Virus record (IMG/VR): IMGVR_UViG_3300020027_000005
Coordinates: 1 to 64,000 of that record
Reading direction: 5' to 3' (one strand)
DNA: 64,000 nucleotides
Source of the DNA: a virus
Part shown: positions 1-64,000 of the stretch, in pieces
Numbering within the stretch: position 1 is the first letter of the stretch
How the letters are laid out: each line of letters begins with the position of its first letter
Position numbers and translations under genes: made by a program
The notes under the pieces: generated by a model
Told to the model about the DNA's origin: nothing
What the model saw: the letters and a program-made list of their open reading frames with translations, nothing else
Databases searched by the model: none

Positions 1-3000
1 TACGGGGCGAACGCCCTCCCTTCCACCCTCGCTTTTGGAGCCACTGCTGCGGGCATGGCCGGTGGCTTCCTTTCTCTCGGAGGTGCGAGTCGAGGAATGC
101 GGGGACTCGGCACGGCGATGAACTTCCTCGATCCACTCTCCTTCCCGGTCGAGATGGGATTCAGAGGAGCTGGCATCGGATGGAATGCAGGCCAAGCTGC
201 CGGGGCTGCTCGTGGATTCGGGATGTTGGGTCAGGGGATGATGGGCGGACTCTACGGAGCCGGGTCCGCCGCTGCTTCTTTCGCACTCCCGGCTGCTGTT
301 GCGTATGGCGGCTACAAAGCCGCTCAATTCGCGACTTCGAATATGTGGCAGGGGGCCCAGAATCTGGCCATGGGCCAGGGCCTGGCCAATCAGATTGGCG
401 GGTACGTCTCTCCGCAGCAGAACATGGCCGGCCAGGGCGCAGGCATGGCGAACATGCTGCGGGAGGTGTCGTTCGACACGAAGGTGGACACCGAAGACCT
501 GGGTCGACTCGCGAAGGAGTTCACGGCCCAGAAGCTGTTCCAGACCACCCGAGACATGAAGGAGTTCAAAGAGAAGTTCGCTTCGACCATGAAGGCGGTG
601 AAGGAAATCGCCCAGATCACCCAGGGCACTATCGACGAAGCCGCGAAGATGTTCGGAGACCTGCGTCAGCAGGGTTTCTACCAGACTGCTGACATCAAGG
701 CCCAGGCCACTCTCATCTCGGCCCGAGCGGCTGCTTCCGGACTCTCGGAAGACACGATGATGGCGATCGGTGGTGCAGGTTCGCAGATGGCGAGAGGGAT
801 GGGGTACCGCGGGAAGACCGGGTCTGACCTCGCCACTCGAAACGCCCAGATGATGGCCACTGCAGTTCGGAGAGGAGGGGCGGCCTTTGAAGAGATGGTC
901 ATGGAGAACGGGGGCATCGAACAGGTCGCTCTTCAGCAGACCCAATCTCAAATGTCCTACCTTGGAAGTGCTCGAGGTCGAGCCACTATCGCGGCTCTCA
1001 TGGGGCAGGGAGGGGCTCCAGATCCGACCAAGCTTCGGAACTTCCTCGGCGGAGGAATGTCCCTCGAAAGTCTGGTCACCTCGGCCGCAGAAAGTGGAAT
1101 CGGAACTCTGACCCAGGCCGGGAGACGCGAGTCGAAAGAAGCGATGATGAAGTACGCCCCCATGGCCATGATCAGCATGGCGGCGTCTCAACAGCAGCAG
1201 CTCTTCGGCGAAGGGTCCGTGAATCAGGAGAGCATCGTCCGGATGCTCGGAACGATGGGTCAGAGTCGCGAACAAGCCGCGATGATGATGGCCTCGGTTC
1301 AGAACCTTCCCGAGCAGATTCGACAGGATCGAATCGGTCAGCAAAATGCAGCGAACCAATTGGCTGGCGACGCCCAGGCTCGACGTCAATCTGTTCGAGG
1401 GAAGCTGGACCGCCAACTCCGACCCTGGTCCGAAAGCTTTCAGGATGCGGGGGCGAGTGTCGTTCAGGATGTCTCGGGTGCGTACACCCGGACCATGGGG
1501 GCCTACTTCGGAGGCCGAGAGTACCGAGGTGGGGACGACGAACTCGTCAAGGAGGGGTTCGCTCGTCTTCGTGGTGGTGGAGCTGGTCCCGGGCGAAGTG
1601 GGTTCGCCACAGAGACTTGGTTCGGGAACAGCGCCGACCAGGACATCCGCGAGAACTACTACGGGTACGCACAGAATGCCGGCAGAGTCATGGGCGGGCG
1701 TAGCGGAACACTCGAGGATGCGATTTCTCGAGGAGAGGTTCAAGACGTGGGGCGCCAGGGCTGGCTCGGACGTCGGAAGTACGTGGATCGGGGAATTCTT
1801 GAAGGAGTTGCAAGAGCTCGACAGAGAGGTCTCGACGCTGAAGGATTCAGTGAAGGAGCTCAGTCCACTCTCGACATGCTCGGAGGAGACAACACTCTTT
1901 TCTCCCAGATGAAGGCAGCTCGAAGCGACAACGTCGGTTTCGGCTCTCAGGCCCGTCGGTCGATTCTCGGAATGGCGGACGCCTATGGAGTCGCAGGGGG
2001 CAGGTATCAGGAGTACCGGGCGGCCGAGCAGAACTCCGACACCTTCTTCCTGGCCAAGAAGGCTGGAATCCTCAGCGATGGAGCCACCTACGAGCAGTAC
2101 ATCAGCAATGAGCTTCGCCAGAAGGATGGCCAGGTCATCGACCAGAACGCCCGGGAAGCTCTGAAAGGGCAGATGGCGACCTGGGCGGGGAAGGTTGGAG
2201 GCTCGGTCGGTCAGGCGTTCCAAGATGTTCGGGCTGGCGGCACAGGGGCCATGGACATCGAGAACCTTCGAAAGAGCTCGGGAGCGAAGACCAACGAGTT
2301 CTTGATGAAGTTCGGGTCGAGGGGGATGTTCGGAGGAATGTCGGTCAAGGCGGCGGACCTCGGTGCGACTCTCGAGAGTGATGGGAAGGCCAGAAAGGCT
2401 TTCGTGACCTTCACGGACGCCATCTCGAAGCTCGACAAGAACGATCCGAAGTCCAAGAGAGACTTCGCCGCTGCGAAAGACAAGGCCGTGGAGGCTGTCG
2501 GCGGAGCAGACTCGAACCCAGGAAAAGAGATTCTCAACATGTACGCGCGGGCCATTAACGAGCCTGGCTACGCAGTCGACATGGGCTTCGAGACAAAAGG
2601 CCTGCGAGAGGAGTACCAGAATCGGGCGATGGGAGAGGCGCTCGTCGAGCACACGGCTGCGACCGAAAAAGTCGTGGAGGATATTGACGAAGGCCGTCTC
2701 CAGGCATCTGATCAGGTGAAAGACCTTCTCGGGAAGATGGTCAGCTCCACTCGAGCGGGTCGCGCTGATCAGCGAGTGAAGCAGGCAGACCGATTGCTCC
2801 TGGAGATGATGACCGATCAGTCGCCGGGAGGGGCCAAGATCGATGACTCCGAGCTCGAGGTTCTTCAGCGAGTCGGAATCGGTGGTGGTGGAGGAAAGGT
2901 CGGTCTGGCCCTCAATGCAGGTCTCGAAGGGAATGTCTCGAAGATCGAGAATCTTCTCGGAGAGAAGCTCACGGACGAGGAGAAGGCGGCAGTCGCTTCC

Positions 3001-3267
3001 AAGGATCCTCGCAAGATCTTGGAGATGATGACCAAGAGGGGTTCTGGTCTCGACGAGATGGGGGCTTCTACAGAAGGTGCCATCTCCAGGGAAGGGACTC
3101 AGCAGGACTACGTCGAGGCGAACACCAAGTTCATCACTGCCGTAGACTCCTTCATGTCGAAGTGGTCGGACACTCTCGGGCTCAAACCGTCCGAAGGGAA
3201 GACCTCAACTCCGGGAGCTTCGACTACTGAGGATAAAAAGCCAAACCTCTGGGGGCCGTTCAGATAA
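1..3267 (+). CDS. Probable tail tape-measure protein, N-terminus outside window
   Basis: The frame is open from base 1 with no stop before the ATG at 55, so the gene almost certainly starts upstream and at least 1088 codons are visible. The protein is Gly/Ala/Met-rich near the visible start, with hydrophobic stretches, followed by long polar helical segments rich in Gln, Lys and Glu. This composition and length fit tape-measure proteins, which set tail length inside the tail tube. It is followed directly by Dit-like and hub-like candidates, the usual order in tail modules. No peptidase or lysozyme motif was seen. The function is inferred from size, composition and position; another large virion protein is possible. 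Confidence 0.6.
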   Translation, partial: YGANALPSTLAFGATAAGMAGGFLSLGGASRGMRGLGTAMNFLDPLSFPVEMGFRGAGIGWNAGQAAGAARGFGMLGQGMMGGLYGAGSAAASFALPAAVAYGGYKAAQFATSNMWQGAQNLAMGQGLANQIGGYVSPQQNMAGQGAGMANMLREVSFDTKVDTEDLGRLAKEFTAQKLFQTTRDMKEFKEKFASTMKAVKEIAQITQGTIDEAAKMFGDLRQQGFYQTADIKAQATLISARAAASGLSEDTMMAIGGAGSQMARGMGYRGKTGSDLATRNAQMMATAVRRGGAAFEEMVMENGGIEQVALQQTQSQMSYLGSARGRATIAALMGQGGAPDPTKLRNFLGGGMSLESLVTSAAESGIGTLTQAGRRESKEAMMKYAPMAMISMAASQQQQLFGEGSVNQESIVRMLGTMGQSREQAAMMMASVQNLPEQIRQDRIGQQNAANQLAGDAQARRQSVRGKLDRQLRPWSESFQDAGASVVQDVSGAYTRTMGAYFGGREYRGGDDELVKEGFARLRGGGAGPGRSGFATETWFGNSADQDIRENYYGYAQNAGRVMGGRSGTLEDAISRGEVQDVGRQGWLGRRKYVDRGILEGVARARQRGLDAEGFSEGAQSTLDMLGGDNTLFSQMKAARSDNVGFGSQARRSILGMADAYGVAGGRYQEYRAAEQNSDTFFLAKKAGILSDGATYEQYISNELRQKDGQVIDQNAREALKGQMATWAGKVGGSVGQAFQDVRAGGTGAMDIENLRKSSGAKTNEFLMKFGSRGMFGGMSVKAADLGATLESDGKARKAFVTFTDAISKLDKNDPKSKRDFAAAKDKAVEAVGGADSNPGKEILNMYARAINEPGYAVDMGFETKGLREEYQNRAMGEALVEHTAATEKVVEDIDEGRLQASDQVKDLLGKMVSSTRAGRADQRVKQADRLLLEMMTDQSPGGAKIDDSELEVLQRVGIGGGGGKVGLALNAGLEGNVSKIENLLGEKLTDEEKAAVASKDPRKILEMMTKRGSGLDEMGASTEGAISREGTQQDYVEANTKFITAVDSFMSKWSDTLGLKPSEGKTSTPGASTTEDKKPNLWGPFR

Positions 3268-3270
3268 ATC

Positions 3271-3483
3271 ATGGCTCAATCTACAGAACAGGCAACTACG
3301 CGAATCATCACTCGAGACGGGGTGGTGACTGCCACGATGTTCGACAAGGTCAGCGTGGATCAGATCGCCATGGTGCTCTTCAAGGGCTCGGCCGCCTCTT
3401 TCTTCCGTGGCTCGACGGACGGAACTCGTCTGGTGAGCCGAAGCATCAAGGACTTGCTGGTCTTCCCGTTCTCGGAGCTCTGA
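3271..3483 (+). CDS. Small tail-module protein, unknown
   Basis: A 70-residue protein beginning three bases after the tape-measure stop; its own stop overlaps the next ATG (TGATG), so it is translationally coupled to its neighbour. It has no signal peptide or membrane segment and looks like a compact alpha/beta fold. The ribosome binding site is weak. I do not recognise the family. Its place between the tape-measure candidate and the Dit-like protein suggests a tail completion or chaperone-like role, but that is only context. Confidence 0.6.
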   Translation: MAQSTEQATTRIITRDGVVTATMFDKVSVDQIAMVLFKGSAASFFRGSTDGTRLVSRSIKDLLVFPFSEL

Positions 3484-4562
3484 TGAGCATCATTCTTCTC
3501 GTCAAGGATCCGTTCGTGGAGGCCGAAGGTCGGTCCTTTACAGATCCGAAAGCCGAGCAATTCAACATCCGTCGACCCTTCTTCGGCATCTCGATCAAGG
3601 ATCCGAGGCATGCGTTTCTCTCCATCTACCAAGACGGAGGGAACGGGAACCTGGTCCCGATCAGCATGAAGGACAGCTCGGCGCCCGGAGGTTGGTCCAA
3701 CGCCAACCACAACTTCCTTCTGATGAACGTCACCGAGTCGAGGCAGGAGAAGGTCCAGATCATCGAAACCTTCGGGGACCACTTCGCCTTTTTCTACGGA
3801 GAAAAGCCGATCGTCCTTTCGGTTCAGGGAATTCTTCTGAACACCATGGACTTCAACTGGAAGAACGAGTGGTTCTACAACTACGAGAACTTCCTCCGTG
3901 GGACGAAGTGCGTCGAGAACCGGGCCCGTGTCTTTCTGGGCTACGACGACACGCTGGTCGAAGGCTACGTTCTCAACGGGCAGACGGCGAACAGTTCGGA
4001 GACTCCGTACTCGGTGCCCTTCTCGTTCTCGCTTCTGCTGGCGAAGCCTCCCCTCGACTTGTCCCCTGCAGCCGCAGATGAGATCCCCTCTGCTGGAGCG
4101 AACGAGTACGTCACCCAGGCTGAAGAGGCGAGGACCTACGTCGGGACGGCCTCTGGAGAGGTGGTCGAGTATATCGGCTCACTCAAAGGTCAGGACGGAA
4201 CAGAGGAGAATGCCCGTTACGCGGTGAATCCCCTGACCGGAGATTCTGAAATCGTGAGTCTCGGTGGACCTGGAGCGCCTGCTGGAGCTCCATGGCTTTC
4301 GGAAAGAGACCCGGCCGAAAACCAGTGGAAGACCGAAGACCAAGCCCTGGTCGCACTCTCGACGAACCTTCTCGCACAACAGGCTGGGACAGACGCAACT
4401 ACGGCCCGTCTCGCACAGAGGAGCAGTCCGAGTCCCCTCCTTACCAGGTCTGACGACTCCGAGGCACTCGGGTCAGTTCTGGGGGAAGGGACCTCCAGCG
4501 GTATGTTCGAGGGTCCTGACCCTACGAATTTCGAGGGCTTCATCAATTCCCTTTCAGAATGA
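3483..4562 (+). CDS. Tail/baseplate protein, Dit-like candidate
   Basis: A 359-residue protein. The first ~205 residues look like a beta-rich structural domain: a patch around residues 115-145 (ILLNTMDFNWKNEWFYNYE) followed by a 'GYDDTLVEGYVLNG' segment and a hydrophobic strand is typical of distal-tail or baseplate-hub adaptor proteins. The C-terminal ~150 residues are polar, Ser/Thr/Gly-rich and probably flexible. It starts on an ATG overlapping the previous stop and is followed 16 bases later by the hub-like protein. The assignment rests on remembered family patterns and gene order; a tail-tube initiator is an alternative. Confidence 0.45.
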   Translation: MSIILLVKDPFVEAEGRSFTDPKAEQFNIRRPFFGISIKDPRHAFLSIYQDGGNGNLVPISMKDSSAPGGWSNANHNFLLMNVTESRQEKVQIIETFGDHFAFFYGEKPIVLSVQGILLNTMDFNWKNEWFYNYENFLRGTKCVENRARVFLGYDDTLVEGYVLNGQTANSSETPYSVPFSFSLLLAKPPLDLSPAAADEIPSAGANEYVTQAEEARTYVGTASGEVVEYIGSLKGQDGTEENARYAVNPLTGDSEIVSLGGPGAPAGAPWLSERDPAENQWKTEDQALVALSTNLLAQQAGTDATTARLAQRSSPSPLLTRSDDSEALGSVLGEGTSSGMFEGPDPTNFEGFINSLSE

Positions 4563-4577
4563 CGTGGGAGACCTCGT

Positions 4578-6848
4578 ATGGCGATGATCGCGCACCGCTT
4601 GAACTTGCGGTGTCTCATCGACGGGATCGAAGTTCCCGTCATCGCAGCCAGGGCCACTTTCTCTGAAGGTGCTCCGGCCACGGCTGAAATCCAGCTGGTG
4701 GCGACGGACGAGGTCTACGACATCCTGCCTCGAGCGTTCGTGACGCTCTTTTTCTACGAGACCTATGACTTCGACCGGACCCCTTCGTCTTCTGTCGAGA
4801 TGCTCCGACTCCCGCCGAAGGACCTCCGTCGTTGGAAACTTCTGTTCTCTGGTGAGTACATCCAGATCTCGTTCCAGAAAGAGGCTGGTGGTCGGGCTTG
4901 CTCGATCGTGTGCGCCGACCTCACGAACTACTGGGACTTCATCAAGCAGTACTACATCAACTTCGCGAACGGAGGCATCGAGCTCTTCGAGAATGCCTTC
5001 CTTGGCGTGAAGAACGATCGCATCAAGAACTACGACGTGATCGGAAAGGACATGGCCTCGAACCTCTTCGTTTGGCTCACGAAGAGCAAGGGCCCGGACG
5101 GGAAGCCGAACATCTACCTCGGAGTCCAGCGAATCCTTCGAGAGATGTGGTTCGCCTCGAGCGATTTCTACGCAAAGGCGTTCAACAGAACTCGGGCAGG
5201 GGATCAGATTGTCGGAGTCCCCGGAGACCAGACAGCTGCGAAACTGTTCCAGCTGGAGTTCTTCAAGAAGTTCATCGAGAACCAGATCGGTGGCGGTGGA
5301 GACGAAGTCACAGCCAGAGGGATGGTTGAAGCGCTTCTCGGGAACGTCTTCCACACCTACGTTACCGTGCCCTGTCCCTTCTTCGACAGGACTGGGAAGG
5401 CTCGGGGATTCTCTCCGACTTCTGGCCAGGCCCAGGACGATGCCCTTCTCTCGGAGAACATCGACAGGAGCAACTCGTGGCCGGAATCGTCACTTAACTC
5501 TACCATCATCAAGCCCGACACGTGGTTCACGATGCCGCCAGCTTGCAACGTGGTTTTCCCGCACCAGTACACGAGTATTTCGTTTCAGCGGAACTTCCTG
5601 CAAGAGCCGACTCGGATGTTCTTGCGGACGAACTTGCTGTTCGGCGGGACGAACGACAAGTGGCTCACCGAGCGGTTCTACGCCCCGGACTTCGAGACCT
5701 TCAACCAGCAGCTCTACAAAGAGGGCGGCTACTACCGTCGGATGTCCTCGACCCTTCTGGAGCACGAAGAGTTCGTCGGCATCAATGCAGTTCAGGCCTG
5801 GACTTCGGACATGGGAGCCTACGCCCAGAAGGGGAAGCGTCGGGAGTACCTCGCCCGAGTGGCGGACTACCTGTTCTGGAAAATGAGGTTCGCCCCGCGG
5901 TCGGCGAACGTCTCTGGACCTTTCAACCCGAACATCGTTCCGGGGTACCCAGGTCTCGTCATCAACAATGTCTCCAGGCCGGGACAGGCGACGAAGCATT
6001 ACCTCGGGAACATCCAGACGGTCACCCATGTGATTTCCCAGGCCGAAGGCGGCTGGACGCATTTCACGATGGCGGGTGCCCACGTCCATGACGAGACGAT
6101 CGATTTCGACAAGAAGGGTCGGTCTCTAGAGGAGGTGGCGAATCGTGGAGCTGATGGCTTCATCGATGACCGGTACGATTCGACCAGGATTGGTCCCGAG
6201 GTCTACCAGACCCTTTTCGGGTGCGACAGCATCTTCGAGACCTACCTGACCACCGGAACGGGTGGAGATGATCCGCTCTCCCTCCGGCTGAGCGCTCTCC
6301 AAGCTGCAGGTGCGGGCGACACCATCCTCTCTGTGGAAGCGATTCACGGGCTGTACCAGACGGCGGTCCGGGAGAAGATGGACCTCAACGCCTTTTCGCA
6401 GTCCATCTCCTGGCGTCCGAAAGCCAACATGCTCGAGATGCTGGGAGTCCAGGTTCTTCAGGCTTCCGGAACAGGCGCTGTCGTGACGGACCTCATCGAC
6501 TTCAACAAGCTCAACGATGAGGATCCGGAACTGGTCGTCAATGACGGGTTCTTCGCCTCCTGCACAGATCCGGAAGCTTCAACGACTGTGGATGCGACTT
6601 TCGTGGCAGTGAAGTCGAGATCGGTCGGGGTCACGACGACGACTTCGATTCCGGAGATCTCGGAGAGTGTCGGAGACGCGGACGAAGAACGCATCATCCA
6701 GTCGGCCTCGACCGTGACCTCTACGACCTACAAGACGGTGACCGAGAAGTCGACTGGGAACTATGAGCTCGCTGCCCATCTCGAAGCCCGTCGGGCTAAG
6801 GTTCTGGCGTACACTGAGAGCCTCAAATACCGGGGTCTTCGGGGATGA
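4578..6848 (+). CDS. Baseplate hub-like structural protein
   Basis: A 756-residue protein. The N-terminus (residues 5-55) has alternating strands in the style of phage hub proteins of the gpD/gp27 class. The middle is rich in aromatic residues and Asn, as in rigid virion proteins, and the C-terminal ~100 residues are Ser/Thr/Val-rich with a helical tail. The start at 4578 has a GGAG seven bases upstream. The stop overlaps the next start (ATGA), tying it to the helicase gene. The hub role is inferred from position after the tape-measure and Dit-like genes and from the N-terminal pattern. No peptidoglycan hydrolase motif was identified. Confidence 0.45.
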   Translation: MAMIAHRLNLRCLIDGIEVPVIAARATFSEGAPATAEIQLVATDEVYDILPRAFVTLFFYETYDFDRTPSSSVEMLRLPPKDLRRWKLLFSGEYIQISFQKEAGGRACSIVCADLTNYWDFIKQYYINFANGGIELFENAFLGVKNDRIKNYDVIGKDMASNLFVWLTKSKGPDGKPNIYLGVQRILREMWFASSDFYAKAFNRTRAGDQIVGVPGDQTAAKLFQLEFFKKFIENQIGGGGDEVTARGMVEALLGNVFHTYVTVPCPFFDRTGKARGFSPTSGQAQDDALLSENIDRSNSWPESSLNSTIIKPDTWFTMPPACNVVFPHQYTSISFQRNFLQEPTRMFLRTNLLFGGTNDKWLTERFYAPDFETFNQQLYKEGGYYRRMSSTLLEHEEFVGINAVQAWTSDMGAYAQKGKRREYLARVADYLFWKMRFAPRSANVSGPFNPNIVPGYPGLVINNVSRPGQATKHYLGNIQTVTHVISQAEGGWTHFTMAGAHVHDETIDFDKKGRSLEEVANRGADGFIDDRYDSTRIGPEVYQTLFGCDSIFETYLTTGTGGDDPLSLRLSALQAAGAGDTILSVEAIHGLYQTAVREKMDLNAFSQSISWRPKANMLEMLGVQVLQASGTGAVVTDLIDFNKLNDEDPELVVNDGFFASCTDPEASTTVDATFVAVKSRSVGVTTTTSIPEISESVGDADEERIIQSASTVTSTTYKTVTEKSTGNYELAAHLEARRAKVLAYTESLKYRGLRG

Positions 6849-8614
6849 GCCGTTGGATGGAGAAGCTGTCTGCCTCGATCCCCGTTGGGGAGAGACAGAC
6901 AATTTCGCCTCCTCCAGACCTTCCGCATATTCGACAGTTGATTCGGGAACTGGCGAAAACTGCGGAGACTGGTGGGCACTGGAGAAAGCTCGATCCGGGA
7001 CAGGAGGGTCACGGCCAGGGCGGAAGTCAGGAGGTGGGCCGAACCTGGGTTCATCGGGACAACACGTTGCCCACGGCCGAGCTCAAGCCGCACCAGATGG
7101 ATTTTCAGAAAGCTGTCACAGACATGGAAGATACGGGCGGGATTATCGCTGCCCATGGAACCGGAACCGGGAAGACCTTCAGCGCCATCAATGCTTTCGA
7201 GAAGCTGAAGGGTCTGGGTAGGGCTGAACGGGCTCTCGTCATTACCCCTTCAGGGTTGCGAAACAACTTCCTGACCAAGGGCATTCAGAGGTTCACGACC
7301 TCGAAGGGTCAGATCATCTCTAGGCCTACCGAACTCTCTCCGGACACGGAGTACGCCATCGTCTCTTACGATGCGTACCGGAGGCGTCCGCAGGAGTTCA
7401 TCAAGGCCTTCAAGCCCGACACCATCATCGCTGATGAGGTTCATCGGGCCTCAAACCCAGATTCGAAGACCTTTCAGGCGATGCAAGAGGGGAGACGTGA
7501 AGTAGACCGCTTCATGGGTTTGACTGCTTCCATCACCCAGAACAAGCCGGATGAGATCGTCCCTCTACTGGAACTCACGACGGGAGGGAAATCGGACATC
7601 CCCTCCAAAAAAAGCTTCAGAAAACACCACATCTCCACGACCCAGAAGCCTGGAAAAGGCATCTTCGGAGGGAAGACTTACGAGGAGAACCTGATTCAGC
7701 GGGTCCTTCTGAAGTCCACGGTCGGAGCGAACATCCACTACGTCGAAGACTTGGATGCTTCCGAGAAGCCCCAGAAGATCGTCGAGTCGATCCAGGTTCC
7801 GATGTCCGGAGAGCAGATCGACCTTTATCGAATGTCGATGAAGGGGGTCGATCCTGTCATCGTGAAGAAGATCAAGGCTGGAGAACCTGTCTCACAGAAG
7901 CAGGCCATGGAGTTGTTCACCCGACTCCTGCGAGCTCGACAGGTCTCGAACAGCCTGAATTCCATCGACCCGTCAATGGCTCCGGAAGAAGCTGCTCGAC
8001 GGACTCCGAAGATCAAGCGCATTCTGGATGATGCGGTCGACCACATCGGGAACACGTCCGACGGCCAGGTCATCCTCTACACGAACCTGGTCCACGGCGG
8101 AGTGGACGTTCTCGCAGCCGGTCTAAAGGATCGAGGGATTCCATTCGGCGTCTTCGCCGGGAAGGGAGTCAAAGGGATGACCGAGGAAGTTCGGCAGGCA
8201 GCTGTCGAAGACTACCTTGCAGGCCGAAATCGGGCGATCATCATCACGGGGGCGGGGGCTGAAGGTTTGTCTCTCGGGAACACGACGATGGTCCAGCTCG
8301 TGGATGGCCATTACAATCCCGAGCGAATCGCACAGGCCGAGGCTCGCGGAATCCGTGCAGGTGGGCTTTCGCAGCGGCCTATCGAGGAACGGAAGGTTCA
8401 GGTCAAGAGGTACGTCTCTTCTCTTCCGAAGAGCTTCTGGCAGACCATCACTTTCCAGCCTCCAGAGAAGGGCGTGGAAGAGTGGGTCTACCTCACCGCC
8501 GAGCGGAAGAATCGGCTGAACAGACAGCTTCGTGATGTTCTCGCAGAGCGAACCGCTCACGAGAAGAAACAACGAGATTCCGTGTTGTACCGTACGTTCG
8601 GAGGCGGCCCATGA
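6845..8614 (+). CDS. SNF2-like superfamily 2 helicase/translocase
   Basis: A 589-residue DEAD/H-type ATPase. Walker A is GTGTGKT at residues 105-111, Walker B is DEVH at 197-200, and motif III reads GLTAS near 220-230. The second RecA fold holds ITGAGAEGLSLGNTT and a motif VI-like segment, QAEARGIRAG. This order is SNF2-like (dsDNA translocase) rather than replicative. About 85 polar residues precede the ATPase core. It is embedded by ATGA overlaps between a hub-like protein and a zinc-ribbon protein, inside the tail operon and far from the replication block. It may therefore be made late or packaged. P1 DarB is a known virion-borne helicase, but homology to it is not claimed. Confidence 0.85.
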   Translation: MSRWMEKLSASIPVGERQTISPPPDLPHIRQLIRELAKTAETGGHWRKLDPGQEGHGQGGSQEVGRTWVHRDNTLPTAELKPHQMDFQKAVTDMEDTGGIIAAHGTGTGKTFSAINAFEKLKGLGRAERALVITPSGLRNNFLTKGIQRFTTSKGQIISRPTELSPDTEYAIVSYDAYRRRPQEFIKAFKPDTIIADEVHRASNPDSKTFQAMQEGRREVDRFMGLTASITQNKPDEIVPLLELTTGGKSDIPSKKSFRKHHISTTQKPGKGIFGGKTYEENLIQRVLLKSTVGANIHYVEDLDASEKPQKIVESIQVPMSGEQIDLYRMSMKGVDPVIVKKIKAGEPVSQKQAMELFTRLLRARQVSNSLNSIDPSMAPEEAARRTPKIKRILDDAVDHIGNTSDGQVILYTNLVHGGVDVLAAGLKDRGIPFGVFAGKGVKGMTEEVRQAAVEDYLAGRNRAIIITGAGAEGLSLGNTTMVQLVDGHYNPERIAQAEARGIRAGGLSQRPIEERKVQVKRYVSSLPKSFWQTITFQPPEKGVEEWVYLTAERKNRLNRQLRDVLAERTAHEKKQRDSVLYRTFGGGP

Positions 8615-9231
8615 TCCCGTTCAAGTTCTTGAAGGCCGCCAATGTCTCCGTCGGAGGTCAGACCGTCGAAGCCCCGGGTTCCCAGAACATGCCGGGAGCT
8701 GGGTACAAGGTTCCGGCTGGAGGAGCTGATATTCCAGGAATGTCGATCCACTGCCTGTCCTGCGGGAAGAAGAACGAGAAGGGCGCTCTTCAGTGCAAGT
8801 ACTGCCACAACGACCTTTCTCGAATCGCTGAAGATCCGAAGAAGACCGAGGATGCGGAGTACCCGGACGGAGGGGCTCCAGGGGTCGAGGCGGCTCTTCA
8901 AGATACCAATCACGACATGGCGAAGTCCTCGGCCGTAGCAACGGAACTCGCGAAGCAGGTGATGGGAGGAGCCTCCGCACTGACGGCGAGTGTAGGAGCC
9001 TGGAAGATCGGGAAGGGAAGTCGTCAGGGTCTGAAAGAGGAGCGAAAGACCGAGGCCGAGAAGCTGGTCATGGAAGGAAAGCTCCCGGAGACCGAACTCA
9101 CGAAATACCAGCACCTGATCGAGAAAGTGGCTCGGTCTGGGAATCCGATTCACAACCTGAGGGCCGCCCTCAAGAAGTTGAGGAACTCCTCGGGCAAGTT
9201 CCGAGCGAGCATGGTTTTCGGCCCGAAGTAG
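8611..9231 (+). CDS. Zinc-ribbon protein, unknown role
   Basis: A 206-residue protein coupled to the helicase stop by ATGA. Residues ~48-65 form a four-cysteine zinc ribbon (CLSCGKKNEKGALQCKYC). The rest is a hydrophilic Lys/Glu-rich region, with a short Ala/Gly-rich patch near residues 115-130 and a basic C-terminus. There is no signal peptide. The tight coupling suggests it acts with the helicase, perhaps as a nucleic-acid or protein adaptor. I do not recognise the family beyond the ribbon. Confidence 0.7.
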   Translation: MIPFKFLKAANVSVGGQTVEAPGSQNMPGAGYKVPAGGADIPGMSIHCLSCGKKNEKGALQCKYCHNDLSRIAEDPKKTEDAEYPDGGAPGVEAALQDTNHDMAKSSAVATELAKQVMGGASALTASVGAWKIGKGSRQGLKEERKTEAEKLVMEGKLPETELTKYQHLIEKVARSGNPIHNLRAALKKLRNSSGKFRASMVFGPK

Positions 9232-9309
9232 TGCTACTCTCGAACGGACAGTTCAGACCCTAGGGTCTGTCGGACAGCACTTCTGCTGGTACCGCTGTCG
9301 GGAGTGAGC
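9232..9309 (+). promoter_or_regulatory. 78-bp intergenic region with a perfect 16-bp palindrome
   Basis: This is one of the few real gaps in the plus-strand virion operon. It holds the perfect palindrome CAGACCCTAGGGTCTG at 9254-9269. Two copies of GGACAG (9246-9251 and 9272-9277) flank it, and a short hairpin CAGCA-cttc-TGCTG follows. A GGAG at 9301-9304 serves the ATG at 9310. It may be an operator, promoter or RNA processing site for the downstream, possibly abundant, structural protein. No convincing -35/-10 pair and no T-tract were found. Confidence 0.35.
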
Positions 9310-9942
9310 ATGTCGAGTCCGAAAGGTAAGGCGATCCTCCAAGGCATCACGGGCCACGTCGTTCTCGGCTGGTTCACCCGCGAGTTTCCTCGTCTCGTGA
9401 ACCAGATCATCTCTTCGTTCCAGCACCGGAACGAGGTCGTTTCGGGTGGTGTGGTCACTGCCGGGACCGTCACCGCTTCCGCTCTCGGCCTGTCCGTCAC
9501 TGCAGTCGGTCTGATTCTGAACGGTCGGATCAAGGCGGCTCTCGGAGCCCTCGCGAACGTCGACTTGTTCACCACGGCTGGGAACGTGGCACAGCCGATC
9601 TACACGAACGGTGCGACCGCAGCTGCCATCTCGCTGGCCACCGACGAGATCGCTCACGTGGCGATCATCGCCTGCAATTCCGGCCAGGACGGAACGGCAG
9701 TCGACACCGACAACGGAGCTCCGCTGTACTTGGCGGTCGTGAACGGCACTGCGTCGACCTTCGCCGCCCAGACCGGTCCTCCGACGAGTGTGCAGATCCA
9801 GGCGGCTCTCGAGGCTTCGACTTCGAAACACGCGGGTGTGACGGGCTGGGTCTGGCTCGCTTCCGTCGTGTGGGACGAGAACAGCGCCTCCCCGACGGGC
9901 GTGGTCACGCTGAATCGGAACAACGTCGTCCAGGCCCTCTGA
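9310..9942 (+). CDS. Virion structural protein, beta-rich
   Basis: A 210-residue protein very rich in Ala, Val, Thr and Gly with few charged residues, typical of abundant structural or decoration proteins. The ATG at 9310 is preferred over GTG at 9304 because the GGAG at 9301-9304 overlaps the GTG but lies five bases from the ATG. A stretch near residues 45-70 (GGVVTAGTVTASALGL) resembles N-terminal segments of phage fibre or decoration proteins. It has its own upstream intergenic region, unlike most neighbours, suggesting separate or high expression. The exact virion location is unknown. Confidence 0.55.
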   Translation: MSSPKGKAILQGITGHVVLGWFTREFPRLVNQIISSFQHRNEVVSGGVVTAGTVTASALGLSVTAVGLILNGRIKAALGALANVDLFTTAGNVAQPIYTNGATAAAISLATDEIAHVAIIACNSGQDGTAVDTDNGAPLYLAVVNGTASTFAAQTGPPTSVQIQAALEASTSKHAGVTGWVWLASVVWDENSASPTGVVTLNRNNVVQAL

Positions 9943-9955
9943 TTCGGAGGGCTAG

Positions 9956-11620
9956 GTGTCCGTCTTCCTGACGGCCTTCTCTCTGGAGCTCATGAAGAGC
10001 GCCGAGGAGAAGAAAGAACAGAGGCCCAGCTACCTTCACTCGATGGTGGCTGGGATTCCTGTTCTCACAGGTCAGGCACTCTCGGACATTCCAGAAGGCG
10101 CGATCGAGGGGACTATCGAGCACTCGATCCGCAACAAGAAGTTCACTCCACGGGTGGACGTTGGAGCTCTTCGGTTCGGAAGTCGAATGGCTGCTGGACT
10201 TGGGACGACTCCGGTTTTCTTGAGCGGAATGCACGACATCACCAATGCGAAGTCCAAGAAGGACGAGCACGTGGGGATGGCGAAACTTGTTGCGGCCGGT
10301 GGTGCTTATGCAGGGGCTCGGGGAGCTATCGAAAGCAAGTTCTCCAAGGACATCGCGAAGAATCCGAAGTCCTGGAGATACGTCGCAGCTCGGACAGGGA
10401 TGGGCGTTGGCGGAGCCGCTCTCACCGGTTTGACTGTCGGACGTGCACTCCGACACGAGAAGAAAGAGCCGACCTTCCGAAAGAAGTACGTCGAGCCAGC
10501 CCTTGTCGGTGCAGGTCTTTCCTCCGGAAAGGCACTCATCGAGGAAGTGGCTCTCGAAGGAGGGAAGGCACTTCGAACTGCAGAAGGTCGCCGAGGTGTT
10601 GTCGGAAAGGCGGTTGGAAAGGCAGGAGCCGGAGCTGTCGGAACTCTCCTCCTCTCCGAGATCATGAGAAGAGCCCTCAAGCCGAAGTCTGGGAAGGAGA
10701 AGAAGTCCGCAGCCTCCATGGGTCCGACTGCAGAGCTGAACTCCCAGACCGATGACTGGGCCAAAAAGGCGAGCACAGAAGAGCTTCTGAAGTTCTACAA
10801 GGAACTCGAACTACGAGGCGGAGAACGGTCTCCTTCAGCCCGAGCGGCCTTCTACCCACTTCATGACGAACTCTCGAAGAGAGGAGTGTCTCTTCCGAAA
10901 CTCAAGGAGCGGGAAAACACAACCGGCTTGGTTCGAGCCCCGAATCGCTCGAGCCTTGTGGCACCCGCCGCTCTGCTCCTCACTCCGACTCTCGCCTACT
11001 CCGCTCTCACCACTCTCCCTTTGACCGACCGAGATCGGGTGCTCACGGACGCACTCGATCGGACCTACGTGCAGGGGAAGATCAACGTCGTGAGACACAG
11101 CAACGACGGAATTCTTCTGAGGCGTGGAGACGGCTTCGCAATTCCGGATACTGAAACTATCGGAGTTGCGGCGGAAACTGATCCAGCCGAATTTGCACAC
11201 GAGATTGGGCACGTTCGTCGTGGAGATATCCGAGGCAGGACCATCGGACACGCTGGAACGGTCGTGATCAGCAGAATCTCGAATGCTGCAGTCGCGTTCC
11301 TGAGTCTCGGAATCTTGGCCACGACTTTCGATCGCTCTTTCGCAACCAAGGAAGAGCTGGAGTCTAAGAGCCGGGCGGTGGCTGCAATCGGAGTCGTCGG
11401 AGCTGCGCTCTCTTCCCCGGTCCTGGCGGAAGAGGCGATGGCCAGTGTCAAGGCAACGAAGTATCTCTCGTCGGCTGGGGCTTCGACTTCTGAAATCGCA
11501 GGGAAAGTGGTCAAGAATCTCGGACCTGCTTTCGCTACATACGCAGCACCTGTCGCTCTTCCTTTCTTGATTGCTCGGATGCTGAAGAAGCGTTCACAGG
11601 CAGAGCCGGAAAAGGCCTAG
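9956..11620 (+). CDS. Membrane-type protein with HEIGH zinc-metalloprotease motif
   Basis: A 554-residue protein starting on GTG with GGAGG upstream. It has an HExxH motif, HEIGH at residues 415-419, in the context AEFAHEIGHVRRGD, like gluzincin or M48-type peptidases. Hydrophobic, Gly/Ala-rich segments occur near 140-155, 334-352, 430-455, 470-485 and 525-540, so it may be membrane-active. The N-terminus carries FSLELMKSA (residues 8-16), related to motifs in the next two proteins. It sits with two other Gly-zipper proteins upstream of the sigma gene. A role in ejection or virion maturation is inference; activity depends on an unverified third zinc ligand. Confidence 0.6.
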   Translation: MSVFLTAFSLELMKSAEEKKEQRPSYLHSMVAGIPVLTGQALSDIPEGAIEGTIEHSIRNKKFTPRVDVGALRFGSRMAAGLGTTPVFLSGMHDITNAKSKKDEHVGMAKLVAAGGAYAGARGAIESKFSKDIAKNPKSWRYVAARTGMGVGGAALTGLTVGRALRHEKKEPTFRKKYVEPALVGAGLSSGKALIEEVALEGGKALRTAEGRRGVVGKAVGKAGAGAVGTLLLSEIMRRALKPKSGKEKKSAASMGPTAELNSQTDDWAKKASTEELLKFYKELELRGGERSPSARAAFYPLHDELSKRGVSLPKLKERENTTGLVRAPNRSSLVAPAALLLTPTLAYSALTTLPLTDRDRVLTDALDRTYVQGKINVVRHSNDGILLRRGDGFAIPDTETIGVAAETDPAEFAHEIGHVRRGDIRGRTIGHAGTVVISRISNAAVAFLSLGILATTFDRSFATKEELESKSRAVAAIGVVGAALSSPVLAEEAMASVKATKYLSSAGASTSEIAGKVVKNLGPAFATYAAPVALPFLIARMLKKRSQAEPEKA

Positions 11621-11647
11621 GTACTGTACACTGCAGGCGGAGAAAGC

Positions 11648-12964
11648 ATGACGATCAAGGCCGGTGCCCGCAGGTTCGACATCGAAGCGGTCGTCCAGTT
11701 GGCGGGGACTGCGAGAAACCTCGACACCGTTGTGCACTTCTTCGACGAAGAGCTGGAGAAAATCGCTGCGGGTGTTGGTGCTGCTGCCGGTGAGGGGGTG
11801 GAGAAGCTGCTCCAAGCTCTTAGAGGACGAGGTGCTGCTCGTGCAGCTGCGAAGGTGAAAACTCCGAATCCTTCAAACAGAGCTGCTCTCGAACAGGCAC
11901 TCGACAAGGTTCGGCAGCAGGGTTCGACCTCGGCCTACAACGCGACCCCGGCCGGTCACATCGAACGACCCACCGGAGCTACTCCCACAGGTTTCCAGAC
12001 TCCCATGATGGCCCCTCCGAGAGAGGGTCCTCCGGCTCGGTCTGCGCTTCCTACCATGGCTCCGGATACGACCCAGAGAATCTCCCCTCCCCTGGGAGCA
12101 TCTCCGGCACTTTCGACTCCTGCACCTTCGTTGCGAGCCCCGGCTCCTGCACCGGCCCCGCAACCTGCGTCGGCAGTTCATGCAACGCCGCCTCCGACTC
12201 CCCCGCCTGTTGTTCCACCTCCGGTAGCGCCGGCTCCGGCCCCCGGTCGTGTTGCGACAATCTCCCAGACGCCTGTTGCGCCTCGACCGGCTCCGGTGGC
12301 CTCTGCAAGTGCTGCCGGAACCCAGGGCCCGGCCCAGGTTGCAGTTCCGAAAACCCCTCCTCCTTCTCCGACCCCCGGCCCGTCGACTCTGGCTCCTCCG
12401 ACCCCTTCGATTCGACCACCCGAAGGTGGACTCCCCCGTCCGACAAATCCGCAAGCGGTCCCTCCCCCGGCCCCACCGCCATTGCCCCCTCCCGCCCCGA
12501 CGGGACCCGCGTACGCTCCTGCGCCAACGTCGGGTCCCGTTCACGGACCGGCTCCTCTCGGAGCTACTGCAACTCCGGCCGCTACCGGAGCGATGGCGGA
12601 TCTCAAGACCGAAGCGCAGGCACTCCTCAGTGGAAACAGGGTGGGAGAGCAGCGCGTCCTCAACACTTCAGGTGGCTCAGTCGAACAAGCTGGAAATGCC
12701 ACCCCTTCGAAGAAGGCCCCGAAAGGTCCCTCTACACAAGGGCGTCCGGCTCCTCCAGTGCCAAAACCCGTTCCGACCACCGCGGCACCAGGAACTCCGT
12801 CTCCCTTCATCGACCAGGCGAAGGCCCAGGCGATGATGGGACAGAAGTGGTTTCAGGATCTCCCTCCCGAAAGGAAGCAGCAGATTCTGATGGCAGCAGG
12901 GATGGCTGGAACTGGTGCACTGGGTCTCGGAGCAGGCGTGGTCGGCTCAAGCCTCATGAACTAG
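11648..12964 (+). CDS. Proline-rich linker protein with C-terminal hydrophobic segment
   Basis: A 438-residue protein. Near residues 29-41 it has FFDEELEKIAAG. Residues ~110-320 are an extreme Pro/Ala/Thr/Ser low-complexity region, probably an extended disordered linker. Residues ~405-438 hold a glycine-zipper-like hydrophobic segment (MAGTGALGLGAGVVGSSL). GGAG lies upstream of the ATG. The architecture, a short helical head, a long flexible arm and a membrane-type tail, suits a virion protein that spans a distance or contacts a membrane. No known family was recognised. Neighbours on both sides share the head motif and the small-residue hydrophobic segments. Confidence 0.6.
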   Translation: MTIKAGARRFDIEAVVQLAGTARNLDTVVHFFDEELEKIAAGVGAAAGEGVEKLLQALRGRGAARAAAKVKTPNPSNRAALEQALDKVRQQGSTSAYNATPAGHIERPTGATPTGFQTPMMAPPREGPPARSALPTMAPDTTQRISPPLGASPALSTPAPSLRAPAPAPAPQPASAVHATPPPTPPPVVPPPVAPAPAPGRVATISQTPVAPRPAPVASASAAGTQGPAQVAVPKTPPPSPTPGPSTLAPPTPSIRPPEGGLPRPTNPQAVPPPAPPPLPPPAPTGPAYAPAPTSGPVHGPAPLGATATPAATGAMADLKTEAQALLSGNRVGEQRVLNTSGGSVEQAGNATPSKKAPKGPSTQGRPAPPVPKPVPTTAAPGTPSPFIDQAKAQAMMGQKWFQDLPPERKQQILMAAGMAGTGALGLGAGVVGSSLMN

Positions 12965-12973
12965 GGAGCGGAG

Positions 12974-13495
12974 ATGAACGAATTCGAACTGCACGGCCGG
13001 GTTGTCGCACAGGCCTTCTTCCTCGAGCTCGAGAAGATTGCGATGGCCGATCCGATGGACATCGTTCACGGTCTTCGAGCAAACCAGGCTCTCCGGAGTG
13101 CAGCCTCTCCGAGTCTTGTGCAGAAGCTCAAGCCGGGAACGGGGAGCTTCTTCGGGGCCGTGAAGGACAAGGTCCGTCTTCACTTGAAGGGACGGAATGT
13201 TCGGAAGAGTGCGATCAAGGACCTCGATAGCGCTTCCAAGTACACACCGGGGGCGGATGACATCGAGGACAACGCCAACCTCGCCAGGGCTGCTCGAGGT
13301 CGGGAAGCCGAACATGAACTTCACGGGAAGCCGGGTGAGTCGAGCTTCTTCGGCGGAAAGAAGAAGAAGGAGCCGGTGAGGGGTCACCGGGCCAGGCTTC
13401 GGGACCTCGCCTTCGGTGCGGGAATCGGTGGAGCAGGCGTGATCGGCACCAGCATGTACCTGAAAGGTGGACAGGCTGAGCCCGGCTACGAGTAA
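12974..13495 (+). CDS. Small ELEKIA-box protein with C-terminal hydrophobic segment
   Basis: A 173-residue protein. The N-terminus reads FELHGRVVAQ then AFFLELEKIA (residues ~14-23), almost the same box as in the preceding protein. The middle is basic. EHELHG near residue 112 also occurs in the protein encoded at 17905-18636. The C-terminus has a Gly/Ala-rich hydrophobic stretch at ~145-165. A strong GGAG lies upstream, and its stop overlaps the sigma-factor start (TAATG), so the two are co-translated. It may be a virion or membrane-associated partner; the function is unknown. Confidence 0.6.
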   Translation: MNEFELHGRVVAQAFFLELEKIAMADPMDIVHGLRANQALRSAASPSLVQKLKPGTGSFFGAVKDKVRLHLKGRNVRKSAIKDLDSASKYTPGADDIEDNANLARAARGREAEHELHGKPGESSFFGGKKKKEPVRGHRARLRDLAFGAGIGGAGVIGTSMYLKGGQAEPGYE

Positions 13496-14214
13496 TGGAA
13501 AAGGCCGAAAAGAAGACGAGGGCGGCCCAAGAGCTCGAACTCTGGCGCGACTGGAAGGCCAACCCTTCTGACGCCACGCTCGAGCCCTTGATGGCGTCCA
13601 TGCAAAACGTTGTTCAACAGCGGGTGAACCAGTTTCGTGGAGCTCCCGTTCCACCTGCCGCTGTTCAGGGTTTTGCAAACGTCCAGCTCAAAAAGGCCTT
13701 CCATACCTACAGCCCGGACAAGGGAGCTTCTCTCGCGACCCATGCGAACTGGTACTTGAAGAAGGTCCAGACCTTCGTCATCAAGCACCAGAACATCGGG
13801 AAGATTCCAGACCAGCGAGCGAACAACATCGCCGAGTACCGAGCTGCGAAAGAGGAACTCCGAGAGACGCTGGGGATGGAGCCAGACGCTCTCTCCTTGT
13901 CGGAACATCTCGGCTGGAGTCAGCGAGAGGTCGAGCGGATGGAGGCAGAGCAGAGAAAGGACCTCATCGCTTCCAAGAACCCAGAAGCTGACCAGCTCGC
14001 CGAAACCTACTCGAACCGAGAGAGGGAAGTTCTACGGTACATCCACTACGACCTGACCCCGGATGAGCGCCTGGTCTTCGAGTACACTCTGGGGTTGTAC
14101 GGAAAGCCGCAGATCTCGGCCACCGAGATTTCGAGAAGGATGAGTATCTCTCTTCCGAAGGTCAGCCGAATTCGAGCGAAGATCGACAAGAAGCTTCGTG
14201 CCCGGGGTGTGTAG
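13495..14214 (+). CDS. Sigma-70-family RNA polymerase sigma factor
   Basis: A 239-residue protein with group-3-like sigma architecture. Region 2 lies at about residues 30-105, with the core-binding/melting pattern LKKAFHTYSPDKGASLATHA and NWYLKKVQ. A region 3-like helical segment is at 115-155 (ALSLSEHLGWSQREVERME). Region 4 lies at 187-235, starting TPDERLVFEY and ending in a helix-turn-helix (ATEISRRMSISLPKVSRIRA). There is no region 1.1. It presumably directs a core RNA polymerase to phage promoters; the obvious partner is the fused beta-beta' enzyme at 57610. Its place inside the virion operon suggests late expression or packaging. That link is inference. Confidence 0.85.
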   Translation: MEKAEKKTRAAQELELWRDWKANPSDATLEPLMASMQNVVQQRVNQFRGAPVPPAAVQGFANVQLKKAFHTYSPDKGASLATHANWYLKKVQTFVIKHQNIGKIPDQRANNIAEYRAAKEELRETLGMEPDALSLSEHLGWSQREVERMEAEQRKDLIASKNPEADQLAETYSNREREVLRYIHYDLTPDERLVFEYTLGLYGKPQISATEISRRMSISLPKVSRIRAKIDKKLRARGV

Positions 14215-14420
14215 TGGCTTTGTCCGCAGAAACCATTACCAACCTCGAGATCGCAAAGATTGCGATTCAGGAGTACCTGGACAACCGTGTGGATGAAATC
14301 GACGACCTCGTCTTCAACCTGAAGGCATACGGGGTCCCGCTCGACTCTCTGTCGGTCAGCACTACGGAAGCTGCGACGGACGAGGCCATGGCCACCATCT
14401 CCAGCCTTCTGGCATTCTGA
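14214..14420 (+). CDS. Small helical protein, unknown
   Basis: A 68-residue acidic protein starting on a GTG that overlaps the sigma stop (TAGTG). It is mostly helical (residues 5-40) with a Thr/Ala-rich C-terminal helix. The coupling makes it a candidate sigma cofactor or anti-sigma protein, but nothing in its sequence proves this. A small structural protein is equally possible. Confidence 0.55.
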   Translation: MALSAETITNLEIAKIAIQEYLDNRVDEIDDLVFNLKAYGVPLDSLSVSTTEAATDEAMATISSLLAF

Positions 14421-14426
14421 GGAACC

Positions 14427-15017
14427 ATGGAGTCCGTTACTCTCGTCTTTCTCGATTCCATGATCGGAAACCAGGTTGTCCCCAACCTGTTGATCACGGT
14501 CTATGAAGAAGACGGGATTAACCTCGTTACCTATGGACGAACTGGGCCCGACGGTACGGTAGAGCTGCTCGCGCCTGTGGGTAACTACGTCGTCCGAACC
14601 TTCAAGATCGGAGTGACTCCGACAGAAGAGACCTTGACCGTCGAAATCGGGGGAGGTTCTTTCACCTTCTACGTCTCGACCATCCTGGTGGCCCCTCCTC
14701 CCTCTCCGAGGGTTTGTCGGCTCTTCTCGAACTTCGTGTCGTTGAACGGACGGCCTTGGGTTCAGTTCAGACTTCAGGTCTCCAACATGTTCGACCCGAA
14801 GGCGGCAGAGGGTCTCGCGGTCGTCGAGAACACGTTGACCCTCGAGACTGACGCCGCAGGCCATGTGGAGTTCGACGTCGTTCGAGGGGCCAGAATCCGG
14901 GTCACGTTCATCACCACCCCCTTCAGCCGGGAGATCGTGGTTCCGGATAAGGCGGTCGAGAACCTTATGACTGCGCTGGGGGAGTCTACGGACAACTTCC
15001 GTGTTGTTCGGAGATAG
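14427..15017 (+). CDS. Two-domain beta-sandwich virion protein
   Basis: A 196-residue protein. Residues 1-90 resemble a carboxypeptidase-regulatory-like or PEGA-type beta sandwich (GRTGPDGTVELLAPVGNYVV). Residues ~95-190 form a second beta domain with TDAAGHVEFDVVRGA near 150. The second domain appears related to one in the protein encoded at 18633-19307 (TDKDGYVQFDLLQGA). An AGGA precedes the ATG. Such small beta domains usually decorate tails or fibres and mediate weak surface contacts. The exact virion location is unknown. Confidence 0.55.
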   Translation: MESVTLVFLDSMIGNQVVPNLLITVYEEDGINLVTYGRTGPDGTVELLAPVGNYVVRTFKIGVTPTEETLTVEIGGGSFTFYVSTILVAPPPSPRVCRLFSNFVSLNGRPWVQFRLQVSNMFDPKAAEGLAVVENTLTLETDAAGHVEFDVVRGARIRVTFITTPFSREIVVPDKAVENLMTALGESTDNFRVVRR

Positions 15018-15025
15018 GAGCCTGC

Positions 15026-17083
15026 ATGCCGATCAATAAGACCATCGCCAGGCTCTATTCCGCATCGCGGAACATGCTCATCAACCCCTACTTCGAGGGG
15101 ATTGACGTCAACCTGGCTGCAGCGAACCTGAACCAAGACTTCCTCCCGGTTCCCCATGGGGATCTCTTTCGGTTCGCCCCTGGTTGGTTCCCCTACGGCG
15201 GAGCCGCAAATGGCGATTACGCTCGCCCCGACACCTACACTTTCTCGACGATCGACAATCCGTTCGCCAACAACACGAGTGGCGAGCGGGTGAACCAGGC
15301 CGAGACGACTTCCGACCAGCGTTACGGGAACGGCATCATCATCGAGCAAGAGTCTGGGAAGGACTTCGGAATCGTCCAGCCCATCCTGCGGGGAGCTGCA
15401 CTCAAGCGGGCGACGAAGGTCCGTATCACCGGGTGCTACCAGATCCTCCAGAACGATGGAGCTGGTGGAATCGGGTCTGATGTTTCCGGGATCCACATCT
15501 ACTTGAAGAAGGAACTTCGGGCGATCAACATCGGAACCGGGAAAGTCGCCGAGGCTGCGTCGACTTCGAGCAGTGTGGATGCGAACACACTCACTTCTCC
15601 AGGAGGAACTACCTGGATTACCGACGGGGTGGCCATCGGGGACACGCTAGTCGTCCCGAACGAGGGCTACTTCACGATCACGAGTGTGGTTTCGGAAACC
15701 AACCTCGATGTGACTCCGAACATGACCCACCCTACCGGGCTCGAGGCCGGGGTCTACGTTCTCGGTCCTCCCTCGGCTACGACGGGTCGGGCAACTGAGG
15801 ACGGTCAGAGAATCGTTCTTCCTCCAGAGACTCGGTTCGTGGCCCATCTCATGCCGACCGATACCGACTTTCTTCACGCAGATGGAGAGGCCGGAATCAC
15901 GGGTACCGAACAACTCATCCGAGCGTACGACTTTCTGGCGGTGGCTCCAGGAGGGAATGATGCGCAGTACAAGCACCTGGTTCTGGGGCCATCTACGGCA
16001 CTTCCTGGGGATCGAAGAGGTTTCCGGAATCCCGAAGTTCTGACGAACTTCACGGCTTGGATTCTCGAAGACCAGGTCGAGACCAGCAACGGGAAAGGCG
16101 ATGTTCTCTTCTCGTCTGACGACTCGGTCGGCGGGACCGTCACCCCGACGGAAGATCTCATCTTCTTCGACGAGATCATTACCCTGAACGAGACCGCACC
16201 GACCAGCACCCAGGGCGAGTACTTTCTGATCATCCAGCCAGTGAAGCCCTCGCTCTCGGCATCGATCAATGGCTCGGTTTCGATCGTGATCTGGGGAGTC
16301 TCGCTTCAGATTCTCGATAGCGCGGAGGAAGGAGAGTCAAATCTCATCACGGAGTTCACTGCCGGTCGTCGGAACTCGTCGGTGAACATGGACGGGTGGC
16401 CTGCGAAGTACCTGGCGTCCTACCCGATCTACATCCCGACGGTGCTACCCCTCAGTGTGAACTTCCGTCAGGGACATGCCGATACCCAGGACGGGAATCC
16501 GGTCTACGCCACCACGAAGTCTTCGAACAAAGGTGTCCCTCAGCCGCCCGTCTTCCGTTTTCGGGATGGAGAGAACCCGGACACCGTCAACGAAGAGATC
16601 TACATCGCAGAGCAGGTTCGCTATCCTCCAGGCCTGGTCGTCGTCGGTGGCGGAGTTCCTGTCGAAGACCGGAGTGCGACGTGGTCCACGAACATGAACC
16701 TTCGACTCATCGAAGGCTTCTGTCCGCCGCCCTACAACGACAGCGATCGTTACCTGGGCGCCTTCCTCACCCACGAAGACTCGCTCGGGAGGCTTGTCGC
16801 AGAGCTGGACATTCTCCCCGCAGCAGCGGACAGCACGGTTCTTCGCTTCGACACCGTCTTCCGAAACAAGATCGGGCTGTATGACGGCGGAGCGGACGGT
16901 GAGGCGCTGGTGAATCTGGAACAGACCAACTTCCAGCGAATGGGAGCTTCGTCCTTGTTCTTCGTGATGGTCACCCCGCTCCACAACGACACCCCCTCCA
17001 CGTCCATCATCAAGCTCCGGGACGGGTGGGTGTACGGGGTCTACGATCCACGCTGGGGCCTGGCCTCCACACACTGGGACTGA
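15026..17083 (+). CDS. Large beta-rich virion protein
   Basis: A 685-residue protein with AGGAG five bases upstream of the ATG. The N-terminal ~150 residues (NPYFEGIDVNLAAANLNQD and onward) have the look of a carbohydrate-binding or jelly-roll domain. Residues ~175-250 contain one copy of a GD-box beta module (DGVAIGDTLVVPNEGYFTIT) that recurs in other virion genes here. The remainder is beta-rich with many Asp, Thr and Gly residues. A tail surface or receptor-contacting role is plausible. No enzymatic motif was recognised. Confidence 0.5.
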   Translation: MPINKTIARLYSASRNMLINPYFEGIDVNLAAANLNQDFLPVPHGDLFRFAPGWFPYGGAANGDYARPDTYTFSTIDNPFANNTSGERVNQAETTSDQRYGNGIIIEQESGKDFGIVQPILRGAALKRATKVRITGCYQILQNDGAGGIGSDVSGIHIYLKKELRAINIGTGKVAEAASTSSSVDANTLTSPGGTTWITDGVAIGDTLVVPNEGYFTITSVVSETNLDVTPNMTHPTGLEAGVYVLGPPSATTGRATEDGQRIVLPPETRFVAHLMPTDTDFLHADGEAGITGTEQLIRAYDFLAVAPGGNDAQYKHLVLGPSTALPGDRRGFRNPEVLTNFTAWILEDQVETSNGKGDVLFSSDDSVGGTVTPTEDLIFFDEIITLNETAPTSTQGEYFLIIQPVKPSLSASINGSVSIVIWGVSLQILDSAEEGESNLITEFTAGRRNSSVNMDGWPAKYLASYPIYIPTVLPLSVNFRQGHADTQDGNPVYATTKSSNKGVPQPPVFRFRDGENPDTVNEEIYIAEQVRYPPGLVVVGGGVPVEDRSATWSTNMNLRLIEGFCPPPYNDSDRYLGAFLTHEDSLGRLVAELDILPAAADSTVLRFDTVFRNKIGLYDGGADGEALVNLEQTNFQRMGASSLFFVMVTPLHNDTPSTSIIKLRDGWVYGVYDPRWGLASTHWD

Positions 17084-17086
17084 TCC

Positions 17087-17908
17087 ATGGACATCTACAA
17101 CGCGGTCGTCGGAAGAGAGATGGAAGTCCCGTTGTGGTTCGGAGTCACCACGGGTCTGACTCTGGCCACTCTCGACTCTGTCGACGCGATTGACGGAACC
17201 GAAATCATCGACTTCGAGGACGACCTCGGTGCAAGCCTCGAAGAAATCGGCGGCGTTCCAGGGTACTATCTTCTGACCTTTGTTCCTCGTAGATCGGGCA
17301 CCCTGTACTTGAACCTCGTAGATGGCGCCGTCGTGAACGAGTTCGTGGTTCAGTCGGTTCTGCCGGTCCCTCCCATGGTGGCAGACCCGTCCATCGAATC
17401 CGACCACACCATCACGGTCCAGGTCGGAGGAGACAACGTTCCGGGAGCGACGGTCCGGGTCTACAACGAAGCAGGGACGACTCTCCTGGCTCGAGGACTC
17501 ACGGATTCCCAGGGACAGGTCACATTCGTGCTCGAGGCGGGTGCGTACCAGACCCGGGTGAGCAAGGTCGGGTACGACTTCGCCAGCGTGAACCCGACGG
17601 ACATCATCGTCATTCCGAACGACAACATCGTTCCGAGGCTGGACGAGATCCTCCCTTCTTCGGCCTCGATCGGAGACACCGTCACCCTGCTGGGCCAGTT
17701 TTTCGACGACGAAGAGTCTGAAGTCATGTTCGGGGCAGCGACTCCGGAACCCGCTCTCTTCGTGAGTCCAGTGACCCGAGCTCTGATGGTGGTGGTTCCC
17801 GCAGGGCTCACCGACCTCGCCATTCCTGTTCGTGTGAGGAAGCCAGACCCGGAGAATCCGGGAGAGTACTTCCTCTCGAATGTGGTGACCCTGACGAGGG
17901 TTCCGTGA
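17087..17908 (+). CDS. Ig/carboxypeptidase-regulatory-like and IPT/TIG-like protein
   Basis: A 273-residue protein of small beta domains. Residues ~1-95 form a beta domain. Residues ~100-180 look like a carboxypeptidase-regulatory-like repeat (LTDSQGQVTFVLEAGAYQT). Residues ~183-270 look like an IPT/TIG fold (LDEILPSSASIGDTVTLLG). Phages often use such domains to decorate tails. It is followed by a GTGA-overlapping start of a very different helical protein. The ribosome binding site is weak. Confidence 0.55.
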   Translation: MDIYNAVVGREMEVPLWFGVTTGLTLATLDSVDAIDGTEIIDFEDDLGASLEEIGGVPGYYLLTFVPRRSGTLYLNLVDGAVVNEFVVQSVLPVPPMVADPSIESDHTITVQVGGDNVPGATVRVYNEAGTTLLARGLTDSQGQVTFVLEAGAYQTRVSKVGYDFASVNPTDIIVIPNDNIVPRLDEILPSSASIGDTVTLLGQFFDDEESEVMFGAATPEPALFVSPVTRALMVVVPAGLTDLAIPVRVRKPDPENPGEYFLSNVVTLTRVP

Positions 17909-18636
17909 GCGGGAAGGCTCGGACGATCGAGGCACTGGTCGGGGCTGGTGTAGGAGCTCTCGGTGGTGCTGTGGCCGGAGGTCTCTCCTACGAATCCAAG
18001 GACCCAAAGGAGTGGACCGACGAACATGGACTCACCTACGCCCGAGCCCATACGTCAGAGGAGAAAGCCGAACGTCGAAAACGGATGCTCACGGCCGCTC
18101 TGGTGGGTGCTGGAGTCGGTACAGGGGCTAGCCTGGGCGGGAGTGCTTTCCGGCGAATGCATCTGGACAGTGCAGAAGCAGCGGCGGCCCCCGAGCTGAT
18201 CAGAAACCGACTCGGTCATCTTCGAAAAATGGTCGATGAGGCCGAGGCAGGTGTCTCGGATGTCGACCAGTTCGGTCGTCGACTCATGGAACCCGAAGTT
18301 CTGAAGAAGCGGATGGTCCTCCAGGACCAAGAACATGAGTTGCACGGTCTTCTGGGGAAGGCTCGGGAAGCGAGAAGCGACTCGCCCTGGGGCGGCTACA
18401 CGCAGCTGAAGGACAAAGGTCCCCGAGAGGACCTCACCCACGAGGGTCGAGTCAATCGGCACTTCAAGGAGTTGAGGGCCAGACATGGACTCCCCGGGAT
18501 CGTGGACGAGGAGTTCTTTAAGCAGCTCCTCCACAAGAGCGCCAGCATCTCGACCATCCTGGCGGATCTGCCTTCTTCTGCGGGAAAGGCTTTCTTCAGC
18601 GAACTTCGGGAGATCAGCTCCCATGCGAGAGGGTGA
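17905..18636 (+). CDS. Helical protein with glycine-zipper segments and terminal FFxEL box
   Basis: A 243-residue protein starting on a GTG overlapping the previous stop. Two Gly/Ala-rich hydrophobic segments lie near residues 10-30 (ALVGAGVGALGGAVAGGLS) and 62-80 (AALVGAGVGTGASLGG). EHELHG near residue 142 is shared with the protein at 12974-13495. The C-terminus contains EEFFKQLLHKSAS and AFFSELREIS, variants of the F-x-x-E-L box found in the proteins just upstream of the sigma gene. It is probably part of the same functional set, separated by beta-sandwich genes. A membrane-active virion protein is a reasonable guess. Confidence 0.55.
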   Translation: MSGKARTIEALVGAGVGALGGAVAGGLSYESKDPKEWTDEHGLTYARAHTSEEKAERRKRMLTAALVGAGVGTGASLGGSAFRRMHLDSAEAAAAPELIRNRLGHLRKMVDEAEAGVSDVDQFGRRLMEPEVLKKRMVLQDQEHELHGLLGKAREARSDSPWGGYTQLKDKGPREDLTHEGRVNRHFKELRARHGLPGIVDEEFFKQLLHKSASISTILADLPSSAGKAFFSELREISSHARG

Positions 18637-19307
18637 TGGCCACCACGATCACCGGCACCATCATCTCTCCAGGAACTGATCCAGAACTGAACCTGTGTCG
18701 GGTGTCCGGCTACTTGCGAGATGTGGGCGGAGTTCCGTTGAGGGGACAGGCCATTACGGTCCGCCACATCTACAACCCGATCGGAATCGCCCCCGACACT
18801 CTCGTATTGAGCGAGAGAAAGGTCTATCGTACAGACAAAGACGGGTACGTCCAGTTCGACCTGCTCCAGGGAGCTTTGGTTGATTTCGAACTCCCGAACC
18901 GACTCGCCGATCACGTCCTTCATCGCCTCGTCCCCAGTGTCGTCAGCATCGACCTGGTCGACCTCTTCTTCCCCTACATCCTCGCGATCGAGTTCGTTAC
19001 GACCACCCCACAAGCCCTCGAGGTCGGGGACACACTCACGATCGCCGCCGTCGCTCTCCTTTCGAATGGCGAGACCGTGGTTCTGGCATCTACTTCGACC
19101 ACGCTCGAATCTTCAGACGAAGAGGTTCTTGAAAGAACGTCGGGCTTCCTCTTCACGGCGTTGACCCCAGGATCGATTCTCATCTCGATGACGGACTTCG
19201 ACCCGGAGCCTCTGAAGCTCCTGCTCGAGCCGGATGGGGATGCGATCTACATTCAAGCTCAACCCGCCCTGGCCTTCCCGGACGACATCGTGGTCGTCGT
19301 GTCCTAG
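18633..19307 (+). CDS. Beta-sandwich virion protein
   Basis: A 224-residue protein; GTG at 18633 or ATG at 18636 may be used, both overlapping the previous stop. Residues ~20-110 match, in pattern, the C-terminal domain of the protein at 14427-15017: a CR start, a G-x-P turn, then TDKDGYVQFDLLQGA. Residues ~125-200 resemble a bacterial Ig-like domain (GDTLTIAAVALLSNGET). It is probably a tail decoration or linker subunit. The paralogy is judged by eye only. Confidence 0.5.
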   Translation: MMATTITGTIISPGTDPELNLCRVSGYLRDVGGVPLRGQAITVRHIYNPIGIAPDTLVLSERKVYRTDKDGYVQFDLLQGALVDFELPNRLADHVLHRLVPSVVSIDLVDLFFPYILAIEFVTTTPQALEVGDTLTIAAVALLSNGETVVLASTSTTLESSDEEVLERTSGFLFTALTPGSILISMTDFDPEPLKLLLEPDGDAIYIQAQPALAFPDDIVVVVS

Positions 19308-19330
19308 GTCGGAGGAGATAGAAGACTGCG

Positions 19331-22300
19331 ATGTCTATCTCCAGAGACGATGTTCGGGAGGCCGTAGAGAGGTACATCCCCCGAACTGCGAACTTCGCCC
19401 GGTCTGCGGACCTGGGGGAGTTGAATCGCGAAGAAGTCTTCGACAGACTGCTTCACATCGTTCTGTCTGCACTCCTCGTCGATCCTGATGCAGTTTTCTT
19501 TTCCGTGTACTTGTCGACGCAGCGTCTGCTTCAAGACATTCAGGTTGCGCTCGACGCACTCATCGACTTGGATTCCATCGACCAACTTCGAGGAATCTCG
19601 CCTCTCCCTCCGATTCGCCTCGAGGATTTGAGCAAGCTCGAAGACGCGCAGAGTTCACTCATCGGAATGAGTGCCGCCCTCGTCGACAACCTCTTCGGCA
19701 TCAACCAGTTCAACGCATTCTCGGAGGACATCACTTCCTTCCTGGTCGAGAGCGTCGTCCCGAACGTTCTCAACGGAGGGAACAACGAGAAGTCCTCTGC
19801 GGCGATTCGAGGGTCTCTCCAGAAGGTGGCGGATGCCTGGGACGCAGTCCTGGAGCGGAGAGCCCAGATCCCGACGGCAGTGGAGGAGTACGAAAATCTG
19901 GACTTGAGAGTCCAGGTTTCCTCCACCGTGATCTCTTCCATCCGGGAGAAGATCATCGAACTCCGGACCACGCTTCCGACTCTGGCTACGACCGAACACG
20001 GGAAGCAGTCCGAGCAGATTCTGGTGGATCTGGCCGCAGCGGTGGCCTCTCTTCGGGTCATCGCCCTTTCGCCTACGCCCTTCGGTCAACAGATTTTGGG
20101 ACCGTTGGACGACGGCTACACCGACGCCGAGTACTTGTTGACGGAGGGAACTGCGACTATCGAGCCTCTTCGGCCTCTTCTGAAAGGCGATGACGGGAAG
20201 CTCTTCTTCGACTCGGTTCTGGTGAGTTCCGCCGGGCAGACGGTCACCGACGGAGACGACTTCACAGCTGAGTTCACGGACCCCGATGTCTCGGACTTCA
20301 CGACGGTGGTGTCTGCTGGACAGTTCCTTACCCTCGTGAACTCAGGGGAGAGGTTTCAACTCAACGCGGTCGTAGCCGCTGCGTTGACCTTGGACGGGGA
20401 GACCCGACACCTGGCCGCCTCTCCGCAGCGCTACGTCGTGACAGAGACGCCTCCAGGGACATTCTTCCGGAGCCTCGAGACCGACTTCTGGGACGAATAC
20501 ACCGGAGGTAGGACCGCGAGCACCGTTCTTCTCTCGGGTACGAACGGGTCCTGGGTTCGTATCGACAAGGTGGTGGGCAGTGACGGACGGAACATCAAGG
20601 CTCAAGGAACTGCAGGAGTTGCTCGACCCTTCAAGGCCGAGGGTGGTTTCGGTCTCCAAGACGGAGGGGGGACCGCATTCCTTGATGTTACGACCCCCGC
20701 CGCCTTCCTCTCTGACGGGGTCCTGCCGGGAGATCATCTCCTGGTGGACGGGGCGAACGCCACCGGAAACCCCTACACCGTCCTCTCCCTCGTAGCGGAA
20801 GAGGCGCTCTTCGTTGTCGAGACCTTCCCAGGTCCTGGAGACTTCTCTTCGGACTGGATTGTCGAAGAAGCGGATGCCGATCATCTCTTTGTCGTCGACG
20901 AGGATGTCTTCGAAAGAGGGGTTGTGGTCGGGGATGTCATCTTCTTCCTGAACGTCGGGCCGATTCTCACTGCCGAAATCACAGAGATTCGAGGGGTCAA
21001 TCTTCTCCTCACCGACTTCTTCTTCGACGAGAATCAGGCGGGTATTGAATGGGAGATTCGCTATTCGGACCTTTTGTTCATCTCGGACACGGCGAACTTC
21101 CTTTCGAACAACGTAGTTCCGGGCGACATTCTCGAGGTCCAGGGTGTGGAGGACTACACCATCGTTTCGGTCGACTCCCAGACCCAGCTCACGGTCGACC
21201 CAGAGATTGACTCCTTTTTCGTCGGAAAGAATTTCCTGGTTTACCCGGACCCGACGATTACTACAAAATTCGTTCAGACCGATGTGGACTTCGAAGCCCA
21301 CGGCATCGGTGCCTTCTTCGAAGGTGTTCAGGTCATCCTGAATGCGGAGACTGGAGATCTGAACGTGGTTCGGCTCGATCCAGACGACCCGGTGCAGGCA
21401 CTTCGCGTCGAGACTCCGGTGTCGGTCGATGCGGGTCCGTTGAACTGGACCCTTCGTGCAGGCGACGAGACGGATCTATTCAACGATCCGAGCGGTCCTT
21501 TCGCCAACTACGAAGCCGGCGACATCATCGTCTACAGGCCGGGGACTGTCGACGAAAGACGTGTCGGCATTCAAGAGGTCCTTGGCCCGCAGTCTGTCCG
21601 GCTGGCTGGAACTCTCCCGCAGGGTGAGGTCGACATTCCCTATGCCGTGATCTCGGTCTGCAAGGGAGGAGTCCAGCTCATCGTTTCTGGTCGACGGCAC
21701 TCCGTGATCAGCGTGGTCGACCGGCACACGCTCCAGGTCCAGCCTCCTCTCGCATTGACCATCGGCAAGGACGTGGAGTTCCTCATCGTTCGGAGTGGAA
21801 GCACTCCGCTTGCGTACCACCTCGTCGATGAGGTCACGGCCCAGACCTTTGGCGTTCAGGGTTTCCCTGCCTCCATCGTAGGGTCGGACTTCGAACTCAT
21901 GAGCGGGCAGCAGGTGAAGGGAAGGGTCACCGCTCGGGTCGATGCGAATGACGATACCCGTTTCGAGAGCTTCAACATCACGGCCCAGCTGCGCATTGGT
22001 CAGAGAAAGGCAGCCTACAGACTCCGAACCCTCCTCTCGAACACGACGAACAAGTTCAAGACCGATTCCTCCAGCCCACTCCCAGCTGCCGGAGACATCC
22101 TCACCGTCTGGGGCCAGGCTCGGACTTTCGAGATTCTGGAAGTGGCGCTGGTTGGTTCGGACATCGTCCTCACGATCGACGGACTTCTTCCGGCCAGGCT
22201 CGAGGAGCAGTCTTTCGTCGTAGTAAGAGGAGGTTCCAGAAACCACGGAAGGTTCCTCCTCCTCCAGCAGAAGTTGGCGACTCTCGCCCAGGATGACGAC

Positions 22301-23314
22301 ACGTCCTCGCTTCGTCTGGCTGTGGCGGAAGTCCTTCTCGATTTCGGTTCAAACACTCAGCCGATCGCTGCTGGAGTGGGTGCCGACCTGACGTTCGACG
22401 AGGACGGAGATGGGCTTACGGACACCATCACCGTCAGCACCGCCACCTTCGTGACTGACGGAGTGGAGTTCGGGCACCGAGTAGACGTGGTGTATCCAGG
22501 CCCGACTTCTCGGCGTTCATACGTCATTGAGGTCGTGAGCGAAACGGTACTTAAAGTGGACCCTGCCGTACCGGTGTCTGTCACTCCCTTGGCTTGGGCC
22601 ATCGTTCGATCGAGCGTCTCGAACGCCCTCGACGATGTGCTGCAGCTTCGGACACAGATGGAAGATCTCCAGGAGATCGTAAATCTCTACGTTGTCGAAC
22701 AGAACGCCACGGTCTTGAACGCCCTGAACATGTTGAAGAAGCATCGGATGGACCGGGCCATCGACTTGTTCTACGACGGGCAACTCGCAGAGTTCGTGGC
22801 CATGGAGTCCACGGACAGCAGCTACGCGAGTCAGGCTCGCAGCTCCATCCAGACCGTCGGAGCTGCGACGACTCCATCCGAGGACGTTGTTTCCAGTTCC
22901 TCGCAGCAGGTGAGTTCCGGAAACAACCTTTCTGGAGTGGATCCGGTCACAGGGAAGGCGGCTCCGAGTAGCACCTTTGCTTCGGCTACCCAGAGCCAGG
23001 CCATTGGCACAGACGAAGTCGAGACTCGAATCGCCTTGTCGAAGGCTGTGACCGAACTCGTGGCCGATGAACAGATTCGATCGATGCTCACGCTCAGCCT
23101 GGATGAAGCACGAAACAGAGGAATCTACGAGCTGAACGGGGAGATTCAAAGTGGTGTAATCTCCGATCAGGACTCGACCCTTCCCTGGCTCGATAAGACA
23201 GGGTCCGTGAAAGACAGGCTCATCGAGAAGGCGCAGGCTGCCATGGATGCCATCCAGTACATGCTGGACCATCCAGATGAATTCGACGACGTGGCTTCAG
23301 AGGACTCCGGATGA
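19331..23314 (+). CDS. Giant modular virion protein with seven GD-box repeats
   Basis: A 1327-residue protein, the longest in the virion block. Residues 1-300 are helical. Residues ~310-1100 contain about seven degenerate copies of a beta module with a V-x-x-GD turn, a Y-T-I-x-S-V strand and a closing L-x-V-D-P segment; NNVVPGDILEVQGV near 598 is a clear copy. The C-terminal ~230 residues are again helical and Ser/Gln-rich. GGAGGAG lies upstream of the ATG. Its place just before the gp25/baseplate-J region suggests a baseplate or tail-surface assembly protein. No known family name can be given with confidence. Confidence 0.55.
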   Translation: MSISRDDVREAVERYIPRTANFARSADLGELNREEVFDRLLHIVLSALLVDPDAVFFSVYLSTQRLLQDIQVALDALIDLDSIDQLRGISPLPPIRLEDLSKLEDAQSSLIGMSAALVDNLFGINQFNAFSEDITSFLVESVVPNVLNGGNNEKSSAAIRGSLQKVADAWDAVLERRAQIPTAVEEYENLDLRVQVSSTVISSIREKIIELRTTLPTLATTEHGKQSEQILVDLAAAVASLRVIALSPTPFGQQILGPLDDGYTDAEYLLTEGTATIEPLRPLLKGDDGKLFFDSVLVSSAGQTVTDGDDFTAEFTDPDVSDFTTVVSAGQFLTLVNSGERFQLNAVVAAALTLDGETRHLAASPQRYVVTETPPGTFFRSLETDFWDEYTGGRTASTVLLSGTNGSWVRIDKVVGSDGRNIKAQGTAGVARPFKAEGGFGLQDGGGTAFLDVTTPAAFLSDGVLPGDHLLVDGANATGNPYTVLSLVAEEALFVVETFPGPGDFSSDWIVEEADADHLFVVDEDVFERGVVVGDVIFFLNVGPILTAEITEIRGVNLLLTDFFFDENQAGIEWEIRYSDLLFISDTANFLSNNVVPGDILEVQGVEDYTIVSVDSQTQLTVDPEIDSFFVGKNFLVYPDPTITTKFVQTDVDFEAHGIGAFFEGVQVILNAETGDLNVVRLDPDDPVQALRVETPVSVDAGPLNWTLRAGDETDLFNDPSGPFANYEAGDIIVYRPGTVDERRVGIQEVLGPQSVRLAGTLPQGEVDIPYAVISVCKGGVQLIVSGRRHSVISVVDRHTLQVQPPLALTIGKDVEFLIVRSGSTPLAYHLVDEVTAQTFGVQGFPASIVGSDFELMSGQQVKGRVTARVDANDDTRFESFNITAQLRIGQRKAAYRLRTLLSNTTNKFKTDSSSPLPAAGDILTVWGQARTFEILEVALVGSDIVLTIDGLLPARLEEQSFVVVRGGSRNHGRFLLLQQKLATLAQDDDTSSLRLAVAEVLLDFGSNTQPIAAGVGADLTFDEDGDGLTDTITVSTATFVTDGVEFGHRVDVVYPGPTSRRSYVIEVVSETVLKVDPAVPVSVTPLAWAIVRSSVSNALDDVLQLRTQMEDLQEIVNLYVVEQNATVLNALNMLKKHRMDRAIDLFYDGQLAEFVAMESTDSSYASQARSSIQTVGAATTPSEDVVSSSSQQVSSGNNLSGVDPVTGKAAPSSTFASATQSQAIGTDEVETRIALSKAVTELVADEQIRSMLTLSLDEARNRGIYELNGEIQSGVISDQDSTLPWLDKTGSVKDRLIEKAQAAMDAIQYMLDHPDEFDDVASEDSG
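20260..22620 (+). repeat. Tandem GD-box beta-module repeats within the giant virion gene
   Basis: Seven protein-level repeats are visible. Anchors are AGQFLTLVNSG, LPGDHLLVDG, VVGDVIFFLN, VPGDILEVQG, EAGDIIVYRP, AAGDILTVWG and EFGHRVDVVY. Each is followed by a strand pair and a short closing V-x-R or Y-P-D segment. Spacing is about 75-150 residues. DNA identity between copies is low, so these are old duplications. Single or double copies also occur in the genes at 15026, 23983, 27487 and 29175. Confidence 0.5.
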
Positions 23315-23973
23315 TCGATGTGCAGTTCATCTCTCTTGTGGATGAGCTTCAGGTTCTGGCCGCCGTAGAGGTGCCGGATGCAGAACCTCGAGCCATTCGA
23401 CTGCAGTCGAGGGGCGGTTTCTTCGACGCACAACGGGTTCTCATTAATGACTTTGGAGTCGACACCTTTACGGTGGTGAACGACAACTTCCTCCTGGTGA
23501 ATCCCCCGAATCAGTTCTCTACAATCACCGTGGCTCAGATGGACTTCGCGGTGGTGTCGGGTTCCTACACGGGCGGTCGATCTGCCCGTCTGGTCTTCGG
23601 TCCCACGAAGACTGTTCGGAAAGTCGAAGGACTTCAGAAGCTGGTCCAGCAGGTGGTGAAGACCTTCTTGTCGAACGTCGGGTCGAACAAGTTCGCACGC
23701 AACGACGGGGGAGATCTTCTCCGGTCCCTCGGGGCCACGCTAAGCCCCGAGGGCCGTGCAAAAGTGACGGCCTCCGTTTCGCAAGCGGTTTCTCGAACGG
23801 AGGAACAGGTTCGAGCAGCGCAGCTTCGTGTACGGGGCCTGCCGACCGTGGAGAGGCTGCTCTCGCTCCAGCTCGACGGCGTCGTCTACCTCGCGGACCA
23901 GTTCAAGGTAGAAGCCAAGGTCAGGCTCGTGACGTTCGCTGGAAAGGCGATCGACATTCCACTGACTTTGTAA
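23311..23973 (+). CDS. Baseplate-region protein, possible wedge component
   Basis: A 220-residue protein coupled by ATGA to the giant modular protein and followed closely by the baseplate J-like gene. Residues 1-85 are beta-rich. Residues ~100-165 are helical, with NKFARNDGGDLLRSLG, a pattern seen in phage baseplate proteins just before gpJ homologues. The C-terminus returns to beta strands (VEAKVRLVTFAGKAIDIPL). The order fits the gp25/W position, but the sequence is not a textbook gp25 and the call stays tentative. Confidence 0.45.
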   Translation: MIDVQFISLVDELQVLAAVEVPDAEPRAIRLQSRGGFFDAQRVLINDFGVDTFTVVNDNFLLVNPPNQFSTITVAQMDFAVVSGSYTGGRSARLVFGPTKTVRKVEGLQKLVQQVVKTFLSNVGSNKFARNDGGDLLRSLGATLSPEGRAKVTASVSQAVSRTEEQVRAAQLRVRGLPTVERLLSLQLDGVVYLADQFKVEAKVRLVTFAGKAIDIPLTL

Positions 23974-23982
23974 AGAGGGCTC

Positions 23983-26586
23983 ATGGCAACGGACGCAACT
24001 CTTCAGGAGCTGGCCCTCGAGCTGATGGCTGACTTCGACTCGACCATCGACACGTCGGAAGGCTCTCCATTTCGCACGAAGTTCCTGACCCCCTTCCTCA
24101 CCCGGGTGGGTGGGAATCCTCTCGATGGAGACCTGGAGACCTTCCTCGTTTCGCGTCTCGAGACCGAGATTCCGAGCATCGATGTGTCCCCGCTTGCGGG
24201 TATGCGAGACCTCGTCATCCGAGCGTGTACGGCCATCCTGGCTCCGTTCCGTCGGGAGATCTCGGCTCTCAAGCTGACCCAGAGTCTCTCGAAGTACCAG
24301 AGCATGACGAGGGCCGAGCTCAACGCCCTCCTTGCAAACTTCTTCACCGAGCTTCGGGAAGGGTCGGTCTCTGTGGGCATCGTCCGGATGCTCTTTCCCT
24401 CTCCCCGGTCGGTGACGGTGACTCCGCTCACCCAGTTCTCGACGGGGACGGGTCTGAACTTCTTCCCACAGACCGCCCAGTCGCTGACCTCGGTGCAGAT
24501 GTCCTTCAACCAAGACGGAAGCCTGTTCTTCATGGACATCCTCGTCCAGGCGGAGAGTCCAGGAGAGGCCTACAACCTGGAGCCTGACTCCATCACTTCG
24601 GTGATCGGAATCAACGGGGTCACCAGGGTCACGAATCTCGGGAAATTCGAGGACGGTCTCTCGGAAGAGACGAAGGACGAGGGCGTCGCCCGGACTCAGA
24701 ACTCCATTACAATCCGGAACCTGATCACCGACCGCGGCGTAAAGTTCGTTCTTCCCGAGAACTTCCCTGCGGTCGAAACCCTCCAGGTGATCGGGCATGG
24801 TGATCCTGAAATGGACCGGGACGTGGTCTACGGGCCTGTCGCCATTTCCGACATTCCAGGAGGTATCACCGGAAAGGACGACCCCGGTCTCGGCGGAGGG
24901 GAGCAGATCCACATCGGAGGTAAGACCGACATCTACGTCTACCAGGCCGTTCCGGATCAGGATGACGTAGATATCGAAGACCTCACCGACAAGGGGTTCC
25001 GGATCTTCGCAGGAGTCCATGGCTATACAGATGCCGGTTCTCCCACGACAACGTTCAAGGATGATTTCGGGTTCTTCGACAAGCGAGGAGTTGCAGCAGG
25101 TGATTTCCTTCTCCTCGACAACCTCGTCAACGAGGTCGTGACTGTCGGAACATCAAACCTCGAGGTGATCGATCCTCTCGACGCTTCGCAATTCGGAAAG
25201 GTCTACGAGATCATCCGGAAGGTTCCAGGCTTCCTGACCGTCCCCCTCTACGACCTGGTTGCAGAGGACGCTGATGGGAACCCGGTCATCGATGCGGACG
25301 ACGACCCGATCTGTCCGATCCCCGGTTCCACTACCAAGGTCCCCCTCGTCCTCTCTTCGGTCGAGGTCAAGAAGTCCACAGTCGACTGGTCGAGCATCGC
25401 CAGGTCGAATGTGAAGCTTCCGCTCCTGCGGGTGGTGTCTGTCGAGCGGTTGGACCCGATCACCCTCGAAGGTTCGGCCCTCTTCATTCCCATGAGAGAC
25501 CCGATCTTGGCTGTGGTCATTGGCGACGATTTCGCAGGTGGAACCGTCAGTACGAAAGCCCAGGGAACCATCAGGGTCTACTTCCGAGATCCGGTGAACG
25601 CCTGGGTAACAAGAGCGGACACCCGGTTCCTGAGCGCGGAGACTTTCAGCTTCCGTCCCATCACCGAGGTGTCGGGCACGGACCACACCAGCACAGCCTC
25701 TGGAACTTCGGGAGGGAACACCATTACCCTTACGAATGGGAACTTCTCGGCAGCGGGTCTCGACGTCTTCCGTCCTGGATACCGCATCGAGATTCCGAGT
25801 GGAGCCGGTGCCGGGACCTACACCGTTGTCTCCGGGGTGTTTTCCACTCCGAATACCATTCTCACCATTCGAGAAGATCTCCCGGCTACCTTCTCCTTGG
25901 CGAACTGGGGTGCGCACGTTGGCCGACTCGAGTCTACGGACCAGCTCGACGAGACCCTGGGGCTCTCGTACCTGGACGTGGAAGTCGAAGCGATGGTCAA
26001 CGGCACGAACATGAACTTGGCTGAAGACACTCCGTTCCCAGACATCGTCTCTCTGGATTCGGAGGGCTGGTCTCTCGAAACGACGAAGAACGTCACCTCT
26101 TTCTCGACTCGAGAGCTTCCCTACATCCAGTTCACGGAGTGGGTGAGTGACGATCTGTTCCTCGGCGATCCGCTCGACGCACCCGCAGTCCGTGTCTCCT
26201 ACGAACATGCCAGCACTCTGAAGGATCTGCAGACTTTCGCGGATGCTGCAGCAAACCGAATCGTCGCCGAGGAAGTTCTGATTCGGCACTACCTCCCGGC
26301 CTACGTCCGGACAGTTGCAGTCATTGGTGGAATCTCGGTGGAGGACAGCAAGGAGAGAGTCGTCGAGTTCATCAACGCTCTCGATCCACTCGTTGAACTC
26401 CAGGTCTCGGACGTGATCGGCGACCTCACCAAGGCGGGTGTCACGAGCGTCGAGCTTCCTTTGTTCCTCGTGTCTTTGGCCCAGGACTCGTTTCGAAACT
26501 GGACCGGACTCATCAGCCAGAACACTCTCGGATCCAACAGGATTCAACACTTCATCGCGGACGAGTCCGCAATCGTCATCTCCTAG
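23983..26586 (+). CDS. Baseplate J-like protein
   Basis: An 867-residue protein. The N-terminal 120 residues (helical, with MRDLVIRACTAILAPFRREI) and the following beta region with GEAYNLEPDSITSV match the pattern of baseplate J/gp47/T4 gp6-type wedge proteins. Two GD-box modules (KRGVAAGDFLLLDN and a later FRPGYRIEIPSG segment) lie in the middle. The C-terminal ~130 residues contain the helix and beta element typical of J proteins (AEEVLIRHYLPAYVRTV). It forms part of the baseplate wedge ring and supports a contractile tail. Its 3' end overlaps a convergent minus-strand gene by 11 bases. Confidence 0.7.
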   Translation: MATDATLQELALELMADFDSTIDTSEGSPFRTKFLTPFLTRVGGNPLDGDLETFLVSRLETEIPSIDVSPLAGMRDLVIRACTAILAPFRREISALKLTQSLSKYQSMTRAELNALLANFFTELREGSVSVGIVRMLFPSPRSVTVTPLTQFSTGTGLNFFPQTAQSLTSVQMSFNQDGSLFFMDILVQAESPGEAYNLEPDSITSVIGINGVTRVTNLGKFEDGLSEETKDEGVARTQNSITIRNLITDRGVKFVLPENFPAVETLQVIGHGDPEMDRDVVYGPVAISDIPGGITGKDDPGLGGGEQIHIGGKTDIYVYQAVPDQDDVDIEDLTDKGFRIFAGVHGYTDAGSPTTTFKDDFGFFDKRGVAAGDFLLLDNLVNEVVTVGTSNLEVIDPLDASQFGKVYEIIRKVPGFLTVPLYDLVAEDADGNPVIDADDDPICPIPGSTTKVPLVLSSVEVKKSTVDWSSIARSNVKLPLLRVVSVERLDPITLEGSALFIPMRDPILAVVIGDDFAGGTVSTKAQGTIRVYFRDPVNAWVTRADTRFLSAETFSFRPITEVSGTDHTSTASGTSGGNTITLTNGNFSAAGLDVFRPGYRIEIPSGAGAGTYTVVSGVFSTPNTILTIREDLPATFSLANWGAHVGRLESTDQLDETLGLSYLDVEVEAMVNGTNMNLAEDTPFPDIVSLDSEGWSLETTKNVTSFSTRELPYIQFTEWVSDDLFLGDPLDAPAVRVSYEHASTLKDLQTFADAAANRIVAEEVLIRHYLPAYVRTVAVIGGISVEDSKERVVEFINALDPLVELQVSDVIGDLTKAGVTSVELPLFLVSLAQDSFRNWTGLISQNTLGSNRIQHFIADESAIVIS

Positions 26587-26749
26587 GAGGGCATCCGGGG
26601 CATTCGTTGAATACTTGTCCGTTCTCCAGCTTGGGGACGAGGAGTTGGCCACAGTCCTTGCACCGGAGAGGTTCCTGAAGTGAGGGCAGGGTCGGTTCTT
26701 CTTCCAGAATTTCCCGAACTTCTTCCTCTGTCAGAGTGCGGATGGGCAT
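26576..26749 (-). CDS. Small zinc-ribbon protein on the opposite strand
   Basis: A 57-residue protein. The start at 26749 is preferred over 26770 because GGAG lies five bases upstream. It has an acidic helix (TLTEEEVREILEEEP) followed by a four-cysteine ribbon (CKDCG, then CPGC at the C-terminus). It is the only minus-strand gene in the 36 kb virion operon and overlaps the end of the baseplate J-like gene. It may be a regulatory or moron-type gene. The small size lowers confidence, but the clean ribbon and RBS support it. Confidence 0.55.
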   Translation of the reverse strand: MPIRTLTEEEVREILEEEPTLPSLQEPLRCKDCGQLLVPKLENGQVFNECPGCPPRR

Positions 26750-26803
26750 CAGGTCTCCAGGCGAGAACATCGGGTAGGATAGCCTTCAAAATCAGGTAGG
26801 TCG

Positions 26804-27487
26804 ATGCGCCACGAAGCACAGCACTGGGATCGGATTCGGGCCACGGTCGAAATGGTCCGGCCCATGGGCAATGGCCTCACAGGGTTGACCCCTGTCGTGA
26901 CCATTCAGCGGCTTTCCGATGGCCAGTTCCTGGCGAACGGCGGGGCTTCCTGGGCTGCAGGTGTTGCAACGAACAACATGGTCGAGGTCAGTTCTTCAAA
27001 TCTTCCCGGACTCTACTCTTTTGCAATCCCTTCCGGCGCTTTGACCTATCTCCAAGGCTTGGCCGGGTACAGGTTCAAGATCACGGAGGCGACAGAGAAC
27101 CTCCTCGAGTACGTGTCCGTCGCTGGCCTTCGGTCGGAGTGGGACGAACTCACTGCTTCTCACGTCGTGGCGAATACCTTCGGAGTCGGGTCTCTCCCTC
27201 CCTCGGCAGCGGCCATCGCCGACCAGGTCTGGGACGAAGACATCTCCGGCCACACCTCGGCTTCGAGCGCAGGTCGAATGCTGCACATCATCATGAGTCT
27301 CGGTCACGGAAACCATCGTCTCCGGAATCCTGTGTTCGACTCTGAAGGTCGCATGACGGAGTGTGAACTCCGGACTTTCGCCAACACTTCGGATGCGAAT
27401 TCTGACTCGAACGCGCTCGCGACCTTTACCATGGAAATGACCTACGACGCCTTCGGGAATCTCGCCTCGCTGCTCTCGAGGAACTAG
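26804..27487 (+). CDS. Tail structural protein
   Basis: A 227-residue protein preceded by AGGTAGG. Residues 10-110 form a beta domain. Residues ~140-165 hold ADQVWDEDISGHTSASSAGR, a pattern common in phage tail-fibre or baseplate-attached proteins. The C-terminal ~60 residues (HRLRNPVFDSEGRMTECELR) look like a small fibre-tip or attachment domain. It starts a new stretch after the baseplate J-like gene and is coupled to the next gene by a TAGTG overlap. Confidence 0.5.
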   Translation: MRHEAQHWDRIRATVEMVRPMGNGLTGLTPVVTIQRLSDGQFLANGGASWAAGVATNNMVEVSSSNLPGLYSFAIPSGALTYLQGLAGYRFKITEATENLLEYVSVAGLRSEWDELTASHVVANTFGVGSLPPSAAAIADQVWDEDISGHTSASSAGRMLHIIMSLGHGNHRLRNPVFDSEGRMTECELRTFANTSDANSDSNALATFTMEMTYDAFGNLASLLSRN

Positions 27488-29175
27488 TGGCTCACGTCGG
27501 TCTCGCCACTGCCATCGCAACGAGGGGCATCACGAACGTCAATCCCATCGGGGGAGGCGGTCGTGCGACGTGGGGCTACATCACCCAAGGAATTCCAGTC
27601 GACCTGGAATCCATCGTCCCTGCTCCTCTGCTTTCTACAGCAGCGCACGACGAGAACGGCATCCAGCGGCTGCTAAACAATAACGTCGTCGACATCCGGT
27701 ACACGGAGGTCTTCCGCAGTGTTTTCTGGCATCCGGACCGGGAATATACCGGGTTCGCTGCAGACGGATTCTGGTACACCGACGGCCTCCTGGACCCGAC
27801 CCACGTTCCCTTCAAAGCGACCTGGGCTCAGGAAGGAGAAAGCGAAGCGTCGATCAATAGAGGAGACCTCGACCGGTTCCCGAAGAAGATTCTGGTCGTG
27901 GCGACGGTTCAGGAAATCGCCATCTTCAATGCTGATGACCTGACTCTTTGGATGCGGTTCAACCTGGCGGTGGTCTCTCCTCCAGGTTTCGGCCCCTTCC
28001 TCGGGGCCCCCTCCTTCGAGATTCGGTCGGTCAGCTTCGACAACGGATTCCTCGTCGTGGCGACGAATGGGGGACTCCGAATCGCGGACTTCCGTACCGA
28101 CAAGGCTTTGGCACTGGGGTCCGCAAGTTCCAAACGTTCTGTGACCACGGGTCTCGCAAACAGAAATTCCAGCACCTACATGGATGGCTCCACCATCAGC
28201 CTCTTCATCTCGTCGGATGACTGCTTGATGGTGGATACCGAGATCCTCTCTCTTCCTTCTGGTGCGGTGAAGAGGGGCTACACGGTCTGTGCTCTGGCTC
28301 ATCCTGTCGGGTTCGACGGGATCATTCTCTCGAAGCCTGGCATCTCCGCACCGACCGTAAAGGCGACGATCATCGACAAGAACGTCACCAGCGCCTGGGA
28401 AGTGGACGACGACGAAGACGGGGACACCGAGAGCCCCTTCTTCATCGACGCTGGAACCAGCTGGCTCGGTCAACAGGTCGCACCCGGGGACATTCTCAGC
28501 ACGGATGCCGCAACCGAACACACGGTCGTCGCGATCGAGCAGATCGTTCCGGGGTCTCATCTCGTTCTCGATCCCGAGCTCGAACTCGACCAGGCAGGGG
28601 CCGAGTACACCATTCGTCGCCAGGTACCCGTCGTTCGGATCAACGCACAGGCTGGTTGTTACTTCGCAAATGGCGAAAACAGAGTAACCAGTGTCCAGAC
28701 TACCGACTGGTTCGAGGGTGGGACACCCATCTTCACGAACCTCTCCACGGGTCATGCGACCGCAGGGCTCAATGCCACGGTCGATTCCATCAACGACCTG
28801 TTCGTGACCGCGACGGGTGACGTGTACATCGCCACCTCCATCGGCATCTTCTACATCTCGGCGGAGGACCTCGACGAAAACCGGACGGCAGTCTTCACCT
28901 ACTCCTCGACTTCCGTGGCCACAGGAACGGCCACCTACCAGATCCTCGAAGGGGTTGGAGAGTCCTGCCCGGCAGTGGCTGTGGACCCGGAGACCGGAAA
29001 CGTTCTTGTGGTTCTGGACGAGATCGAAGGGGCGGTCACCGTGAAGTCGGTCATCTCCGAAATCAACCCGAACATTCACCAGACTTTCCGGTACTTCGAC
29101 CAGGTGGGGATTGTCCGAGCCCTTGTTTCGTACCGGAACCCGACAGGGCCTCCAGACAACACCGAGGTGGAGTGA
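27487..29175 (+). CDS. Beta-propeller-like virion protein
   Basis: A 562-residue protein starting on GTG. Repeated strands such as KILVVATVQEIAIFNADD, FLVVATNGGLRIADF and GDVYIATSIGIFYISAEDL resemble blades of a beta propeller. One GD-box module (QQVAPGDILSTDAATEHTVV) is inserted near residue 325. Such proteins are found near baseplates and may contact the host or fibres. The propeller call is by eye from recurring blade patterns. Confidence 0.5.
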   Translation: MAHVGLATAIATRGITNVNPIGGGGRATWGYITQGIPVDLESIVPAPLLSTAAHDENGIQRLLNNNVVDIRYTEVFRSVFWHPDREYTGFAADGFWYTDGLLDPTHVPFKATWAQEGESEASINRGDLDRFPKKILVVATVQEIAIFNADDLTLWMRFNLAVVSPPGFGPFLGAPSFEIRSVSFDNGFLVVATNGGLRIADFRTDKALALGSASSKRSVTTGLANRNSSTYMDGSTISLFISSDDCLMVDTEILSLPSGAVKRGYTVCALAHPVGFDGIILSKPGISAPTVKATIIDKNVTSAWEVDDDEDGDTESPFFIDAGTSWLGQQVAPGDILSTDAATEHTVVAIEQIVPGSHLVLDPELELDQAGAEYTIRRQVPVVRINAQAGCYFANGENRVTSVQTTDWFEGGTPIFTNLSTGHATAGLNATVDSINDLFVTATGDVYIATSIGIFYISAEDLDENRTAVFTYSSTSVATGTATYQILEGVGESCPAVAVDPETGNVLVVLDEIEGAVTVKSVISEINPNIHQTFRYFDQVGIVRALVSYRNPTGPPDNTEVE

Positions 29176-31853
29176 TGGCCTACATCTTCGCCTCGAACTC
29201 CGGAGGGATCTTCGCGGCATCGGTGGTTTCCGAAGAGGTGTACGACCCGGTCTTCGATACTCCGATGGACGCAGACTTCATCTACCAGCTGCTCCCGTCG
29301 TTCTACAGAGACCTGATGGACGACAAGGAAGTCTTCTCCGTCACCTGGTCTGGCTTCATGCAGCAGGTGGCGGGCGACCTTCTGAACCTCTGGCAGATCG
29401 ACTACGCGAAATCTTTGCGGGATGTCCCGGTCATTGCTCAACGCAAGTGGGTGCAGCTCGACCTGGTTCGTGAGGTTCCTTTTTCGGAGGAGCCGGGCCT
29501 CGAATTGTCAGGTGCCGCCAGTCAGCTCTTCACGTTCGACATCAATACCGAGCTTCTGAACGGCGTCTACGTCAGTCGGTCTCGCTTCGATGCGACCTAC
29601 CTGCAGCTGATCCGTTTCGTGAACGAGCGGGCTTCTCTCTACTTCTCGGTCGATGTCACCGTCGAGAGTGCTGAGAAGTTCAGCGGGGCGCTCTTCGGGT
29701 ACTTCGGAAATGGGAGTCAGCTCACGGACGGTCTCGTTGCTGCGATTCTCGGGAGTGAGACGGAGGTAGATAAACCCCGAGCTGCAATCATCCATTTCTC
29801 CCCTTCCGGGATGCCGACCGTAGCAGTGTCGGCGCTCACGTTGTCCCTCGACGAGGGCTACAGGCTCGACCTGAACTACACGTCGGGGACAGGCGTAGCT
29901 GTGCTCGAGGTCTACGAGCTGAGGCATCTCAAGGTTGAGGGCACTGCTGGAACTACGGAAGGTGATGAATCCGAGCTCCTCACAAACTTCTTTACGGACG
30001 AATCTGTCGACTTCGAAGCTCTGGAAGTCGTACCCGGCGACATACTCATCGCTTTCGAAACCGAGTACGAAGTTCTGTCGGTCGATGGATCTACGCTTAC
30101 CACGAAGACTATCGGACTCCCTGTTGAGGTTTCCTCAATCGCCTATGAGGTTCGAGGAAGTGCCGTGGTCACTTCCTGCGCGCTCGATATCCCCGGCGAC
30201 GCTTCGGATCCGTCTTTCACCGCCACCAGGTTCGGGACCGCGACTCTCGACATTCGTTCGACGACGGCAGCCATCTTCTCCTCGCTCGCGAGTCTGAAGA
30301 TCAAGGAGCTGCGAGCGGCCACGACGAACTGGCGATTCCTAGATCCCTCGTTCGAGGAGGACGTTCTCACGCTTCCTCGGCTCCAAAATGTCGTTACCTC
30401 GCCTGACATCCTGCTCACCGAGGGAACGGACTACTTCCTCGAAGACTCCACCATCTTCTTCCAAGAACCACCGCTCGAGGGATTGTGGGCAGAGTACGTC
30501 GGCTACGACGAAGCATACATCGCTGACAACTTCGGAGCGAATGTCGGCTTGGTTGCCCCCTCTTCTGACCAGTACAAAGCACGAGTGCGTGGGTTGAACT
30601 TCGCTTTCTGGCAGGGGCCCACGGTGGCTGCTATCCAGAAAGGCGTTCACATTCTCATCGGCCTTCCGATCGCAGAGAAGGCGGGCGTCGTAGAGGTAGT
30701 GAACGAGGCCTTCTCTGGCACCCTCGGCCTCATCACGGTCTCTGGTATCGACTACCTGTTCCCGGTTCTTGTAGGGACCGAGCTCCAGGTCGGGGATGAG
30801 GTCAGCACCTTCGATCCACTCTGTCTCGGGGTGGAGGTGGTCGACTACGTCATCGACCCAGAATGGTTCGTGAACCTCAACATCAACGAGCTCCGGAAGT
30901 TCCACACCTTCGCAGTCCGCATCAACCTCGATGCGTTCTCTCTCGATACGCTCTCTCTGGCGGGGGAGTTCGTTACTCGAATTAAGCCGACTTGGAAGGA
31001 CGAACTCTTCATCGTCTTCAAGGAGCTCGAGGACGACATCATCGTCACGGACGACCTGCTTCTCAATGTCGTTCTGAAACTCTACGATCAGCCGTGCGAA
31101 CTGTTCGTGGCCTATGACTCTGTGGAGTTCGGCGGCGAAGAAGCAGACTGGAAGTACGACCAAGGTCTAGCGGACTGGGACGGGACGAGTGCTGCAATGC
31201 GAGGCACCTCTACCCTTCTCACTGGCATCCTGACAATCACGAATGGTTCCGCCGGTGGTACCGGAGCCGGGAGTGCTTTCCTCGGAGAAATCGGTGGGCC
31301 GGGGGTTGTCGTCGGAAAGAACCTCGCCGTCGGGCTCTATACGACCAGTGCTTTCGGACACACCGTCGCAGGAAGCAACACTTTCACCGACGGATCGGGG
31401 AAGCTCGCCAACTGCGTTGTCGGAGACACTATCGAGATCACCGGAGAAGGGGTTTTTGAAGTCCTCTTGGTGAACTCTCCCATCGAGATTGTTCTCGACG
31501 CTCCTACGGTTTCGGACAACACTGGGGTCACGTGGGAGAACTTCGGCAGGCTCAACAACTGGTCTTCGCTCGCGAGTGTGGCTTCGAACACGGCCCTGAC
31601 CTTCGGCACGATTTCGAGTCTGCCGTCGGGGACCTACCACTTCGCGTTGTTGAACAACGACTACCTCACGGTCTTCTACGATCAGTTCACCGAGTCGTGC
31701 CCAGACGAAGAGTTCGAAATCATCCTCACCTACACCGGAGGAGCGGCTCCTTTCGGGCCCGTTACGGTTCCCGCGGCTACAGGGACGACGGCTCACACCT
31801 TCGCAACGAACGGGGAAGCCTACTCCGTCGTCATCGCGGAATTGACCCCCTGA
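29175..31853 (+). CDS. Large baseplate/tail-fibre attachment protein
   Basis: An 892-residue protein; ATG at 29175 has GAGG seven bases upstream, while GTG at 29172 is an alternative. The N-terminal region (residues 30-100) is helical with YQLLPSFYRDLMDDKEVF and is typical of baseplate periphery proteins that accept fibres. Two GD-box modules occur near residues 285-335 (EVVPGDILIAFETEYEVLSV) and ~735-790 (CVVGDTIEITGEG). The last ~80 residues form an isolated beta domain. A gpI-like or T4 gp7/gp8-like role is possible but unproven. Confidence 0.5.
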   Translation: MAYIFASNSGGIFAASVVSEEVYDPVFDTPMDADFIYQLLPSFYRDLMDDKEVFSVTWSGFMQQVAGDLLNLWQIDYAKSLRDVPVIAQRKWVQLDLVREVPFSEEPGLELSGAASQLFTFDINTELLNGVYVSRSRFDATYLQLIRFVNERASLYFSVDVTVESAEKFSGALFGYFGNGSQLTDGLVAAILGSETEVDKPRAAIIHFSPSGMPTVAVSALTLSLDEGYRLDLNYTSGTGVAVLEVYELRHLKVEGTAGTTEGDESELLTNFFTDESVDFEALEVVPGDILIAFETEYEVLSVDGSTLTTKTIGLPVEVSSIAYEVRGSAVVTSCALDIPGDASDPSFTATRFGTATLDIRSTTAAIFSSLASLKIKELRAATTNWRFLDPSFEEDVLTLPRLQNVVTSPDILLTEGTDYFLEDSTIFFQEPPLEGLWAEYVGYDEAYIADNFGANVGLVAPSSDQYKARVRGLNFAFWQGPTVAAIQKGVHILIGLPIAEKAGVVEVVNEAFSGTLGLITVSGIDYLFPVLVGTELQVGDEVSTFDPLCLGVEVVDYVIDPEWFVNLNINELRKFHTFAVRINLDAFSLDTLSLAGEFVTRIKPTWKDELFIVFKELEDDIIVTDDLLLNVVLKLYDQPCELFVAYDSVEFGGEEADWKYDQGLADWDGTSAAMRGTSTLLTGILTITNGSAGGTGAGSAFLGEIGGPGVVVGKNLAVGLYTTSAFGHTVAGSNTFTDGSGKLANCVVGDTIEITGEGVFEVLLVNSPIEIVLDAPTVSDNTGVTWENFGRLNNWSSLASVASNTALTFGTISSLPSGTYHFALLNNDYLTVFYDQFTESCPDEEFEIILTYTGGAAPFGPVTVPAATGTTAHTFATNGEAYSVVIAELTP

Positions 31854-31862
31854 GGTGGTAGG

Positions 31863-32042
31863 ATGCCCCGAGGTCTCAGATTCAAGGACATTCTGGCCCC
31901 GAAGGGGGACACCTTCCAGGTCAGGCTGAAGAGAAAAGGCGAGGCGGTCGCCGGACTCTACAAGGAAGACCAGAAGGATGAGATTCGGTCCCCTTCTCTC
32001 GACGAGGTTCAGAGTGATCCGAAATCTCCTCACGACGGCTAG
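31863..32042 (+). CDS. Small basic protein, unknown
   Basis: A 59-residue ORF with GAGG seven bases before its ATG. The product is basic at the N-terminus (PRGLRFKDILAPKGDTFQVR) and acidic-polar at the end. It begins 10 bases after the previous stop and fills what would otherwise be a gap. It overlaps the start of the next ORF, which may in fact begin at GTG 32014. No family was recognised. Confidence 0.5.
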   Translation: MPRGLRFKDILAPKGDTFQVRLKRKGEAVAGLYKEDQKDEIRSPSLDEVQSDPKSPHDG

Positions 32043-32589
32043 ACGCTGGTGGGTGAACTTCCTGAAGAGGGGAGAGGACTTTACTGACCTCTTCAAACCA
32101 AGGGGAGAGGTCGAAGCTCGGCTCATCTACGCGCACGGTCCGAGGAAGGGAGAGGTTGCCCGTGTCATCCATGGACGCAACATCGTCACCAGCTGGCTTT
32201 CTTCGGGAGGCGCTGCTCCGACATCCGGACGAGACCTTCTCCGTCGAATCCTGGCACCTGCAGCTTTTTCAGGCTCCCTCGCAGCTGACGCTGATGCAAC
32301 GATTCAGCAGGCCTGGCTCGGTTCTGGTACCACCGCGGAGACTTCCAGCGACGAAGGTCTGGAGACTCTGATCGGTGGTTCGGAGAAGATCGTCTCCGAT
32401 GTGGTGTTCGACGCTCTGAATCCCTACGTGACGTTCGTGTTCGAGTGGGACGAGAGTGAAGTGAACGTCTCCATCTCAGAGGCTGGGCTTCTTTCGGGGC
32501 GAGACGACTTCATCGCTCGCAAGACTTTCGGGACCTTCACCAAGACCAGCGATTTCACTCTTGAAATTCGCTGGACGATCAGGTTCTGA
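31978..32589 (+). CDS. Tail-fibre-associated structural protein
   Basis: A 203-residue protein if started at ATG 31978; GTG 32014 (191 residues) reduces the overlap with the small upstream gene and has GAGG eight bases away, so the true start is uncertain. The C-terminal half (VSISEAGLLSGRDDFIARKT then TFTKTSDFTLEIRWTIRF) matches a pattern common to phage proteins encoded just before tail fibres. It is likely a beta-sandwich fibre adaptor. It lies directly before the fibre genes. Confidence 0.55.
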   Translation: MRFGPLLSTRFRVIRNLLTTARRWWVNFLKRGEDFTDLFKPRGEVEARLIYAHGPRKGEVARVIHGRNIVTSWLSSGGAAPTSGRDLLRRILAPAAFSGSLAADADATIQQAWLGSGTTAETSSDEGLETLIGGSEKIVSDVVFDALNPYVTFVFEWDESEVNVSISEAGLLSGRDDFIARKTFGTFTKTSDFTLEIRWTIRF

Positions 32590-32591
32590 CC

Positions 32592-34346
32592 ATGACCACC
32601 TACAAGACCCTCGACGAGATCACGACGGACCTCGAGCTCATCCAGTACCTGGAACAGCTGAAGTCCGGCAGTCTTCTGGGCAACGTCGGGATCAATAGAT
32701 CTCTCGAACGGCTGGCCACGAACCTCGATGTGGTTCTCGAAGCTCTTCAGGGAGCCAAGGCCACCTTCATGGAGGGGGGCGGAACCATCGGGTTCACCGC
32801 CAACACCCTGACTTTCTCGTCCAACCTCACTCTGCATTTTCCTGGGATGCTGGGCTCGGTCAAGACGAATGTGATCAGTACTGTCGACTCCCCGGTGGCG
32901 ACGCTCACTGCCGGGAAGGTCGGGTACGTCATCCTCGATCGAAACACGGACGGAGCGACTGTTGCTCTCGACGTTGCAGCTTCGATGACGGCTTTCATCA
33001 CGCTGCTCGCAGGAGATACGGCCCGACTCGACTACCAGATCATCTTCATCGCCACGACCGATGGCCTCACCTTCTTCGATGGTCGGAGACTTCGAGAGGG
33101 CTTCTCCATCACGGCGGATGGGTTCGTCGACTCGCAGTACGGCCAGCAGTCCGAGGTCACGACGGTTCACGAGAACCAGAAGGAGAATGTCCGGTTCTTC
33201 CTCACGGGAGGCGGAGACATCTCCTGGGACGTGAGCAGCACGTTCTTCACCTGGTCTTCGGCGATCATCATCGAGTTCCCGAGTTCGGTTGGAAACAACC
33301 GAATCCTGGCGGGTTCTTCCCCTGCCACGATTCCGGCAGGCTCGTTGATGTACGTCACCCTCACTCGAGACCCCGGAGGTGTGGTCAACGTCTCTCCGAC
33401 CATCGCGGTCATCGGCTCGGCCCCAGACACGGACAACGTCCTCGTTCTGGCGATGCACAAGTCCGACGGGAGGCTCTACCTCTGGAACGGCCAGAGCCTC
33501 GTCGACGGAGAGACGACCCGTCTCGGAGGCGTCCAGTCCGGCATTCAGTGGATGTTCCGAGCTCTGGGGACGGGGACCCAGTCTGCGGACTTCACGGTCG
33601 GTGGAGCCTTTCCGAACCGCTCGTACCGGGTGGGAACCGGGGAGCTCATGGTCTACCGAAACGGGTTGAAGCAGCGTGCCTCGAACGCGTTTTGGAACGG
33701 AATCAATCCCGCAGGAGCTCTGGTTGGCTCCATCACCGAGTTCGACCACTACGTGGAAGAGAGACAGGACGCTTCAGGAACGGGGATTCGGATCTTTTGG
33801 CTTCGAGACGACGGGACTGCACTCGGTCATCCGGACGCCACCCATGATCCCGAGTGGGAATGGCCCGACAGTGACGACTATGTCGAGGCCTTCATCGGTC
33901 TTCAGGGAGAAGGGTCGGACGAGACCGACCTCTCTGCTTTCCAGGGGACCTCTTCCGTCAGCGTGACCGAGGTCGCCCCGGGGGTCTTGGAGTTCGAAGT
34001 TCCCGCTCCGAGAGGGGCAGGGCTCGCGAACTCTTCGACTCCAGGCGTGGGGAACCCTTACGCGGTCTGGAGCGACTTCGACCTGATGAGCGGGTTCGAA
34101 ACCGTGTGGTCCACCCAAGGAACGACCCGGGCCATCTTCACCGGAGGTGGAGTTCTTCGGTCGAATGGAGTGGCCTACAGAAGCACGACTACTGCAAACC
34201 GAGTCTCGATCCTCGATTCCCAGATCTTCCCGGCCGACACTCTGACCCCGAGTGCGTGGAACTACGTCTACCTCTACCCGGCGGTCACTTCAGGAGATCC
34301 GCCTCGAGGCGTGGTGGCGAGCCTGGCGCCCGACAACACTAACTAA
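32592..34346 (+). CDS. Tail fibre, N-terminal 584 residues ending at in-frame TAA
   Basis: A 584-residue ORF. After a short helical head, two copies of a fibre module occur (residues ~55-160 and ~195-300), each with a G-G-G-x-I start, a YVxLxRD strand and a DGRLYLWNGQ-like close. A third copy is in the fibre at 34839. Residues ~555-584 (TPSAWNYVYLYPAVTSG and onward) begin a conserved fibre domain that is cut by the TAA at 34344. The frame stays open beyond that stop to 34835, and the missing half of the domain follows directly, so the full protein was probably about 746 residues. Confidence 0.7.
   Translation: MTTYKTLDEITTDLELIQYLEQLKSGSLLGNVGINRSLERLATNLDVVLEALQGAKATFMEGGGTIGFTANTLTFSSNLTLHFPGMLGSVKTNVISTVDSPVATLTAGKVGYVILDRNTDGATVALDVAASMTAFITLLAGDTARLDYQIIFIATTDGLTFFDGRRLREGFSITADGFVDSQYGQQSEVTTVHENQKENVRFFLTGGGDISWDVSSTFFTWSSAIIIEFPSSVGNNRILAGSSPATIPAGSLMYVTLTRDPGGVVNVSPTIAVIGSAPDTDNVLVLAMHKSDGRLYLWNGQSLVDGETTRLGGVQSGIQWMFRALGTGTQSADFTVGGAFPNRSYRVGTGELMVYRNGLKQRASNAFWNGINPAGALVGSITEFDHYVEERQDASGTGIRIFWLRDDGTALGHPDATHDPEWEWPDSDDYVEAFIGLQGEGSDETDLSAFQGTSSVSVTEVAPGVLEFEVPAPRGAGLANSSTPGVGNPYAVWSDFDLMSGFETVWSTQGTTRAIFTGGGVLRSNGVAYRSTTTANRVSILDSQIFPADTLTPSAWNYVYLYPAVTSGDPPRGVVASLAPDNTN
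34344..34346 (+). other. In-frame TAA splitting a tail-fibre domain
   Basis: The codon context is AAC ACT AAC TAA AAT AAA CAC CCC. The reading frame is the same on both sides. The residues after the stop (NKHPSDEDYKFLTSVFVGGG) continue the beta domain begun before it. A single base change would restore a sense codon. Candidate explanations are a nonsense mutation or strain variant, a sequencing or assembly error, or programmed readthrough. TAA ends other genes here (for example at 3267, 13495 and 23973), so genome-wide recoding is not supported. Confidence 0.7.
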
Positions 34347-34835
34347 AATAAACACCCCTCGGATGAGGACTACAAATTCCTCACGTCTGTCTTCGTTGGC
34401 GGTGGGCAGTTCCGATCCTTCGTGAAGCAAGGGAGTCTCGTCACTCTCGGCTTCGACCACGACATCGTGACGGCTTTTGCAGCCCTCTCCTTCTCTGGAG
34501 TCAGCTCCTTCACTGCGGTGGACTTCACCGGAGCTTTTCTGCCGAAAGGCGTGCGCCAAGCTCGCATCAAACTCTTCCTGACTCTCGACTCGGTGGCAGC
34601 TCCGGTCGGGACCCGAATCACCGTTCGGGGTCGAATTCCTGGGTTCAACACCTTCAGGTCCTACTCGGCAGTTCGAGGCTCTGACGCTAGCGTGATCATC
34701 GAGATGGACCTGTTGCTGGACCACAATGATCGGATGGAGTTCAGCGGAGACGCCTCCATCACTGCGATTTCGGCCGCAGCTCTGATCTCCTACGTCGAAG
34801 GTCGGTACACCGTGGCCGACAACATGGGGGCGTAG
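34347..34835 (+). CDS. C-terminal segment of the interrupted tail fibre
   Basis: This is 162 codons of open frame in phase with the preceding fibre ORF. A separate start could be GTG 34422, but it lacks a good ribosome binding site and would drop the N-terminal part of the domain. The segment is beta-rich (FVKQGSLVTLGFDHDIVTAF) and ends four bases before the next fibre gene. It most likely belongs to the upstream fibre, either as a readthrough product or as the remnant after a nonsense mutation. Confidence 0.55.
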   Translation, partial: NKHPSDEDYKFLTSVFVGGGQFRSFVKQGSLVTLGFDHDIVTAFAALSFSGVSSFTAVDFTGAFLPKGVRQARIKLFLTLDSVAAPVGTRITVRGRIPGFNTFRSYSAVRGSDASVIIEMDLLLDHNDRMEFSGDASITAISAAALISYVEGRYTVADNMGA

Positions 34836-34838
34836 GCC

Positions 34839-36128
34839 ATGCCGGGACTCAAGAGAGAACAGGGCAACGATCTCGAGTCTGCGACCACAGCGCGGCAGGA
34901 TCGGAACTTCGCACTCACCGACGGTGGAATCATCACCTGGGACGCGGGAACCGGAGAGTTGGCCTGGGCCGGAACTCTCCGAGTCCGAATCCCAGGAGAG
35001 ACCGTTATCGGCATTGCAGCTGGAAGCGTGACGGGTCTCACCTCCGCCAATGACACCATCTTCATCGACGTGGACCGAGATGCTGGGACCATCAGTGCCC
35101 CGGGTCAGTCCGAGCTGGACAACGCTGGCAATCTCTCCGACGGACGCGTCGTTCTGGCGGTTCGAGGCATCGATGGGAAGCTCTACTTTCGGAACGGAAC
35201 GGTCTTCACAGACGGGGACGTCAAGACCTTCGGGTCTCTGAATTCTGCGACCGATCGGAACGAGCTCATCGCCAACGGAGCGGCTGTCAAGAACGTAGGT
35301 TTCACGTTCCTTCCGGCCAGCAATCAGCTCGTGGTCTACGTTGGCGGCATTCTTCAGAAGCTCGGTCTTCACTACGTCGAGACGGGGACAACCCAGGTCA
35401 CCTTCGAGGACGAGTACATCCCGTCGGTCGGTGAGCTCGTCACGTTCATGAACGTGGTCGGCGGAGAGGGTCCTCCAGGAACGAGCAGTCTTCAGTCCGC
35501 CTACGACAATGGAACCTTGATCGAGGCCGTGGATGAAGCTCCGGTTCAGCTCAAGTCTGGGGACGAAGGTACGGAGGTCCTCCTCCAGATCGGACATCCC
35601 TCCAGTACTGGAGGTTTGGCAGCCGCCAAGGTCGACCGAGACGGAGAGCTCACGGTCAACCGGATCGTTCTTCGAGATCTCACCAATGGAACCAAGGCTT
35701 TCATTTTTGAGGTCGACCAAAATGGTGCTCTTCGGATTCGTGCTTCTGCATCTGGGGCCGAGTACGGAATCCGACTCAACGACGACGACACCGGAATCGA
35801 GTTCGGGAAGTTCGAAGACGTCAATGACGCCGGAGAATCTGGCGGAGCCTTCCGAACCACAACCTTCAGCGGAACGACCTCCGGAGTCGCAGAGACGAAT
35901 GTCGCAACCGGATTCACGACCATCCGAGGAGTGATCGTCTCCGTCTTCCACTCCACCCTGGGGCGATACCTGGTCAGCGGCTTTGCCGACGCTGCTTCCG
36001 CTTCCCGAGAGTTCTACGTCTCCTGGACTGCGGCAGGGGTCGTGACTGTCTCCGGGGCTTCGAATGGGACTGGAGTTTTGCCGACTGCTCTTCAAGGGCA
36101 GAATTGCAAGATCCTGGTCTTCCACTAG
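34839..36128 (+). CDS. Second tail fibre protein
   Basis: A 429-residue protein. Residues ~20-130 are a copy of the fibre module found twice in the preceding gene (GGIITWDAGTGELAWAG through DGKLYFRNG). Residues ~215-225 hold a collagen-like GEGPPG turn and then SLQSAYDNG, a common fibre-shaft motif. The C-terminal ~200 residues are beta-rich and probably form the trimeric tip. It is likely a receptor-binding or shaft component. Confidence 0.65.
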   Translation: MPGLKREQGNDLESATTARQDRNFALTDGGIITWDAGTGELAWAGTLRVRIPGETVIGIAAGSVTGLTSANDTIFIDVDRDAGTISAPGQSELDNAGNLSDGRVVLAVRGIDGKLYFRNGTVFTDGDVKTFGSLNSATDRNELIANGAAVKNVGFTFLPASNQLVVYVGGILQKLGLHYVETGTTQVTFEDEYIPSVGELVTFMNVVGGEGPPGTSSLQSAYDNGTLIEAVDEAPVQLKSGDEGTEVLLQIGHPSSTGGLAAAKVDRDGELTVNRIVLRDLTNGTKAFIFEVDQNGALRIRASASGAEYGIRLNDDDTGIEFGKFEDVNDAGESGGAFRTTTFSGTTSGVAETNVATGFTTIRGVIVSVFHSTLGRYLVSGFADAASASREFYVSWTAAGVVTVSGASNGTGVLPTALQGQNCKILVFH

Positions 36129-36136
36129 GAGAAGTC

Positions 36137-36475
36137 TTGTACAACTGCCTCATCGACGCCAAGACCGGAGAAGTCATCGTCTGTACTCGTGGAAGAGTCT
36201 TCCTCCAGGCAGGGCAGTCGCTCGTTCAGTCTCCAGAACCTCTCGAGCCGCCGTCGGACTACATCTACGACTTCCACACCCAGATGATCTTGGAGAAGAC
36301 GGACGAGCGGAAGCAGCAGGAACGCGCGCTTTCGAAAGCCATCTCTGAGGGTGCCGAAGCCGAACAAGTCGTTCGTCTGGAGGACCTGAAGGCGAAGGTC
36401 GAGGCCATCAAAGATGGGAAGACGAAAGACGCCATCAAGTCTCTGGCCGCCTACCTGGGCGTAAAGCTGGACTGA
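36137..36475 (+). CDS. Small protein after the fibres, TTG start
   Basis: A 112-residue protein. TTG at 36137 is chosen because a strong AGGAG at 36127-36131, overlapping the previous stop, lies five bases upstream; a longer in-frame TTG at 36104 would overlap the fibre gene. Residues 1-45 look like a small beta domain (YNCLIDAKTGEVIVCTRG). Residues 60-100 are a charged helix. It may be a fibre chaperone or a tail completion protein. It closes the plus-strand virion operon. Confidence 0.55.
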   Translation: MYNCLIDAKTGEVIVCTRGRVFLQAGQSLVQSPEPLEPPSDYIYDFHTQMILEKTDERKQQERALSKAISEGAEAEQVVRLEDLKAKVEAIKDGKTKDAIKSLAAYLGVKLD

Positions 36476-36478
36476 AGG

Positions 36479-36520
36479 CGAAAAAAGGAAGGGGGATGGA
36501 TTTCTCCACCCCCCTTCGGT
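36479..36520 (-). terminator. Rho-independent terminator for leftward transcription
   Basis: A 13-bp stem with one A-C mismatch joins 36488-36500 and 36505-36517 around a four-base loop. Read on the minus strand, the stem is followed by CCTTTTTTCGCC, a run of six T. It lies just after the last minus-strand gene (stop at 36577) and between convergent blocks. On the plus strand there is no T-run, so rightward termination would be weaker. Confidence 0.8.
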
Positions 36521-36576
36521 TTCACCACCACCACCGACAACCCTCGACCTAGCCGTTGCTAGTCAGGGTCGTAACC

Positions 36577-37671
36577 TCACTCGCTGGGCGCTGCCCATCC
36601 GAGCTCGGCGTGGATCTTCCGACGGACGACCTTCGGGAAGACGATCTTGTGGGCTTCCTTCACCCCGACCTGCTCGGCGAGCTTCCGAAGCTCCTCGAGG
36701 GACAGCTTCTTGAGGCTCTCCGGGGTGATCTCGAGCTCTGCGATCAGGGCCGCCTTGTCCGTGTCCCCTGCCTCGGGCGGGAGCTTGGTCTCGGTTGCGG
36801 CTGCCCGCGCCTTCATGGCCTTCGTCGGAGTGGGGGTCTTGGTCGACTCCGCCTCCTCCACCTGCTCGACCTTCGCGGCCTTCGTCGGCTTCACGACCGG
36901 AGTCGGCCGCTGGGCCGGGCTGTCGGTGACGTGGGTCTCGACGGGGTTGAGCTCGATCTCCCCGTAGAACTCGGAGAGCTTCTTCAGGGTCTGGTTCAGA
37001 GCCTCCTGGTTCCGGAGAACCGTGTCGAGGTAGGCACGGAGAACCGTGTAGTTCGCGTCTGCCGAGTTCGACACCGCCTCGAAGGCGTCCGCCAGACCCT
37101 CACGGAGAGTCCGGAGCTCCTCGAAGACCGGGCCGACATCCTGGGCCTCTTCCACTGCAGGATCGGGCTCCTTCTTTCGGAACTCGACGACCTTGCGCTC
37201 TTCCTTCTGTTCGTTCACCTGGACTTCCCCCTCGGCCACCGGAGCGGCCGTTTTCTGCGGCTTGTGTACTCCGTTGGTCGCGCCGTTCTTGAGCACGATC
37301 TTCGGAAGGAGTTCGGCGGACTTCTTCAGGACCTCTTCGTTGAGAGGTCCCTGGGTGTACATGGCTCCGATGTCTTCGGCCGTGATGGCCTCACCGGCGT
37401 CCGACTTGTCGAGGACCGCCATGACTCCTGCGACATTGATCGGGTACTTGGTTCCCCCTCCGATGTCGTAGATCGCGGCCCCGTAGTCGAAGGTCCCCGC
37501 CCGCTTCGCATCGATCAGACGGGCCAGGTCATGCTGCTTGGAGAACTGGCCGAAGGCCCGGACGACGGAGGGCTGAGCCCTTCCGAACACTTCCTGGGCC
37601 AGCTTGATCATGGTCGGGCGGTTGTCGAGGATGTTGTTCGTGGGGGTGTTCACATCGATTGCGGTACTCAT
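36577..37671 (-). CDS. Unknown protein with C-terminal SAP/Rho-N-like helices
   Basis: A 364-residue protein and the last gene of the replication block. Residues ~1-130 are mixed helical. Residues 140-165 are polar and disordered. Residues ~180-235 form a coiled coil. Residues 245-300 are an Ala/Pro/Thr/Lys-rich linker. The C-terminal ~50 residues (LKKLSLEELRKLAEQVGV) resemble a Rho-N or SAP-like helical fold often used for nucleic-acid contact. The next gene upstream has a similar helical segment. GGGGAG precedes the ATG. A DNA-maintenance role is only a guess. Confidence 0.55.
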   Translation of the reverse strand: MSTAIDVNTPTNNILDNRPTMIKLAQEVFGRAQPSVVRAFGQFSKQHDLARLIDAKRAGTFDYGAAIYDIGGGTKYPINVAGVMAVLDKSDAGEAITAEDIGAMYTQGPLNEEVLKKSAELLPKIVLKNGATNGVHKPQKTAAPVAEGEVQVNEQKEERKVVEFRKKEPDPAVEEAQDVGPVFEELRTLREGLADAFEAVSNSADANYTVLRAYLDTVLRNQEALNQTLKKLSEFYGEIELNPVETHVTDSPAQRPTPVVKPTKAAKVEQVEEAESTKTPTPTKAMKARAAATETKLPPEAGDTDKAALIAELEITPESLKKLSLEELRKLAEQVGVKEAHKIVFPKVVRRKIHAELGWAAPSE

Positions 37672-37689
37672 CTTCTTTTCTCCCCTTCT

Positions 37690-38094
37690 TCAGTCAACCA
37701 GGTCATGGTTCACGGTGTAGCATTCGATCACGATTCTAGAGGGGCAAGCCGGACAGTCCAGATTGCACGGCATGGAACTGGCCATGAGCCGTTGATTGTC
37801 CTGTACGAACTTTGCGGTCCTCTCACGGATCGATTGAACCTGGTCTTCGGGGACAGGACTTTCCCGCTGGAACCAGACCAGGTCCACGAGTTCTTCCCTT
37901 GGAAGGAGCCGAGACGCGGTCTCGAATCCTACGAGATGTGCGAGTTCTACTAACTCTGACTCGCTCATTTCTACTACATCTTCAGGGTCATATTTCAACC
38001 CTGCGGGCTCCTTCTTTTTCTTCTTTGGAGCCTCTGGAGCTTTCTGATGAACGGTTAGCAGCTTTCGCAGCCGATCATCGGTTTTACCAGCCAT
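37690..38094 (-). CDS. Small Cys-containing protein with SAP-like segment
   Basis: The 134-residue form starts at ATG 38094, overlapping the RusA-like stop; ATG 38103 gives 137 residues. A Lys-rich N-terminus is followed by a helical region (SELVELAHLVGFETASRLLP) similar in style to the C-terminus of the neighbouring 364-residue protein. Cysteines near the C-terminus (CNLDCPAC and a later C) could bind zinc or an Fe-S centre. No known family. It sits between the RusA-like resolvase and the SAP-like protein. Confidence 0.55.
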   Translation of the reverse strand: MAGKTDDRLRKLLTVHQKAPEAPKKKKKEPAGLKYDPEDVVEMSESELVELAHLVGFETASRLLPREELVDLVWFQRESPVPEDQVQSIRERTAKFVQDNQRLMASSMPCNLDCPACPSRIVIECYTVNHDLVD

Positions 38095-38542
38095 CTTCGT
38101 CACTCTCGATGATCACCCCTTCGAGTGGTCTCAACCAAGCCACCAACCTCTCTTCTCCAAGAGTGATCCTTTTGTGGGCGTGGACGTCGAAGTTGTTCCG
38201 GTCCCGTATTCCGACGACTGTCGCAATGCAGTCTTCCGCGAGCTTGATCAAGTTCGTGGTATCGATGTCGGCGAATGGGGATTTCACTCTCTTGTCCACG
38301 CCGTACGTCAGGTTCAAGACCGTTTCTTCGAGCATGTAGAAGAAGAGGTTGAGCTCGTAGGGTTCGTTCTGTTGAGGGTTGAACGCCATGAGGTCCGCAG
38401 GAGGAACTCCTCCACCTCGGAGGATGAAGTCGTTCTTGTACTTCCTCCCCTGGGTCGTAAGAATCTTCCGGCCACCTTTCACCAAGTACAGGTGGTTTAC
38501 AGATTCCGGCAGTCCTACATACTCGAATCGCAGAGCTTTCAC
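38084..38542 (-). CDS. rusA-like: RusA-like Holliday junction resolvase
   Basis: A 152-residue protein. The GTG start at 38542 overlaps the previous stop (GTGA); longer readings run into the upstream gene in another frame. Residues 4-35 (EYVGLPESVNHLYLVKGGRK) give the RusA N-terminal pattern. Residues 90-125 hold the acidic core: D92, D94, K100, D104 and D114 in ADIDTTNLIKLAEDC and GIRDRNN. RusA cleaves four-way junctions as a dimer. There appears to be a two-residue insertion after D94 compared with the usual DxDN. The context with RecA, DNA polymerase and two other nucleases supports a role in recombination-dependent replication or packaging. Confidence 0.7.
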   Translation of the reverse strand: MKALRFEYVGLPESVNHLYLVKGGRKILTTQGRKYKNDFILRGGGVPPADLMAFNPQQNEPYELNLFFYMLEETVLNLTYGVDKRVKSPFADIDTTNLIKLAEDCIATVVGIRDRNNFDVHAHKRITLGEERLVAWLRPLEGVIIESDEDGW

Positions 38543-39156
38543 CTGCGGAAGTCCGGAGCACTCGAACCACCTTCGTGAATATCCCGTTTCAGTTCTTCGC
38601 CTCTGCGGGTCTGCTCTCGGGAGATGTTGTTCAGAGTCCTCTTGAGCTGCTCGTGCCGACTTTCCATCGCCTTGTAGTAGGTCTTGAGGCGGAGAAGGTC
38701 GGCGTCGCACTGAACGAACCTGGCGTCGGTGTTGATGTAGTCGTCTGCCAGGTTCGCCGGGATGTTCTTGTCTTTGATGTAGTAGACCCGAAGAGCCGAA
38801 CGGATGATGTCGTTCCGGCTCGTCTGGATGTCGAGGTGGCTCTTCGCCCTCGAGCATTCAGCGGTCACGTAGTTCGCCCAGTTGTGAAAGAACGTGAAGA
38901 GCTTCCCGATCTGGACCTGGTCGATCGCGGTCAGGTCCTCGGGCGGAAACGGGTCACCGTTTACTCCGAGGAGGACGATTCCTTCGAGCTCGTCGGGTGC
39001 TCCCGGGATGGCCAGGGTGTGGGAGACTCCGGCGTCGGCCAGAGCTGCATCCACATCCGGGAGAATCCCATCGTAGATCTGGAGGAGTTCCTCCACCTTG
39101 AGGTTCTTCGCAACCGAGAACCTTCCTCCCCCGCCTACCTGCGTGTCGTCGCTCAT
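38539..39156 (-). CDS. Helical protein in recombination cluster, unknown
   Basis: A 205-residue protein coupled by ATGA to the Cas4-like nuclease upstream and by GTGA to the RusA-like gene downstream. It is helical in the C-terminal half, with a charged coiled coil at ~155-195 (RLKTYYKAMESRHEQLKRTL). There is no membrane segment. The tight coupling suggests it works with the nucleases, perhaps as a partner or loader. No family was recognised. Confidence 0.6.
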   Translation of the reverse strand: MSDDTQVGGGGRFSVAKNLKVEELLQIYDGILPDVDAALADAGVSHTLAIPGAPDELEGIVLLGVNGDPFPPEDLTAIDQVQIGKLFTFFHNWANYVTAECSRAKSHLDIQTSRNDIIRSALRVYYIKDKNIPANLADDYINTDARFVQCDADLLRLKTYYKAMESRHEQLKRTLNNISREQTRRGEELKRDIHEGGSSAPDFRR

Positions 39157-40397
39157 CGTTGAAACATCCTGTCGACGCTGGGTGGAACGAGTTCTGGCTT
39201 ACAGATCCAGCTGTACTTGCAAGCCTTGCAGTAGGAGTCTTTTCCAGAGATTCTTTGAGGAAGCTCCTTTTTGTCCACGGCCTGGATGATTCTGGTCGCC
39301 CGAGTAGCGATGCGATGCCAGACGTTCCTGTCTACGGGGATTCGGTAGACCGTGATTTCTGCGGTCTCTTTGCACACGTAGATGTACGAGACAGCGTCCA
39401 GGCCGAGGTTCGCTGCGTAGATGGTCGCCTGCTCGATGTGTTCTTGTTTCGGCTTCGTGAGTGTCGAGTGGCCGAGAAGGGAGATGGTCTTGATCTCCAT
39501 TCCTTCTTTCTGGTCGACCCCGTCGCAGCTGCCGAAGATCCGGAGATTCTTGTTCTTTGCAGGAACCTCTGCTCTGAAGTGCGGGAGGGACCAGGACAGC
39601 GCCTTCTGGACGATGTCGTGGTAGATGTGGCCGAGGTCGAAGATCCTTCGGAGCTTCTTGAACCGAAGGGATTCCCGCTCCAGTTCCTCCTCTCCCGACA
39701 ACCCGTAGGCGATCTTCCGGTCGCAGGGGGATGTCGAAATTTCGGAGGGATGGATGACGTTCCTCTCCCGGTGCTTCGTTCCTCCGTCGAGGTTCTTGTC
39801 TGTCCCGATGGAGGAAATGAGGGTGTTCATCTTGTCGGTGAGAGGCTGGTTCGGAGTCGTGACCAGGCCCGTCCAGGCCGGGACAGAGTCTCCTCGAACT
39901 GCGGCCTGCATGTAGGTGTGGGCGGTCTCGAAGTCACCGGTCACCGTGTACCAGAACCACGACTGGTTGCTTCGGTCGAGGGCCCCGATGTTCAGCTTCT
40001 GGAACCCTTCGATGTGAGCTTTCGCTCCCGCGGGGATCGCCAGTCTCGGGTCCAGGAACCCCGTCCTGAAGTCGAGAGTGGATACGACCGCCACGTCGAG
40101 CATCGTGTCTCCAAGGCTGCCCGCGAAGGTCGTGAAGGCCTTGTCCGACATCGTGAGAGCGTGGCCACGGGAGAAGGTTCCTCTGTTGGCGGCAGCGAGG
40201 TAGTTCGTGAGCAGTTCTCTCTGCTCGAGTTCGGCTGCTCGCATCAACGCGAAACGCTTGTTCTCATTCGTGGGTACAGCACTCTGGCTGAACGCACGCT
40301 CTACCGAGGAGGGCTGGACCAACTCCTCCCACAGGTACTGCCCCTGTGCCCCGTACTCGGCCCACAGGGAGTCATAGATCACTTCCCGAAGATTCAT
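39153..40397 (-). CDS. Cas4/AddB-like PD-(D/E)XK nuclease with Fe-S cysteines
   Basis: A 414-residue protein. The C-terminal ~200 residues carry a RecB/Cas4-type core: H260 in GHIYHD, D292 in GSCDG, E301-x-K303 in EIKT, and a Q-x3-Y helix near 323-327. Four cysteines (C225, C390, C393, C399) are placed as in Fe-S AddB/Cas4 nucleases. The N-terminal ~200 residues match nothing I recognise and may be a second domain. Likely a 5' or 3' exonuclease in recombination or DNA-end processing. The start overlaps the upstream gene by 26 bases. Confidence 0.75.
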   Translation of the reverse strand: MNLREVIYDSLWAEYGAQGQYLWEELVQPSSVERAFSQSAVPTNENKRFALMRAAELEQRELLTNYLAAANRGTFSRGHALTMSDKAFTTFAGSLGDTMLDVAVVSTLDFRTGFLDPRLAIPAGAKAHIEGFQKLNIGALDRSNQSWFWYTVTGDFETAHTYMQAAVRGDSVPAWTGLVTTPNQPLTDKMNTLISSIGTDKNLDGGTKHRERNVIHPSEISTSPCDRKIAYGLSGEEELERESLRFKKLRRIFDLGHIYHDIVQKALSWSLPHFRAEVPAKNKNLRIFGSCDGVDQKEGMEIKTISLLGHSTLTKPKQEHIEQATIYAANLGLDAVSYIYVCKETAEITVYRIPVDRNVWHRIATRATRIIQAVDKKELPQRISGKDSYCKACKYSWICKPELVPPSVDRMFQR

Positions 40398-40989
40398 TGG
40401 CAGCCTTGAAGTCGATGAACTGTTGTTCGGTGAGGGCTACTGCCGGTGGGTGCAGAGGAAGTGTTCTCGGGTAGAGACCCAGTAGGGTATCGACCCACGG
40501 ATGAAGACCCTCGATGCACCTGGTTCCTGACTCGTCGAACCACTCTTTGAGAACGACGACGAACCTGTAGGTCGGCTCTCCGGGAAGCCCGCGAAGCTCG
40601 ACGTGGAGAATGGGCTGTTCTCCTACCGCCATGGCTCCGTTCACCAGTTTCGACCAGATTTTTGGAGTGACGGTAAAGTGCCCTCTACTTGTTTGCTTTG
40701 CTTCCACTCGCCACACTCCGAATGTCCTTCCGTCTCCATCCAGCCCTAAGGCACCAGAAGCTGGGGTAGCTCTGGCACCGACCAAGGCGTTGGCGCGCTT
40801 TTCTTGAGCACGCCAACTACTCTTGTTCCGAAGATGGATGGGTTGAGGCCGACGGAAGCGACTGCAATCTTCCTTATGCCGGATGTTGTCCGACACCTGG
40901 ACTTTGTCTCGTCCAATGCTCTTGCCGATGAAGAGGATTCCGCCTTCACCGCATTCTCGACAAGTCACTTTTCGTGGGCCTTTCTCCAC
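40372..40989 (-). CDS. PD-(D/E)XK nuclease, putative resolvase-type
   Basis: A 205-residue protein starting on a GTG that overlaps the RecA stop (TAGTG). The N-terminus has C10-x2-C13 plus H38 and C42, a possible zinc site. Residues 60-100 follow a phage resolvase/endonuclease pattern: E63, GARATPASGA, D86, then E96-x-K98 in RVEAKQT. A Holliday-junction or nicking endonuclease role is inferred from this pattern and the RecA neighbour. It would be the second junction-type nuclease in the cluster. Confidence 0.6.
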   Translation of the reverse strand: MEKGPRKVTCRECGEGGILFIGKSIGRDKVQVSDNIRHKEDCSRFRRPQPIHLRNKSSWRAQEKRANALVGARATPASGALGLDGDGRTFGVWRVEAKQTSRGHFTVTPKIWSKLVNGAMAVGEQPILHVELRGLPGEPTYRFVVVLKEWFDESGTRCIEGLHPWVDTLLGLYPRTLPLHPPAVALTEQQFIDFKAANESSGSDL

Positions 40990-42098
40990 TACCGGGTCAA
41001 CTTCTGGGCCAGGAGTCCGACCAGTTCCTCCGCCAGAGATTCATTTCCCTGGAGAGTGAGGATGGCGTTTTCCTTTCCCTGACCCAGGCGAATGTCCCCG
41101 TAGTTGTACCAGGAGCCGCTCTTCTGGATGAGGCCGTACTGGCTTCCGTAGTCGAGGAGTTCCCCGAACATCGAGATGCCCTTTCCCCAGATGATGTCCA
41201 CTTCGCAGGACCTGAAGGGAGGGGCGACCTTGTTCTTCACGACGTTCAGTCGAGTCCGACTTCCGAACTTCTCGTCGTTGGCCGAGAGGGCTCCGAGCTT
41301 CGTCGTCTCAATCCGAATCGAGGCGTAAAAAGGCAGAGCCTTCCCACCGCTCGTCGTCTTCGGGCTCCCGAAGGTGACTCCGATTTTCTCCCGCATCTGG
41401 TTCAGGAAGATGACGACCGCGTTGCTCCTCGCGATCTTCGGGGTCATGATCCGAAGCGCCTGACCCATGAGACGAGCCTGGCCACCTGGATTGTGGTCCC
41501 CGATCTCTCCGTCGAGCTCCTTCTGTGGAACCAACGCTGCGACGGAGTCGATGACGACCAAGTCCACCTTCCCCGTCTCGACGAGGTGGGAGACGGTCTG
41601 AAGGGCTTGTTCACCGTTGTCCGGTTGATAGCCGAGGGTCGAATCCAGATCGACTCCGAGGGCCTGGGCGTAGTTCGGGTCCAGGGCGTGCTCGACATCC
41701 ACGAACGCTGCAATACCACCCGCCTTCTGACACTGATGAACGCAGTGCAAGGCCAGGGTGGTTTTTCCCGAGGCGTAGTCCCCGTAGATCTCGACGATTC
41801 GCCCACGAGGAAGTCCACCAACTCCGAGAGCGATGTCGAGGCCGAAAGAACCGGTGTGGATGACTCCACGGACCTCTTCTCTGAGTCCGTGAACTCCTCG
41901 CAGGGTGGACATCTGGATGCCCTTCCCGAAGGTCCTCCCGCAGATCTCATCGAGAGCGGCCAAACGCTCTTCTGGAGTCTTGGCCTCCGTCATCATGTTC
42001 CGTTGTTCGGCGAGGTTCGCATGCTCGTTCGTCTTCGGAATCATCGGATTCTCGGCGACGAGCTTCGGACCGAGGGTGTCCCGACTCTTGCGGCCCAC
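40989..42098 (-). CDS. recA: RecA recombinase, bacterial type
   Basis: A 369-residue protein, close to the bacterial RecA length, starting on GTG with AGGA upstream. Walker A is GDYASGKT (residues 106-113), E136 lies in DVEHALDP, and the L2-region segment FGSPKTTSGGKALPFYASIR is well conserved. It forms ATP-dependent filaments on ssDNA for strand exchange. Unlike UvsX-type phage recombinases, it reads as a standard bacterial RecA with a C-terminal domain. It lies directly after DNA polymerase and a 57-residue peptide and is coupled to a nuclease. Confidence 0.95.
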   Translation of the reverse strand: MGRKSRDTLGPKLVAENPMIPKTNEHANLAEQRNMMTEAKTPEERLAALDEICGRTFGKGIQMSTLRGVHGLREEVRGVIHTGSFGLDIALGVGGLPRGRIVEIYGDYASGKTTLALHCVHQCQKAGGIAAFVDVEHALDPNYAQALGVDLDSTLGYQPDNGEQALQTVSHLVETGKVDLVVIDSVAALVPQKELDGEIGDHNPGGQARLMGQALRIMTPKIARSNAVVIFLNQMREKIGVTFGSPKTTSGGKALPFYASIRIETTKLGALSANDEKFGSRTRLNVVKNKVAPPFRSCEVDIIWGKGISMFGELLDYGSQYGLIQKSGSWYNYGDIRLGQGKENAILTLQGNESLAEELVGLLAQKLTR

Positions 42099-42272
42099 CT
42101 ACTGTTCCTCCCGAAAGAGTTCCTGCTGGCAGTCCTCCTTCTGGACGATTTTGTCCTCCTGTTGGCCCGTGTTGACCACGGCCCTCTCGGTTCTCGACTT
42201 GTCGACTACCTTGGAGGCTTCCACGTGAGCCTTCTTCTCCTTCGGCGTGTTCACCACTGCGCGCTTTTCCAC
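42099..42272 (-). CDS. 57-residue peptide with clamp-binding-like motif
   Basis: The GTG at 42272 has AGGAG five bases upstream, and the stop touches the RecA start. The product is highly charged and probably disordered. It contains two copies of RAVVNT (in KRAVVNTP and ERAVVNTG). Near the C-terminus, QQELF fits the bacterial beta-clamp-binding pentapeptide pattern Q-x-x-L-F. It fills the whole gap between DNA polymerase and RecA. A small adaptor linking polymerase or RecA to a sliding clamp is a testable idea, not a known function. Confidence 0.55.
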   Translation of the reverse strand: MEKRAVVNTPKEKKAHVEASKVVDKSRTERAVVNTGQQEDKIVQKEDCQQELFREEQ

Positions 42273-42280
42273 GGTTTCTC

Positions 42281-44197
42281 CTACTTTTCGGCCCAGTTTT
42301 TCGCAATCTTCGGTTTCACCACGAGAGGGACTCGCAGCGGAGGGTTGAGGGGCGTCGACATGTAGTACTCCATGATCTCCCTAGCCTCTGATGCCGTTTC
42401 AATCGGCCCTTCTCCGATGAGCTCGTCATGGACCTGGTGGATGAGAGCCCACCCCAAGTCTGCGAATCGTCCATCTGCGGCGAGGTTGATCATGGCTCGT
42501 TTCACGATGTCGGCAGCAGACCCCTGGATCGGGGCATTCTGTGCTTGTCGAAGTGCATGGCCGATTTCCCTGCTTCGGCCATACTTGGCTTTCGAAAGTC
42601 TGCGGAAGCGCCCGCAGATCGTTTGAACATATCCCCGACTCTTCGCCTCGTAGTGTTTCTCGGCGATCCAGCGACGAACACCAGGGTAGGTGTTGAGGTA
42701 TTGGTTGATGAAGGTCTGGGCTTCGTCTTGAGAGACGTACCGACCGAGCTCTTCGGAGAGCTGTGCGGCCAGACCAACCTTTGACTCGCCATAGAGAATC
42801 CCGAACCCGGTCTTCTTCATTGCGGTTCGTTTCTCTTCTATCCAGCTCTCTCCCCGTTCACGAGCTGCGACACATTCGTCGTAGTCAGCGTTTTCGATGG
42901 TGCTGACCGTGAAGATGTGCATGTCCCGGCCATCGAGGATGGCATTGATCATCGTCTCGTCGCCAGACATGTCGGCGATGATTCGCATCTCCAGCTGCGA
43001 GTAGTCCCCGATGATGAAGGCGTTCCCCTCCTCGGGGAGGAAGGCTTCCCGAATTCGGTAGGGGTCGTCCTTCGTGATTTGAGGAACGTTCTGCAGGTTC
43101 GGGTTCGAACTCCCGAGTCGGCCCGTAGTCTTTGTCGGGCTGTAGTCGGTGTGGACCCGGCCATCGAGAAAGAGGAACTTCAGGATTCCGTCGACGTAGG
43201 TGCCACGAAGTTTGCTGCACTTCTTGTACACCATGACGAGCTTGGCGACGGGATCCTGGGTCTTTCCGAGAGCCAGATGGGAAAAGAGCGTCTCGTTGAC
43301 CTGCGGGACCTGCTTCTTTTCGGTGAAGGAGAGCGGGGTGTACTTCTTCACGTTGAAGAAGTACTCGCCCATCTGGTCGGTCGAGTTCGGGTTGATGGGG
43401 TAGCCGACGAGCTTGTTGATCTCGAAAGCCGTTTCTTCCATCTTCTCTTCGAGGACTGCTCTCACCTTCTTGAGATGGTCGACGTTGACCCGCATTCCGC
43501 GGCGTTCCATTCCCCAGAGTGTCTTGAGCTGCGGTTCCTCGGTGTCCCAGTACATCTGGGTCAGCGTGTAGGGATCGTTCTCGTCGTCTGCTGGCCAGAC
43601 TTCGATCTTGTCGAGAAGTCCGAACAACTTCATGGCCAGGATTCGCGTGGCCCATGGGTCGAGGGACGAGTAGTCGAGGTACTTCTGCCACGCAGGGTGT
43701 CCGGGTTTAATGGCCCGCGGGTCCTCGCTTCCGAACAGCTCCTTGTACTCGTTCATCGGGTAGTCGAAGTAGTCGGCCATGCAGTCTTTGAGGCCGTGCC
43801 GGTTTTCTCGGCGGTCTTCATCTACAAGGAAGTCGAGAACCACGGTGTCGATCCAGGGACCGCCAACTTTGATGCCCGAGGAGTTCATGATCCTGTGCAC
43901 GTCGAACTTTGCGAAGGTCAGCGCCTTCGGTACATCCGATTCCAGAACAGGGCGGAAATAGTTGAGGTTCACCCTCGGGACGAGGTATCTGACATCGTCC
44001 CGAGGGCTGAGCCCCATGACCACCACTTCGTCGGTCATGTTGAAGCGCTTGGACCCGTCCTCGTTCTTGAAGAGACCCAAGGTCTCGGTGTCGACGCCCA
44101 GCATCACCTCTGCATCCAGGCAGTCCCGGATGGCAGTTTCGATGAGCTGGGGTGTGTCGACGTAGATCGGAGGAGGGGCGAAGGTCTGAAATCTCAT
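42281..44197 (-). CDS. polA: Family A DNA polymerase with 3'-5' exonuclease
   Basis: A 638-residue polymerase. The exonuclease domain has D36/E38 (GVDTETLGL), D99 in AKFDVHRI and YSSLD ending at D180, so proofreading should be active. Polymerase motif A is GDYSQLEMRI near residue 398, motif B is RTAMKKTGFGILYG, and motif C is HQVHDELIGEG near 588-595. Motif B has Phe, not Tyr, at the ddNTP-discrimination position. There is no 5' nuclease domain. It is coupled by ATGA to the unknown 369-residue gene upstream. It is the likely phage replicase. Confidence 0.95.
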   Translation of the reverse strand: MRFQTFAPPPIYVDTPQLIETAIRDCLDAEVMLGVDTETLGLFKNEDGSKRFNMTDEVVVMGLSPRDDVRYLVPRVNLNYFRPVLESDVPKALTFAKFDVHRIMNSSGIKVGGPWIDTVVLDFLVDEDRRENRHGLKDCMADYFDYPMNEYKELFGSEDPRAIKPGHPAWQKYLDYSSLDPWATRILAMKLFGLLDKIEVWPADDENDPYTLTQMYWDTEEPQLKTLWGMERRGMRVNVDHLKKVRAVLEEKMEETAFEINKLVGYPINPNSTDQMGEYFFNVKKYTPLSFTEKKQVPQVNETLFSHLALGKTQDPVAKLVMVYKKCSKLRGTYVDGILKFLFLDGRVHTDYSPTKTTGRLGSSNPNLQNVPQITKDDPYRIREAFLPEEGNAFIIGDYSQLEMRIIADMSGDETMINAILDGRDMHIFTVSTIENADYDECVAARERGESWIEEKRTAMKKTGFGILYGESKVGLAAQLSEELGRYVSQDEAQTFINQYLNTYPGVRRWIAEKHYEAKSRGYVQTICGRFRRLSKAKYGRSREIGHALRQAQNAPIQGSAADIVKRAMINLAADGRFADLGWALIHQVHDELIGEGPIETASEAREIMEYYMSTPLNPPLRVPLVVKPKIAKNWAEK

Positions 44198-45303
44198 CCA
44201 GGTCTCCTAGGCCCTTTCATGTGTTCTCGAATCCAGGCAATGGCTTCCTTCTCGCTGGCCCCGTACACGAAGCCCTCGAGTTCCAGGTCCTGGAGTTCTC
44301 GTTCCATCCCGTTCAGCGTGACCTCTCGGAGGGACCACTCCTTGGGTTCCATCTGAAAGAGGTCGACGTAGCCCTGCAGTTGTCGGAGCAGTTCGTTCTT
44401 CCGACCCTGAAGGCTTCCTTCTTTCCCCTCGCGGTGCAGCGTGTCGATCTCTACGTCGGACAAGCCGTGCCATCGGAGAATGGCGACGCCCTCGACGAGG
44501 CTGTTGCTGGCGTTTCTCTGAACCAGCGTCGTGGCAGTTGACCGACTTCCGGGCGTGTAGCTCGTGTATTTTCGAAGCGCCTGAAGACCAGACTCTGGAG
44601 CTTCCCAGCTCACCTGGGCCACGTCGAGGTACAGCTCCCGATCCTTATGGGTGTGGACCCCGATCTTCAGAAGCGGGACCAACATTCCGAACACATCAGG
44701 TTCGTTGTCCCTCTGCATCATGCCGAGGAAATCCGGACGCCCGACATTCGTAGGACAGGTGATCCCGAACTCCATTTCGTAAAAGGCCTTGAAGTGCTTG
44801 GCGTTGACCCCGAGGATTCTTCCGTCGAGATCGAAGGTGTAGATGTGGGCCGTCGGTTCAGGAGCGAATCGACTCGAGGTAGGATCCGGTCTCTGGTACT
44901 GGACTCTCGCAGCTCCTCCTCCGAAGAGATCGGTCAGGTTGTAGAGCGGCTCTTCCCAGATGTTCTGGTTCTCGGACAGCAGCTCTCGGACAGTCTCTGC
45001 GGTGAACCTCTGGTACATGGCGTACTTGTCGGCTGACAGGTAGATGTCGAGCGCCCTGGCTCCACGGTCTGGGACGAACTTCTTGGCCTCGGCGAAGACT
45101 TCTTTGGCGTTGATTACTCGCCAGTCGACGAGAGTTCCGTCGGGGGCATCGTTCAAGATTTCGAGAACGTCACTCGTGAAGTAGTGATCAGCTCCGGAGG
45201 TGACGATGAGCCACTTTCCGGAGCTGATGTAGATCGTGTCTTCGTCGACGAGCATGACTGCGTCACCCAGCGCAGCCATGTGCTCCGAAGAGATGTTCAA
45301 CAT
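44194..45303 (-). CDS. Unknown replication-block protein preceding DNA polymerase
   Basis: A 369-residue acidic protein with GGAG six bases before the ATG. It is mixed alpha/beta with no membrane segment and no nucleotide-binding loop. Its size and its coupling to the polymerase start (ATGA) make a polymerase accessory factor conceivable, but the sequence does not show beta-clamp signatures I can name. The upstream region carries the conserved CTTATGCGC element and a strong inverted repeat, so this gene may head its own transcript with the polymerase, RecA and nucleases downstream. Confidence 0.6.
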   Translation of the reverse strand: MLNISSEHMAALGDAVMLVDEDTIYISSGKWLIVTSGADHYFTSDVLEILNDAPDGTLVDWRVINAKEVFAEAKKFVPDRGARALDIYLSADKYAMYQRFTAETVRELLSENQNIWEEPLYNLTDLFGGGAARVQYQRPDPTSSRFAPEPTAHIYTFDLDGRILGVNAKHFKAFYEMEFGITCPTNVGRPDFLGMMQRDNEPDVFGMLVPLLKIGVHTHKDRELYLDVAQVSWEAPESGLQALRKYTSYTPGSRSTATTLVQRNASNSLVEGVAILRWHGLSDVEIDTLHREGKEGSLQGRKNELLRQLQGYVDLFQMEPKEWSLREVTLNGMERELQDLELEGFVYGASEKEAIAWIREHMKGPRRPG

Positions 45304-45318
45304 CGTTCGCTCCGTGTA

Positions 45319-45362
45319 GGTAGGCGGAAGGGTGAACTTCCCTTTCCGCCTACCTTATGCGC
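45319..45362 (-). promoter_or_regulatory. Conserved GCGCATAAGGTAG element plus 14-bp inverted repeat
   Basis: On the minus strand GCGCATAAGGTAG (45350-45362) runs straight into an inverted repeat: arms 45319-45332 and 45340-45354 pair with one bulged T around a seven-base loop. The 13-nt element is identical to that at 53533-53545. It lies between the stop of the zinc-rich protein and the start of the 369-residue gene. A promoter with operator or a 5' RNA hairpin is possible. No T-run follows the hairpin in either direction. Confidence 0.5.
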
Positions 45363-45371
45363 GGAACCGAA

Positions 45372-46571
45372 CTACACTCGACGGAAGCTGCGAGCTCCGC
45401 CACCGCCCTTGAAGCCACCCGCAGGGCCCGTTCCCCAGGGGTTCACCTTCTTGATGGCCTCGGCCTGGGCGTCGAGCACGGCGTTGACGTACTCCTCGTC
45501 TTCCTTGTGGTCGTTCGGGTTGATCCACTCCGGACGGAAGGTCCAGGAGAAGTCGATCGGAGCGAGGATCTTCTTGATTTCCTCGTCTTCGAATCCCCAG
45601 GCTTGCAGCGTCTCTTCGGCGGTCTCGAAGATCTCGCAGTTCGTGTCGAAGGTGAAGACCTTGTCCTCGTACTTCTTCTTGTCCCAGGTCTCCTTCATCT
45701 CGCCCGAGCACATCACCCGTACGGACTTGTCGAAGATCGAGCCGGGCTTGGCCTCGTGTTCTCCTCCCCGACAGGCGAAGACCTGGGTCGGGCTGTCCTT
45801 GCTGGTGCAGTTCGGGCAGACCACGTCCTTCTTGGACTTGGCCTCGATCTCCTTCGTCGGCATCCGCCGGACCTTCTCCGGGTCCTCGAGGTTGTGACCG
45901 CACTCACGGCAGTTGAGCTCGATCACGTAGGCCTCTTGTTCGCAGAGAGACCCGTCTTCGTGCTGGAAGATGCAGATCTTTTTGAGGCGCTGATGTGCAG
46001 CGAAGATCTGCCCGAGGTGGTCGTCCTTCAGCTCCCACCGGCGAGCACCGCCGAAGAGCCGGGCCTTGGTCGCCTCGTCTTCGTCCGCACACTGCTCACA
46101 GCGGTCGGGGTCTCCGTCGGGCCCTTCGACGTTGCAGACGATCACGTCCTTCCCTTCCCCGGTGCTGGACGCGCTGATGTGGTAGTACCGGAAGTCGGTC
46201 ACCTGCATCATCGACCGGGACTGCTGGTTCAGCCGAGACTGGACCTTCTTGTACTGCTCCTTCTTGCTCCGAGCCTCCTCGAGCTTCCGCTGCTCGTTGG
46301 TCTTGTGGTCGGTGTCGTAGTGGCAGTAGCAGCACTTCCCGCTGAAGAGGGCCATCTCGGCCGTACAGGTCTTCGGCCCCGTTCCTTCGGGCCAGTGGTA
46401 CTTCCGAACGTAGGGCTGTTCCCCGGTCGGGTGGAACCGGCAGAGGGCCTGCTCGTCGACGGAGAGGCGGAACTCGCTCATCTCCCAGGGCTTGAGGCCC
46501 TTCTGCTTCCGAGCGGCGCGCTCCTTCTCACGGTTCAGTACGTGGGCACGGAATCCATCGAATTCACTCAC
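45372..46571 (-). CDS. Cys-rich zinc protein of the replication block
   Basis: A 399-residue protein. The GTG start at 46571 is chosen because GAGG lies five bases upstream; an ATG at 46592 lacks this. Several Cys pairs (CCYCH, CEQC, CREC, CPNC) imply two or more zinc sites between residues ~70 and 240. The C-terminal tail is Gly-rich and basic (GGFKGGGGARSFRRV). Its position between primase and polymerase genes would suit an ssDNA-binding or primosome protein, but this is inference. No known SSB fold signature is visible. Confidence 0.6.
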   Translation of the reverse strand: MSEFDGFRAHVLNREKERAARKQKGLKPWEMSEFRLSVDEQALCRFHPTGEQPYVRKYHWPEGTGPKTCTAEMALFSGKCCYCHYDTDHKTNEQRKLEEARSKKEQYKKVQSRLNQQSRSMMQVTDFRYYHISASSTGEGKDVIVCNVEGPDGDPDRCEQCADEDEATKARLFGGARRWELKDDHLGQIFAAHQRLKKICIFQHEDGSLCEQEAYVIELNCRECGHNLEDPEKVRRMPTKEIEAKSKKDVVCPNCTSKDSPTQVFACRGGEHEAKPGSIFDKSVRVMCSGEMKETWDKKKYEDKVFTFDTNCEIFETAEETLQAWGFEDEEIKKILAPIDFSWTFRPEWINPNDHKEDEEYVNAVLDAQAEAIKKVNPWGTGPAGGFKGGGGARSFRRV

Positions 46572-46580
46572 AGGAACCTC

Positions 46581-46637
46581 ACTTAGGATCATTTGAATTA
46601 CGTAGGGTCTTTGGAATTACTTAGGATCAAAGGCGAA
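46581..46637. repeat. 19-bp tandem repeat, about 2.5 copies
   Basis: Three units start at 46581, 46600 and 46619 with an exact 19-base period. The cores are ACTTAGGATCATTTGAATT, ACGTAGGGTCTTTGGAATT and ACTTAGGATCAAAGG. The last unit runs into the primase stop codon. The array spans the short gap between primase and the zinc-rich gene and overlaps the latter's upstream region. It is AT-richer than its surroundings. It may be an operator array or a slippage product. Confidence 0.6.
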
Positions 46638-47628
46638 GTTGAATTGGGCTTTGGGCCTCGTCGATCATATCCTGAACTTCTTTTTCGTTCAGGGAATCTG
46701 GCTGCGTATTGATGGTCCGAGACTTGTACTGGCAGATCAGGGCCTTCCCTGCTCGGCCTAGAGCCTCCGCAATCTGTAGCGCAGCACAGCGCCCAAAACT
46801 GTCCGGGAATCCTTTTCCAGCTTGATGGTCGAGCATCACGTAGAAGGGACCTGCCAATCTTTCCAGCAGGGTTCTCTGCGCCCGTGAAAGGGATGAACCT
46901 TGAAGCGCGACCGTGTGAGGGAATCCGAGCTGTCTCAACCAGAGACACGCTTTGTACCCTTCAACCAGAATCAGAGGCGAACAACCGGCCTCATCCTTAA
47001 AGAACCGTTCCGGGTACACGGTGTGAAACCCGTAGAGGTGTCGACGGTTGTCCGGGACGTACTTCTCAACGACCCCGTAGAACTCTCCGCCTTTCCGCGC
47101 GTCGTACACCTTGTAGCGAGGACTCATCCAGTTCTCGATTGCCCTCCCGTTGATTGCCGCCAGCCGGCCCGCGAAATCGCGAACCGGAAAAGTGATCCTC
47201 TGGCGTTGCGCGTCGTACCCTACTTCATGGGCTCGGAGGATTTCTTCTGAAAAGCCCTTTCGTAGAAGTTGAGCAGGCGGCCCCCCGTAAACTCCCAGGA
47301 TGTATTCGGGAAGGAATACGGGCTCCTTGGCCAGCTCGGCCCTTATGCGCAGAAAGTCTGGAACCGCGAGCTTCGGCTTGACGTTCTGAACCGTCCTGTC
47401 GATTTGTGTTGGCGACAGGCCGAGTTTTCGTAGCAGCGTGACGAAGGACCCGCTCTCACCGCAGTCTCGGTGAAAACAGATCCAGGCTCCGGATTCCAGA
47501 CTGATGCTGAAAGTTCGGTCGTCCCCCGAGTGGAAGGGACAGACGGCCTTCAGGTTGCTCTCTCCCATGGGCCGTACTTCCGAGAAGTACAGGTCCATGA
47601 TTTCTTGAACCCGGACCTCGAGGCTCAC
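46627..47628 (-). CDS. dnaG-like: DnaG-like primase with CHC2 zinc finger
   Basis: A 333-residue protein starting on a GTG overlapping the VWA gene stop. The N-terminal zinc-binding domain has C30-x2-H33 and C51-x4-C56 (CPFHSG and CFHRDC). The TOPRIM region includes LILVEGYKACLWL, then VMLDHQAGKGF, where a DxD pair is normally expected; the second Asp is not evident. It makes RNA primers for lagging-strand synthesis. It is shorter than bacterial DnaG and lacks a helicase-binding C-terminal domain. It sits two genes from the DnaB-like helicase. Confidence 0.8.
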   Translation of the reverse strand: MSLEVRVQEIMDLYFSEVRPMGESNLKAVCPFHSGDDRTFSISLESGAWICFHRDCGESGSFVTLLRKLGLSPTQIDRTVQNVKPKLAVPDFLRIRAELAKEPVFLPEYILGVYGGPPAQLLRKGFSEEILRAHEVGYDAQRQRITFPVRDFAGRLAAINGRAIENWMSPRYKVYDARKGGEFYGVVEKYVPDNRRHLYGFHTVYPERFFKDEAGCSPLILVEGYKACLWLRQLGFPHTVALQGSSLSRAQRTLLERLAGPFYVMLDHQAGKGFPDSFGRCAALQIAEALGRAGKALICQYKSRTINTQPDSLNEKEVQDMIDEAQSPIQLRL

Positions 47629-48299
47629 TTCTTCTTGGGGTTTTCGACCATCAGCCCACGCTCACCGGTCGTGTACCCGATGCTCTCCGGAGTGATCGAC
47701 TGACCTGCAGCACCGGCCTTCCGGGCCCGAGTGACCATGTTGCTGTGGGAACCGTAGGCCGCCTGGGCGTTCGAGCTCTCTGCAGCGAACCGAGCGGCCA
47801 TGGCCGGGTTCACTCCGAGATCTGCGGCCACGTTCATCGCGTCCAGGGTGGCCCCGAGGTAGGACACCTTCCAATCGAGTTCTTTCGAGACCGACTCGAT
47901 GAGTTCCCGGATCTGGGACCGGGTGTACTCCTTGGACTGGTTCTCATGACCATCCGTGAGGATGGCGATCATCACCACTCCGGGACGCTCTTCATCGGGC
48001 ATCCCCGCGAGCTGTTCCTTCGTGGTGGCGAGTCCCCGACCGATGGCATCGAGGAGTGCCGTTCCGCCGCGGGGCGTGTAGTTCTGGTTGTTCCGGAGGG
48101 GGACATCGGCGATCGGGACGAAGCTGTAGACCTCCTCGTAGATGTCGTCGAACTGGATGAACGACATCGTGCACTTCCCGGCCTCGAGCCGCTGGGTCTC
48201 GACCAGGTTGTTGATGCCACCGATGGCGTCGTCCTTGATGGAGTTCATGGAGCCCGAGCGGTCCATGATGAAGGTGATGTGGGTGTAGTTCATATCCAC
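47625..48299 (-). CDS. VWA-domain protein with intact MIDAS
   Basis: A 224-residue protein. GTG 48299 is preferred for a GGAG six bases upstream. MIDAS residues are D13-x-S15-x-S17 (DRSGSM), T80 (RGGT) and D116 (LTDGHEN), so metal-dependent protein binding is likely. The C-terminal ~70 residues are Ala/Ser-rich and polar. VWA proteins often pair with MoxR-type ATPases or act in stress systems; no such ATPase is seen in this window. It lies between the DnaB-like helicase and primase, an odd place for this fold. Confidence 0.85.
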   Translation of the reverse strand: MDMNYTHITFIMDRSGSMNSIKDDAIGGINNLVETQRLEAGKCTMSFIQFDDIYEEVYSFVPIADVPLRNNQNYTPRGGTALLDAIGRGLATTKEQLAGMPDEERPGVVMIAILTDGHENQSKEYTRSQIRELIESVSKELDWKVSYLGATLDAMNVAADLGVNPAMAARFAAESSNAQAAYGSHSNMVTRARKAGAAGQSITPESIGYTTGERGLMVENPKKK

Positions 48300-48309
48300 G
48301 GCGATCTCC

Positions 48310-49665
48310 CTAGGTTCTGCGCATACCGTTCTTTGCGGCCAGCTTTCCGATTTTCGACTTGATGTCCTCGGAGGACACCCCCGCCGCGTCTGCCGCTTCT
48401 TTCGTCTTTCGAGCGGCGACGTTTACGCTCTCCATGTCGTCGATCCATGAAGTGTCGGAGGTCATGAAGGTCCCGAAGTTGGCATCGAGCCTGGCGTCGA
48501 TGGTCCACGACAAGAACTTCTGAACGTTCCGACCAGCATTGATGATGAGGCCCATTCTTCCGGCCACGTCATCCACGATGACTCGAATCGCCATGTCTGC
48601 TCTTCTTACGATGTGGTCCGAGTGTCCGATCTCTTCTGTCCCCTGACCCTTGAGCTTGATCCCTTCTCGATTCGCGTGGCCGCACGCAACGATGGGAATC
48701 TTCTTCTTGGGGTTCTGGGCGATCTTCTTCACCAGGTCTGCGGTTCGGGCGACGTAGGCGTCTTGTTTCGTGTTGAACTTGTCGCCCATCTCGTCGTCGG
48801 CGATGGCTTTCATGTAGTCGAGAATGACTACATCAGGTTGAATCTCCTCAATCTTCGCTCGAAGACCAGCGATCCCCCCACCTGCTTCCGAGACGATGAT
48901 GTTCTTCTGCTCGTACAGCGAGTCCATCGCCATTTCGAGCGTGTACATTCCGTCCGTTGAGACGTGGCCTTTCGTCATGTCTGGGTAGGACAGGCCGGCG
49001 CGCATCGGGTAAAGGCGCCAGGCAATCTCCTCGCGCGACATCTCTCTGGAGTTGAAGAGGACTCGAAGTCCGCAGGATTCCCAGAAGAGAGCCAGGTAGA
49101 GAAGAAGGAAGGTCTTTCGAGATTTTTCGCGACCGTAGATGTAGATGAAGTTCCCGGGCATCAAGCCCATGGAGTTGTTGTTCAAGTACTCCCACGGCCA
49201 GGCTAGCCCCAGAAGACCTCCGGAACGTTGAAGGAGGTGCAACTGGTTGAGGACTTCTCTTTTGTCCTCGCCTGCGATGAGGTCAGTGTTTCCCTGGAAG
49301 AGTTCGAGACTCAACCCCTCTGCGATCCGGAGCATCTCTGCTTTCGCGACCCAGGGATTGATGTTGTTGGCCTCGGCGATCCTTTTCAGGGCCTCGTTCA
49401 CCTCTTCGTGGAGATACCGAGTTCTGACCTCGTCGATGATGGACTCGATGTTGTTCGTCGGCGGGACGTGGACGTAGGAGGGGACCATCCCTTTGAAGAA
49501 GGTCACATCCGGAACCTCATGGAACCGGTTGTACCTGTCCATGATGATGTCCCAGTACGTCTGGGCTTCCTGACCTAGCATCTTGGCTTTGAAGCCCAAT
49601 TTCAGTGGGACACTAAGATCTCTGCTCTCCAGTACGGATGCGACCAGACTCAGGTCGTAGTTCAC
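48310..49665 (-). CDS. dnaB-like: DnaB-like replicative helicase with variant P-loop
   Basis: A 451-residue protein starting on GTG with GGAG upstream. The N-terminal ~125 residues are helical, as in DnaB. The RecA-like core follows: P-loop GREKSRKT (178-185), where Arg replaces the usual Gly before Lys-Thr, a catalytic region SREM near 206-209, Walker B VVILD ending at D283, and CGHANREG downstream. The C-terminal ~70 residues are a charged tail. It unwinds DNA at the fork with the primase encoded nearby. The variant loop may be a lineage feature. Confidence 0.8.
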   Translation of the reverse strand: MNYDLSLVASVLESRDLSVPLKLGFKAKMLGQEAQTYWDIIMDRYNRFHEVPDVTFFKGMVPSYVHVPPTNNIESIIDEVRTRYLHEEVNEALKRIAEANNINPWVAKAEMLRIAEGLSLELFQGNTDLIAGEDKREVLNQLHLLQRSGGLLGLAWPWEYLNNNSMGLMPGNFIYIYGREKSRKTFLLLYLALFWESCGLRVLFNSREMSREEIAWRLYPMRAGLSYPDMTKGHVSTDGMYTLEMAMDSLYEQKNIIVSEAGGGIAGLRAKIEEIQPDVVILDYMKAIADDEMGDKFNTKQDAYVARTADLVKKIAQNPKKKIPIVACGHANREGIKLKGQGTEEIGHSDHIVRRADMAIRVIVDDVAGRMGLIINAGRNVQKFLSWTIDARLDANFGTFMTSDTSWIDDMESVNVAARKTKEAADAAGVSSEDIKSKIGKLAAKNGMRRT

Positions 49666-49685
49666 TGGCTCTCCGAGAAAGACCG

Positions 49686-49716
49686 CCCCCCGCTCCGCAA
49701 CTAACGGAGCGGGGGG
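49686..49716. other. Perfect 12-bp hairpin in the helicase 5' region
   Basis: CCCCCCGCTCCG at 49686-49697 pairs perfectly with 49705-49716 around a seven-base loop. It lies between the conserved CTTATGC-type element and the helicase start. There is no clear T-run on either side, so it is either a weak or Rho-dependent terminator or a structured 5' leader. Confidence 0.6.
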
Positions 49717-49738
49717 ATGCGGGGTTTGAGGACAAGGG

Positions 49739-49799
49739 GTTCGGCTAGCTTATGCCGTCAATCTCTTCAGGGTCAACGGCGAGAGATGGCTAGCCGAAC
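49739..49799 (-). promoter_or_regulatory. Candidate promoter within an 11-bp inverted repeat
   Basis: On the minus strand TTGACC (49771-49776) and CATAAG (49749-49754) are 16 bases apart, a fair sigma-70-like pair. CATAAG belongs to the recurring element seen at 45354, 53537 and 57569. The whole region is bracketed by GTTCGGCTAGC at 49739-49749 and its complement at 49789-49799, the latter overlapping the stop of the upstream gene. This may be a regulated promoter for the helicase, VWA and primase transcript. Confidence 0.45.
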
Positions 49800-50083
49800 T
49801 TGACGCCCTGATCCTCGTCTTCGTCTTCCGTGCCTTCCCCATCCCCGGATTCTTGAACGGAGATGATCGACAGGAAATCGTTCTCGATCGACGCACACAG
49901 CGCCTCGGCCAGCTTCCGACTCTCCAGACTCAAGGCGGAGAACAGCGAGAAGCTGACCGGGTTGTAGTTCTCATCGACCAGGACGATCTTCGCCATGTCG
50001 AGGGGGGTCGGTCCGAGTCGTCGGAGCCGCACCTCGCCGACCATGACCCCCGACAGACGTATGTTCCGGATGAAGGGAGTCAC
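49790..50083 (-). CDS. Small protein, unknown
   Basis: A 97-residue protein starting on a GTG overlapping the upstream stop. Residues 1-75 are mixed alpha/beta (IRLSGVMVGEVRLRRLG at the start). The C-terminal ~20 residues are a strongly acidic tail (SGDGEGTEDEDEDQG), as in some DNA mimics and SSB-type tails. It is the last gene before the candidate promoter of the helicase unit. No family was recognised. Confidence 0.55.
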   Translation of the reverse strand: MTPFIRNIRLSGVMVGEVRLRRLGPTPLDMAKIVLVDENYNPVSFSLFSALSLESRKLAEALCASIENDFLSIISVQESGDGEGTEDEDEDQGVKFG

Positions 50084-50421
50084 TTCTTCATCTCCGGGAA
50101 GAACTTCAGGACGACCTGGTTCGACCGCTCCCGAAGCTCACGCTCTACGTGGTCGTAGCACTCCTGGTAGGTCACTGCGACGGACTCTTCGTCCGGCAGG
50201 CAGGGAAGCGTGCACCACACGGCGACTTCGAACTTCTCGCTTCCGTATTCCTTGGCCATGCCGATGCTGGCCGAGAGTCCGACACTGGCCGTCTTCTCGG
50301 GAGACGCCTTTCCTGGGGGCATTACGATCTCCTCCATTTCATTGTGTTGCTCACGGCCCTTCTTCACCGTGACGCGGTAGCCGGTCTTGAGTGGTGCGGT
50401 AGTTCCGCGTCCAGGATTCAT
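50080..50421 (-). CDS. Small protein, unknown
   Basis: A 113-residue protein coupled by ATGA to the coiled-coil gene upstream. The N-terminal ~50 residues are polar and basic. The rest looks like a single alpha/beta domain (EKFEVAVWCTLPCLPDEESV and a helical end). There is no zinc pattern or membrane segment. It belongs to the cotranslated series running from the UvsW-like helicase to the acidic-tail protein. Confidence 0.55.
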   Translation of the reverse strand: MNPGRGTTAPLKTGYRVTVKKGREQHNEMEEIVMPPGKASPEKTASVGLSASIGMAKEYGSEKFEVAVWCTLPCLPDEESVAVTYQECYDHVERELRERSNQVVLKFFPEMKK

Positions 50422-51008
50422 TCGTCACCCAGACCTTTGAATTGAACGGAGACACTCGGGCTCCGCTCTTTGACGGCGATTCGGTACCTTTCGAGGTTCT
50501 TGATTTTCACCTCTCCAGATGCGATCAGCCTTTCGAGAACATCCGGATAGACGACTCGCCCGACCACGGGGTCGCCATCCACGTAGATCTCTTCCAGTTC
50601 CGGATGGTCTTCCAGAAGTTCCTCGGTTCTGTAGGAGACTGAGAATCTGGTGGAGCTCACTTTGACCTTCACCCGGCCCTGGTCGAAGACGAACGACTCT
50701 TGCAGGGCTTCTTCAGGAAGGTTGTGACAGTAGTTCTTGACGTCCTCGACCTTCCTCTCGATCCCTTTCCCTACCTTCGCGAGTTCGTCCACGAGGTCGC
50801 CGTTGCCTTTCTTCACCTTGGCCTGGAGCTCCTCCACTTTCTTCTGGAGAGTCTGCATGGCCGAAAAGTAGGCGGCGATTTCCCCGAAGGCGTCTTTGTT
50901 GTCCTCCACGAGGAGTGACTGAAGCAGGGCCAGGTGGTCCTGTTCCGAGGCCAGATCCTCCAGCATCTCCTGGAGGGTCTTCGCCTGTTCTGTTGAGAGG
51001 TGGTTCAT
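50418..51008 (-). CDS. Coiled-coil protein, possibly Gp157-like
   Basis: A 196-residue protein coupled by ATGA on both sides. Residues 1-85 form a long coiled coil (FSAMQTLQKKVEELQAKVKK). Residues ~100-190 are a beta-rich part (VKVKVSSTRFSVSYRTEEL). A helical bundle followed by this tail resembles siphovirus Gp157-type proteins, which occur next to recombination or repair genes in some phages. The similarity is loose and from memory. Confidence 0.5.
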   Translation of the reverse strand: MNHLSTEQAKTLQEMLEDLASEQDHLALLQSLLVEDNKDAFGEIAAYFSAMQTLQKKVEELQAKVKKGNGDLVDELAKVGKGIERKVEDVKNYCHNLPEEALQESFVFDQGRVKVKVSSTRFSVSYRTEELLEDHPELEEIYVDGDPVVGRVVYPDVLERLIASGEVKIKNLERYRIAVKERSPSVSVQFKGLGDE

Positions 51009-51691
51009 CTTTCTCCTCGATCCGGCGGGATGGTCCCTCGGTAGATGAGGGCGTATGTGTCTGCCACCTCGAATGCCTTCTTCCAGATCTTGAACGAGGA
51101 TTCGACAGGCCCGCCTGGTTTGTCGTTCCAGTTGTCCAGAAGGCGCTGCGGGTGGTGAGAAACGAAACCCGTTCTCGGGATGGGAAGGAGAACTCCCATG
51201 GTCGTGACCTCCACCTGCTGGCGGTGGACGTCATTCAACGCTTTCGTCATGGAGATCGGGCTCGAGCTCAAGGTCTTGAAGGCGACGTCTCCCAGAAGGA
51301 GAACGACGAAGGGGTCCACGACCTCGATGATTCTCTGGAGCCGCGCGGAGCAGGCCTTGATCTCGTCGTTGGCCGGCTTCCTGTCTTGCTTCGGGTTGTT
51401 GATCTCCGTTGCACGACAGCCCACGACATTCGTGAGGTACACGTCTCGTCTGCTCGACCCGATGTAGTGGAGGAGGCTGTCTACGAGCTCCCCAACTCTT
51501 CCTTTGAAAGGCTGCCCAGCCATCTCGTCTTCTTTCGAGGGGGCGTCGCCAACGATGAGGACCTGGGCATTCGGGTTCCCTTCTCCGAAGACCACCTGCC
51601 TCCTGACTCTACCCTCGGGCTGGCAGAGACCACACCGGGTGCAGTCTGTCCAGGCTTCTTGGGTTTCTTGGAGCTTTTGTACTTTATTCAT
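51005..51691 (-). CDS. Family 4 uracil-DNA glycosylase-like Fe-S protein
   Basis: A 228-residue protein. ATG 51691 overlaps the helicase stop (ATGA) and is chosen over an upstream start that would run into that gene. C17, C20, C92 and C114 are placed like Fe-S ligands of family 4 UDGs. Motif 1 is GDAPSKEDEMAGQPFKGRVG. NVVGCR follows, then LLLGDVAFKTL, and SHHPQRLL matches the late His motif. It would remove uracil from DNA or, as in some phages, act in replication. Motif 1 reads GDAPS rather than GEAPG, so activity is uncertain. Confidence 0.7.
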   Translation of the reverse strand: MNKVQKLQETQEAWTDCTRCGLCQPEGRVRRQVVFGEGNPNAQVLIVGDAPSKEDEMAGQPFKGRVGELVDSLLHYIGSSRRDVYLTNVVGCRATEINNPKQDRKPANDEIKACSARLQRIIEVVDPFVVLLLGDVAFKTLSSSPISMTKALNDVHRQQVEVTTMGVLLPIPRTGFVSHHPQRLLDNWNDKPGGPVESSFKIWKKAFEVADTYALIYRGTIPPDRGER

Positions 51692-53058
51692 GTCCCCCGC
51701 GCGATTTCGAAGGGATAACGCAGGTTTGTCAGCAGATGCCGCATCTTCTTGCAAGCAGTGTGCATGGGCCGGATGAATTCGTCTTCGAACACGATGACGA
51801 CCGGGACTTTCTTGTTGAGCACCGGTCGCTGGATTCTTCCGTAGACCTGCCGAAGCATTCCCTCGTCCGAGATCCCGAAAGGAAGGATGAGACAGTCGAG
51901 ATCCTTTCTATCCAGACCCTCTTTCGCAAGCTGAAGGATGGCGAAAATCAAGTTGCAGTTGTTGAGGACCTCGGCCCTGTCGACGCCCTTGTGCTTTCCG
52001 TGAATCATCCCTGCCTTCACGGAGGGGCGATCCTTGTAGAGTCCGAACATCTTCTCGACGTGTTCGACCCGAGGCGAAAGAAACAAAGGCTTCCTGCCCT
52101 CCAAGAGGAGGGGTTCAATCCAGGAATGGATCTGCGCATTCCGACGTTCGTCTTCGGAGAGCAGGGTCCAGAGTTTCGGGATGTTGAGTTCTCCCAGCCG
52201 GTCCATCGCCTTCGCGAAGTCGACGTGGTCCAGTCGACGGCCTGTTCGAACAAACCAGGTTTCTGGAATCACATCTTGCTCGTAGTTGGAGTAGAGCACT
52301 CCCCCCAGGTGGTGCTGGTAGAGCATGTCGCACCCGTCTCGACGACCAGGAGTCGCGCTCAACCCCCACCGGATTCCCTTGATGAGACCCGCAGTGGTGT
52401 TGAACTCTGGCGCTCCCAGGTGGTGGACCTCGTCGTAGATTCCGACGCCGAAGTGGTTCCTCATTTCTTCAGGGAACTCTTCGGAGTCCATTCTCGAGGC
52501 CAGAGTCTGAATCGAGGCGATGCAGAGAGGATGTTCCCAGTCCCACCTGTCTCCTCGAATTGTTCCGACATCTTCTGCCCGAAGAGTCGTGTGCTCTACA
52601 ATTCGATCCCGCCACTGCTGCTCGAGGTCGATGGTGTGGACGACGATCAGACCGGGCGTCTGAGCCCAGACCCATCTGTCGAGAGCGACTACCGTTTTCC
52701 CCGCGCCACACGCGAGCGAAAGAATCCCGGAGCCTCTGTCCGACATGATGGAAGCGCTGGTGAACTGCACCGGTCCCCGAAGCTCCGAGCGCATTTGTGC
52801 GCCTTCGAGCTTCGGGAACTGTGTGTACGAGGCGTCTTCGATTTCGAAGGGCAAGGTGCCCCACTCGTCGAAGGGGAGGAACTCCCGAGGAACCACGAGG
52901 TGGTTCTCCGTGAGTCCCCAAGCATCTACCCTCGTTCTGTCTGGAAGGTAGAACGTGAGGGAATTCTGAATCCCCTGGATACTCTTCATGTGTTTCAGGG
53001 GGAGCCAGAGCCAGTCCTTTCGGTAGCCCAGCTCCGGACTCAGAGTCTTTACTCTCAT
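51688..53058 (-). CDS. UvsW/RAD25-like superfamily 2 helicase
   Basis: A 456-residue protein with a strong GGAGG upstream. Walker A is ACGAGKT (116-122), DEVH at 209-212, SAT at 234-236, and a C-terminal motif VI-like segment near residue 415 (LRQVYGRIQRP). The N-terminal ~90 residues look like the substrate-binding part of UvsW-type helicases. Such enzymes migrate branched DNA and unwind R-loops, helping the switch to recombination-dependent replication. It heads the leftward block after a small membrane-type gene. Confidence 0.9.
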   Translation of the reverse strand: MRVKTLSPELGYRKDWLWLPLKHMKSIQGIQNSLTFYLPDRTRVDAWGLTENHLVVPREFLPFDEWGTLPFEIEDASYTQFPKLEGAQMRSELRGPVQFTSASIMSDRGSGILSLACGAGKTVVALDRWVWAQTPGLIVVHTIDLEQQWRDRIVEHTTLRAEDVGTIRGDRWDWEHPLCIASIQTLASRMDSEEFPEEMRNHFGVGIYDEVHHLGAPEFNTTAGLIKGIRWGLSATPGRRDGCDMLYQHHLGGVLYSNYEQDVIPETWFVRTGRRLDHVDFAKAMDRLGELNIPKLWTLLSEDERRNAQIHSWIEPLLLEGRKPLFLSPRVEHVEKMFGLYKDRPSVKAGMIHGKHKGVDRAEVLNNCNLIFAILQLAKEGLDRKDLDCLILPFGISDEGMLRQVYGRIQRPVLNKKVPVVIVFEDEFIRPMHTACKKMRHLLTNLRYPFEIARGT

Positions 53059-53073
53059 CCTTCCTCCCCGGAA

Positions 53074-53490
53074 TTACTCCCGGTAGTTCGTCGGCTTTCT
53101 TGGGTAGAGCCGTCGTCTCCGGAAGAAGTAGGCGATCTCTTCGCCTGCTGCGAATGCTGCCGCTGCGACTGCGACCTCGAGAACCCGTAATCCCAAGTCC
53201 TTGAGGATTTCTCCGAAGGTTGGCGGTTCCCATTCATGGAGATCTTCTTGTTTTCGAAGGACGGGAACTTCGTGCGCCCCGATTCGATCTCCATCACTGT
53301 TTCTTTCTGCACGGACGATGGTCGGCCCTTGCCTGGTTTCTGGGCGGGGGCTTCCTGCATTTGCAGGTCGCATAACCGGGGATGGTGCTCGGGAAGGTTG
53401 GACACCCGTGAACGAGTACGGGCTTGAGGATGACGTGGTCGGCCCACCACTTCGCAGGCGGGCGAAGATATCCTGCTGCTCGTCCGACAT
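53074..53490 (-). CDS. Small protein with one hydrophobic segment
   Basis: A 138-residue protein and the first gene of the leftward block, with GAGAGG upstream. Residues ~1-85 are polar, Ser/Pro/Arg-rich and probably disordered. Residues ~95-120 are an Ala-rich hydrophobic stretch (LEVAVAAAAFAAGEEIAYFF) followed by a very basic tail (FRRRRLYPRKP). It may be a membrane-anchored or early host-interaction protein. The conserved element at 53533-53545 lies 43 bases upstream. Confidence 0.55.
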   Translation of the reverse strand: MSDEQQDIFARLRSGGPTTSSSSPYSFTGVQPSRAPSPVMRPANAGSPRPETRQGPTIVRAERNSDGDRIGAHEVPVLRKQEDLHEWEPPTFGEILKDLGLRVLEVAVAAAAFAAGEEIAYFFRRRRLYPRKPTNYRE

Positions 53491-53532
53491 GATTGCTTCA
53501 CCTCTCTAAAGGCGTGATACTTGGGTTGTCAT

Positions 53533-53562
53533 CTACCTTATGCGCCCGAAAATCACTTTCGG
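53533..53562. promoter_or_regulatory. Conserved element in the divergent region 53491-53575
   Basis: CTACCTTATGCGC at 53533-53545 is identical over 13 bases to the element at 45350-45362. A small hairpin (CCGAAA at 53546-53551, TTTCGG at 53557-53562) adjoins it. The region separates the leftward replication block from the rightward gene at 53576, so it could serve either direction. No clear -35 hexamer was found. Confidence 0.5.
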
Positions 53563-53575
53563 TTGGAGTGCTTCG

Positions 53576-54661
53576 ATGCGAAAGTATGAAGCGGCAACCC
53601 TGGACTTCTACGATGACCGGGGAATCCTCCTCCGAGAGTTGATCGAAGACCCGAAGGACATTCCGGACTTCGTGAAGACCGCAGAGGCTGTGGATCAAAA
53701 CGCGCACTCGGAGCTGTTCGCCCTGGTTCTTCACGAGGACGGTCACCTCTTCAAGAAGTTCGCGACAGCGGATGCAGGGAACACCTTTCTGTCGACGCTC
53801 TACTTCTCGCAGACTTTCGACAGACTGCCGGAGGAGGCCCAGAAGATCGCTGCGGTCAACCTGGTCCAGGCCTGCGAGGCCTTCGACATCGGAGTTCCGG
53901 ACTTCCTGCTCGATCTCCTCGGCGAAGCTGAAGTGGGACCGATCGGGTCGAACATCGTGGACGTCTCGGGTCGGTCTCCTCCGATGCAGAAGGTCGCCCA
54001 CGAGGACGAACCCGTGGAGTACGCCGTTGTCCGCCCGAACGGAGAGAAGTTCTACCCGCTGCGGGATGCGTCGAGCGTGAAGCTCGCGAGTGACTTCTTC
54101 GCCGAGAACCACATGAGGATGGTTCCGAAAGAGCGGAGGCAGTTCGCGGTCAAGGTGGCGAGTCTCGCCAAGAAGGGCGCCCTCCCCGTCTCCGAGCCCA
54201 TCAAGAAGTACGCCGGGACCGACTACGGAGCCCTGGTTGAAGGCCACCTCACTACCAGGTACCTGCACCTGGTGGACGCAGGGGCGAACCCGACGGTGAC
54301 GGGAGTTCTCACGAAGCTTGCGAACTTGCGGAGCAAGCTCGAGCCCGAGGACTTCGCAGCTGTCCTGGAGCAGTTCGACATCGACCAGGGTCTCGACGCA
54401 CTCTGGGACCGTGGGGTGGCCGACCCCTGGTACTCGACCTTCGCGAACGAGAAGAGGGCCGAGGCCGCACTCTCGGTCGGGTTCATCACCCGGGATGAGC
54501 TCCAGAAGCTGGCTCAACGAGCGGACCAGCTCCACCCCTTCTTCCAGGAGGAAGTGATCACGGCTTTCCGGGACGATCCGGTGGTTGTGTTCGAGTCCAT
54601 GCCCCTGCCCATGAAGCAGCTCATCGGTCGGATCTCCGAAGGCACTCTTTCGGCAGGGTAG
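53576..54661 (+). CDS. Unknown protein upstream of portal
   Basis: A 361-residue protein. ATG 53576 has GGAG seven bases upstream; an ATG at 53540 lies inside the conserved element and is less likely. The product is acidic and mostly helical (for example DRLPEEAQKIAAVNLVQACE near 95), without Cys motifs, membrane segments or nucleotide-binding loops. It is probably a virion or head-assembly protein by context, two genes before the portal. A scaffold-like or minor-capsid role is possible. Confidence 0.6.
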   Translation: MRKYEAATLDFYDDRGILLRELIEDPKDIPDFVKTAEAVDQNAHSELFALVLHEDGHLFKKFATADAGNTFLSTLYFSQTFDRLPEEAQKIAAVNLVQACEAFDIGVPDFLLDLLGEAEVGPIGSNIVDVSGRSPPMQKVAHEDEPVEYAVVRPNGEKFYPLRDASSVKLASDFFAENHMRMVPKERRQFAVKVASLAKKGALPVSEPIKKYAGTDYGALVEGHLTTRYLHLVDAGANPTVTGVLTKLANLRSKLEPEDFAAVLEQFDIDQGLDALWDRGVADPWYSTFANEKRAEAALSVGFITRDELQKLAQRADQLHPFFQEEVITAFRDDPVVVFESMPLPMKQLIGRISEGTLSAG

Positions 54662-54664
54662 AAC

Positions 54665-55333
54665 GTGCCTGAGCCTCTTGTTCGCAGAGCCGGTCTTCTC
54701 GAAGACGAACAGGGTCTGCACCTCATCACTCTGAGTGTGCTTCTGCTCGATCTACTCGGGCCGGAGTACTTGTTCTGGACTTCTGAGGCGCTCCGAGAAG
54801 AGCTCCAGGAGAGGTACGGGAAAATCGGCGTCGTGACCTGGGAGCGGGTTCAGGCACTCCGAATTCTCCACGTCCATGACGCCTACTGGCAGGAGTGGGA
54901 AGTCTTCGAGAAGGTCACGGCTGCCATCTGTGGAGAGCCTCCGATCTTCAGCCTGGTTCAGCCACAGGAAGCAGAGGAAGTGTTCATCTCTCTGTCGACG
55001 GCTTCGCGAATCGACCAGCATGACTTCGACGAAGATGTTCGGAGCTACATGGTGGCGGCGTGCCTGAACGACGGGCTCTGGTATTTCGAAGAGCCCGTCG
55101 CAGCGGTCGGAAGTTCGGAGCTCGTGGAGTTGGACACTCGACAGGGGATTCAGAGACCATTCGGGCTCATCTCGGCAGAACTCGAAAAGTCCAACAAGTT
55201 CCGTCCGGAGTCAGACGACCCTGTGCTCACCCAAGTGAATCGGGTTCTAGAGGTGCGGCAGGCGCTTCGACTGTACAATGAGGCGGTCGATAGGCAGCTG
55301 CTCCAGCTCCCACAACTGCTGAAGGGTGTTTGA
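54665..55333 (+). CDS. Unknown protein coupled to portal
   Basis: A 222-residue protein with a GTG start three bases after the previous stop and AGGG upstream. It is mainly helical and acidic; residues 20-40 are hydrophobic (LHLITLSVLLLDLLGPEYLF) but read as a buried helix rather than a membrane segment. The stop overlaps the portal ATG (TGATG). A head-assembly or portal-associated role is inferred from coupling only. Confidence 0.55.
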   Translation: MPEPLVRRAGLLEDEQGLHLITLSVLLLDLLGPEYLFWTSEALREELQERYGKIGVVTWERVQALRILHVHDAYWQEWEVFEKVTAAICGEPPIFSLVQPQEAEEVFISLSTASRIDQHDFDEDVRSYMVAACLNDGLWYFEEPVAAVGSSELVELDTRQGIQRPFGLISAELEKSNKFRPESDDPVLTQVNRVLEVRQALRLYNEAVDRQLLQLPQLLKGV

Positions 55334-57246
55334 TGGCGGGCATTGGGACAACTGGATTCGGACCCGGAAGCGCTTCCCGGTTTTCGAACAACCAGTCGAC
55401 AACAGGGAACAACGTTCGATACCCGTCCCCCTGGTGGGACATTTCGAACATGGACCTTCCGAGGTCCGTGAAGCACCTCTTCAAGTGGTGCCTCTACCAT
55501 GTTCTCGTGAATCCACTCGTTGCTCCAGTTGTTCGGAAGATGGCGGCCTACCCCATCACCGAAATCATCATCGAGGACGAGCCGCACGAAGGCTTCCAGA
55601 AGCACAAGGAGCGGTGGGAAGACTGCCTCTTCAAGACCCTGAACATCGACCAGTTTCAGCTGGAGATCGGGCTCGACTACCACGGCTACGGGAATGCCCT
55701 GGTCTCGCTGCTCACTCCGTTCCACAAGGTTCTGACCTGCACCCACTGCAAGTACGAGGAGCGGATCAAAAAGCTGAAGTTCGGTGAGGTGTGGGACTTC
55801 AAAGAGTTCAAGTTCATCCTGCACTGTCCAAAATGCAAGATGAGTGCGACCGCGAAGGTCGACGATGTATCGTACAGGTCTTTCCGGGACTTGAAGATCA
55901 TCCGATGGAACCCGGCAGACATCGACATTGATTTCAACCCGATCACTCGAGTGGCCGAGTACGCGTACAACATTCCGGAACGGGTGAAGACCAAAATCCT
56001 CCGGAAGAACAAGCGCTACTTGGAAGAGATTCCACAGGTCATCTTTCAGGCCATGAAGGAGCAGCGAGCTGTCCTTCTGAACCCAGACAACCTGTACCAC
56101 TTCAAGGCCCCGACTCCGTCTCTGCCGTCGAGTGACGAAGGGTGGGGCTACCCGCCGATCCTTCCGGCATTGAAGGACTCGTTCTACTTGCAGCAGATGA
56201 AGAAGGCGCAGGAGATGGTGCTTCTCGAGCACATGCTCCCACTCGACATCTTCTTCCCGGCTTCAGCCGACGCGAATGCGAATCCCTATCAGATGATCAA
56301 CCTCCACGACTGGAAGCAGCGGGTGGAGGCGGAGATCACTCGCTGGAAATGGGACCCGAACTACAAGCCCATCATGCCCATTCCCGTCGGGCATCAGCGA
56401 ATCGGAGGGAACGGAAAGGCCCTCATGCTCACCCAGGAGATTCGAGCCTGGTCCGAGCACATCATCGCTGGCATGGGAGTTCCTCAGGAATTCGCTTTCG
56501 GTGGTCTGACCTGGTCCGGGTCCAGCGTCTCTCTCCGGATGCTCGAGAACCAGTTCTCGAACTACCGGTCGATGCATGAGAATTTCCTGCAGAACTGGCT
56601 CATCCCCAGGATCGCCAACTACATGGCGTGGTCTGAAATCTCCATCCATCTCCGTGACTTCAAGATGGCCGACGACATGCAGCTCAAGCAGCTGCTGATC
56701 ACGTTGAACCAGATGAAGAAGATCTCCGACAAGACCCTCCTCGCCGAGTTCGGGCGTGATGCGCTCGAAGAGTCGAAGCTGATGGAGCAGGAGATGCAGC
56801 GCCAGATGCAGATGCAGCGGACGCAGATGATGTACACGACCCAGATCCAGGTCGAAGCTTCGGCGATCCAGATGAAGGGCCAGATGAAGATGCAGGAACA
56901 GCAGATGAAGGCCCAGCAGAAGGCGATGGGTGGCCAGGCTGTGGATCCGCAGACTGGAATGCCGATGCAGGGTGCCCAGGGCGGAGGAGTTCCAGGCACT
57001 CCGGCGCAGGGTCCGCAGGGTGGACAGGAAGGCCAGAGCGTCGATGTACGTCAACTCGCAGAGGCGTACGGGAAAAAACTGGCGAACATGCCTCCAGAGC
57101 AGGCAGCCCCGATCCTCCATCGGATGTCCCAGGAGAATCCGCAGCTCCATATGCTCGTGATGCAGGCCATGCAGACGAACACGACTGCGGACATGCGCCC
57201 TCTGCCGGAACAGCGCCCTCCGACACGAGAGACGGGACTGGTCTAG
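55333..57246 (+). CDS. Portal protein with zinc-finger insertion
   Basis: A 637-residue protein; ATG 55333 overlaps the previous stop. Portal-like features include LDYHGYGNALVSLLTPF near residues 115-133, a wing with EYAYNIPERVK, and the loop GMGVPQEFAFGGLTWSGSS near 383. An inserted C136-x2-C139 and C165-x2-C168 pair forms a probable zinc finger. Residues ~470-540 are a Met/Gln-rich helix that could line a crown or barrel. The C-terminal ~80 residues are Gly/Pro/Gln-rich. It would form the dodecameric portal ring. No terminase is in this window. Confidence 0.65.
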   Translation: MAGIGTTGFGPGSASRFSNNQSTTGNNVRYPSPWWDISNMDLPRSVKHLFKWCLYHVLVNPLVAPVVRKMAAYPITEIIIEDEPHEGFQKHKERWEDCLFKTLNIDQFQLEIGLDYHGYGNALVSLLTPFHKVLTCTHCKYEERIKKLKFGEVWDFKEFKFILHCPKCKMSATAKVDDVSYRSFRDLKIIRWNPADIDIDFNPITRVAEYAYNIPERVKTKILRKNKRYLEEIPQVIFQAMKEQRAVLLNPDNLYHFKAPTPSLPSSDEGWGYPPILPALKDSFYLQQMKKAQEMVLLEHMLPLDIFFPASADANANPYQMINLHDWKQRVEAEITRWKWDPNYKPIMPIPVGHQRIGGNGKALMLTQEIRAWSEHIIAGMGVPQEFAFGGLTWSGSSVSLRMLENQFSNYRSMHENFLQNWLIPRIANYMAWSEISIHLRDFKMADDMQLKQLLITLNQMKKISDKTLLAEFGRDALEESKLMEQEMQRQMQMQRTQMMYTTQIQVEASAIQMKGQMKMQEQQMKAQQKAMGGQAVDPQTGMPMQGAQGGGVPGTPAQGPQGGQEGQSVDVRQLAEAYGKKLANMPPEQAAPILHRMSQENPQLHMLVMQAMQTNTTADMRPLPEQRPPTRETGLV

Positions 57247-57272
57247 TCGTCGCTCTCTTCTTCAGCGACGAC
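57246..57272. terminator. Hairpin after the portal gene
   Basis: A perfect 9-bp stem, GTCGTCGCT at 57246-57254 with its complement at 57264-57272, begins in the portal stop codon and has a nine-base loop. It lacks a T-run, so it may be a weak terminator or an RNA-stability element. It also lies downstream of the tiny leftward genes. Confidence 0.4.
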
Positions 57273-57283
57273 AGACCCAGCTG

Positions 57284-57367
57284 CTACTCTTCCTCTTCAG
57301 CCCTTGCGGTAGCGAGGGACAGCAGGAAGCCGTTCAACACACCTAGGAGAACACACCACCACCACAT
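57284..57367 (-). CDS. 27-residue hydrophobic peptide
   Basis: A tiny ORF whose ATG overlaps the stop of the upstream minus-strand gene (TGATG). The product starts MWWWCVLLGVLNGFLLSLA and ends in four Glu. It reads as a membrane peptide or signal-like segment. Its coupling and clean hydrophobic pattern argue for a real gene, but short ORFs arise by chance and no family is known. Confidence 0.35.
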   Translation of the reverse strand: MWWWCVLLGVLNGFLLSLATARAEEEE

Positions 57368-57552
57368 CAGGCGGGGTCCGGAGTGCTGTCCTCGCTCTTT
57401 CCACGATCGTCAGCGTCATCATCGACGCTCCAGAGCGACTCCCGCAGTCTTTGGTCGACCACGGACTGCCCTTGAGTAGTCTCCTCCTCTTCCTGTTCCC
57501 GCTTCTTCTTCCTCTTCTCTTCCTCGGTCATCGATTCTCCAGAAGCCGACAT
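57367..57552 (-). CDS. Small highly charged protein
   Basis: A 61-residue ORF. ATG 57552 has GGAG six bases upstream; an upstream ATG at 57567 is also in frame. The product is a run of Glu, Lys and Arg (MTEEEKRKKKREQEEEE) with an acidic, Asp-rich C-terminus, probably a helix and disordered tail. The conserved CTTATGCGC element at 57569-57577 lies just upstream. Together with the hydrophobic peptide it forms a two-gene leftward unit between portal and RNA polymerase. The function is unknown. Confidence 0.45.
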   Translation of the reverse strand: MSASGESMTEEEKRKKKREQEEEETTQGQSVVDQRLRESLWSVDDDADDRGKSEDSTPDPA

Positions 57553-57568
57553 TGTTGGCTCCAACATT

Positions 57569-57577
57569 CTTATGCGC
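57569..57577. promoter_or_regulatory. Conserved CTTATGCGC element before the RNA polymerase gene
   Basis: This is the fourth intergenic copy of the element (minus strand GCGCATAAG). It lies 17 bases upstream of the charged minus-strand ORF and 33 bases upstream of the polymerase ATG, so it could act either way. Together with 45354, 49749 and 53537 it marks longer intergenic regions around the replication block. AGGATGG at 57600-57606 is the polymerase ribosome binding site. Confidence 0.5.
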
Positions 57578-57609
57578 GATAGACTTGGGCAGCTTTCGTA
57601 GGATGGACG

Positions 57610-60600
57610 ATGTCGAACTTGAGCCCGGAAATGCAGTTCGAGTCGCTGAAGTCCAGCCTCTCCGGGACCCTGAAGGGAATGTTTCCCATCGAGACGAGGG
57701 GTGGGAATTCCATCGTCCTCGAAGAAGTGGAGTTCAAGGACGAGAAGGGCAGCGGAGACCTTCGGGAGCAGCAGAAAGCTCTCCGTGAGGCCAAGAGCTG
57801 GTCCATTCCGGTCTACGGAACCTTCAGCACGAAGAACAAGAACGGAACGGAGACCGATCGGAAGCGCGTTCTGATGATGCACCTGCCTCGTACGACTGAT
57901 CGTTTCGGGTACATCGTCGATGGGAACGAGTACCAGATCCTCAACCAGTTTCGACTGAAGTCTGGTGTGTACCACCGGATGGCTCCAGACGGAGATGCGC
58001 TCGCAGAGTTCAATCTCGCGAACTCGGACCAGTTCGCAAACGGAAAGAGCTTCAAGCTCAGATTGGTTCCGAAGACTGCGGTCTTCTACGTCGACCACCG
58101 CAATTCGAGTGTCCCGCTCTACCCCCTTCTCAAGTCTGTCGGAGTGACCGACGAAGATCTCGAGAAGGCGTGGGGAAAGGAAATCCTCGAACGGAACCAG
58201 GCGAAGGGAGCAGAAGCTCGGTCGTTCGGAGCCCTCCGTCGGGCTGTGGGTGCAGAGCTCCCCGGCGTAGATGGCTCCGAACTTTTCGGGAAGCTGCTGG
58301 CCAAGACGAAACTCCTTCCGGAGACCACGGAGAAGACTCTCGGAAAGGCCTACGCGTCCGTGACTCCGGAGTTGTTGGCCCAGAGCACGAAGCAACTCCT
58401 GGAACTCTCTCGTGGAGCTCGGGCCGAGGACGATAAGACCTCTCTCGAATACCAGGGGATGTACTCGGCGAACGACCTGCTCTCTGGCCATCTCCAGAGG
58501 AAGGCAGGTCTGATCAAAAGGAAGATTCAGACGAACCTGGAGAAGAAGAAGGGTGTTCGGTTGATCGTGCCGACGGACACGTTTGACCAGGCTCTTCGGT
58601 CCTTCTTCTCCACTTCCCTGGTCTCGCAGCCCGAGCAGACGAATCCTCTCGAGATGCTCTCTGGAGCACTCAAGACGACGATCATGGGGGAGCAGGGAGG
58701 CATCAAATCCAGCTTCGCGATCTCCGAGAATGCGAAGCTCGTGAACCCTTCTCACCTGGGATTTCTGGACCCGATCCACACGCCAGAAGGTGAAAAGACA
58801 GGCGTGTCTCTTGCGCTGCCTCTCGGGGCTGGAAAGCGAGGGAACGAGATCGTCTCCACCTTCTGGAATGCGAAGACCAAGAAGCGGCAGGAGATCTCTG
58901 CTGGAGAGGCACTCCACGCCACCGTGGCTTTCCCGGACCAGTACGTTCAGAAGGGTTCGGGGATGTCTCCGGTCGCTCCGAAGGTGAAGGCGACGAAGGA
59001 CGGGAACATCGTCTACGTCAGCCATCGGGAGGTCGACTACGTCATCCCGAGTCCGCGAGCAGTATTCGGAGTCTCCTCGAACCTGATCCCGTTCTTGCAG
59101 AACAACCAGGGCAACCGAGCGATGACAGCAGCTCGGCAGCAGGAACAAGCAGTTCCTCTTCTCTACCGTGAGGAGCCTCTGGTCCAGGTGAAGACCGACG
59201 GAAAGGCGACCTTCGAGGAGATCCTCGGAGAGAGCTCTGCTCGGAACTCCCCTGTGGATGGGGAGATTCTTCGTGTTGAGAGAGACGCCATCATCATCAA
59301 GGACAGCAAGGGCGAGAAGCACGAGATTCAGTTCTACAAGGACTTCGCGCTCAAAGGGAACACCCTCTACGACTCCGACGTGAAGGTGAAGGCCGGAGAC
59401 AAGGTGAAGAAGGGAGACCTTCTCGCCGACACGACGTTCACGAAGAATGGGAAGCTCGCTCTCGGTACCAATCTTCGAACTGCCTACATGGCGTTCAACG
59501 GGTACAACTTCGAGGATGGCATCGTTATTTCTGAGGACGCTGCCAAAAAGCTCACAAGCCTACATGTCCATCAGAAAGACATCCCGTTCGACACGGACAC
59601 TGTGCTCGACAAGAAGAAGTTCCTCTCGCAGTACCAGTATGGGTTCGGGAAGGAGCAGCTCGAAAATGTGGGCGAGGACGGAGTCATCAAGGTCGGCTCC
59701 CGCGTGAAGGAAGGAGATCCTCTCCTCCTGGCTCTGAGGAAGCCGAACGAGTCGCAGCTCCGCAAGCAGATCATGGCCTTCCGGCGAGGGCGTCCCGACA
59801 AGTTCCGGGACGGCTCACTGGCTTGGGACCACGAGGCTCCCGGCATCGTCACGGACGTGGTGAAGCGGGGAGACCAGGTCGTGGTCTACGTGAAGACCGA
59901 GGAGCCTGCGCAGGTAGGTGACAAGCTTGTAGGGCGGCACGGGAACAAGGGAATCATCACGCGAGTGGTTCCGCAAGCAGAGATGCCCTACTCCACGGAC
60001 GCGAAGGGCGAGAAGCAGCACGTCGATATCCTCATGAACCCCCTTGGGGTCCCCGGGCGTATCAACCTCGGCCAGATCCTGGAGACGGCTGCTGGGAAGA
60101 TCGCCACAAAGACCGGGAAGACCTACGAAGTCAAGAACTTCGAACACGGGAAGGACTACCTCACCGACATCAAGGCAGACCTGAAGAAGAACGGGCTCTC
60201 GGATAAGGAAGCCCTCTTCGATCCGACGACCGGAAAGCACTTCGAACAGGAAGTGATGACCGGGAATCAGTACATCTTGAAGCTGAAGCACATGGCTACG
60301 AAGAAGATCTCCGCCCGCTCGGGCTCGGGCGGTGAGGGATCCTTCTACGACGTGAACCATGCCCCGAGTTCGGGAGCCCCTCACGGTGGACAGGCCATGG
60401 ACCCGCTCGGGCTCTACGCCCTGTTGGCTCACGGAGCTCGCGAGAATATCTCGGAGATGTACACCTACAAGTCGGACAAGAACGACGCCTTCTGGGACGC
60501 TATCCGGGAAGGGGCACCGATTCCGCCCCCGAAGACGCCGTTCGTGTACGACAAGTTTCTCAAGTATATGAACGCGCTTCGCGTGGATGTGAAGAAGGAA

Positions 60601-63600
60601 GGGAACTCTCTTCAGCTGATGCCGTTCACCGAACAGCAGGTTCTGGAGATGAGCTCTGGCGAATTGAAGGAACCCTCCCTCGTGGTTCGAGGAAAGGACC
60701 TGAAGCCTCTGCCCGGAGGTTTGTTCGACGAGAAGCTCACCGGCGGAAAGGAGGGAACCCGGTGGACGCACTTCAAGCTCGCCGAGCCTATGCCGAACCC
60801 GATGTTCGAAGAGGCGATCAAGAAGTTGACTGGACTCTCTGACAACCAGTTCAGGAGCCATATCCGGGGCGATGTCGAGGTCAACGGTAAGAAGGGAGGT
60901 GAGGCGGTCGAAGAGCTTCTCAAGCGCATCAACGTGAAGAAGCTGCGAGAGGACCTCGAGTCGAAGATCGGAAAGGCCAAAGGTGCTGGTCGAGACAAGC
61001 TCCACCAGCAGTTGAGAATCGTGAAAGCCTTGGACGAGGCCAAGCTCTCCCCCACGGTCTACATGATGCGGAGTGTTCCGATCCTGCCTCCGATCTTCCG
61101 ACCGGTTTCGGCGAAGCCGGATGGTTCACTCTCGTCTGACGATCTCAACGGCCTGTACAAGGACATCGGGGCCGTGAATGAGTCGCTGACTCTTCTGAAG
61201 TCGTCCGACATTCCGCAGTCGATCGTGGCGCCCACTCGGATGGAGCTCTACGATGGGCTCCGGGCCATGACCGGACTCGGTGGCTCCCTGACTCGGGAGT
61301 ACCGCGGAATCCTGGATATCATCTCTGGGAAAACACGCAAAGGCGAGTCGGCCGGTGAAGGATCCAGCAAGGGTGGGTTCTTCCAAAAGTCCGTGATGAA
61401 GCGCCGTCAGGACTTCTCGGCTCGATCCATCATTACTCCCGAGCCCCGTATGGGAATCGACGAGATCGGTCTCCCGCAGGAGATCGCCTGGACGATGTAC
61501 CAGCCCTTCATCGAGAAGGAGCTCATTCGTCAGGGCTACAAGCCGCCGGACGCTATCGATGAGGTTCGGAAGCGGACTCTGGTTGCGGAGAAGGCGCTCT
61601 TCAGAGCAGTCGAAGACAGACCCGTTCTTCTGAAGCGTGACCCGGTTCTTCACAAGTTCAACGTGATGGCGTTCAAGCCGAGACTCGTGAAGGGAAAGGC
61701 AATCGAAATCCACCCCCTCGTCACCGGTGGGTTCAACGCCGACTTCGACGGCGACACCATGTCGGTCTTCCTTCCGGTCACCTCTCCAGCAGTGAAGGAG
61801 GCCCAGAACCTCTACCCGTCGAACAACCTCTTCAGCCCGACCACGGGCGCGGTCATGTACACGCCCGGTCACGAGGCCCTGCTCGGTACCTACCTGCTCT
61901 CCCTTCCCGGGAAGAAGACTGGAAAACGCTTCAAGAACACCGAAGACGCCCAGTCTGCTCTTCGGAAGGGAGAGCTCAAAAAGACTGACATCGTTCGAAT
62001 CGGTGGGCACGAGACCACTCTCGGCCGACTGGAGATCGAGGCGAAGCTTCCAGCCTGGCTCCAGGAGACAGGGAAGAAGCCGGTTTCTGAGATGCGGATC
62101 TACGACAACAAGACCACCAAGGGCTTGTTGATGCAGGTCGCGAAGCGGGACCATCTCAAGTACGGGGAGATTGCGAACCACCTGAAGGACATCGGAAACG
62201 AGAACTCGACGAGAACCGGATTCTCGATCGGACTCTCGGACTTCGATGTTGTGAATAAGGTGGGTCGAGACAAGATCATCGCGGCTGCAGAAAAGCAGCA
62301 GGTGAAGATCAACAGCTCGAAGCTCTCTGTGCAGAAGAAGGAGGAGAAGGTCGTCGAGGTTCTGACGAAGGCGAAGGACCAGCTCGAGGACCTCTACAAC
62401 GCAGGCCTCAAGAAGGACCCGACGAACATCTACAAGATGATGATCTCTGGTTCTCGGGTGAGTCCCGGACAGTTGAAGCAGATCGTCTCTTCGCCTGCCC
62501 TGGTCTCGGATTCGAAAAACAGAATGGTGCCATATATTATCCCCAGGTCGTACTCCGAGGGGATGGACATGGCGTCGTACTGGACGACCATGCACGGCGC
62601 TCGGAAAGGCGCACTTCAGAAGACCCAGGAGGTCTCGAAGCCTGGCGCACTCTCGAAGCTCCTCGTGAACTCGACCATCAACCAGCTGGTGACCGAGGAG
62701 GACTGTCGAGCCGGGGACGGGATCACGATGTCGGTCGACAACCACGACGTGGCCGACCGCTACCTGGCTGCACCCGCTCGATTCGGAGGAAAGCGAATTC
62801 GGGCTGGAGAGCTGATCACTCCGGAGCTCCTGGCCCAGGCCCGAAAGGCCCAGGTCAAGACGCTTACGGTTCGAAGCCCTCTTCGGTGCCAGGCAGAGCA
62901 TGGTGTCTGCAGACACTGCATGGGTCTGACGGAGGGAGGGAAGAGCTACGACATCGGAACGAACATCGGGGTCATCGCCGCACAGGCCGTAGGTGAGCCT
63001 AGCACCCAGCTCTCACTGTCGGCATTCCACACTGGAGGAACTGTTGGTTCCCGCGGTTCGCAAGCAGTTTCGACCTTCGGCCGGTTGAGCCAACTCCTCA
63101 CCGTTCCTCGGAACATTCCGAACGAGGGGGCTCTGGCGCTTCATGCAGGGAAGGTCACGAGCATCGAGGATGCTCCGCAGGGCGGCCAGTACGTCTACAT
63201 CAACAAGACCCAGCACTACGCCCCTGCGACACAGAAGCTCCAGATCAAAAAGTTCGACACCGTGAAGGCTGGGGATGAGCTCACCGACGGAGTCACTGAT
63301 CCGAAGAAGCTCCTGGCTCTTCGGGGTGTTCGGGACACGCAGGACTACCTGACGAGGTCGATGATGGAGGTGCTTTCGGAAGTAGCACCGGTGAAGCAGC
63401 GCAATGTGGAAGTCGTCGTTAGGTCGATGACTGATATCGCCACGGTCGAGGATCCGGGCGGGCATCCGGACTGGACCTCTGGAGATGTTCGGCCGGTTTC
63501 CATCATCGCTGCATGGAATGCGAAACATCGAGGCAAGGGGAAGCCGGTCAAGTACTCCACTCTCGTGAAGGGCGTGGACGTTCTTCCGAATGAGATGCAG

Positions 63601-63780
63601 GAGGATTGGATCGCTCGACTCAACTTCCAGAACCTCTCTCGAACTCTGACCCAGGCTTCTCGAGAGGGGTGGCACGCCAACATCCACGGCTTCAATCCCA
63701 TTCCGGCCGCAGCACAAGGTGCAGAGTTCAACAGAGCAGAGCGGAAACTCAAGCCGGGGGAACATAAAGGCCAGTACTGA
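57610..63780 (+). CDS. Fused beta-beta' multisubunit-type RNA polymerase
   Basis: One 2056-residue protein. The beta half (about 1-1020) has GNEYQILNQFRLKSGVYHR, DPIHTPEGEKTGVSLAL, GYNFEDG (631-637), GRHGNKG near 776 and the switch region HGGQAMDPLGLYALLAHGAR. The beta' half (about 1036-2056) has GGLFDEK, RRQDFSARSIITPEPRMG, catalytic NADFDGD (N1376, D1378, D1380, D1382), a bridge helix with MHGARKGALQ, four Zn2 cysteines (C1699, C1760, C1767, C1770) and trigger loop GVIAAQAVGEPSTQLS, H1807. The N-terminal beta' zinc finger and large lineage insertions are absent. It should be a DNA-directed RNA polymerase core, with the sigma at 13495 as candidate partner. Confidence 0.95.
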   Translation: MSNLSPEMQFESLKSSLSGTLKGMFPIETRGGNSIVLEEVEFKDEKGSGDLREQQKALREAKSWSIPVYGTFSTKNKNGTETDRKRVLMMHLPRTTDRFGYIVDGNEYQILNQFRLKSGVYHRMAPDGDALAEFNLANSDQFANGKSFKLRLVPKTAVFYVDHRNSSVPLYPLLKSVGVTDEDLEKAWGKEILERNQAKGAEARSFGALRRAVGAELPGVDGSELFGKLLAKTKLLPETTEKTLGKAYASVTPELLAQSTKQLLELSRGARAEDDKTSLEYQGMYSANDLLSGHLQRKAGLIKRKIQTNLEKKKGVRLIVPTDTFDQALRSFFSTSLVSQPEQTNPLEMLSGALKTTIMGEQGGIKSSFAISENAKLVNPSHLGFLDPIHTPEGEKTGVSLALPLGAGKRGNEIVSTFWNAKTKKRQEISAGEALHATVAFPDQYVQKGSGMSPVAPKVKATKDGNIVYVSHREVDYVIPSPRAVFGVSSNLIPFLQNNQGNRAMTAARQQEQAVPLLYREEPLVQVKTDGKATFEEILGESSARNSPVDGEILRVERDAIIIKDSKGEKHEIQFYKDFALKGNTLYDSDVKVKAGDKVKKGDLLADTTFTKNGKLALGTNLRTAYMAFNGYNFEDGIVISEDAAKKLTSLHVHQKDIPFDTDTVLDKKKFLSQYQYGFGKEQLENVGEDGVIKVGSRVKEGDPLLLALRKPNESQLRKQIMAFRRGRPDKFRDGSLAWDHEAPGIVTDVVKRGDQVVVYVKTEEPAQVGDKLVGRHGNKGIITRVVPQAEMPYSTDAKGEKQHVDILMNPLGVPGRINLGQILETAAGKIATKTGKTYEVKNFEHGKDYLTDIKADLKKNGLSDKEALFDPTTGKHFEQEVMTGNQYILKLKHMATKKISARSGSGGEGSFYDVNHAPSSGAPHGGQAMDPLGLYALLAHGARENISEMYTYKSDKNDAFWDAIREGAPIPPPKTPFVYDKFLKYMNALRVDVKKEGNSLQLMPFTEQQVLEMSSGELKEPSLVVRGKDLKPLPGGLFDEKLTGGKEGTRWTHFKLAEPMPNPMFEEAIKKLTGLSDNQFRSHIRGDVEVNGKKGGEAVEELLKRINVKKLREDLESKIGKAKGAGRDKLHQQLRIVKALDEAKLSPTVYMMRSVPILPPIFRPVSAKPDGSLSSDDLNGLYKDIGAVNESLTLLKSSDIPQSIVAPTRMELYDGLRAMTGLGGSLTREYRGILDIISGKTRKGESAGEGSSKGGFFQKSVMKRRQDFSARSIITPEPRMGIDEIGLPQEIAWTMYQPFIEKELIRQGYKPPDAIDEVRKRTLVAEKALFRAVEDRPVLLKRDPVLHKFNVMAFKPRLVKGKAIEIHPLVTGGFNADFDGDTMSVFLPVTSPAVKEAQNLYPSNNLFSPTTGAVMYTPGHEALLGTYLLSLPGKKTGKRFKNTEDAQSALRKGELKKTDIVRIGGHETTLGRLEIEAKLPAWLQETGKKPVSEMRIYDNKTTKGLLMQVAKRDHLKYGEIANHLKDIGNENSTRTGFSIGLSDFDVVNKVGRDKIIAAAEKQQVKINSSKLSVQKKEEKVVEVLTKAKDQLEDLYNAGLKKDPTNIYKMMISGSRVSPGQLKQIVSSPALVSDSKNRMVPYIIPRSYSEGMDMASYWTTMHGARKGALQKTQEVSKPGALSKLLVNSTINQLVTEEDCRAGDGITMSVDNHDVADRYLAAPARFGGKRIRAGELITPELLAQARKAQVKTLTVRSPLRCQAEHGVCRHCMGLTEGGKSYDIGTNIGVIAAQAVGEPSTQLSLSAFHTGGTVGSRGSQAVSTFGRLSQLLTVPRNIPNEGALALHAGKVTSIEDAPQGGQYVYINKTQHYAPATQKLQIKKFDTVKAGDELTDGVTDPKKLLALRGVRDTQDYLTRSMMEVLSEVAPVKQRNVEVVVRSMTDIATVEDPGGHPDWTSGDVRPVSIIAAWNAKHRGKGKPVKYSTLVKGVDVLPNEMQEDWIARLNFQNLSRTLTQASREGWHANIHGFNPIPAAAQGAEFNRAERKLKPGEHKGQY

Positions 63781-63789
63781 GAGGAACCT

Positions 63790-64000
63790 ATGCCCCCTCG
63801 TCCGTCCCTGTTCATCGATCCGAACACGGCTTCCGCAGCTGCAGCCAAGGCCCTCAAACCTACAGATCCGCACGGTGCTGCCTGCATCGAGGTCATCTCG
63901 AGGAGGCCCGTAGCAACGTGGCTCGGGTCGTGGCTCACCGATGTCACGAAGACTGTCGACGACAGGATCGACGCAGCCGGAAGCGCCCTCTGCACTTTCG
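63790..64000 (+). CDS. Partial glycoside hydrolase family 6-like protein
   Basis: The ORF starts 10 bases after the polymerase stop, with GAGG upstream, and runs off the right edge; 70 codons are visible. The segment FIDPNTASAAAAKALKPTD followed by VISRRPVATWLGSW and VDDRIDAAGSA matches the N-terminal pattern of GH6 cellulases and cellobiohydrolases. The catalytic Asp residues lie beyond the window. In a phage it could act on a host or environmental glucan, or be a repurposed fold. Confidence 0.5.
   Translation, partial: MPPRPSLFIDPNTASAAAAKALKPTDPHGAACIEVISRRPVATWLGSWLTDVTKTVDDRIDAAGSALCTF

Follow-up and report, generated by a model that had tools for sequence, protein, structure and literature searches.

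A sigma-70-family factor encoded in the virion module of a large phage is a probable partner of the phage's own single-chain RNA polymerase

Virion RNA polymerases (RNAPs) are already known from phiKZ, AR9, N4, crAss-like phages, and P23-45, and the phage sigma factors T4 gp55 and SPO1 gp28 act on the host core after being made during infection. The jumbo phages that encode an RNAP are without sigma homologs, and those that encode a sigma factor are without an RNAP (PMC7598289, PMC7824862, PMC13282480); no sigma factor is present in any group 1 phage (PMC7824862). The phiKZ/AR9-type phages carry a multisubunit-type RNAP in their virions for early transcription (PMC7598289, PMC13282480) and an SNF2 helicase linked to the RNAP genes, with no sigma homolog known (PMC7824862). 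The TMP-fused virion RNAP of Thermus phage P23-45 and gp66 of crAss-like phage phi14:2 are pre-early virion RNAPs with a phage-specific promoter motif; they are single-chain enzymes, belong to a different clade, and are joined to large virion proteins, and no sigma partner is described for them in the available portion of that study (PMC10770324).

The window analyzed here, 64,000 nucleotides of a 76,482-base IMG/VR virus fragment (IMGVR_UViG_3300020027_000005, positions 1 to 64,000), encodes both a sigma-70-family factor and a phage RNAP catalytic core (Table 1). Like the phiKZ/AR9-type phages, it encodes a multisubunit-type RNAP and an SNF2-type helicase, for which presence in virions is known from the relative Arash and an early role would follow by comparison. 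It differs from them in that the RNAP consists of one or two chains close to the cellular enzymes rather than about five polypeptides, and in having a true sigma-70-family partner. It may also lack a second, non-virion RNAP set: with the window RNAP as query, one RNAP locus per genome was found in the 76-kb fragment and in its relatives. With T4 gp55 and SPO1 gp28, the window protein shares its sigma-family identity and, presumably, the reading of a phage-specific −10-like element, but those factors use the host core, whereas the window factor is linked to a phage RNAP and has a homolog in the particles of a relative. The closest described system is Salmonella phage Arash, with the same sigma, RNAP, and helicase families in the same gene order and the proteins in its virions, although its RNAP is encoded by two genes and it has a second sigma factor, gp196; the Arash paper names these proteins without analyzing sigma-RNAP pairing or promoters (PMC10585845).

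Table 1. Coordinates of the features discussed, numbered from the first base of the window.
Feature	Position	Strand	Basis or remark
Homolog of Arash structural gp6	3483..4562	+	
Weak homolog of Arash gp8 cell-wall hydrolase/structural protein	4578..6848	+	E 5e-5
SNF2-type helicase	6845..8614	+	Homolog of virion-detected Arash gp217
554-aa box protein, AFSLELMKSA near N-terminus	9956..11620	+	Weak HtpX-like metalloprotease stretch
438-aa Pro-rich protein, FFDEELEKIA box, Gly-rich C-terminus	11648..12964	+	
173-aa ELEKIA-box protein, stop overlapping sigma start	12974..13495	+	TAATG; homolog at same place in G059
Sigma-70-family factor, 239 aa, Arash gp10 homolog	13495..14214	+	Profile libraries, homolog alignment, predicted fold
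gp25-like baseplate wedge protein, Arash gp12 homolog	23311..23973	+	
Baseplate J/wedge protein, Arash gp13 homolog	23983..26586	+	
GCATAAG promoter-like element	45354..45360	-	Upstream of 44194-45303(-)
GCATAAG promoter-like element	49749..49755	-	Upstream of DnaB-like helicase gene 48310-49665(-)
GCATAAG promoter-like element	53537..53543	-	Upstream of first gene of minus-strand replication block
Portal protein, directly upstream of RNAP gene	55330..57246	+	
GCATAAG, GAAA 18 bases upstream	57569..57575	-	61-codon minus-strand ORF starts 16 bases downstream (57552)
Single-chain β-β′ RNA polymerase, 2056 aa	57610..63780	+	Profile matches, alignment

The initial annotation had read 13495-14214, which is exactly the span of an ATG-initiated ORF, as a sigma factor with regions 2, 3, and 4, and profile libraries, alignment with RpoS, and the predicted fold agree. 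The protein matches the PHROG sigma factor profile (1.2e-10), NCBIfam sigma families (E down to 1.6e-10), and RpoS/RpoD chains in the PDB (E down to 2e-4). Regions 2, 3, and 4 are present in order, with individual Pfam scores under the curated cut-offs (Sigma70_r3, 3e-5; Sigma70_r4, 0.004); region 2 is under the Pfam threshold when taken alone, yet aligns with RpoS across 2.2-3.0. An AlphaFold2 model (mean pLDDT 89.7, pTM 0.52) resembles SigA, SigB, and sigma-S and matches solved sigma factors end to end, the top Foldseek match being sigma-S (E 3e-9) and the top VIA match S. aureus SigA (Z 14.9; 222 residues superposed with an rmsd of 15.6, a deviation that goes with the uncertain domain placement indicated by the pTM). 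When the protein was aligned with 36 homologs, the strongest conservation among the 37 sequences fell mainly in the promoter-contacting regions 2.2-3.0, e.g., P74, L80, T82, R93, Q99, N100, and E106. Homologs are widespread among large myovirus-like phages, being encoded at 43 IMG/VR loci in a scan with four sigmas as queries, a number that places the observation well beyond chance; the window and Arash proteins are only 26% identical. An Rfam search of the window gave no matches.

The window RNAP joins β and β′ in one chain, contains NADFDGD, and is close to the full-length cellular subunits, matching bacterial β from about model residue 313 on and β′ over nearly its whole length. The β′ clamp coiled-coil region (about 1173-1230) is kept and aligns with the cyanobacterial and E. 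coli enzymes; we take these clamp helices to be the docking site of sigma region 2. The gene lies 43.4 kb from the sigma gene, in accord with the distance of about 44 kb first given. In Arash the RNAP (130093-134670, 139441-141261) is split after the catalytic part of β′, with other genes between; it is split likewise in G027, G029, G033, G034, and others, and is a single chain in other relatives.

Gene order around the sigma factor is shared with Arash, in which gp6, gp8, gp10 (sigma), gp12, and gp13 correspond to the window genes starting at 3483, 4578, 13495, 23311, and 23983. Tail-hub genes lie on one side of the sigma gene and baseplate-wedge genes on the other, and at locus L001 it is flanked by a 719-aa tail-hub-like gene and by baseplate genes; Pfam GPW_gp25 was too insensitive to serve as a neighborhood marker across records. 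The portal gene precedes the RNAP gene in the window, and likewise in Arash and in 14/14 genomes with a portal detected in the RNAP flank, at a spacing of 44-961 bases. Both genes therefore reside in virion modules. The neighbors, first described as membrane-type virion proteins, are baseplate and other virion-module proteins, but not membrane proteins as such. Extra genes occur between the sigma and baseplate wedge genes (14427-15017, 17087-17908, 18633-19307), some of them with Ig-like or carboxypeptidase-regulatory-like sequence as recognized by eye. The SNF2-type helicase gene is in the sigma cluster in the window but adjoins the RNAP in Arash.

Published mass spectrometry of Arash virions detected sigma gp10 (24 unique peptides), RNAP gp206 and gp216 (128 and 40), and helicase gp217 (38) among 116 proteins in particles from one sucrose gradient, for which the authors allow carry-over (PMC10585845). 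We re-ranked 114 of the listed proteins by unique peptides divided by protein length; spectral counts were not the main measure, since some proteins had near-complete coverage yet two unique peptides. The sigma factor ranked first, with 10.3 unique peptides per 100 aa, ahead of the major capsid protein (9.8, rank 2), RNAP β (8.4, rank 5), the helicase (8.1, rank 8), RNAP β′ (6.6, rank 14), and the portal (5.5). Metabolic enzymes gave 0.2-2.9 per 100 aa, and primase, ligase, UDG, ribonucleotide reductase, and like enzymes 0.2-1.4. The second annotated Arash sigma factor, gp196, is missing from the virion protein table and thus provides an internal control. The proposal that sigma and RNAP are loaded into the virion is accordingly supported by homologous proteins in a relative; by analogy with these Arash measurements, we infer that the window phage packages its own.

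Unbiased 8-mer counts in upstream regions placed GGTATAAG, TATAAGAT, or GGGATAAG on top in G003, G009, and G010, and an independent count in Arash upstream regions gave 10 occurrences of GGTATAAG against 0.12 expected. A genome-wide count for Arash put 30 copies of GGTATAAG on the minus (non-structural) strand against a single plus-strand copy, and a reversed control word occurred five times; 22/31 sites are no more than 130 nt upstream of genes, and the sole plus-strand site is 12 nt before gp9, the gene preceding sigma. At the Arash sites the word lengthens to GGTATAAGTAAnGTGTAA, and an A/T-rich patch precedes it by 14-20 nt; when relatives are pooled, G.AAA precedes the element by about 18-22 nt. 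G054, a close relative, has GCATAAGGaCTTGGAG as its form of the word (14 minus, 1 plus). GGTATAAG was considered as a universal element and rejected: the window phage lacks it and has GCATAAG in its place, and Vibrio phage D69 shows no enrichment of it, from which it appears that the element varies between lineages. GCATAAG occurs nine times on the minus strand and never on the plus strand of the window phage, five of these sites preceding a minus-strand gene by 130 nt or less (P about 1e-4); in the window there are 7 against 1.26 expected, a number reached in 0/100 shuffles. These window-phage counts are small, and the motif was picked out post hoc. No enrichment was seen for a control word of similar composition, and canonical TATAAT had no upstream enrichment in any tested genome. 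A NATAAG core is common to phages that differ widely in base composition, and in Arash, several relatives, and the window phage the element is almost confined to the non-structural strand. No second sigma factor was found in the window's fragment or its nearest relatives with a sigma HMM, Arash gp196, or Pfam Sigma70_r2, and for this reason the window sigma may be the one that reads GCATAAG. A small, highly charged ORF (57367-57552, minus strand) lies between portal and RNAP, just after the GAAA-N18-GCATAAG element.

We consider it probable that the phage packages a sigma-RNAP holoenzyme that is delivered with the DNA for early transcription. The sigma factor would be made late, alongside the baseplate proteins, and packaged together with the single-chain β-β′ RNAP and probably the SNF2 helicase, and the three would enter the cell together with the DNA. 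There, as promoter-specificity subunit of the phage-encoded holoenzyme, it would dock on the RNAP clamp coiled coil and steer the enzyme to NATAAG-core promoters (GCATAAG in the window phage) upstream of non-structural genes. A packaged holoenzyme acting at phage promoters would permit early transcription without need for host RNAP. It is unlikely that the sigma factor instead works with the phage RNAP late in infection and is found in particles through carry-over or passive association with RNAP, as its place within the late structural block and the many enzymes in the Arash preparation could indicate. Carry-over would not readily account for a unique-peptide density above that of portal and tail proteins while replication enzymes sit near the floor, nor for the absence of the other Arash sigma from the particle list, and Arash structural genes are without the element except for the one site upstream of the gp9-sigma genes.

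Sigma and RNAP also occur together. Among sigma-selected records of at least 115 kb, a fused RNAP was found in 21/21, and among RNAP-selected records of at least 115 kb a sigma factor was found in 17/17, counts that are not fully independent because the records include near-duplicates. An RNAP was present in one of three sigma-selected records of 109-112 kb, with shorter fragments mixed, and a sigma factor in one of three RNAP-selected records of 102-113 kb and in 0/10 below 95 kb; missing partners thus track fragment length, which a large distance between the genes would explain. Arash and Vibrio phages D69, D181, and D148 were the entries of the phage database that combined the best matches to sigma with the strongest to RNAP. 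A mirror-tree comparison of sigma and RNAP divergence gave r 0.71 (28 genomes); in the 14 genomes with a portal sequence the sigma-RNAP correlation was 0.86 and the sigma-portal correlation 0.55, with a partial r of 0.80 given portal. That sigma divergence tracks RNAP favors a functional partnership over mutual independence of the genes, although lineage history also contributes. Co-occurrence, correlated divergence, the clamp region, and the phage-specific promoter-like element together support the phage RNAP as the likely partner of the sigma factor; of the phage holoenzyme first proposed, the partnership is supported and a physical complex would be predicted.

These data bear on an improbable scheme, in which the virion sigma hijacks host core RNAP to serve early promoters of the phage and the phage RNAP acts later. 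The sigma factor is recognizably bacterial-type, and RNAP-less jumbo phages are thought to pair such sigmas with the host core (PMC7598289, PMC7824862). Against this, no record of at least 115 kb has the sigma without a phage RNAP, the two proteins co-diverge, the sigma-docking region is kept in the phage RNAP, and the NATAAG core is shared despite very different base compositions. A non-transcriptional, sigma-derived structural component of the baseplate would fit the fixed place between hub and wedge genes and the abundance in Arash particles, but is very improbable given that every sigma domain is retained, that conservation centers on the promoter-contacting regions, and that the protein is tied to RNAP.

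As the initial annotation stated, the sigma gene is coupled to that of an ELEKIA-box protein: the TAA of the upstream ORF shares one base with the sigma ATG. This 173-aa protein bears AFFLELEKIA and one Gly-rich hydrophobic C-terminal stretch, for which the term hydrophobic is apt only in part. In five genomes, an N-terminal F..EL.KIA motif was found in 34 proteins against 2.6 in shuffles (about 13-fold; 23 in the first 60 residues), the motif having been seeded in part from the same genomes. Strong hits are on the structural strand, many adjoining sigma, portal, RNAP, and capsid genes. The motif recurs on virion-module proteins (window 9956-11620, 11648-12964, and 12974-13495; G003, G007, G009, G010, G059). 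In the window phage and G059 it is on the protein directly upstream of sigma, in L007 and L008 it is on sigma itself, and the G007 helicase also bears it; it is degenerate in other relatives and absent from Arash. The peptide is possibly a capsid-loading tag, by a hypothetical likeness to the T4 capsid-targeting sequence as a mark for cargo. We also considered the box as a known prohead-protease site, for which nothing testable gave support.

A second sigma factor is present in Arash, D69, and several other phages. This more canonical factor is encoded outside the virion module (Arash OQ632216.1, 120656-121693; also G014, G020, G027, G031, G033, and others), which suggests sigma switching on the single phage RNAP; with one RNAP locus per genome, gp196 may, speculatively, redirect the same core later. 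More tentatively, and with the balance somewhat against it, the family as a whole would package a full bacterial-type initiation machine (single-chain core, true sigma, and SNF2 helicase), with one RNAP and sigma switching in place of two RNAPs, and with cargo marked by F..EL.KIA for head loading.

We found no description of a virion-packaged sigma factor with a phage RNAP in the literature searched, most subscription journals and preprints lying outside it; as far as we found, a packaged true-sigma holoenzyme is undescribed, the virion RNAP itself being already known. A widespread family in which sigma and RNAP are obligately paired, and apparently share the virion, breaks the reviewed division that sets RNAP-bearing phages without sigma apart from sigma-bearing phages without RNAP. 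It bears on the question of how virion RNAPs without a sigma factor choose their promoters, and Arash offers a cultured model in which the virion holoenzyme, the switching of sigma factors, and the loading of cargo are open to direct tests.

What the first reader, a model, noticed from the sequence alone, without database searches (positions are those of the whole stretch)
57610..63780. Single-chain bacterial-type beta-beta' RNA polymerase encoded by a phage
One 2056-residue ORF contains recognisable bacterial beta and beta' halves in order, with NADFDGD, bridge helix, Zn2 site and trigger loop intact. Known phage multisubunit-type RNAPs (phiKZ, AR9/PBS2) split these halves over several proteins, and single-chain two-barrel enzymes (YonO, crAss-like) are far more divergent. 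Natural rpoB-rpoC fusion is known in bacteria such as Helicobacter and Wolbachia. A near-canonical fusion in a phage suggests separate capture and reduction of a bacterial enzyme, possibly able to work without alpha.
Basis: partly seen in the sequence, partly recalled or inferred. Interest (0 to 1): 0.92.

Follow-up and report, generated by a model that had tools for sequence, protein, structure and literature searches.

The report
Phage virion polymerase, beta-beta' fused
A tailed phage carries a nearly complete bacterial-type RNA polymerase whose two large subunits form one protein; it belongs to a widespread phage lineage that has no alpha or omega gene but keeps its own sigma factor, and a cultured cousin packs this enzyme inside the virus particle.

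Summary
It is not an artefact or host contamination: about 96 of 145 dereplicated related phage loci in IMG/VR carry the same full-length fusion, selection across the junction is purifying, and both halves fall in one phage clade apart from bacteria. So it is not a one-off capture. It belongs to, or next to, the deep phage RNAP lineage reported in 2020 (mReC), whose main text does not describe a fusion. One derived sub-clade (Salmonella phage Arash, Vibrio phages D69/D148/D181) re-split the chain at about residues 1466 and 1095; in three-chain members 'beta' still carries the first ~90 residues of beta'. The beta' N-terminal zinc ribbon is absent in all 88 aligned one-chain proteins; no alpha or omega was found in any genome tested, complete Arash included. 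A dedicated sigma (window:13495-14214) occurs in 29 of 32 records. In Arash the homologous RNAP is the most-detected virion protein, and sigma and helicase are also in the particle. Best reading: an alpha-free, sigma-directed virion RNAP. New variant of a known kind.

The parts
57610..63780 (+). single-chain beta-beta' RNA polymerase, 2056 aa
   Evidence: homologues; models
57610..60630 (+). beta part, residues 1-1007 (altered rifampicin-pocket segment, flap, DPBB-B)
   Evidence: alignment; Foldseek/VIA to bacterial beta
60631..63777 (+). beta' part, residues 1008-2056
   Evidence: alignment; Foldseek/VIA to bacterial beta'
59917..59952 (+). DPBB-B motif GDKLVGRHGNKG (residues 770-781); K772 and K780 100% conserved in 88 one-chain sequences
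60745..60765 (+). place of the absent Zn1 ribbon (residues ~1046-1052): the 4-Cys ribbon of bacterial beta' is replaced by a few residues; 0 Cys here in all 88 one-chain sequences
60895..60897 (+). position (codon 1096) at which the beta / beta'N split occurs in the derived three-chain relatives
61735..61755 (+). catalytic NADFDGD, residues 1376-1382; D1378, D1380, D1382 100% conserved; site of inteins in some relatives
62008..62010 (+). position (codon 1467) of the beta' split found in Arash/Vibrio-type relatives, after the DPBB-A region
62704..62919 (+). Zn2 site C1699, C1760, C1767, C1770 (96% conserved)
62956..63084 (+). trigger-loop region, with invariant H1807
55330..57246 (+). portal protein homologue (Arash gp204, E 5e-86); homologues found in 73 of the related loci
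54665..55333 (+). 222-aa ORF of unknown function with homologues in 45 related loci
13495..14214 (+). dedicated sigma-70-like factor, 239 aa (homologue of Arash Gp10, a virion protein)
   Evidence: PMC10585845
6845..8614 (+). DNA helicase homologous to Arash gp217, a virion protein
   Evidence: PMC10585845

Best explanation
This is a DNA-dependent RNA polymerase of the bacterial beta/beta' type in which both catalytic subunits are one polypeptide, in a phage lineage that has done without alpha and omega. The covalent tether takes over part of alpha's assembly role. Promoter choice is given by a phage-encoded sigma-70-like factor (window:13495-14214), which docks on the retained beta' coiled coil. 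The enzyme, sigma and a helicase are packed into the virion, enter the cell with the DNA and start phage transcription independently of the host RNAP. Shown here: fusion, conservation, purifying selection, one RNAP per genome, sigma co-occurrence, absence of alpha/omega hits, absence of the Zn1 ribbon, bacterial-type predicted fold. Shown by others in phage Arash: RNAP, sigma and helicase detected in purified virions. Inferred: activity without alpha, sigma docking, injection, early-gene role, rifampicin insensitivity, and that the window phage behaves like Arash.
For: Domain order and motifs. AF2 halves pLDDT 85.6 and 86.9, matching bacterial beta and beta' over most of their length. 87 one-chain and 9 one-chain-plus-insert proteins among 145 dereplicated loci; the inserts tested are inteins, typical of essential active genes. 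dN/dS 0.02-0.08 where it could be computed, including the junction. One RNAP locus per record in 27 records. Alpha: 0/28 (PF01193) and 0/27 (PF01000), controls 13/14 each; omega: 0/32 over cut-off. Sigma in 29/32 records; coiled coil aligns with bacteria. Virion content of Arash: Gp206 3516 spectra, Gp216 1210, sigma Gp10 467, helicase Gp217 1148, MCP 1333 (PMC10585845); homologues of all of these except the MCP were identified in the window.
Against: No activity data for any member. The window record is a 76-kb fragment in which no MCP or terminase was identified, so its own virion content is inferred. Arash's authors note that the enzymes may be carry-over from high expression. Host alpha could still be recruited. 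Sigma is only a sub-threshold match to Pfam regions 3 and 4. No promoter motif emerged.
Confidence: 0.72

Rival explanations
1. Same enzyme, but non-virion: made during infection to transcribe middle/late genes; its presence in Arash particles is carry-over.
For: Arash's authors raise carry-over themselves. The gene lies beside the portal gene, as a late-expressed gene might.
Against: In Arash it gives more spectra than any other virion protein, with sigma and helicase also abundant. There is one RNAP locus per genome, so the two-RNAP virion/non-virion scheme of phiKZ does not apply.
Confidence: 0.2
2. The single chain borrows host alpha (and perhaps host sigma) and works as a modified host-type holoenzyme.
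For: Both halves keep a near full-size bacterial fold. Fused beta-beta' in Helicobacter (PMC9696931) still works with alpha (own knowledge).
Against: No phage alpha in any genome tested; own sigma co-conserved in 29/32. Jumbo-phage RNAPs show that beta/beta'-type cores can work without alpha (PMC7598289).
Confidence: 0.2
3. A recent, separate capture and fusion of rpoB-rpoC from a bacterial host.
For: Domain order matches the rpoB-rpoC gene order of bacteria; fusion is known in Helicobacter.
Against: 26-30% identity to cells, 56-58% to another phage. One phage clade with 99-100% support for both halves and the whole. Fusion shared by about 96 distinct phage proteins.
Confidence: 0.04
4. Assembly artefact or host contamination.
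For: Metagenomic contig.
Against: Same fusion in dozens of independent metagenomes, junction under purifying selection, rather even GC3 along the ORF, portal gene upstream.
Confidence: 0.01

Closest known systems
mReC RNAP: multimeric-RNAP-encoding Caudovirales (Weinheimer & Aylward 2020, PMC7481178)
   Same: Phage beta and beta' still alignable with bacteria, forming one deep clade apart from cells; found in IMG/VR and other metagenomes.
   Different: That paper treats beta and beta' as subunits; searching its main text, the words 'fused' and 'fusion' occur only for crAssphage and neither sigma nor alpha subunit is mentioned. Its MCP family PF07068 was not found in any of 32 records here, but that search had no working control.
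Salmonella phage Arash Gp206+Gp216 and Vibrio phages D69/D148/D181
   Same: Same clade; beta plus N-half of beta' in one ORF; Arash portal, sigma, helicase and baseplate-type genes homologous to the window's.
   Different: C-half of beta' is a second ORF; AADYDGD instead of NADFDGD; about 30-32% identical to the window protein. The Arash paper calls Gp206 'beta' and the word 'fused' does not occur in it.
Fused rpoB-rpoC of Helicobacter/Wolinella/Wolbachia (NCBIfam PRK09603, PRK14844)
   Same: beta and beta' in one chain in the same order (PMC9696931).
   Different: About 2840-2890 aa in the models; 549.7 bits against a cut-off of 5372; bacterial enzymes with alpha and the Zn1 ribbon (last two from own knowledge); independent fusion.
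Jumbo-phage vRNAP/nvRNAP (phiKZ, AR9)
   Same: beta/beta' type, no alpha/omega; a beta' split after DPBB-A also occurs in the Arash-type sub-clade.
   Different: 4-5 polypeptides, two RNAPs per phage, no recognisable sigma, very divergent sequence (PMC7598289).
Single-chain two-barrel RNAPs (crAss-like phi14:2 gp66, P23-45 gp64/gp96, YonO)
   Same: Phage two-barrel-type RNAP in one polypeptide; some are virion enzymes (PMC10770324).
   Different: Those are reduced and barely alignable with cellular RNAP; this one keeps near full-size bacterial beta and beta'.

Membership tests
bacterial-type beta/beta' two-barrel RNAP | DxDGD catalytic triad and conserved DPBB-B lysines | tested here: met
   D1378/D1380/D1382 and K772/K780 100% in 88 sequences
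bacterial-type beta/beta' two-barrel RNAP | full-length beta and beta' folds | tested here: met
   VIA Z 42.4 over 849 residues and Z 29.9 over 1015 residues
bacterial-type beta/beta' two-barrel RNAP | beta' N-terminal Zn1 ribbon (4 Cys) | tested here: not met
   0 Cys in this region in 88 sequences; present in the five bacteria aligned
bacterial-type beta/beta' two-barrel RNAP | alpha and omega subunits encoded by the same genome | tested here: not met
   0/28 (PF01193), 0/27 (PF01000), 0/32 omega over cut-off; complete Arash genome included
bacterial-type beta/beta' two-barrel RNAP | DNA-dependent RNA synthesis | not testable with these tools
   needs purified protein
mReC (PMC7481178) | RNAP in a phage clade separate from bacteria | tested here: met
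   support 99-100 for whole protein and each half
mReC (PMC7481178) | matches to both beta and beta' models, at least 800 aa, NADxDGD | tested here: met
   NCBIfam rpoB 375.9 and rpoC 497 bits, NADFDGD present; the original COG models were not at hand
mReC (PMC7481178) | MCP of family PF07068 (MCP detected in only 8 mReC contigs), TerL of PF03237 | tested here: inconclusive
   PF07068 0/32 but no control rang; Arash MCP does not match it, Arash TerL matches PF03237 at 3.8e-5
virion RNAP | enzyme present in mature particles | not testable with these tools
   reported for homologue Arash Gp206/Gp216 (PMC10585845); not known for a one-chain member
fused bacterial beta/beta' (PRK09603) | score over the curated cut-off | tested here: not met
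   549.7 against 5372 bits
jumbo-phage phiKZ/AR9 RNAPs | core divided over 4-5 chains, no recognisable sigma | tested here: not met
   one chain; sigma in 29/32 records

The most novel reading that the evidence does not exclude
A whole phage lineage runs transcription with a two-component holoenzyme, one tethered beta-beta' chain plus a co-packaged phage sigma, with no assembly subunits. The covalent fusion made alpha dispensable, and later fission of this chain at fixed sites produced the split phage polymerases of the Arash type, offering a route by which split alpha-less phage RNAPs in general could arise.
Probability: 0.4. Interest if true: 0.8.

Novelty: new variant of a known kind. Interest (0 to 1): 0.62.

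Why it matters
How a beta/beta' RNAP can assemble without alpha is an open question for phage enzymes. A single-chain enzyme that keeps near full bacterial architecture, with its own sigma, is a much more tractable test object than the 4-5-chain phiKZ or AR9 enzymes, and a cultured relative (Arash) exists. The lineage also shows fusion coming before fission, by beta' residues left on the 'beta' chain of three-chain relatives, and gives a natural series of one-, two- and three-chain versions of one enzyme. It also suggests that the 2020 'multi-subunit' phage RNAP lineage may be mostly single-chain.

Tried and rejected
Host contamination and misassembly: rejected. Apparent splits in L307 and L317: they are in-frame TGA at conserved Trp positions, not real splits. 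Apparent split in L239: a stretch with stops inserted in beta; in L320: a likely frameshift near the C-terminus. Shared promoter motif upstream of genes in the 76-kb record: no 7-mer stood out. PF07068 capsid test for mReC: no match, but no working control. Close relatives of the Rhizobium TM30 separate beta' in IMG/VR: none with a single-sequence query. Long branches of Carin-5, YerA41 and TM30 in the half trees meet other long branches, so their placement is not used as evidence. Literature on fused beta-beta' in phages: searches found none in the held library, which lacks most subscription papers and bioRxiv preprints. A careful (bootstrapped) IQ-TREE run did not finish; the quick mixture-model tree is quoted.

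Full report
What is there. The window is the first 64 kb of a 76,482-bp linear virus record. window:57610-63780 (+) is one uninterrupted ORF of 2056 aa. Pfam places Rpb2 domains 3 and 6 and then Rpb1 domains 1 to 5 in order. Aligned with bacterial beta and beta', the beta C-terminal region ends and beta' begins at about residue 1007 with practically no linker: 'RVDVKKEGNSLQLMPFTE' meets 'QQVLEMSSGELKEPSLVV', the equivalent of 'IRSWSFGEVKKPETINYR'. The halves were modelled separately (pLDDT 85.6 and 86.9) and match solved bacterial beta (Z 42.4, 849 residues, 3.5 A) and beta' (Z 29.9, 1015 residues, 3.8 A). The best sequence matches in the PDB are all bacterial; no solved relative from this phage group appears among the 60 shown.

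It is not an artefact. Three alignment-based scans of IMG/VR gave, with two isolate records, 232 related loci, 145 after dereplication. Of these, 87 encode the full-length enzyme in one ORF of about 2000-2200 aa and 9 more in one ORF of 2429-2908 aa. Close pairs of one-chain homologues show dN/dS of 0.02-0.08 where it could be computed, including the junction. The portal gene (homologous to Arash gp204, E 5e-86) lies directly upstream of the RNAP in the window, and portal homologues occur in 73 related loci. The best matches kept from a scan of 84,980 bacterial and archaeal species genomes are ordinary two-gene rpoB-rpoC at 26-30% identity.

Relationships. In a tree of 55 phage and 20 bacterial sequences the phage enzymes are one clade with 100% support; the window pairs with L028 at 58% identity. 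The beta half and the beta' half give the same result separately (99-100), so both halves share one history. A mixture-model tree again nests the split forms inside the one-chain forms. The lineage matches the description of the deep mReC RNAP clade of Weinheimer and Aylward (PMC7481178). Searched for the words, that paper's main text uses 'fused' and 'fusion' only for crAssphage. Its filter (at least 800 aa and NADxDGD) would exclude the split relatives seen here, so I infer that its 97 contigs are mostly one-chain; I could not check this.

Fusion first, fission later. Leaving aside recoded, frameshifted or interrupted copies, splits occur at two fixed places, about residues 1466 and 1095, and in one sub-clade. 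Arash Gp206 and the Vibrio phage D69 protein are beta plus N-half of beta' (1525-1527 aa), with the C-half of beta' separate. In three-chain members (L075, L080, L082 and others) the 'beta' chain ends at about residue 1095, so it still carries about 90 residues of beta' (...GELKEP...GGLFD..TGG...NPVFE...). That is a footprint of an earlier fusion, independent of the tree's root. The 1466 split lies after DPBB-A, the same kind of place as the split in cyanobacteria and in jumbo-phage RNAPs (PMC7598289).

Anatomy. In 88 one-chain proteins the three catalytic aspartates, the DPBB-B lysines and the trigger-loop histidine are invariant, and the Zn2 cysteines are 96% conserved. The beta' N-terminal Zn1 ribbon is absent in all. 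The beta' coiled coil that docks sigma region 2 in bacteria aligns. The beta segment that binds rifampicin in bacteria lacks the THKRRxSAL signature ('LSGALKTTIMG' in the window), so resistance is predicted, not shown.

Partners. No alpha (PF01193 0/28; PF01000 0/27) and no omega over cut-off (0/32) was found in records up to 208 kb and in the complete Arash genome, while controls rang. Each of 27 records has exactly one RNAP locus. A sigma-70-like protein, window:13495-14214, is homologous to Arash Gp10 (E 7e-20) and occurs in 29 of 32 records. The window also has homologues of Arash gp217 (helicase), gp6, gp8, gp12, gp13 and gp14.

Function. In Arash virions Gp206 was the most-detected protein (3516 spectra), with Gp216 (1210), helicase Gp217 (1148) and sigma Gp10 (467), against 1333 for the major capsid protein (PMC10585845). 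The authors consider early transcription or carry-over. With one RNAP per genome, its own sigma and no alpha, the most economical reading is a packaged, sigma-directed, alpha-independent polymerase. The virion role of the one-chain form, independence from alpha, sigma docking and injection are inferred.

Limits. The scans were capped and started from fused sequences, though one used split-type queries and one used deep members. The window record is incomplete. Literature searches covered open-licence papers only. mReC membership rests on RNAP phylogeny; the capsid criterion was inconclusive.

Noticed in passing
L033, L038, L047, L051, L060, L061, L065, L066, L078 (relatives): Large inserts of 290-512 aa (up to two per protein) sit in conserved motifs: NADFDG^D, GDK^L, HTPE^G, the Zn2 cysteines, the trigger loop AFH^T. 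The six tested by Pfam carry LAGLIDADG domains, three of them also intein-splicing matches: inteins in the RNAP active site.
   Followed up: partly
L307:9944-15930 (+); also L317:12179: In-frame TGA codons fall at conserved Trp positions of the RNAP in L307 (205-kb phage, whose stretch also has a tmRNA gene; its sigma reading frame holds one TGA too) and once in L317, suggesting TGA read as Trp in these phages.
   Followed up: partly
L239:11531-12484: A stretch of about 950 bases with stops lies between two parts of beta (after residue ~498): possible intron or homing element.
   Followed up: no
record G000:C1 63790-64704 (L004:1790-2704), just downstream of the RNAP: Glycosyl hydrolase family 6 protein (PF01341, E 4e-44); unusual cargo next to the polymerase; a radical-SAM-like gene lies further downstream.
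   Followed up: no
phages collection, records such as OR844998, OR846602, AGRM01000005, AFYI01000006: Records filed as phages with a beta/beta' pair at 27-29% identity to the query; AGRM01000005 is a bacterial contig, and the others look like host chromosome filed as phage.
   Followed up: no
PHROGs phrog_25354 and phrog_24349: Both are labelled 'unknown function' but are clearly RNAP beta' and beta families (381 and 320 bits to the window protein).
   Followed up: no
window:54665-55333 (+): 222-aa ORF of unknown function, upstream of the portal gene in the window, with homologues in 45 related loci; no Pfam or PHROG match.
   Followed up: no
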